A DNA stretch of 24,118 nt. Source: a virus. How positions within the stretch are numbered: position 1 is the first letter of the stretch; each line of letters opens with the position of its first letter. The stretch covers positions 1 to 24,118 of the IMG/VR virus record IMGVR_UViG_3300027881_000075. One strand, written 5' to 3'. The position numbers and the translations under genes were made by a program. Below, piece after piece: positions 1 to 24,118 of the stretch. The notes below the pieces were generated by a model, which did not search any database, was not told where the DNA came from, and was given only the letters and a program-made list of their open reading frames with translations.

Positions 1-1679
1 AAAACGATGATGGCACTTATAGTTGGATTGAAGGGGGCGACATACCAGAAACACCCGAGTGGGTTAGTGATATTATGGGTGTGCCATGGGCTGCTAAACC
101 CGGGCGAGGCAATGAGGAAGTAGGGGAAGATTACATAGAGGAAAGATATGAGCTTAGCCAAATCGCCGCTATGTTGGACCACATTAATACCGATGCTATA
201 TCGTACGAAGAGTGGCTATTTATTGGACAAGCGATTAACTCCCAATACCCCGATAAAGATGGCCTCAGTTTGTGGGACGGTTGGAGCGCAACCGGGGAAC
301 GATACATCCAAGGTGAGTGCGAGAAACGATGGCCTGGATTTAATCCCGCTGGAACCATACGAGTCGGTAGTCTTATCTATTTCGCTAAAGAAGGCGGCTA
401 TGATCCGTCAAGTGACCCAGCAAGGGCCGGAGATTTTAGCGAGTTGGTACAGGCTATGAACACGGATAATGCCATACTTCTAACCGGGGGCAAGATACGA
501 ATCGTGCACCGGGATAAAGTGGGCGGAATCCACATAATGGGCACCCAAGATTTTAATACCCTGATGTATAACCGTAAGGTAACAATTCCCGGTAAACGAG
601 GGAAGCAACCGACTGAAGCTGATGTTTGGATGGCTCACTCTGATCGGCGGGAGTGTATTAGAGGTATGGGCTTCTTTCCGGATGAAGATTTATGGTGTAA
701 TGGTTATGTTAATCTATGGCAAGGATGGGGGGTTAAACCGGAGGAAGGGGATTGGTCCTTATTTGATAGCCACATCAAGGAAATCTTATGTGGGGGCGAT
801 GAGGAATTACATGATTATATCCTTGATTGGATAGCCGACATAATTCAGGACCCGATGGTGCCAAAAGGTACTGCAATCGTAATGCACGGGGAGGAAGGTG
901 TCGGAAAGGGAACTTTCTGTGAAATGGTGGGTGGAATAGTAGGACGGACCCACTATAAGCATGTAACTAACCCACGGCATCTTGTTGGTAACTTTAACTA
1001 TCATCTTATGGACGGATTGTTCGTGTTCGCAGACGAGGTAATTTACGGTGGAGATAGACAAACGGCAGGTGTCCTCAAATCGATGGTCACTGAAAAGCAA
1101 CTGGTGTGTGAACGTAAGGGTATTGACTCTTTTATGTACGATAACCGAATCCGACTCGCTGTGGCCTCCAATGCGGATTGGTTTATACCTGCAGGGCCGG
1201 AATCAAGAAGATGGCTCGTACTGGAAGTCAGCAACAAGTACGCAAATAACCGCCGTTACTTCGATGCTCTATTCGACCAGATGTTAGATGATGGGGGTTT
1301 AGCTGCGATGATGTTCGACCTCCAGAGTAGGAAGATTGAGAGCAATTTGGCCAAGGCTATTGTAACTGAGGGATTAAAGACCCAACGGGCAATATATAAG
1401 GCTACGGGTGATTCAGTCGATGTTTGGATGGACGAGTGTATTGGCAGACACGACTTAGGAGTTGTTACTGCTGATGAATCTTGGCCAGACGACGTAGATA
1501 GAATGGGGCTATTCGAAGCTTTCTCTGATTGGGCTAAGAATAGGAAAATAAGAACCAAGGGTGTAGTTCATTTTTATAAGAAGGTAGAAGCATATGGGTT
1601 CGTCAAGCACAGACCAAGAACAGAAGGAATACGACGATGGAAATACAAGGTCCCCCCGCATGACAAGTTTACAACCTAA
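1..1679 (+). CDS. PrimPol / PriCT-2 / DUF5906 primase-helicase (5' end cut off)
   Basis: This is a replicative primase-helicase, open in frame from base 3 with no stop, so the N-terminus lies outside the window. The ATG at base 75 is internal. The first codons (YSWIEGG...PETPEWV, bases 18-65) resemble the end of a bifunctional primase-polymerase (AEP/PrimPol) domain. Next comes a PriCT-2-like region (about bases 165-410: YEEWLFIGQAIN, LWDGWSA, IRVGSLIYFAKEGG). A DUF5906/D5-like helicase core follows, with Walker A GEEGVGKGT (888-914), Walker B GLFVFADEV (about 1014-1040), a sensor-like LAVASNAD and an arginine-finger-like ESRRW. The last 60 residues look like a winged helix. It should prime and unwind phage DNA. 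It overlaps purZ by 20 nt, which links replication to Z-nucleotide synthesis, as with the PrimPol of Z-phage S-2L. The helicase call is firm. The PrimPol call rests on about 25 residues. Confidence 0.88.
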   Translation, partial: NDDGTYSWIEGGDIPETPEWVSDIMGVPWAAKPGRGNEEVGEDYIEERYELSQIAAMLDHINTDAISYEEWLFIGQAINSQYPDKDGLSLWDGWSATGERYIQGECEKRWPGFNPAGTIRVGSLIYFAKEGGYDPSSDPARAGDFSELVQAMNTDNAILLTGGKIRIVHRDKVGGIHIMGTQDFNTLMYNRKVTIPGKRGKQPTEADVWMAHSDRRECIRGMGFFPDEDLWCNGYVNLWQGWGVKPEEGDWSLFDSHIKEILCGGDEELHDYILDWIADIIQDPMVPKGTAIVMHGEEGVGKGTFCEMVGGIVGRTHYKHVTNPRHLVGNFNYHLMDGLFVFADEVIYGGDRQTAGVLKSMVTEKQLVCERKGIDSFMYDNRIRLAVASNADWFIPAGPESRRWLVLEVSNKYANNRRYFDALFDQMLDDGGLAAMMFDLQSRKIESNLAKAIVTEGLKTQRAIYKATGDSVDVWMDECIGRHDLGVVTADESWPDDVDRMGLFEAFSDWAKNRKIRTKGVVHFYKKVEAYGFVKHRPRTEGIRRWKYKVPPHDKFTT

Positions 1680-2643
1680 GGTTGATCTGGTTGTAGATCT
1701 TCAATACGGGAGTACAGGTAAGGGACTAATTTGTGGATATTTGGGGGAGACAGGTGATTATGATACCTGTATTACCGCCAATATGCCCAATGCAGGTCAT
1801 ACTTACATATCAAAGAATGGGGTACGGTACATGTTTAAGGTACTGCCCAGTTCAGCCATAGGTAAGAATATAACGCAAGTTTTAATTGGCCCCGGGGCTG
1901 TATTTAGTCTCGATAGGCTAAAGGAGGAAATGGTACATTTACGTACGAACCAAACTCTACGTATCCATCCATGCGCAATGGTGCTAGCTCCAGAGCATGT
2001 CAAGAAAGAAGCGGCGATGGTAGATCGAATAGGCAGTACGGCACAAGGTAGCGCTGCTGCGGTGTGTGAAAAGATGATGAGATATAAGGCATCAATCACT
2101 AAAGATGCGCTAAGGAACACGGAATTTAGCCAGTATGTTGCTAGCCATTCTGAATGGCAAATCCGGCTAGAATCTTCAGCCGGTATACTTGCAGAGGGGT
2201 CGCAGGGCTTCAGTCTTGGGATTAACACCCAGTTCTATCCCTATACCACCAGTCGGGATTGTAGTCCTGCGGCTTTTCTCTCCAATATGGGTATCCCAAT
2301 CCCTATGCTTAACATAGTAATCGGGACCTGCAGAACTCTGCCCATTAGAGTTGGTGGGAACAGTGGCGACTGTTACGCGGATCAGGAGGAACTGTCGTGG
2401 GAGGAACTCCAGCTCCCCCCAGAACACACAACAGTGACCAACCGGGTACGGCGAGTTTTCACATACTCTAAGATGCAGATAGAGGAGGCTTGTTGGCATT
2501 GCGCTCCTGATCTAGTCTTCTTGAACTTCGCCAACTACGTAGAGAAACACTACGTGGAAAATATAGTAGCCCACATTGACGAAATGAGTACGGTCAGGTG
2601 GGTTGGGTTTGGACCAACATACCAAGATGTGGGGTTAATATGA
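1660..2643 (+). CDS. purZ: PurZ, 2-aminoadenylosuccinate synthetase
   Basis: A 327-aa member of the adenylosuccinate synthetase superfamily. PurZ ligates L-aspartate to dGMP using ATP or dATP, giving a precursor that host PurB converts to dZMP (2-amino-dAMP). Seen here: P-loop YGSTGKG (residues 16-22), where PurA enzymes have WGDEGKG, so the catalytic Asp13 of E. coli PurA is Ser18. The NAGHT histidine is kept (His47). EGSQGFSLG with YPYTTSRD, RVGG, TTVTNRVRRVF (257-267, the aspartate-loop position) and GFGPTY near the C-terminus are all PurA-fold landmarks. The PurA guanine-binding TKLD motif is replaced by NFAN (289-292), which fits ATP rather than GTP use. I chose ATG 1660, not the ORF-longest ATG at 1594, because the fold begins at VDLVVDLQ and 1660 gives only a 20-nt overlap with the helicase gene. 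An ordinary PurA is unlikely given Ser18. Confidence 0.95.
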   Translation: MTSLQPKVDLVVDLQYGSTGKGLICGYLGETGDYDTCITANMPNAGHTYISKNGVRYMFKVLPSSAIGKNITQVLIGPGAVFSLDRLKEEMVHLRTNQTLRIHPCAMVLAPEHVKKEAAMVDRIGSTAQGSAAAVCEKMMRYKASITKDALRNTEFSQYVASHSEWQIRLESSAGILAEGSQGFSLGINTQFYPYTTSRDCSPAAFLSNMGIPIPMLNIVIGTCRTLPIRVGGNSGDCYADQEELSWEELQLPPEHTTVTNRVRRVFTYSKMQIEEACWHCAPDLVFLNFANYVEKHYVENIVAHIDEMSTVRWVGFGPTYQDVGLI

Positions 2644-2963
2644 AAAAATACATAAGCGTACATGAGGCGGATTTAACTGTGATTTCCCGGGCCATTAAGC
2701 ACTGGGCCGATGAAATTATGCCGGATAGAACTCCGGCTGACGCCATCAAGAAACTTTCAATGGAGGAAGTGCCAGAACTCTGGCGAGCGTTGAAAGAGAA
2801 TGGTGAAGTGGATGCGGGTGAAATAGCCGATGTTCTTATCCTTGCTTTAGACATTTGTGAGCTAGAGAACATTAATCCACTAATAGCGATCCACGCAAAG
2901 ATGATGGAAAATTGCGCCAGAAAGTGGAAAATTGAATATGGGGTTATGCAACATGAAGATTAA
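2640..2963 (+). CDS. mazZ: MazZ, MazG-like dGTP pyrophosphohydrolase
   Basis: A 107-aa all-alpha NTP pyrophosphohydrolase of the MazG/DUF550 type. The Mg-binding signature is visible as EVPE (residues 43-46) followed by EIAD (61-64), within KLSMEEVPEL and GEIADVLILALDI. The C-terminus (KMMENCARKW...GVMQH) follows the usual end of DUF550 proteins. In Z-phages this enzyme cleaves dGTP to dGMP and PPi, supplying the PurZ substrate. The ATG at 2640 overlaps the purZ stop as ATGA, so translation is coupled. A longer reading from 2598 lies inside purZ and adds residues outside the fold, so I rejected it. The family is clear from sequence. The dGTP specificity is inferred from its place between purZ and datZ. 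Confidence 0.92.
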   Translation: MKKYISVHEADLTVISRAIKHWADEIMPDRTPADAIKKLSMEEVPELWRALKENGEVDAGEIADVLILALDICELENINPLIAIHAKMMENCARKWKIEYGVMQHED

Positions 2964-3453
2964 TGATATTCTACGGGCATCGGGGGTCACACGCTGGCAT
3001 ATCGTCCGGACCGTACGCCCCCAGAGCCTAGCGGAGCATACGTTCGATGTGACCATGATTGCCAGAGCTATTGCCAAAATTGCGGGGTACGATGATTATG
3101 AAATCACAAAAGCAGCGCTTTTACACGACCTCGATGAAATTGTCACCGGGGACATACCAACGCCTACTAAGGAAAAAGCTAGGGATAACGGATGGGAACT
3201 CAATGACCTCTACAAGCAAGTCACGGGGCGGGTGCTTGAGCCAGACGAGGCCCTTATTATACAGTTGGCGGACAAAATGGCCGACCTCTATTGGCTGTGG
3301 CTGCACGCATTGGGACCCCATGCGAATCGCGTTTATGAGTCTATGGCCGAATACTACAATGAACTCGTGCGGTCCGAATCGATACCGGATAACATCAGGG
3401 AAGCTGCCCTCGAAGTTCAGATGCAGATGTTATCTGAGGAGTTTACAACGTGA
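2953..3453 (+). CDS. datZ: DatZ, HD-domain dATP triphosphohydrolase
   Basis: A 166-aa HD-domain phosphohydrolase of the YfbR/DatZ type. Metal ligands are visible as His29 (SLAEHTF), His58-Asp59 (LLHDLDE) and Asp107 (LADKMADL). The Arg14-Trp15 pair (TRWHIVRT) matches the RW motif before the first His in YfbR-like enzymes. DatZ removes the triphosphate from dATP, emptying the pool so that dZTP is incorporated opposite T. ATG 2953 is chosen over TTG 2932 and ATG 2938 because it places RW about 14 residues in and reduces the overlap with mazZ to 11 nt. A GGGG at 2940-2943 could act as ribosome binding site. By sequence alone it could be a general 5'-deoxynucleotidase. The gene order makes DatZ the much better call. 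Confidence 0.92.
   Translation: MKINDILRASGVTRWHIVRTVRPQSLAEHTFDVTMIARAIAKIAGYDDYEITKAALLHDLDEIVTGDIPTPTKEKARDNGWELNDLYKQVTGRVLEPDEALIIQLADKMADLYWLWLHALGPHANRVYESMAEYYNELVRSESIPDNIREAALEVQMQMLSEEFTT
3436..3441 (+). promoter_or_regulatory. Ribosome binding site for the nuclease gene
   Basis: GAGGAG lies 8 nt before the GTG at 3450, inside the end of datZ. It favours GTG 3450 (overlapping the datZ stop as GTGA) over the ATG at 3471. Confidence 0.6.
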
Positions 3454-3947
3454 GTAGGGGTGAAACAAAGATGTGGAAATACCTAGGGCCAAAACTTAAG
3501 CCCTATGGTCACTTTGAGAGGATTGAAAGTCATGAAACAGCAATTGGAACTCCCGATGTTAACTATTGCATCGAAGGGTACTGCAATAGTCTCGAACTTA
3601 AATACACCGAGAATGAAAAGAAGTGTATCTTACGACCCAGCCAGTCGGGGTGGTTCCGTAAGCGTTGCAGAGCTAAGGGGCAACCGTGGCTCCTCCTTTG
3701 TGCGAATATACGACAAACGAGGGGGTGGTGCCTCATTCCCGGTACAAATGTGCCTGGACTTGTTCACACTAAAGACGTAAAACACTGGTTACGCGTAGGA
3801 ATAATGGTATGGGAAGAAAAGATAATAATAGAGCAACTCGTGACATTCTTAGGTACTTACCTAGTGGCGTCACAAGAAGGGTCAGATGGGAACAACACAG
3901 AGGAATCCTCTGGGTTGATATTGCCCTCACATCTAAAGAAGAACTAG
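3450..3947 (+). CDS. VRR-NUC-like PD-(D/E)XK nuclease
   Basis: A 165-aa protein whose first 125 residues look like a small PD-(D/E)XK nuclease of the VRR-NUC / Holliday-junction-resolvase kind. Seen: GTPDVN with Asp36, then LELK with Glu49 and Lys51, then RPSQSGW with Gln65 and an aromatic, all in family order, followed by hydrophobic strands (PWLLL). It could resolve branched replication or packaging intermediates, or cut host DNA. The sequence does not say which. It starts at GTG 3450 in a 4-nt overlap with datZ, so it belongs to the same operon as the Z genes. The last 45 or so residues (after VKHWL) look unlike the family, and 139 nt of the gene overlap the next reading frame, so the C-terminus may be wrong or non-essential. 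Family call moderate to good; role unknown. Confidence 0.72.
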   Translation: MSRGETKMWKYLGPKLKPYGHFERIESHETAIGTPDVNYCIEGYCNSLELKYTENEKKCILRPSQSGWFRKRCRAKGQPWLLLCANIRQTRGWCLIPGTNVPGLVHTKDVKHWLRVGIMVWEEKIIIEQLVTFLGTYLVASQEGSDGNNTEESSGLILPSHLKKN

Positions 3948-4120
3948 AATGGGTCCATAAGCAGATGTTTAAGCGTGCCCCGTGCTTTGCTATGGTTCGG
4001 ATTCATCAGCTTATTTGGACATATTATACAGGGGCAGCCGTAGGTGAAGATTATCACCTAACCACGATTGGGCAGACCTGTTACGATCTCATGCGCGATG
4101 CTTTAGAGCTTCGACGATAG
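3809..4120 (+). CDS. Unknown 103-aa protein, last gene of the + operon
   Basis: I do not recognise this protein. It is 103 aa, mixed charged and aromatic (W, Y, H rich), with no signal peptide or membrane segment. TAGGA at 3796-3800 sits 8 nt before the ATG and is a plausible ribosome binding site. It overlaps the nuclease gene by 139 nt in another frame, far more than any other overlap in the window, and its last 40 nt overlap the convergent gene on the - strand. Its composition looks more protein-like than the nuclease tail in the shared stretch. This supports it as the real gene there, but both frames may be used. Confidence 0.55.
   Translation: MGRKDNNRATRDILRYLPSGVTRRVRWEQHRGILWVDIALTSKEELEWVHKQMFKRAPCFAMVRIHQLIWTYYTGAAVGEDYHLTTIGQTCYDLMRDALELRR
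4041..4060. repeat. Inverted repeat near the convergent operon ends
   Basis: TAGGTGA (4041-4047) and TCACCTA (4054-4060) form a perfect 7-bp stem with a 6-nt loop. It lies inside the end of the 103-aa + gene and about 20 nt beyond the stop of the last - strand gene. There is no U-rich tract on either side, so a standard intrinsic terminator is not supported. It could be chance. Confidence 0.3.
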
Positions 4121-4296
4121 TTCTTCTTAGCTTTTTTCTTCTTACGTATACTCTTTACGGCCTTCTTCTTGCGATGGATGGGGTAAACTTTACCACCACG
4201 TTTAATCGCGTCCGCGCCTCTAATCGTATATACAGACCCCCTTGGAGTCCTACCTGTTATGCGTTCTAACTGTTTTGTGAATTTTCCTTTGGACAT
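4081..4296 (-). CDS. Small highly basic protein, 71 aa
   Basis: Unrecognised. The C-terminal half is dominated by Lys and Arg (RKKKAVK, RKKKKAKK, YRRSSK), giving a very high net positive charge that suggests binding to nucleic acid or another polyanion. No membrane segment. The start ATG at 4296 shares one base with the stop of the gene before it (TAATG), so translation is coupled. It is the last gene of the late operon and its end overlaps the convergent + gene by 40 nt. Function unknown. Confidence 0.6.
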   Translation of the reverse strand: MSKGKFTKQLERITGRTPRGSVYTIRGADAIKRGGKVYPIHRKKKAVKSIRKKKKAKKNYRRSSKASRMRS

Positions 4297-4454
4297 TATC
4301 GCTTCCGCTTTCCCTTTCTCTTTTTGCGTTTAGCTGTTTTTCCCTTAGAGTGAGCAATGAATTTCTTTGCCCCAGCCTTAGATATCCCGATTTTCGACCT
4401 ACCAGATGCCGCTGCATACATTGCCCTCTTTTGCTTTGCTGATTTAAATGGCAT
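4296..4454 (-). CDS. Small basic phage protein of the MPFKS-type family, 52 aa
   Basis: A 52-aa protein beginning MPFKSAKQKRAMYAAASG and ending in a run of Lys/Arg (TAKRKKRKGKRKR). Short proteins with this opening are common in tailed phages and some prophages, but I know of no established function. The gene is flanked by two TAATG junctions (with the 3TM holin gene before it and the 71-aa basic gene after it), which supports it as real despite its size. Strong positive charge suggests nucleic-acid contact; this is inference only. Confidence 0.7.
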   Translation of the reverse strand: MPFKSAKQKRAMYAAASGRSKIGISKAGAKKFIAHSKGKTAKRKKRKGKRKR

Positions 4455-4858
4455 TACTTTGTCTTCCCTTTAATCTTCTCCATGGTTCGAAGTGTACCAA
4501 GGCCCAAGAGCGCGAACACTAACTCCATAATCACGCCTTCGGGTAAGTTTGGTCCATTTTGACCTGTGATCCACTGAATCCACGGATTGATCAAAAACAT
4601 ATTAGCTAAGCCAACGCCCCCAACCCAACCCATAAACGGTCGCCAGCCTGCAACAAATCGTGATCGGTGACTGGCTTCGATCTTGTTAAGCTCAATCTGG
4701 GCCATATCGGGCGCTTGAGCGAGCCGAATCCGTACCTCTTCGTGGGTTAATTTCTCATCTTTCGATGTGAAGAGATTGTCGACAATGGAGCCAACCGCAG
4801 TTATACCGGCTACCGCTTGGTCACCGCCGAAGATTTTACTTAGAAGACCCAAGGACAT
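4454..4858 (-). CDS. Holin, 3TM family
   Basis: A 134-aa protein resembling the 3TM holin family first described from gene transfer agents. It has an N-terminal amphipathic part, a central IELNKIEASHRSRF stretch, the hallmark WRPFMGWVGG (about residues 72-81), and hydrophobic segments at about 77-98 and 108-124, ending in basic residues. It would form the inner-membrane lesion that starts lysis. The start is uncertain: AAGGAG (4860-4865) is only 1 nt from ATG 4858 but 7 nt from an in-frame TTG at 4850-4852, so the real start may be TTG or both may be used. It overlaps the upstream small membrane gene by 23 nt and ends in a TAATG junction. Confidence 0.82.
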   Translation of the reverse strand: MSLGLLSKIFGGDQAVAGITAVGSIVDNLFTSKDEKLTHEEVRIRLAQAPDMAQIELNKIEASHRSRFVAGWRPFMGWVGGVGLANMFLINPWIQWITGQNGPNLPEGVIMELVFALLGLGTLRTMEKIKGKTK

Positions 4859-5033
4859 TCTCCTTCTTGAGATAGCCCCACCCGGCAGAAATGGCCACGA
4901 CTAAATAACCATGATATTCGGGCGGAATCTGTACGTAGATTGCAGGCCACGCTAGTTTAATTATTAAAAGGAGAGTCGCTGCTGCAAAGCCAGCGAGTCC
5001 AGCTGCTTGAATTGTACTTGAAGGTTTATTCAT
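4836..5033 (-). CDS. Small membrane protein, possible second holin or antiholin
   Basis: A 65-aa protein with a clear transmembrane helix (AGLAGFAAATLLLIIKLAWPAIYV, about residues 12-35; ends approximate) and a weaker hydrophobic segment (YLVVAISAGWGYL). Its place between the secreted FN3 gene and the 3TM holin suggests a lysis role, such as a class II holin or an antiholin. This rests on position and topology only. ATG 5033 is preferred over GTG 5042 because GGGGTG precedes it at a good distance. Confidence 0.65.
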   Translation of the reverse strand: MNKPSSTIQAAGLAGFAAATLLLIIKLAWPAIYVQIPPEYHGYLVVAISAGWGYLKKENVLGSSK

Positions 5034-5073
5034 TTTGAACACCCCGGTGGTTTAGGTTGTGGTCTTGGTGGTA

Positions 5074-5424
5074 TTACGGTAGGACGACAGAGAAGCCTGA
5101 TGGTGCCTCCGGTTTGGATGGCGCGACAGTAAAATTTACGACGTTACTTGCGTCCGATTCCTCCCCATTGGTTGCCACCGTTGTAGCATGACAAGTATAA
5201 TTACCCTGAGGTAATGTGGGAGATACCCAAGTATCTGTCCCACCGGTATTCGGTGCGTTGCCCAGTAACACCGAATTACAGTAAATGTTATATGAAGCAA
5301 TCTCTGCATCCGGTAAAGTGGACCCATCAGTGTTTTGCGTTGGCGGTGTCCACGTGAACGTCTTAGATTCAATTGCAAACACCAATGGTGCACACAATAA
5401 TAGGCAGTATAGTAATTTTTTCAT
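5074..5424 (-). CDS. Secreted fibronectin type III-like protein
   Basis: A 116-aa protein with a signal peptide (MKKLLYCLLLCAPLVFA, likely cleaved after VFA, no lipobox) and one immunoglobulin-like FN3 domain. FN3 features seen: TFTWTPPTQNTDGSTL, IASYNIYC, LPQGNYTCHATTV, GEESDASNVVNFTV. Two Cys in the domain (about residues 49 and 78) could pair in the periplasm. It lies between endolysin and holin genes, and similar short secreted FN3 proteins occur in phage lysis regions, but a role in lysis is inferred. The ATG overlaps the endolysin stop as ATGA and has a strong GGGAGGT site. After the stop, the -1 frame continues for about 14 codons as a proline-rich stretch (PPRPQPKPPG), which may be chance or a lost C-terminus. 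Confidence 0.72.
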   Translation of the reverse strand: MKKLLYCLLLCAPLVFAIESKTFTWTPPTQNTDGSTLPDAEIASYNIYCNSVLLGNAPNTGGTDTWVSPTLPQGNYTCHATTVATNGEESDASNVVNFTVAPSKPEAPSGFSVVLP

Positions 5425-5885
5425 GCTTTTACCTCCCTTAACCCGTGTATATATTTAGTTCGCCCCGCCTCTTTGAAGGCTGTTAATTCTTCCAGGCGAA
5501 CATCCTCTTCTTCTGCTGATATCCCTACATGTACCCAACGTCCAAATTCTTGGATTACTTGATCATAGGGAAGCTCCATATCCCTTATCGTTTCAGCGAG
5601 TCTAAGTGGTGTAATAGGACGGTGAGGAATCACATCTGCCGCCATGCCATAAGGATGCGCAGAAGTGGTGGACCCACCTATGAGAGTATTAAGCTCCAAC
5701 GGACGATACCCGGAACTTATCGAAAAAGGCACACCGAGTATATCTCTTACAGGTTGAAGAATATCAACACAGAGACGCCGTAAGTTATCAATAACCTCGA
5801 TAGGTGGGTCCATGTTAATGCCGTGGCGGATCGCAGTTTGCGACACCAAGAACTCCTCAAGAGAGAAATTTTCCGTTAACTTCAT
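5421..5885 (-). CDS. Endolysin, M15-family peptidase
   Basis: A 154-aa zinc peptidase of the M15 (D-Ala-D-Ala carboxypeptidase-like) type. It would cut peptide crosslinks in peptidoglycan at lysis. Seen: SSGYRPLELN (57-66), then the zinc motif SAHPYGMAADV with His77 and Asp84, and WVHVGIS with His119 as third ligand. Glu113 in EFGRWVHV is the likely catalytic acid. There is no signal peptide, so it depends on the holin to reach the wall. Its start overlaps the spanin-candidate stop as ATGA, and its stop overlaps the FN3 start the same way. Confidence 0.9.
   Translation of the reverse strand: MKLTENFSLEEFLVSQTAIRHGINMDPPIEVIDNLRRLCVDILQPVRDILGVPFSISSGYRPLELNTLIGGSTTSAHPYGMAADVIPHRPITPLRLAETIRDMELPYDQVIQEFGRWVHVGISAEEEDVRLEELTAFKEAGRTKYIHGLREVKA
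5431..5437 (-). promoter_or_regulatory. Strong ribosome binding site for the FN3 gene
   Basis: On the - strand this reads GGGAGGT, 6 nt before the ATG at 5424. It is one of the best Shine-Dalgarno matches in the window and suggests high independent translation of the FN3 protein despite its overlap with the endolysin gene. Confidence 0.6.
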
Positions 5886-6229
5886 GATGTATTCTCTACT
5901 TGTAGAGCCGATTTTGCCTCTTCAAGAGCATCTAGCTGAATTTCCAGGTCGGCTAAATATTCAGCATCATCTTGCGTCCACCCATCATCTGTTCTTTGGC
6001 GGAATTTTAATGCAGCGATATCCTTTCTTGTAGCATTGATATCACGTTGGAGAAGAGCGACAAAAGCATTATTGATCGGCGCAACTTCAGCCTGAACCGT
6101 TTGCTTAATGTCCTCAGCCAATGACTCTGCAATCAGTGGTTTACCAACAAACCACAGAAGTGGGATAAGCGGAATCCACGTGATAGCAGCCGACATTGAT
6201 ATTGCTTTACCCTGATCTTTTACATTCAT
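5882..6229 (-). CDS. Membrane-anchored coiled-coil protein, candidate inner-membrane spanin
   Basis: A 115-aa protein with one N-terminal transmembrane helix (about residues 14-35, ITWIPLIPLLWFVG) followed by a long charged helical region with heptad-like pattern (residues about 40-110), the layout of an Rz-type inner-membrane spanin. It sits directly before the endolysin. No outer-membrane lipoprotein partner with a lipobox was found, so the spanin call is tentative and another lysis-associated membrane role is possible. ATG 6229 is preferred over 6247 because AGGGA lies 6 nt before it and it avoids overlap with the propeller gene. Confidence 0.55.
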   Translation of the reverse strand: MNVKDQGKAISMSAAITWIPLIPLLWFVGKPLIAESLAEDIKQTVQAEVAPINNAFVALLQRDINATRKDIAALKFRQRTDDGWTQDDAEYLADLEIQLDALEEAKSALQVENTS

Positions 6230-6231
6230 AA

Positions 6232-7098
6232 TTATTCCCTGAACCATACCGCTTTCATATCAAATACGCCTTGATCCCCTGCTACATAAATATCCGTATT
6301 ATCTGGTCGCACAACAATACCCCTAGTAACTGATGCATCACCAGCCGCTACTGTTGGTCCAGTTTGAAAGTTTCCTGCGGTTGTGATATCAAACGGGATA
6401 GTAAGGTCCCATGAAACAAGAAATTGACCATCCATTCCATAAATCTTGGTACCATCCGTTGAAAATGACCAAGTATGTAAATCAAGACCAGCATCAGGGT
6501 CCATGGCAAAAGATGCGCTAAACGAATTGGCAAGCGATAAGGGATCAAAAGGTACCGTACCGATATATCTAAGTATGGTAGAAAGTCCAGTAGCAGGAAC
6601 TGTAGTACCTGTCCAATGTATCCACATTGTTAGACCATCTGCACTCCAAACATGATCTTGTGGTCCACCGGGCGCTTGCGGACTGAATAGTTTATTTACA
6701 GACGGACCAAGAACTGTTAAATCATACGGGGTGGCTGATTGATCCCAAGCAATAATCCTAAATATGGTCGATGGAACTCGCGTAGCGGCGAATAACACTG
6801 TTCCACCAGTCGACCACCACATACTACGAATATTGGATATGTTCGCGGTTGTAACTCGATTTGACCAATCACCGGGTTGTATGCCCCATGCCGGTGATAC
6901 ATCAAGCTGCGCTAACTCAAAATCCAGCCCCCGAAGTGTAAAGACTCTACCCCCATCGGGTCTCCAAAAGGAATCAAATCGAAAAGGGTTATTTCCACCT
7001 TCAGGATTAGCTGAGGATACTTCATCCAAGACAAACCCAGTAGCATCGGGAGTGCCTCCTCTGGGACCTAAAGCGGGACCTCCAACAAATAAACCCAT
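6232..7098 (-). CDS. Beta-propeller virion protein
   Basis: A 288-aa protein with repeated propeller-blade motifs: WRPDGGRVFTL, WSTGGTVLFAA, WSADGLTMWI, FSTDGTKIYGM and VRPDNTDIYVA, spaced about 50-60 residues. Linkers such as SWDLTIPFDITTAG match the pattern of a repeat family common in phage tail and fibre proteins. It follows the tail fibre and an unknown protein whose opening is nearly the same (MGLLVGG against MGLFVGG). It may be a receptor-binding or fibre-tip protein. Fold call good; function inferred from place. Confidence 0.7.
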   Translation of the reverse strand: MGLFVGGPALGPRGGTPDATGFVLDEVSSANPEGGNNPFRFDSFWRPDGGRVFTLRGLDFELAQLDVSPAWGIQPGDWSNRVTTANISNIRSMWWSTGGTVLFAATRVPSTIFRIIAWDQSATPYDLTVLGPSVNKLFSPQAPGGPQDHVWSADGLTMWIHWTGTTVPATGLSTILRYIGTVPFDPLSLANSFSASFAMDPDAGLDLHTWSFSTDGTKIYGMDGQFLVSWDLTIPFDITTAGNFQTGPTVAAGDASVTRGIVVRPDNTDIYVAGDQGVFDMKAVWFRE

Positions 7099-7100
7099 AA

Positions 7101-7604
7101 TTATGTCATCGTCATTTGCATGTTAACTGTGCGATTCATAATAAGATTTGTTGATATTTCCTCTTCAATCTGTATCTTCCAGGTACCACCAATAGAACCC
7201 GGGGCAAAAAGAGTGTATGAAAATGCATCTCTTTGTGTTGGTGCTACAATACCGCCTCGCCAAACTGACCAAACACCTATAGCTAAATTAGTGGGAAAGA
7301 ATGAAGAGGTAGTAACTTGAGAACCGCCTGTTCTTTGTACACGCCATCTATGGGCAACTGGGAGAGCCGCATCAATAGTATTAAGTATCAATTCATCGGT
7401 AACATTCTCAATTGCAAAACCTTGCCTAAATAAATAGGTAGCTGTTCTTAACCAATCAGCGGCACCTAAAGCCGCCGAAAAATGGTGAAAATCAAATGAC
7501 ATAGTATGAAATATGGACCCACCCTGCGGGTTAGAAACATTTATATCCAATGGGTCACCGCCAGCGGGACCAGTAACACCAAGACCGCCAACGAGTAATC
7601 CCAT
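7101..7604 (-). CDS. Unknown 167-aa protein, tail-fibre neighbour
   Basis: I do not recognise a domain. It opens with a Gly-rich stretch (MGLLVGGLGVTGPAGG) and continues as a mostly beta-type sequence with several aromatic residues (HRWRVQR, WSVWRGG, GTWKIQIEEE). The opening resembles that of the following propeller gene, which suggests a shared attachment or assembly peptide. The start is ATG 7604, which shares a base with the tail fibre stop (TAATG). A longer reading to 7661 lies inside the fibre gene and is rejected. Probably a virion protein. Confidence 0.6.
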   Translation of the reverse strand: MGLLVGGLGVTGPAGGDPLDINVSNPQGGSIFHTMSFDFHHFSAALGAADWLRTATYLFRQGFAIENVTDELILNTIDAALPVAHRWRVQRTGGSQVTTSSFFPTNLAIGVWSVWRGGIVAPTQRDAFSYTLFAPGSIGGTWKIQIEEEISTNLIMNRTVNMQMTMT

Positions 7605-8755
7605 TATGAATAATCTTGTAAGAAACTTCCGAACCAAGTGGTGCCTCCATCCCTTGTCCAAAGATGTACGGTATCCCTTGCGTTATTAGTAACCGAGATT
7701 ACTGGCGGTGTGCCCCCGGGCCATAAGACCGATCCCGGCCAGATCGCATTGAAAGCGGGTGTACCTTGTACGAAATCAATTATAATCTCACCGTAACGGC
7801 CAATAGCTGGTGGATTTGATAATACAACCGTGAAATCGGCAGTTGCACCAACATCGTCAATATCGATAACACAGGCATTGGCCGATTCTAGATCAACAGT
7901 TACCGAATTCGCGATAATTGAGAATTGCACTACCGCTATAGAGTAATCAAGGATGTGTGGTCGTACAATAGTAATATCATTCCAATTCCAAACTGGGCCT
8001 AGGTATTCAACCCCAGTCATTCCACCAGTACCTACAAATGTAGTAACACCAGCAAAAGTAGAGAATGAGAAGGCATCAATACCATCACTTGAGAGAATTC
8101 CAGAGTCTGTAACTATTGTACCTGCAGCGCTGATTTTTGCTATAGACTGTTCAACCCAACCACCGGCACCATCACCACGCAATGTAGAATTTAATACTGA
8201 ACTCGCAGGTAAAAGACCCCCAGAACCAAATGATAAAGTACCTGCCCCATCGGTAACAATAGCATCGCCCGGGGTACCATCCGCTAAGGGTAAGATATAG
8301 TTAATAAACTCGTCCCAATCAAGACCAACATTATCCCAACGTAGGATACTTCCTTCTATTGTACCAACCGGTAGAGTAGTGGGACTTATGGCATTGATCT
8401 GATCTTGCAAATCAGCGGCTACCTGCAGAAGGTCCTGGACCTCCATTGTTAGCTTATCTAACGCATCCTCATGTGACTCAGAGTCGAAAGGATCATACCT
8501 TGTATAGTCCAGATTCTGAACCTGTGGGGTATCCCGTTGAATCCTGATATCCTGTAAATCCGGTGGAGCAACACTATAATCCACTGTGCCGCCCGGAGTT
8601 GTATCTTGATCCGCGTTAAGGGTTACCCCGATTATGTCAGTTGTGAATGAGACATTAACCCAAGAAACATCATCCGCTCTGAATACAAAGGCAAAGGACG
8701 TTTGAGCGCCGTTACCAATATAGTCAACAAAATTTGGTACATTTTGAACTGTCAT
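7604..8755 (-). CDS. Tail fibre protein with T7-type N-terminus
   Basis: A 383-aa fibre. Residues 1-120 follow the pattern of the T7 gp17-like N-terminal attachment domain (VPNFVDYIGNGAQTSFAF, then IRIQRDTP, then YDPFDSESHEDALDKLTMEVQDL leading into a coiled coil). The middle is repetitive, beta-rich stalk. The C-terminal 80 residues (FVQGTPAFNAIWPGSVLWPG, VHLWTRDGGTTWFGS) match a tip region seen in many phage fibres. It would bind the host surface, attached to the short tail. The ATG overlaps the giant gene's stop as ATGA, with GAGG about 7 nt upstream. Confidence 0.85.
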   Translation of the reverse strand: MTVQNVPNFVDYIGNGAQTSFAFVFRADDVSWVNVSFTTDIIGVTLNADQDTTPGGTVDYSVAPPDLQDIRIQRDTPQVQNLDYTRYDPFDSESHEDALDKLTMEVQDLLQVAADLQDQINAISPTTLPVGTIEGSILRWDNVGLDWDEFINYILPLADGTPGDAIVTDGAGTLSFGSGGLLPASSVLNSTLRGDGAGGWVEQSIAKISAAGTIVTDSGILSSDGIDAFSFSTFAGVTTFVGTGGMTGVEYLGPVWNWNDITIVRPHILDYSIAVVQFSIIANSVTVDLESANACVIDIDDVGATADFTVVLSNPPAIGRYGEIIIDFVQGTPAFNAIWPGSVLWPGGTPPVISVTNNARDTVHLWTRDGGTTWFGSFLQDYS

Positions 8756-11700
8756 TCTTCCGTCCTCGGTTTAAAGAACTCCGGCCCTTCTTTACGGTGT
8801 TCTATTTCATACTGTGGAAATTCCTCTATATCCAGCGGAACATCCGTTCCCCGTACTGCTCTGCGAAGCCTTATGTATTCCCGTACACTAACCGGATGAT
8901 CGATAAGAATTAAATCACCATTACCTCTACGAAATTGTGCTTTATCCCCACTATGTCTAATCAACCAAGCAAGCATCTGGTCCCGGCCATTGGCGCTGCC
9001 TATCCCTAAAACTCTGCGTAATGCATCTTCCCCATCTGAACCGGGACCTATATTCCCTTTCTCTACCAAACGTTTCCAGGCTTGGGTCTTCATCAGAGTG
9101 TTTACCGCTCTGTATCTGGCTTTACCCACTATCTCCAAATACTTATCGTATACAAACCCAGCACCACCATCCATGGCAAATAAGTTAATAGCATTACCCC
9201 GTCCTTTAGGCCATTCTATGGTTTTATTGGGTATATTCGGTGGGATACGCGCATAGGCAATTGCCATACTCGCTGGGTCAGAATCTTCTGGATCACGAAT
9301 CTTAAACGGGACCAACCCACGCACGTAAGCATTACCGTATCTATCAATTGTGTCCCCTTTCCAATCTCTGGCAGAAGGTAATTCATCAGAATGCCAGGGT
9401 GAAGCATTCTTCATTTGCTTAACCACCTGATCTATCAAATTCGTACTAGCAGCGGTCCTTACCTCTGGGTCTGTTACTGCTCTAATATCGCGCGCTAAAT
9501 TAGGCACCACGATCGAGTTAATAAGACTAGCGGTAACTGATCTTGCCCGAGCTTCTTCTTTAGACTGAATGGCTGTAATAACGTCGGATGCAGTAGATAA
9601 ATAAGATTCATCTACAATCATATCTGCTGTGTACAGCAATCCAGCGGTGAGCCACTCCATTGCGGGTTTATTCTGTTGCTGAGTCATGGCATAGTAATCA
9701 AAAACTGAAGCTATAGATACTAGAGATTGACCCCCTGGATCGGCCCGAGAAATATCATAATATTTGCCATGTATCCTGATTGAATTTGCTTGCCATCCAC
9801 CAGCTTCCCATGCCTTCCGTTCTTCCCAATTACTCGGACCAGTACCAGTAATATCGCCATTTTGATACATTTCATAGACTGTCAACCATAACCCAGCGGC
9901 TACAGTCAATCTTGCTATAGCTTCTTGGCTCTCTTGTGCTGAGCCTTTCATAATTTGTCTGTAAGTGGTGGGTAATGAGACGAATTGATTAACGCCTATC
10001 ATTTCCATCGAATAACTTAAAAGGTTAGCTGGGGTACGGACAAATGGCACTATCATATTAACTATGATACTTCTATTTTGTGCCGCAGCAGCGCCCCGGG
10101 CTAAAGCTGCAAATACCCCACCATATACACTTGGATCATTAGTATAGGTTTGTTTAGCGGCGTATTCTTTTGCTTCCCGCATCATCGGAGCTTCTGGATC
10201 ATCAACATATTTACGATACCGTGTCTGAAAGTCCATCCCATGATGTACTTCATCTACCCGTGCTTTCATGCTTGATAATTCATGAATCTTGGACATATAA
10301 TACTGATTCTTGAAGAAAGCATCACCAGCCTCAAGTAACCGAACCGGAGTAGTACCTATTTTAGCAAATGCGCCATCTGGTACATCAATAACGTTATACC
10401 GTAAACCTAGCTCGTTCCAAACTTTACCTTCACCGATATCTCGGCCTAGGGCAATCTCCTTAGCTAAAGCAAGACTATCCCGGGCTGAAGCATAATGACT
10501 TCTTAATCCAGCCCACTGTTGATGAAAGGTTATTCTATCTGCTGGATCGGGTATAAATCTAGGATCAATTACCCCCATTGCTATTTGCGAGGCATGCATT
10601 GAATTATTAATTATCATCTTGACAGGGTTTACTAAAAGATGTTGATATGACCCTGAAGCAGAGTTACCCAAGAAATTAAAGAAGTGAGTCCGCCAGCTAG
10701 ATAACATCATATTATATCTAACAATCAGGAAAGCCGATGCGACTTGATTGCCCCATATATTATCAGATATCTTTGTGGCTTCTCCTATCTTAGTTCGTCC
10801 AGGCTTTATGATATCCTTATCTGCAAGATCAGCGAACATGGTAATAGCTCTTTCCGTGTTGGTTCTACCACCACTAATGCTAATCGCATCCATTAATCCT
10901 TGAGAAAACTCATAAACCTCATTAGTCGGTCGAGTCTTAAGAATTTGAAGTTGCCTACCGGCGTTACCAACTGTAGCAAAGAATAAATCTCTGGTAGCTA
11001 CGAATGTAGTGTGGGCTTCATTAAACATGGCCATTTGTTCATCCGTTAACCTACCATTATTTTTCAAATCTCTCCTCAATACACGGCCAAGTTCCAACAT
11101 ACCATGGGCCATGGAATTATACGTATCCCGTAAATATAGAAGTTCAGCTGGGGTCCAGTACGTGGCAAGTTTCTTCTGTTCAATTTTAATCCCCATTTCA
11201 CGTAGTTCTTTTACAATTGTTAGTTGCTCTTCGGTAGTTATTTTAACTCCCTGTAACTTACCAGATACCACGTCTTCATTCATAGCTATGATTTTAGCCG
11301 CATTCGTGGAAAATGGCGCTAATTCCATTGGACCAGCCATTTCAGGCTTAGGACGAGATTCTAGAACTTCAAACTGGTTACGACGTCGATTGACCTCCTC
11401 ACCGGTTAATTTATTTCTTAAGTGGTACCAACCATTCTTGGTTCGACCCACCACTTCAAATTCGGCACCGGTTGCATCACGAACAAAACTACCGGGTAGT
11501 GAAGCGGACTTTCCGACCACTTCCTCTTTTACTGTTGCCTCTATCTCTGCAATACGCCTAGCTAACTCCTTTGATTCGGCCATAGGTAATCTAGCTGGCT
11601 GAACCTCGTCAGCCATCATTGCACCGAATCTGCCTATATCTACAGGATCACCGCTAATGACAATAACACCTGTGGCACTGGGAGTATCTACTCCCGATGG

Positions 11701-14688
11701 GTTAAAGGTCCCTCGATGTTCAGTATGGCTGGTTGATGGAAATTCACCACGTCTGCTAGCTTCTCGCCATGCCTTATCCGCTGCTTGTAGGTCTTTACCC
11801 CGATATACTTCGCCAGCTTCACCTTTAACAACAAGCTCGCCTGGATATTTAGCTACCCATGACCGTAAAGCCCTAGTCATATCGGGTTCGTCCATGTCCC
11901 AAATTCTACCTAATTCCTTCTGCGCTGGGGTTAATGACGGATCATCCAGATAGGTAATACCAAGATTTTCTCCCCCATCTTCCCTAGATGGAACTTCATC
12001 AGGTAGAGCGGTTGGTTCCGCTTTTACACCGGTTTCTTTAGCAACTCTTTCAATTCTTTCAGCGGTTGCAGGGGACATATCTGTAGCATCAAATAATATG
12101 TCACCTTCCTCACCCATCGCAACCTTGAATCCGGCACGTTCAAGCTTGTCCACCACGTTTATTGGGTCGATTTCCAGTTTAGCTATATCTTCGTCTGACA
12201 ACCCACGGGCTAACCCTTCTTCGACCGTAAATGGCTTTCCACCCCTACGACCTGGAAGTATTGTTTCACCCTCAGCAGGGACCAGACGTTCCGGATGATC
12301 CGTTGCTACATCCTTAATTATCTGTTCAAAGGGCTTTTCAGCCCCTATTTCCGTTTCATAGATTTTATTGAACCTAACTCGATCCACTTCGTTGCTGAAT
12401 TGTAATGTTAATGTTTCAGCCGGTATTGGGAAATCTCGTTCCTTGGTCCCCCGAACTACCTCTACGTTAATATTGTTCTCTGCCGCAAGCTCTTTAATTT
12501 GTCTTTCGGCAGCGAAACTGTCCTCAATTGCCGCTCCAACTTTCCCGGCACTGAAAGTCCATGTGGATGAATTACCTTCATGTGTAATTTCTGCCCCGCC
12601 GATCAACTGCTCTGGTAGAGCATCTTCAATTTCTAGGAATCGTCGTATTTGTTCTGCCGTACCCCGTACTTTAATAGGCCCTGGGGCATTAACATCGAAT
12701 TTAACAGTTGCGCCCGTTTCAGCCCCAATACGCTTGAAAACTTCAACAGCCGCTGGCCCTGTATCAAAGCCATACTGCCATGTGTTAATATCCACACCGC
12801 CCTCGACCACCTGGATTTCCTTATCGGAGAAAGGTGCATTTGGCTCAGTACCGGCTCTTTCACGATTCCATTTATCAACGAAATCTAAAATTTCCGTCTC
12901 TGCGCTTCCAGCTTTTCTAGTAGGAAGTATACTGGGTGGTGCATCAGCGGCAGGTATACTTGGATATTCTCTAAGTTCCCATTCCTCGTGGATCATTTCA
13001 GCGATTGTTGCATCCGTGCCATATTCATCTTTAAAGCCTTTCTTGGGCCTCATTTTTATTACAGCTTTATCTTGCTCAAATGTTACGAATAGATCAACAT
13101 CCTTCTTAAATAAGTCCACCATTTCATCGAAAAATTTGTATATGCTATCTGTTACATCGTCATTAGCTAATACATCATATTCAATATCAACTTGGCCTGC
13201 TTCCGGGGCATTGTCTATAATTTTAGCTTGCGGTGTAGCTCCAATTCCTTTGTCATGGAAAATTCTAATCCTATCAGCTAAAATATCCTGGTCAATAGAA
13301 CCATCCACTTTACGAGGTATCTCATGACCTTCGTTTATGAACTCAAGAATCATTTCCGCGTCGGTGGCTCGTCGACCTTGTGCGGCTTCTTTTGCAATTT
13401 GATCTTCAAGAGCTATCGCTATTTGATCCGCAGCCCGACCTTCTGCGGCTCGCTCTTCTGAGACTAACCTGCCCCCGAGCGCGTCAGCTAACATCTTTTC
13501 AGCTTCTTTCGCAACTTTGTCCATGCGACGACCAACTAAATGACCAGCCCCACCACCTATAGCGATTCCTAATAATCCCCCTGCACCAGTAGCTAAACCA
13601 GCTTCGCCCCAATCTATACCTTCTCGGGCACCAGCTTGTTTCTCAATAGCTTGAACAGTTAAATTAAACCCACCAGCGAGTGATGCACCTTCCACCATAC
13701 CGGCTGTTCCGCCTATGATCGCTAGTTGAGTAGACTTTTTAAGTTGAGCTTTAGCTAATTGTTTAGCTGCTCCCCGGGCCGCAAGAGTACCAACACCAAG
13801 CCCACTATAAGTAGTTGGATCAGAAGCAAGATTAAGTACCGCCATACCGAATTCTGCGGCTCCGCCATCTGAATGATCATACATATTAAGAAGATTCAGA
13901 AAATTTAGTGCAAACTCTGGATCCCCAGAAGTCATAACCTTATGACCGAGACTCAACATCGCCGCTAAATTCCAATTAAATGAGCCAAATTGACGTCTTG
14001 CCCATTGACCAATTTCATTATCACGGCTCTGTCGCCCTGTGGGTGCAAACCAACCCGGCTCGTATTCACCCCGTTGTTCTCGGTATCTACGTACGTATTC
14101 TGCTCGATCCTCAACTAGCGCAGGCGAAGGACCTCCAGGAATAAGGTCTGGAGACCCCATATACTTATGAAATTTCTTAGCCTCTTCAATCCACTCTTTC
14201 GAGTAGGTCATTGTATCCGTTGATGGTGGCTCGTAATTCAGTGCCTCAGCTTCTGGCGGTGGCTCCCATAAACCCTCTGGTTTAGTGGGTACACCTTCCC
14301 CTTTGAGAATCAAATCAGATAGGGTTACTTCCCCAGTCTCAGGGTCTACGTCTGTCTCCCGTACCGGGGTACCGCCGACTGGCAGTTCCGAGGTATCCCC
14401 GGGCGCATCGGTACCGGGTCCCTCGGCATCGGTACCCGGTATCGGTGTGGGGGTGGCGGGTCCGTCGTCCGTCCCGCCCGTGGACACGGAGACACGCCCA
14501 TCAAGAGCGGCATTCTCAACATTTTGAGCTTCCAGGAATAGGTTAAAAGCCTCTGCGCTAGTTATACTTCGTGCATTGGGTAAGGATTCACGCCACAAAT
14601 CATATTGGTCCGCAAGACCCAACCCCTCGAGCCTTTTACGCCGAATCGCTTCAGCTTCTTGTGCTACATCATATTCTGTGGCGCTCAT
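8752..14688 (-). CDS. Giant internal virion (ejection) protein, 1978 aa
   Basis: It holds the T7 gp16 position: after gp14- and gp15-like genes and before the fibre. Parts seen: an N-terminal region with a Pro/Gly/Asp/Thr linker (about residues 65-115); a Gly/Ala-rich hydrophobic region able to enter membranes (about 275-395, including IIGGTAGMVEGASLAGG and AGGLLGIAIGGGAGHLVG); a long middle of alpha/beta modules (about 480-950); an SH3-like patch (about 1058-1113, SFVRDATGAEFEVVG); and an 840-residue helical C-terminal part (WRTHFFNFLGNSAS, FVRTPANLLSYSMEM) like the ends of large podoviral internal proteins. No lytic transglycosylase motif is visible, unlike T7 gp16. It probably helps form the DNA-ejection conduit. 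ATGA overlaps occur at both ends. Confidence 0.75.
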   Translation of the reverse strand: MSATEYDVAQEAEAIRRKRLEGLGLADQYDLWRESLPNARSITSAEAFNLFLEAQNVENAALDGRVSVSTGGTDDGPATPTPIPGTDAEGPGTDAPGDTSELPVGGTPVRETDVDPETGEVTLSDLILKGEGVPTKPEGLWEPPPEAEALNYEPPSTDTMTYSKEWIEEAKKFHKYMGSPDLIPGGPSPALVEDRAEYVRRYREQRGEYEPGWFAPTGRQSRDNEIGQWARRQFGSFNWNLAAMLSLGHKVMTSGDPEFALNFLNLLNMYDHSDGGAAEFGMAVLNLASDPTTYSGLGVGTLAARGAAKQLAKAQLKKSTQLAIIGGTAGMVEGASLAGGFNLTVQAIEKQAGAREGIDWGEAGLATGAGGLLGIAIGGGAGHLVGRRMDKVAKEAEKMLADALGGRLVSEERAAEGRAADQIAIALEDQIAKEAAQGRRATDAEMILEFINEGHEIPRKVDGSIDQDILADRIRIFHDKGIGATPQAKIIDNAPEAGQVDIEYDVLANDDVTDSIYKFFDEMVDLFKKDVDLFVTFEQDKAVIKMRPKKGFKDEYGTDATIAEMIHEEWELREYPSIPAADAPPSILPTRKAGSAETEILDFVDKWNRERAGTEPNAPFSDKEIQVVEGGVDINTWQYGFDTGPAAVEVFKRIGAETGATVKFDVNAPGPIKVRGTAEQIRRFLEIEDALPEQLIGGAEITHEGNSSTWTFSAGKVGAAIEDSFAAERQIKELAAENNINVEVVRGTKERDFPIPAETLTLQFSNEVDRVRFNKIYETEIGAEKPFEQIIKDVATDHPERLVPAEGETILPGRRGGKPFTVEEGLARGLSDEDIAKLEIDPINVVDKLERAGFKVAMGEEGDILFDATDMSPATAERIERVAKETGVKAEPTALPDEVPSREDGGENLGITYLDDPSLTPAQKELGRIWDMDEPDMTRALRSWVAKYPGELVVKGEAGEVYRGKDLQAADKAWREASRRGEFPSTSHTEHRGTFNPSGVDTPSATGVIVISGDPVDIGRFGAMMADEVQPARLPMAESKELARRIAEIEATVKEEVVGKSASLPGSFVRDATGAEFEVVGRTKNGWYHLRNKLTGEEVNRRRNQFEVLESRPKPEMAGPMELAPFSTNAAKIIAMNEDVVSGKLQGVKITTEEQLTIVKELREMGIKIEQKKLATYWTPAELLYLRDTYNSMAHGMLELGRVLRRDLKNNGRLTDEQMAMFNEAHTTFVATRDLFFATVGNAGRQLQILKTRPTNEVYEFSQGLMDAISISGGRTNTERAITMFADLADKDIIKPGRTKIGEATKISDNIWGNQVASAFLIVRYNMMLSSWRTHFFNFLGNSASGSYQHLLVNPVKMIINNSMHASQIAMGVIDPRFIPDPADRITFHQQWAGLRSHYASARDSLALAKEIALGRDIGEGKVWNELGLRYNVIDVPDGAFAKIGTTPVRLLEAGDAFFKNQYYMSKIHELSSMKARVDEVHHGMDFQTRYRKYVDDPEAPMMREAKEYAAKQTYTNDPSVYGGVFAALARGAAAAQNRSIIVNMIVPFVRTPANLLSYSMEMIGVNQFVSLPTTYRQIMKGSAQESQEAIARLTVAAGLWLTVYEMYQNGDITGTGPSNWEERKAWEAGGWQANSIRIHGKYYDISRADPGGQSLVSIASVFDYYAMTQQQNKPAMEWLTAGLLYTADMIVDESYLSTASDVITAIQSKEEARARSVTASLINSIVVPNLARDIRAVTDPEVRTAASTNLIDQVVKQMKNASPWHSDELPSARDWKGDTIDRYGNAYVRGLVPFKIRDPEDSDPASMAIAYARIPPNIPNKTIEWPKGRGNAINLFAMDGGAGFVYDKYLEIVGKARYRAVNTLMKTQAWKRLVEKGNIGPGSDGEDALRRVLGIGSANGRDQMLAWLIRHSGDKAQFRRGNGDLILIDHPVSVREYIRLRRAVRGTDVPLDIEEFPQYEIEHRKEGPEFFKPRTEE

Positions 14689-16436
14689 TCCAATAATGCC
14701 TCAAATTGTCTATAGAATGGGTCGTCAGGCTCAAGTGCTAATTTCCCATCCTCTGGAGCTAAACCTTTACCCCGGTAAAATTGTCCGAATAACGTATAAA
14801 TTCTTTTAAATTCTTCTGCACCTAGAGAGGACCGTTGACTATCTAGCCACATTACAAAATTTTCCTGCTGAACTCGATTAAAGTTGTAGATATCATCCCC
14901 AACGTCAATCTCCATATATCTTGCTGCCTGAGGAACCTCCTCAAAGAACCTGGCATTTACACCACTAACAAAATTATTTGGATTAAAAGCCTTTCTATTG
15001 GCTTCAACATACTCAACCGGTTTGGCATCTGCGCCAAATTGGTTCATATAATTATCCAGACCTCTCTTAAATGCAAGAGCCGCGTCTACTTGATGCTGAT
15101 TACCACCAAGAGCAATAGTAATTTGCCCTTCAAGGTCTACCGCAACATGTGTCCACGTGTACACTTCCTTTAGAGCATTCCTATATGCGTCACTCTCTAA
15201 GGCCTTGGTAACCGCCCCATCAACATCCTTAATTAATTTAAAAGCATCATCACCCGTAATTCTAGCCGGTAACCCAGTAGGCGTCCCGTTAGGGTTCAAT
15301 CCCTGCGATGCACGTGCAATAGTCATTTTTAGCAAAGTAGCCCGATCCCTTACTCTAGCTCGATTACCCGTATATGGGAGAGTAGTTATCGCGCCCCGAT
15401 ACAAACTTAGTACAACTGGATCAGATGTACTAGTTGTACCACCACCCCGCAAAGCGTTAAGAAATGGCCAACCTTGTTGATATGTGATTGCATCAGTATT
15501 AAGTAAATCAGCCACAGTCATTTCATTAAATGGTATATCTGGATTGATATAATCATAAAGCGCTTTATCCGTGTTCTCAGCTTGTCGCTCTCTCTTCTCA
15601 GCTAAGAATTCTCTACGCCTTATATCCATTTGTGAACCCATAGTCCGTGTTTGCTCTGGGGACATGCGTGTTCCGGTACTGTACATGCGCTCTTCGATCA
15701 GATTAATTTGATCCTCGCTATCAGCGGCAAATATCTCATTCTGTATTTCAAGTTGATCAATTCTTGGACCTAAGTCCTTTCGTTGTCTGTCAGCCCATAC
15801 TGGGTCTGCTCCAAGCATTTCTTGCCTTGCGATTATTTTTAAAGCTTGCTCCTCTCTTTGCTCTTTCGGTCCAACGGACGCTATAACATCCCTTATTGCA
15901 TTCTCGGCTGTGGCTTGATTATGCGCTCGACGTTTAGCAAGCGTCGCTTTATTGATGGCAAGAGTACCAGGTGCAAAATACCGTGTACCCATTTCTTCAA
16001 GAAATTCTGCCCGGGCATCATTATTCTTTATCTGGTCCGCCCAATATTGTATAATTTCTTGACCCTGCTTTTGCCACCATTCATCTGCGACATAATGGGT
16101 AAATACCCGAGGCTGACCGATTTCTACTCTCTCGCCTCTAATATCAAGTACAGCGCCAATTTCATATACCGATTCAGTAAGATTATCCGGTATTTCTGCT
16201 GTGGATACTGTATTTGATTCTTCTAATTTGGCCCTAAGTTCAGATAAATCGTTAGCTGCTCCAGCAGTAGATTTACTCAATTGAGTATCAGCATCTTGCA
16301 GAACATCTATTACCGCTTCACCTGTAACGGCTACAAATTCACCTATAGCTGTGCCTAAAGCCTGGTAATTAGGCTGTCGAATATTGCCTAAAGCAAATTC
16401 GCCTACTGGTTGTTGGGCTATGTCAGGTATCTTCAT
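14685..16436 (-). CDS. Internal virion protein, gp15-position
   Basis: A 583-aa, mainly helical protein, rich in charged residues, with no signal peptide or membrane segment. It lies between the gp14-like and the giant gp16-position genes, the place of the T7 ejection protein gp15, and its size is near the T7 protein (747 aa) though shorter. I see no enzymatic motif. The call is by position and general character, not by recognised domains. The gap to the gp14-like gene is 2 nt; the stop overlaps the next start as ATGA. Confidence 0.65.
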   Translation of the reverse strand: MKIPDIAQQPVGEFALGNIRQPNYQALGTAIGEFVAVTGEAVIDVLQDADTQLSKSTAGAANDLSELRAKLEESNTVSTAEIPDNLTESVYEIGAVLDIRGERVEIGQPRVFTHYVADEWWQKQGQEIIQYWADQIKNNDARAEFLEEMGTRYFAPGTLAINKATLAKRRAHNQATAENAIRDVIASVGPKEQREEQALKIIARQEMLGADPVWADRQRKDLGPRIDQLEIQNEIFAADSEDQINLIEERMYSTGTRMSPEQTRTMGSQMDIRRREFLAEKRERQAENTDKALYDYINPDIPFNEMTVADLLNTDAITYQQGWPFLNALRGGGTTSTSDPVVLSLYRGAITTLPYTGNRARVRDRATLLKMTIARASQGLNPNGTPTGLPARITGDDAFKLIKDVDGAVTKALESDAYRNALKEVYTWTHVAVDLEGQITIALGGNQHQVDAALAFKRGLDNYMNQFGADAKPVEYVEANRKAFNPNNFVSGVNARFFEEVPQAARYMEIDVGDDIYNFNRVQQENFVMWLDSQRSSLGAEEFKRIYTLFGQFYRGKGLAPEDGKLALEPDDPFYRQFEALLE

Positions 16437-16438
16437 TA

Positions 16439-16834
16439 TTACGTCGGATAAAGTGATATACCAGTTTGAATACCGCCAGTGACGGACTTATATGTACTAG
16501 TTTGTGCTTGAACATCAGCAACTTTTATGCCAATTCTACGAGCTTCCTTAGCGAACTTCTCCATCCAATCAAGTTCCTTCTTAAATTCCCGAGCCATCGT
16601 GTCCAGAACCCCTTGTGCAGTAGACCCACCAGCATGCAGAACACCTGCAGTTTCACTAAGTGCCTTAGCAGCGCCCTTAGTTTGTTCTTGCTCGAATTCA
16701 CGTCGACGAATCTTCTCAAGATTGTCCAAATATGCAAGTTCAGCTGATTGTTTATCGGCCTTCTTTTGCTTCCCAGCGCCCCATATTCCACCAATGGCTT
16801 GAGCAAGTCCGAGTGCAATAGCTACAAATTCCAT
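16439..16834 (-). CDS. Internal virion protein, gp14-like
   Basis: A 131-aa protein with an Ala/Gly-rich hydrophobic N-terminus (FVAIALGLAQAIGGIWGAG, residues 3-21) followed by a charged helical body (about 22-110). This layout is shared by T7 gp14-type ejection proteins that enter the outer membrane on infection. Start ATG 16834 shares a base with the stop of the tail tubular A gene (TAATG). The call rests on layout and gene order. Confidence 0.7.
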   Translation of the reverse strand: MEFVAIALGLAQAIGGIWGAGKQKKADKQSAELAYLDNLEKIRRREFEQEQTKGAAKALSETAGVLHAGGSTAQGVLDTMAREFKKELDWMEKFAKEARRIGIKVADVQAQTSTYKSVTGGIQTGISLYPT

Positions 16835-17445
16835 TACCGCGTCCTCGTACCTGTGAGTAGGTTGCTCTGAATCCTCTCCGTTCTTCCTTGTCTGCCCTCA
16901 GAGAATTGTGCCTCAGCAAGTTTAGCGATATACATTAACTCCATTTCTTCTTTCAATTTTCTATTTTCAGTGAAAGTTAACGCTGTATCAGCTGCAAGTC
17001 TAGCAGCTAACGCATGCACGAACGAAGCCGAAAATAAATCAGTATTCGCTATTTGGATAATGAATATACAATGTATCACATCCTCTCTTGCAAGGATATG
17101 ATTACCCTCCCGTATCCAGTCAGCATTTACACCGACCCGGGACCTAACTTGACTAAATAAGGTAGCGCCAGTGCTTTGTGGCCTTAATACCCTGTGTACA
17201 AATAATACGTCACTTGGGATTAAAAACTGATTAGCAAATCCAAATGGAGGCGGTGTAGCTACAGGAGACAATATTTGCCGCCTAGTCGCGAAATTCCAGG
17301 CACTGTCATTCAATACCTTATCACGGGATAGGGCATAATTGGCATTCATGACAATCGCTTCATTCTGATTGTCACCTAAAGCATTAATCAAATTCTGACC
17401 CAGCCAAGATAGGGCAAGATTCACTATTTGTACTTCGTTAGCCAT
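16834..17445 (-). CDS. Tail tubular protein A-like adaptor (gp11-like)
   Basis: A 203-aa protein with the typical opening of T7 gp11-type adaptor proteins: EVQIVNLALSWLGQNLI, followed by NANYALSRDKVLNDSAWNFATRR, LIPSDVLFVHRVLR and a C-terminal LAARLAADTALTFTENRKL helix. It would form the ring between portal and tail nozzle. It comes after the nozzle gene in transcription order, reversed with respect to T7 gp11-gp12. TAATG junctions on both sides. Confidence 0.85.
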   Translation of the reverse strand: MANEVQIVNLALSWLGQNLINALGDNQNEAIVMNANYALSRDKVLNDSAWNFATRRQILSPVATPPPFGFANQFLIPSDVLFVHRVLRPQSTGATLFSQVRSRVGVNADWIREGNHILAREDVIHCIFIIQIANTDLFSASFVHALAARLAADTALTFTENRKLKEEMELMYIAKLAEAQFSEGRQGRTERIQSNLLTGTRTR

Positions 17446-19946
17446 TATACTTCCTCAGAGACAACCTTACCAAATATACCGGTTATTTCCGTAATTATTG
17501 GTTTATCCTGCGTTATTTCCAAATCTCCCTCACCGGAACCTAGATCTACAATTTCTGTATCACCGGTAATCAGTGGCTCGCCTACTCCCATTGGCGCAGC
17601 TGGAGTACGATCCTTAGCTGCTATGCCCTCAATTATAGGTACTGGAGAATCATTAAGTCTCGCAAAGACCTTATTCCAACGACGCTTGGACGACTGAGAC
17701 GTACCTCTCTGACTAACCCCTTCAAGTGATAGCAACTGGCAATCATTATTGTAAAATAATCCTAAGTAAGCTGTGTGTCCTGCCGCCCATGATTCAAGTG
17801 GACTTGAAACTCCCGCGATTACCGTAACATTTGGGTGTACAGTATAGGAAAATTCTAAGGTTGTGAGGTCTAGACGTTCAACCACGACATTTACACTTTG
17901 ATCTGTTAATTCATCAATATCTGAACATGTAAGAGTAATAGGATCAATTGAGCGAATCGCGTATGAATCCAATGACGGTTTTAATCCGGATTCGAAACCT
18001 AATACCTCATGCCCGGGTTTTTGTGTACCTGGAAATCCAACCCGATTAACGATCATCCAAAGTTTTGCGCCTGTTGATGTGTTAATTTTAGTTATATCCA
18101 TGATCTGGTTTACAGTCTGGATATTGTTATCACTTTGATTTCCTAATCCGGGCTTAGATTCATCGCCCGACAGCCTATTTCCATTAAATGAGGTTGTATA
18201 ACGCCACCACCCTATAACATCTTCTGGATAAAAGAAGGTAGCCATACCCATTGAGCCATCAGCTAGCAGAAAACATGCCTGATACCCCGGTTCATCAAGA
18301 TAAACCATCCGACGAACAGGAGAACCAAAAATGTCTTGTGCTAACAGACTTAGTTCCTTACCGTCCCAACCAAAATTAGTGCCGCCTTCATCCGCAAACG
18401 TTCTTACCCTCTTTCGACTATTCGATGTGTAAACCATATCGCGGCCAACGGCTATAGGCTGCACACAATTTGATCCCCAATCTGTCTGCTTTGGAAATGA
18501 GAAATCGTCAAAGGCAATGACACCTTGTTGTGATGTTCCAATAACCTCGGATATATCAGTAAGTATTACTAGTTCCTTTCTACTAGTTAAAGTTTCAATA
18601 TTTCCAGACGACGATAACGGGAATAAAAGTGGATCATCTTTAGATGATGGGGCTACATTATTAAAATCTCGATAATTCCCAGACCTTGATGCCCATAAAG
18701 TAGCCGGATTATTGGGAGAACCGCCCAACCAAAGCCTTCCCTCATGGAAAGCACATGATACAGGGAAATTACCAGCAGCCCAAGTATTCGGTGTTGGAGC
18801 TACAAATACAGTTGGTAATGTAATAGTGGATAATGCCTCAAATGTCCACTCACCAACATCAAGTCTTAGCCTATGAGTCTCGACCTCTGGATGCGTAAAA
18901 TACGCTACCTTCTCGCCTGGGTCCATACAAAATTGTAAACACTCTAATTGCGCTGCTGTATAGGGCGATGCAAATTCAACTGTTGACCCTGACCCACCCG
19001 CTAACGGTGCGGTCCATTGTAATACACCTATATCCATCGTTAACTTCGCACTAAACGCTGGTGGAGTTCGTAAATCAGGCACAGGATCAGTAGTACCGGT
19101 CCAAAATAATCCAATTGATATATATAAGGAATTATTACCAGCGCCCGGGACAAAATTAAAAGTAGTGTCTACATATACTAAATCAGCACCAATAATAATA
19201 TCACTTGTAAAAACATCGGATAAACCCTTAGCCGTACCAATCTGTACTCTTATAACAGGATCAGGGAGTGGTAAACCCCCTAGAATCCCTATCCTAGTGC
19301 CTAAAAAATCAGTCTCAAATAAAGTTTTCCACCTAATAATCAATTCATTAAGCAAAAGTTCAGAACCAGCTGGGATAGTGATTGGAGCTATGACCCCATT
19401 TTCAAGCGCAATGCCATGAAACCCATCAGGTGAATCATCTGTATTACATTGTAATTTAATAAATGCTTGTGGGAGACCTTGCCAATAGGGGCCATTATGA
19501 TCAGAAACGGCTCGACCCGGATCAGTATGAAAGACAGATTTATCCCGATCTGGGTCCCAAGTTGTGCTTGGAAATCCAAGATTCCACATGGGATCAGGGA
19601 TTAAGTTACCTGTAACACCACCAACAATCGGTGCACCACTGATAGAATTACGGAGAATTATGGTATCTTCACCGACCTCGACAATAATATCTTCATCCAG
19701 GCCGCGCTGAAATGTGAATACACGTAAACCTTCAGCACCGGGTGTTCCCGATATCCAATTATCAGGGTCTACCGCCTCAACAAATCGGGAACCTTCACGC
19801 ATACGAATTGGCCCCTGGACTAACGGATACCAATTTCTTGCCCGTTTTAAGCCAGCTTTATAGGCATCCGCCGATACACGGCTACGTATCCGTGCATCAA
19901 TTTCCCCGGCAGCGAAGGATTCTTGTATGGGTGATACACGGGCCAT
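17445..19946 (-). CDS. Tail tubular protein B-like nozzle (gp12-like)
   Basis: An 833-aa protein with the classic opening of podoviral nozzle or stabilisation proteins (MARVSPIQESFAAGEIDARI, then RNWYPLVQGPIRMREGSRFVE). The body is beta-rich with LamG-like and propeller-like parts; FHEGRLWLGGSPNNPATLWA and SRSGNYRDFN are typical of the family, as is the region with QTDWGSNCVQPIAVGRDMVY. It forms the distal tail tube. TAATG overlaps at both ends couple it to its neighbours. Confidence 0.88.
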   Translation of the reverse strand: MARVSPIQESFAAGEIDARIRSRVSADAYKAGLKRARNWYPLVQGPIRMREGSRFVEAVDPDNWISGTPGAEGLRVFTFQRGLDEDIIVEVGEDTIILRNSISGAPIVGGVTGNLIPDPMWNLGFPSTTWDPDRDKSVFHTDPGRAVSDHNGPYWQGLPQAFIKLQCNTDDSPDGFHGIALENGVIAPITIPAGSELLLNELIIRWKTLFETDFLGTRIGILGGLPLPDPVIRVQIGTAKGLSDVFTSDIIIGADLVYVDTTFNFVPGAGNNSLYISIGLFWTGTTDPVPDLRTPPAFSAKLTMDIGVLQWTAPLAGGSGSTVEFASPYTAAQLECLQFCMDPGEKVAYFTHPEVETHRLRLDVGEWTFEALSTITLPTVFVAPTPNTWAAGNFPVSCAFHEGRLWLGGSPNNPATLWASRSGNYRDFNNVAPSSKDDPLLFPLSSSGNIETLTSRKELVILTDISEVIGTSQQGVIAFDDFSFPKQTDWGSNCVQPIAVGRDMVYTSNSRKRVRTFADEGGTNFGWDGKELSLLAQDIFGSPVRRMVYLDEPGYQACFLLADGSMGMATFFYPEDVIGWWRYTTSFNGNRLSGDESKPGLGNQSDNNIQTVNQIMDITKINTSTGAKLWMIVNRVGFPGTQKPGHEVLGFESGLKPSLDSYAIRSIDPITLTCSDIDELTDQSVNVVVERLDLTTLEFSYTVHPNVTVIAGVSSPLESWAAGHTAYLGLFYNNDCQLLSLEGVSQRGTSQSSKRRWNKVFARLNDSPVPIIEGIAAKDRTPAAPMGVGEPLITGDTEIVDLGSGEGDLEITQDKPIITEITGIFGKVVSEEV

Positions 19947-20329
19947 TATGTTTGAGCATCAACGTTAGCTTTAAGGGCCGCGTTTACTTGTGCAGCCGTA
20001 CGATCCGGAAGCGAATGCAAGGTACGAAGAATATTGAATTCGCCTGGAAGCATATCAACTAAAGCTCGTACAACCCGCTCAACATCAATTTGAGATTTAG
20101 CAGCGTCTTTCTCAGTGGTAAGTTTTGCTGCCGCCAGTGCCGCGTCAATTGTCGCCTGTTCTCCCACCGAGGCAAGCGAAACAACATCACCGGTTATAAC
20201 CCAGTATATAGTGGGTTGACCGGCCACTGCCGTAAGATCAGGATTAATGATCCAATCAGCAACCGGAAAGTCGGGTGTATGCGCCGACGTTCGAAATTCT
20301 TTAGTCGTCCTATTAAGTACGGATGCCAT
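19946..20329 (-). CDS. Small virion-region protein, 127 aa
   Basis: A 127-aa protein with a beta-type N-terminus (ADWIINPDLTAVAGQPTIYWVI) and helical C-terminus ending in FNILRTLHSLPDRTAAQVNAALK. Proteins with similar ends sit just before nozzle genes in several short-tailed phages, but I know of no defined function. GGAAG about 6 nt before ATG 20329 supports the start. The stop overlaps the nozzle start as TAATG. Confidence 0.6.
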   Translation of the reverse strand: MASVLNRTTKEFRTSAHTPDFPVADWIINPDLTAVAGQPTIYWVITGDVVSLASVGEQATIDAALAAAKLTTEKDAAKSQIDVERVVRALVDMLPGEFNILRTLHSLPDRTAAQVNAALKANVDAQT

Positions 20330-20340
20330 GCTAATCTTCC

Positions 20341-21030
20341 TTATTTAAAACCAAACCCGGGACCTTCCTCGTAATTAGATACCGGAGCACCAAAGCTTCC
20401 TGCAAAGCTAATTTTATTCGGACCAACATCTATCGGACTCTTTGCCGATACAAGTGTCCCCGGTTCCCTATCATTTTGGGGCGACCTAAATAAAAGTCCT
20501 TCAACGATACCGTCTTTGCCTTGCGTTGTAAAAATAGTCAGCCATTCAGCAGGTGTTAAGATCCTATTATAGACCCTAGCATCTGCTGTAGAGGCATCAA
20601 TTTGATCGGCCCCTCCATCTTGCCCCGGTATCGCTAAATCCAATACAGAAGCATGTAATCCCCCAGGTTGATTCCCCGGCCCAGCATCTAATATTCCGTC
20701 TAGCCAGAAATTAATATCCGTACCATCGTAGTCCATACCTACAAGATACCATCTGTCCAAAGAAATGGTTGTATTACTACTAAGACTTAATTGGTCAGCC
20801 CCGGTAGTCGATATTCTGGCCCTATACTCCAATGGGGCATCACTGGCTGAAATTCTCCACGCTCGGTCGCTTCCGCCCCATATAGAGAATAACGTTCCAC
20901 CGGCCCCTGGATTACCCCCTCCGCTATACTGATTTACCCATAGCAGGGCTGATATGGGGTCATTCCGCAGCGCCGCTAAATTATTAAAATTAAAGGAGCT
21001 ACCATCGTTGTCGTTTGATCGAATTCCCAT
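20341..21030 (-). CDS. LamG / concanavalin A-like lectin-fold protein
   Basis: A 229-aa jelly-roll protein. LamG-like signs: SALLWVNQYSGG, WYLVGMDYDGTDINFWLDG and the C-terminal ADARVYNRILTPAEWLTIF, close to the family's conserved end. Such domains bind carbohydrate, or decorate capsids and fibres. Its place between fibre-like and tail genes suggests a virion surface protein. Start ATG 21030 shares a base with the stop of the upstream gene (TAATG); a longer reading to 21066 overlaps that gene and is rejected. Confidence 0.75.
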   Translation of the reverse strand: MGIRSNDNDGSSFNFNNLAALRNDPISALLWVNQYSGGGNPGAGGTLFSIWGGSDRAWRISASDAPLEYRARISTTGADQLSLSSNTTISLDRWYLVGMDYDGTDINFWLDGILDAGPGNQPGGLHASVLDLAIPGQDGGADQIDASTADARVYNRILTPAEWLTIFTTQGKDGIVEGLLFRSPQNDREPGTLVSAKSPIDVGPNKISFAGSFGAPVSNYEEGPGFGFK

Positions 21031-21902
21031 TACGTGAAGCTCATTAAGAGAGATAGAAGCGCCCAATCACCCACTAAATCGTCGTTTGGATGTGTGGGAT
21101 TTCTTGAATACTCAAATTGTACGTAATCCCCGGCTGTAAGACCCATAAAAGCGAGAGTAATCGTTTGCGAATCATACTGAAAATTCTCGTTTGTCGGAAT
21201 ATTAATATCGTTCATGCTGAATTGTGTGTTTGGTGGGGCGGGAACTGCTGCATTGTCACCAATAGTACGAAAATGTATCCTAGGTGAAACTACTGCAGCT
21301 ACTCCGGGCGCTGTTTCGGCACGACTCACAGCATTAAATACCATTGATGTAGCACCTACGGGAATCCTAAATTGTATACCTACTCCCTCCGCAACAGCAT
21401 CATCAAATAGCCGAACCGTCAGGGCCGCGTTATTGCTATCCGCAGCCGCAGGAGCAAGTGCTTGAACATTCCAATCAGCATTATTTGGATTCTGAAAATC
21501 ACTAGCATTATATAGATATTCTGGTAGCCCACCACCGCCACCAAGAGCAGCAATCGCTTGTGCGACACGCTCTGCTGTCCAGATGCGGTCATTTGTCGCA
21601 GTACCGGCTTCAGCTTCGGCCTGTGACACCGTTGCCAGATCGGTCAATTGTGCACGAAGAATAGCAAGAGCAGCCTGATGCTGAGTTACTGCACTTTGAG
21701 GCACGTTGGCATCTGGGATATTGGCCCACGTAACAGCCGCCGAGAGGTCATTAACTTCCGGGGGAGGCGGGGGAAAGACAATTAAGCTCAATATCTGGGT
21801 TAGTGTGGTTTGAAAATCAACACCGGCCTTATTCGTTGCAAAACTATCAGTCCCTGCGGGGGCTGGATTCGGTGGTGCTGCTGAAATTTTAAGATCGGGC
21901 AT
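21030..21902 (-). CDS. Putative head-fibre / minor structural protein
   Basis: A 290-aa protein opening with MPDLKISAAPPN, PAGTDSFATNKAG and TLTQILSLI, an adaptor-like N-terminus seen in many phage fibres. A second common fibre motif follows: VSQAEAEAGTATNDRIWTAE with VAQAIAALGGGGG (about residues 105-145). The last 150 residues look like a beta-sandwich. It is probably displayed on the capsid or tail. ATG 21902 is preferred over 21926 because 21926 lies within the upstream gene. Confidence 0.65.
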   Translation of the reverse strand: MPDLKISAAPPNPAPAGTDSFATNKAGVDFQTTLTQILSLIVFPPPPPEVNDLSAAVTWANIPDANVPQSAVTQHQAALAILRAQLTDLATVSQAEAEAGTATNDRIWTAERVAQAIAALGGGGGLPEYLYNASDFQNPNNADWNVQALAPAAADSNNAALTVRLFDDAVAEGVGIQFRIPVGATSMVFNAVSRAETAPGVAAVVSPRIHFRTIGDNAAVPAPPNTQFSMNDINIPTNENFQYDSQTITLAFMGLTAGDYVQFEYSRNPTHPNDDLVGDWALLSLLMSFT

Positions 21903-21904
21903 GA

Positions 21905-22270
21905 TTATGGTGCCTCTGTCAACCAAACTCCGCCACTTTCAGTGGCCCAAGCATCAGTTGATCCTTCTAGTTGCCAATTACTTACACCGGGGCCACCAGC
22001 AAAGGTGCCACCAGCTTCCCAAAATTCTTTTAACTGATCATTCAAAGAGCCACCGAACCCATTGAGCGTCAATACCTGCGCCCACATGTCATTGACATGC
22101 CCGGGAGTAGCACCCTGAAAGATCAGCATGTTACGAATACGATCATTGAGCGTAGCACCGCTACCACCCTGCGTTAATGTCCACTCAAACAGCAGATCAT
22201 TGGTGGTGGGAGGTACTAAGGGTAATTGCGCCCGTAGCGCCTCGAAACGCGCATCGGAAATATGGGGCAT
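21905..22270 (-). CDS. Unknown structural-region protein with internal repeat, 121 aa
   Basis: No family recognised. Two copies of a roughly 30-residue unit are visible: NDLLFEWTLTQGGSGATLND and NDMWAQVLTLNGFGGSLND, each followed by a short hydrophobic helix. The C-terminus is Trp- and Gly-rich (WQLEGSTDAWATESGGVWL). AGGGG stands 6 nt before ATG 22270. Its place among head and fibre genes suggests a virion component. Confidence 0.6.
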   Translation of the reverse strand: MPHISDARFEALRAQLPLVPPTTNDLLFEWTLTQGGSGATLNDRIRNMLIFQGATPGHVNDMWAQVLTLNGFGGSLNDQLKEFWEAGGTFAGGPGVSNWQLEGSTDAWATESGGVWLTEAP

Positions 22271-22279
22271 TAATAGCCC

Positions 22280-22636
22280 CTAGGTGCTTTCATCAGTCGC
22301 GACTTCTTTACTTTCCGCGACTTCGGCACTACTTTCGACCGTTTCCTCAGCTTTGACCTCTTCGGTCTCGCCGTGCTGTATTGTCTCGCCATCCTGTGGC
22401 TCCTCATACTTAGCCAGTTTTTGAGCTTGATCAGCGACCTTTAGCCGCAGAGCCTGGACCTCGGCATTTTCCTCGACCGCCAAGGTCACTTCTTCCCTGC
22501 CATCAATATGAGCCAAGATTTTCTCAAGACTCTGTGGCGTCATTGGAATACTATTAGCAATTACCTCTGCTGGATAGCCTTCCTTATGCATCTTTTTAAT
22601 CCGATGGAACTGGCGAACGTTTGCTCCTACTCTCAT
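22280..22636 (-). CDS. Unknown 118-aa protein with HTH-like head and acidic tail
   Basis: Residues 1-47 are basic and helical, with a helix-turn-helix-like pattern (MHKEGYPAEVIANSIPMTPQ). The last 40 residues are strongly acidic, Glu-rich and probably disordered. Such a split charge suggests a head-region accessory or scaffold-like role, but I cannot assign one. AGGAG lies 9 nt before ATG 22636. It follows the gene after the capsid gene. Confidence 0.6.
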   Translation of the reverse strand: MRVGANVRQFHRIKKMHKEGYPAEVIANSIPMTPQSLEKILAHIDGREEVTLAVEENAEVQALRLKVADQAQKLAKYEEPQDGETIQHGETEEVKAEETVESSAEVAESKEVATDEST

Positions 22637-22660
22637 GGAGATTTACTCCTTATTGTAGCC

Positions 22661-23110
22661 TTAATTTAGTTTCAGGATTGCTTCCTGGAACAGTTCGGCG
22701 GCACGTCGAATGACACTTCCGATATTCTCGGAATTACCTGCCGGATAGAAGCCGGTGTCGTAGGCAATAACGGCATCGTCTTCTGTTAAAGCTGGGACAG
22801 CAGCTGCATTAGCAACAGCATATCCTTCTGCATTTGGTGGGGCACCACTAACGAAAGTAACCGCCAGTGGACCATTCGGGTATTGCGCTTCTCTGAGTTT
22901 CTCTCGAAGCACTTCAAGCGCTGTAGCGGCTCGCTGATTACTGCCAACTGGAGCAACTCCAGGGGCTAAAACTGTGTGATCCGCTTTAACATTATCGCCT
23001 ACAGCGATTATGAGTTCACCTGCACCAACGGTAATAGCCCCTGCTGCTTCAACTGCTACTACCATACTGGGTTTCGAATCAGCAATACCGCTAACTGTGA
23101 TTTTATCCAC
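22661..23110 (-). CDS. Unknown 149-aa protein next to the capsid gene, possible decoration protein
   Basis: Unrecognised. It is Ala/Val/Gly-rich with beta-type N-terminal half (VVAVEAAGAITVGAGELIIAVG would be one sheet region, about residues 17-38) and a C-terminal helix (IRRAAELFQEAILKLN). A capsid-decoration role is only suggested by its place just after the major capsid gene. I chose GTG 23110, with GGAG 6 nt upstream, rather than the longer reading from 23224, which would run backward through the terminator and into the capsid gene. Confidence 0.6.
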   Translation of the reverse strand: MDKITVSGIADSKPSMVVAVEAAGAITVGAGELIIAVGDNVKADHTVLAPGVAPVGSNQRAATALEVLREKLREAQYPNGPLAVTFVSGAPPNAEGYAVANAAAVPALTEDDAVIAYDTGFYPAGNSENIGSVIRRAAELFQEAILKLN

Positions 23111-23116
23111 TATCTT

Positions 23117-23120
23117 CTCC
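23117..23120 (-). promoter_or_regulatory. Ribosome binding site setting the GTG start
   Basis: GGAG on the - strand, 6 nt before GTG 23110 and only a few nt after the U-tract of the terminator. It decides the start of the 149-aa gene. Confidence 0.55.
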
Positions 23121-23123
23121 GGT

Positions 23124-23151
23124 AAAAACGGGGTCCCGATAACGGGACCCC
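23124..23151 (-). terminator. Intrinsic terminator after the major capsid gene
   Basis: On the - strand GGGGTCCCG, a TTAT loop and CGGGACCCC form a perfect 9-bp GC-rich stem followed by GTTTTT. It lies 26 nt after the capsid stop. It is placed like the T-phi terminator after T7 gene 10 and would give more capsid mRNA than downstream mRNA, with read-through feeding the remaining late genes. Confidence 0.85.
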
Positions 23152-23177
23152 AACTCACACTTCGCCAGAAGTACGGG

Positions 23178-24062
23178 TTAAATCGTATCCAGCAACTGCA
23201 GATTGACGATATGCTCGTCCTCAACCCGAACAGCCCCGATAGTCATGAACGAATAAATCCGCCATGCGAAGCTGATGGATGGGTCTTCTGCAACACGCGA
23301 AGTGATATCGCGATCAACCATCAAGCCAAGAGCTTTCTTCGTCATGGCGAAACAGTCGATATCGACGCCCGGTGCAGTCGGATGGTTCAACCGAGTGGAT
23401 ACGATCCACTGGTACCCCATCCAGTTGTCGATGTAGCCCATTTCTGCGAGGGCTTTAACATAGACGTAATCGCCACTGGTCGCTTCCGTCAGCTGCAAGA
23501 GCTTCCGGGCCTGAACAGGGCCGATTACAATGCACTTCGGCTCGTCTGGATCGATATCGTTCTCAAGGAACTTCTCAGTTACCTGTGTAACAAGATCGAA
23601 GTTAAGGCTGGTGTCGTAAACATCAACCGTGACCCCGAATACCTTTTGAGCATCGGGGAAGGCATTGGCAACGCCTAGACCATCAAGCGCCGTGCCAGTT
23701 GCCGCCGCGATGATTTCATCATCGAACGCTCGCCTCATTGCATAGCCTTGCGACTGTGCGAGGTTTGAGTTCGGGTCAATAATCATCTGCACGATATCTT
23801 CTTGCTCGGTGGAATCACCGGTATCGTACGTCGTTGGTACCGAAACACGTCTTGACCACGGCCAATCTTGAACCGGGGTCGCTTGGAGTCTAGTGGTTTT
23901 CACCAAGGCTTCACGAGTGCCCAACCGTTCCCAGTTGTGCTCTTCAGAGTTCACACCACGTTCAGTGATCTTAGCTCGAAGTCGTGAAGGCCTCTGTTGC
24001 GCAAGGTGGCGCAAAATGCTTTCGAATGTCGCTACGAAAACATTGTCAACAGTGTTAACCAT
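23178..24062 (-). CDS. Major capsid protein
   Basis: A 294-aa HK97-fold type major capsid protein, of the kind found in BPP-1-like short-tailed phages. Seen: an N-terminal helix (NVFVATFESILRHLAQQ), E-loop region (RVSVPTTYDTGDSTEQED), a spine helix (SQGYAMRRAFDDEIIAAATG), the P-domain part KCIVIGPVQARKLLQL and a C-terminal ITSRVAEDPSISFAWRIYSFMTIGAVRVEDEHIVNL, which is typical. It builds the icosahedral shell. It has its own strong ribosome site and is followed by a terminator, both expected of the most abundant virion protein. Confidence 0.87.
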   Translation of the reverse strand: MVNTVDNVFVATFESILRHLAQQRPSRLRAKITERGVNSEEHNWERLGTREALVKTTRLQATPVQDWPWSRRVSVPTTYDTGDSTEQEDIVQMIIDPNSNLAQSQGYAMRRAFDDEIIAAATGTALDGLGVANAFPDAQKVFGVTVDVYDTSLNFDLVTQVTEKFLENDIDPDEPKCIVIGPVQARKLLQLTEATSGDYVYVKALAEMGYIDNWMGYQWIVSTRLNHPTAPGVDIDCFAMTKKALGLMVDRDITSRVAEDPSISFAWRIYSFMTIGAVRVEDEHIVNLQLLDTI

Positions 24063-24068
24063 GATCGG

Positions 24069-24073
24069 CTCCT
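24069..24073 (-). promoter_or_regulatory. Strong ribosome binding site for the capsid gene
   Basis: AGGAG on the - strand, 6 nt before ATG 24062. The rest of the 56 nt up to the window edge shows no clear promoter. Confidence 0.65.
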
Positions 24074-24118
24074 ACACAAGTTAAAAGACTGCGCTTGGAG
24101 CTACCCGGTAACCCGGAC

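Follow-up and report, generated by a model that had tools for sequence, protein, structure and literature searches.

A purZ-mazZ-datZ cluster in an uncultured podovirus and its predicted 2-aminoadenine genome

The phage analysed here is predicted from its genes to carry 2-aminoadenine (Z) DNA made by the known route, with a probability of about 0.88. The window, the whole 24,118-nucleotide stretch of DNA that was analysed (IMG/VR record IMGVR_UViG_3300027881_000075), represents the middle part of a podovirus genome, and the phage belongs to an uncultured sister lineage. The initial annotation had read a complete Z-cluster, and hence a Z genome, from this DNA, and both the family scores and the placement of PurZ support that reading. 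Z-phages are among the few natural cases in which a different base stands in for one of the four DNA letters.

Gene organization of the window

A megablast search with the complete window found no match among phage records, and therefore a near relative is absent among the isolates. The assigned genes are as follows.

3..1679, + strand: primase-helicase, C-terminal 558 residues (PriCT_2 and DUF5906 helicase), truncated by the contig start; Pfam PF08707 E 4e-15, PF19263 E 4e-21
1660..2643, + strand: purZ, 2-amino-adenylosuccinate synthetase, 327 aa; NF038379 above cut-off, 52% to phiVC8 PurZ
2640..2963, + strand: mazZ, dGTP pyrophosphohydrolase of MazZ-1 type (S-2L-like), 107 aa; 7ODY E 3e-10
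2953..3453, + strand: datZ, HD-domain dATP triphosphohydrolase, 166 aa; phrog_7076 'dATP triphosphohydrolase' E 4e-32
3471..3947, + strand: small nuclease-like protein; phrog_2165 E 4e-19, 38% to the phiVC8 gene in the same position
4454..4858, - strand: holin-like lysis gene; phrog_3427 E 1e-25
5421..5885, - strand: endolysin; phrog_894 E 1e-39
8752..14688, - strand: internal virion protein, 1978 aa; phrog_6651 E 6e-19
16834..17445, - strand: tail tubular protein A-like; phrog_394 E 1e-39, phrog_9239 'tail tubular protein' E 3e-13
17445..19946, - strand: tail protein (tail tubular protein B-like); phrog_376 E 9e-69
23178..24062, - strand: major head protein; phrog_3437 E 8e-71

The triad of overlapping genes reported in the initial annotation was found in place at 1660..3453 with scores far above chance, and almost all of the catalytic and specificity residues described in the literature are retained in its proteins. 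The three genes are adjacent with mazZ in the middle, which is the Z-cluster arrangement. An ATGA overlap joins the PurZ stop to the MazZ start, and MazZ and DatZ overlap by 11 nt. The truncated primase is 42-43% identical to the primases situated directly 5' of purZ in phiVC8 and ZP6. The protein encoded at 3471..3947 contains a G-x-PD...ELK motif and was assigned to the PD-(D/E)XK/VRR-NUC type by this motif only; a Pfam search with it gave no match. In the opposing late arm, the holin-like gene is the first with a clear assignment. The tail tubular-type proteins and the internal virion protein support, at the sequence level, the short tail proposed earlier. Rfam and tRNA scans across the window gave no matches.

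PurZ, MazZ and DatZ

PurZ scored 308.6 bits with the PurZ equivalog NF038379 (cut-off 300, E 4e-92) and matched phrog_1211 at E 1e-84, while the PurA equivalog models reached 39-134 bits, far short of their cut-offs of 368-700. Identity was highest with PurZ of phiVC8 (52%), followed by ZP6 and BUCT555 (46% each) and S-2L (38%). The position of the catalytic Asp13 of E. coli PurA is occupied by Ser (WGDEGKG aligned to YGSTGKG), and the residues of the dGMP/ATP pocket are retained. The start codon at 1660 was picked by homology; an in-frame ATG is also found at 1594. The phylogeny that had been suggested as a check was run as a quick maximum likelihood tree of 97 rows, in which the window protein joins the phage PurZ proteins, separate from PurA, and is of PurZ and not PurZ0 type. 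The enzyme would make the succino-precursor from dGMP.

MazZ scores below the Pfam MazG cut-off, and a call by motif reading alone would therefore be weak. PF03819 was uninformative as a mazZ probe, as it also missed MazZ of phiVC8 and of the window's clade. S-2L MazZ is 41% identical to the protein over 88 residues, and its structure 7ODY is the best fold for the AlphaFold model of the window protein (mean pLDDT 91.6). The metal ligands E35/E38/E50/D53 and the guanine-contact residues I56/D60 are kept. In blastp no match to MazZ-2 of phiVC8 or ZP6 was found at E 0.01, and all the phages matched at this threshold fall within the PurZ/MazZ-1 set. By sequence, the gene is of the S-2L-like MazZ-1 type, unlike the MazZ-2 of phiVC8 and ZP6. 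MazZ-1 in a podovirus was considered as a novelty and rejected, as BUCT555 carries it.

DatZ is matched by S-2L DatZ (6ZPA) at E 6e-13 and keeps 14 of the 15 residues named for that enzyme. These include the HD metal ligands H34, H66, D67 and D119, along with E70, D75 and the base- and sugar-contacting W20 and I22. Of the triphosphate-binding positions, K81 is kept and K116 is replaced by Q; relatives have Q, H or K here. K116 was published as a triphosphate-binding residue strictly conserved among close DatZ homologues.

Replacement of datZ in related genomes

Three of the 13 clade members (L006, L026 and L031) have a small DUF7220 gene in place of datZ. They include the sister of the window, L006, and a 40.8-kb contig carrying a 141-base repeat at both ends. 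The DUF7220 gene occupies the same site in all three contigs, which come from two metagenomes, and L026 is collinear with L009 at 82-84% on either side of it. On account of the shared gene and site, this collinearity and the end repeat, the explanation that they are fragments or assembly errors was rejected as far as possible. Relocation of datZ was rejected by whole-contig searches, as datZ was detected elsewhere neither with window DatZ as query (L006 and the datZ-bearing relatives only) nor with phrog_7076 and PF12917, both of which were run on all three datZ-less contigs. Among the ten early genes scanned in a datZ-less genome, no substitute dATP-degrading enzyme was recognised. A grouping of the three contigs as a single clade, named after the first tree had been seen, was rejected by the AU test, and the replacement requires at least three changes on the tree. 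purZ and mazZ are open with their residues kept in every clade member, the datZ-less ones included.

DpoZ polymerase of the clade

A DNA polymerase gene sits just upstream in every relative readable there. The clade polymerases match phiVC8 DpoZ (7PBK) best in the PDB, with E 2e-174 and a TM of about 0.9, and all nine readable ones keep L455, F459, G548 and loop insertions 1-3. The same nine are devoid of the exonuclease segment formed by helices E1/E2 in phiVC8, the missing part being helix E1 and the beginning of E2, while none of 63 other polymerases lacks it. For the window's own polymerase this loss is only inferred from the relatives, because the window ends before that gene.

In phiVC8 DpoZ, the E1/E2 segment is thought to matter for proofreading. 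The R161A/M165A mutant had only slight exonuclease activity and favoured Z over A more strongly, and Z preference is kept or raised in the exonuclease mutants. It is conceivable, though somewhat unlikely, that in this clade the polymerase has taken over adenine exclusion, previously exerted on the nucleotide pool. The loss of E1/E2 would then be the natural counterpart of R161A/M165A, and datZ would thereby have become dispensable and been exchanged for the unrelated DUF7220 gene at the same site.

Predicted Z genome and alternative explanations

The enzyme steps of the Z pathway are established for the families in phiVC8, S-2L and SH-Ab 15497. By this route, MazZ would convert dGTP to dGMP, and PurZ would join dGMP to aspartate with ATP to form the succino-precursor, from which host enzymes would complete dZTP. 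DatZ would remove dATP and leave little usable A, and a Z-preferring family-A polymerase (DpoZ-2) would place Z opposite T. The outcome would be a genome resisting many adenine-reading nucleases. We infer that these particular proteins would carry out these steps, that the window phage would have a polymerase of the clade type and that its virion DNA would contain Z. The closest isolates being Z-phages and the gene order shared with the podoviruses phiVC8 and ZP6 count for this prediction; K116Q, the loss of datZ in three relatives and the position of the polymerase gene outside the window count against it. In sequencing, Z reads as A.

A partial replacement, in which the genes work but datZ can be swapped and the exonuclease of the polymerase is altered, and virion DNA holds an A/Z mixture, would agree with the three datZ-less relatives, with K116Q and with the published observation that S-2L genes in E. 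coli converted just part of the DNA. It is considered unlikely, as datZ is apparently intact in the window, the clade's polymerases retain the DpoZ signature residues and the exonuclease mutants of phiVC8 DpoZ did not lose Z preference. Decay is far less probable: the triad as a relict would fit the repeated loss of datZ (3/13 members, at least three changes), but purZ and mazZ remain open with residues kept throughout, and a clean gene swap is not decay. Least probable of all is that PurZ is a PurA-like auxiliary enzyme of ordinary purine synthesis with the MazG and HD proteins as general nucleotide recyclers. PurZ does belong to the PurA superfamily (PF00709), and both phages and cells commonly encode HD and MazG proteins. 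The counterevidence consists of the equivalog scores, Ser in place of Asp13, the tree position on the PurZ branch and the overlap of the three genes as a single unit, as in proven Z-phages. A Z genome is the best prediction.

By itself, the window represents one further uncultured Z-phage lineage with enzymes already known. Pool control by DatZ and polymerase choice by DpoZ both contribute to adenine exclusion. The clade offers natural comparisons never made in the laboratory: between sisters that carry datZ and sisters that do not, and between polymerases that have the exonuclease helices and those that lack them, against a constant background of purZ and mazZ. Because of these natural variants, the question of adenine exclusion is testable with a few synthetic genes.

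Comparison with known Z-phages

The short tail had been taken as a sign of a less-described lineage. This did not hold, as phiVC8, ZP6 and BUCT555 are podoviruses with Z genes and PurZ is widespread in IMG/VR, from which 374 purZ-like stretches were recovered. The window is a further member of the known Z-podovirus group, within an uncultured sister lineage.

The Vibrio podovirus phiVC8 (Enhodamvirus), for which PurZ and DpoZ are characterised with type structures, shares the order DNA polymerase-primase-purZ-mazZ-datZ-small nuclease, the polymerase being read in the window's relatives. Opposing virion genes follow the small nuclease, and the tail is short in both. It differs in its MazZ-2, in a DatZ only 41% identical and, compared with the window's relatives, in a DpoZ with E1/E2. 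The phiVC8-like VP2/VP5 carry the same Z genes. Alteromonas phage ZP6 (Mareflavirus), also a podovirus, has the gene order of the window (primase 43%, PurZ 46%), whereas its MazZ is of type 2 and its DpoZ retains the E1/E2 segment. Stenotrophomonas phage BUCT555, a podovirus with PurZ, DatZ and a family-A polymerase, agrees with the window in MazZ type, while PurZ is 46% and primase 30% identical and its DpoZ retains E1/E2. The siphovirus S-2L, the cyanophage with the type Z-cluster and the yardstick of the initial annotation, shares purZ-mazZ-datZ order, overlap style and MazZ type; it is among the more distant relatives, with PurZ just 38% identical, a long tail and PrimPol in place of DpoZ.

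Gene layout and identity of the triad

No near relative of this 24,118-base viral record was found among phage records. Its left part, primase-helicase first, is organized as follows, and the triad coordinates of the initial annotation proved exact.

Left end, truncated by the contig start, + strand: primase-helicase
1660-2643, + strand: PurZ
2640-2963, + strand: MazZ
2953-3453, + strand: DatZ
3471-3947, + strand: small nuclease-like gene

A 103-residue reading frame without family match (3809-4120, + strand) overlaps the nuclease-like gene; a short gene of unknown function is found at this position in phiVC8 and ZP6 also. From about 4080 onward the larger genes are reversed in direction, and this arm encodes a holin, an endolysin, an internal virion protein, two short-tail-type tail proteins and the major head protein.

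The proposed purZ-mazZ-datZ triad was confirmed by profile and structure comparison. PurZ passed the NCBI PurZ model with 308.6 bits (cut-off 300) and stayed far below the cut-offs of all PurA equivalogs. MazZ was too divergent for the Pfam cut-off; it was matched by S-2L MazZ in sequence (E 3e-10), which was also the best fold for its AlphaFold model. DatZ matched the DatZ PHROG and S-2L DatZ. All three matches are far beyond chance.

Conserved residues and the predicted route to Z-DNA

Residues were compared by alignment in S-2L numbering at sites taken from published structures. The Tyr-Gly-Ser loop of PurZ is intact, with Ser23 where PurA has aspartate; N49, A50, H52, T132, R146, Q190, R240, V241, T273-T276, R280, N305, F306 and P336 are likewise kept. 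At position 308 the window has Asn, like phiVC8, and Thr takes the place of C204 across its entire clade. MazZ retains E34, E35, E38, E50, D53, I56, D60, K76, N80, R83 and W85, and DatZ retains R19, W20, I22, Q29, A32, H34, H66, D67, E70, G74, D75, P79, K81 and D119. The DatZ lysine K116, reported as triphosphate-binding, is Gln in the window (3239-3265) and Gln, His or Lys among the clade. With nearly all of the published residues kept, the three enzymes look active with the expected specificity, as predicted from their families.

The enzyme steps of the route are established in other phages. In the best-supported reading, MazZ would convert dGTP to dGMP, PurZ would form the succino-precursor of dZMP and host enzymes would finish dZTP, while DatZ would remove dATP and the polymerase DpoZ would prefer Z. 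Gene content, gene order, residues and phylogeny were determined for the window; we infer the activity of its enzymes, Z in its DNA and its own polymerase.

PurZ relatives in metagenomes

Scanning IMG/VR with a profile gave 374 stretches encoding a PurZ relative, 80 of which were retained. Twelve of these formed one clade with the window (SH-aLRT 99; identity 63-81%). As far as their contigs extend, clade members have the primase, purZ, mazZ and small nuclease genes in common, with a family-A polymerase upstream.

The 120-kb contig L047 carries a purZ of 51% identity; the 6 kb flanking it on each side contain no mazZ, datZ, DpoZ or primase. PurZ loci were also present in bacterial genome bins: L103, a phage contig binned with a Gammaproteobacterium, encodes a PurZ identical to that of viral contig L049; L102 (Verrucomicrobia bin) has mazZ, datZ and DpoZ; and L104 (Gottesmanbacteria bin) has a PurZ at 36% on a very long branch. 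L119 (CAKLQH020000034.1), filed as Acinetobacter phage, looks like bacterial DNA because hisZ adjoins a bacterial purA.

Replacement of datZ within the clade

Three clade contigs, L006 (sister of the window), L026 and L031 (29.4, 40.8 and 32.7 kb), possess purZ, mazZ and the nuclease gene and lack datZ. Searched along their whole length with phrog_7076 and PF12917, they gave no datZ match, while phrog_7076 was positive in all 11 other contigs; window DatZ as query had no match in L006. The 40.8-kb contig looks complete, since its ends carry a 141-base repeat and it runs from terminase through early genes.

Exactly in the datZ slot, the three contigs carry a gene for a 73-89-residue DUF7220 protein (PF23858, phrog_4276, unknown function), which was found in no other locus of the comparison set.

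L006:11313-11579: DUF7220 gene of the sister contig
L026:7316-7534 (= L105:17176-17394): DUF7220 gene of the 40.8-kb contig
L114:6410-6640: DUF7220 gene

L026 is collinear with the datZ-bearing contig L009 at 84% up to the mazZ end and 82% from the nuclease gene onward; in the interval, L009 has about 500 bases with datZ, and L026 has about 240 bases with the gene for the 73-residue DUF7220 protein. The concatenated tree pairs the window with L006 as its sister (100/100), nests L026 with datZ-bearing L009 and L027, and sets L031 apart. Presence of datZ takes three changes on this tree, and a single datZ-less clade was rejected. Between L026 and L031 the DUF7220 proteins are 89% identical, against 65-70% for PurZ and MazZ, which suggests sideways movement of the cassette. 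Judged by these comparisons, datZ is swappable in the clade.

Distribution of mazZ

Among phage records, window MazZ had 18 matches, every one from the MazZ-1 set (Acinetobacter, Salmonella, Klebsiella, Providencia and Pseudomonas phages, BUCT555, Bm1 and S-2L); none was a Vibrio or Alteromonas podovirus, the nearest in PurZ. While the window has MazZ-1, phiVC8 and ZP6 have MazZ-2 (phrog_9860). The states MazZ-1, MazZ-2 and slot without mazZ need at least seven changes on the PurZ tree, a quick tree with several weak branches, which indicates that mazZ is exchanged among Z-phages.

Surveys of 2021 and 2026 placed mazZ always between purZ and datZ (ten genomes), with datZ in most purZ phages. 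In 10 podovirus-type Z loci (L037, L046, L051, L052, L053, L055, L059, L060, L062 and L067) datZ lies immediately 3' of purZ without mazZ between, and on gene order the published rule fails in metagenomes. Eight of these ten contigs were searched over their whole length with phrog_9860, which gave no MazZ-2 at any other place in them; the search for MazZ-1 covered the local stretches. Vibrio phage K300 has, between purZ and datZ, a mazZ-2 that its annotation misses (L016:6013-6264), and the annotated datZ start extends into it.

Polymerase of the clade

The window ends short of its own polymerase gene, and the polymerase was read in relatives (L006:5995-7821; L007, L009, L010, L026, L029, L030, L031 and L032). 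All nine readable polymerases have the DpoZ-2 marks (insertions 1-3, L455, F459, G548 and exonuclease D26, E28, D85). All nine also miss about 17 residues, comprising phiVC8 helix E1 and the start of helix E2, a deletion absent from the 63 other DpoZ-2 sequences, several of which are identical. Eight of the nine clade polymerases have Trp in place of T356 in the TGR motif. The nearest solved structure to the L006 model (mean pLDDT 91.6) is phiVC8 DpoZ (TM about 0.9), and the model has a single short helix at the E1/E2 region. Exonuclease activity was mostly gone in the phiVC8 double mutant R161A/M165A (helix E2), which required 342 uM dATP but 1.9 uM dZTP (wild type 449 and 15.6). By analogy, the clade polymerase may be a natural version of this mutant.

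Comparison with known Z-phages

The best PurZ matches of the window were phiVC8-type Vibrio podoviruses (52%) and Alteromonas podovirus ZP6 (46%), with S-2L PurZ at 38%. Both phiVC8 and ZP6 share its block of primase, purZ, mazZ, datZ and small nuclease followed by reversed virion genes, and in both the DNA polymerase gene precedes the primase. The initial annotation described a T7-like short-tailed phage, in agreement with the short-tail-type tail proteins; its further suggestion that the short tail marks a less-described Z lineage does not hold, as podoviral Z-phages phiVC8, ZP6 and BUCT555 are published. The Z-cluster is described in siphoviruses as well as podoviruses, and ZP6 (by microscopy) and BUCT555 are podoviruses; therefore the view that a short tail distinguishes the window phage is not supported. 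It adds a new member to the podoviral Z-phages, a kind already known, and the new aspect is the clade surrounding it, not the triad.
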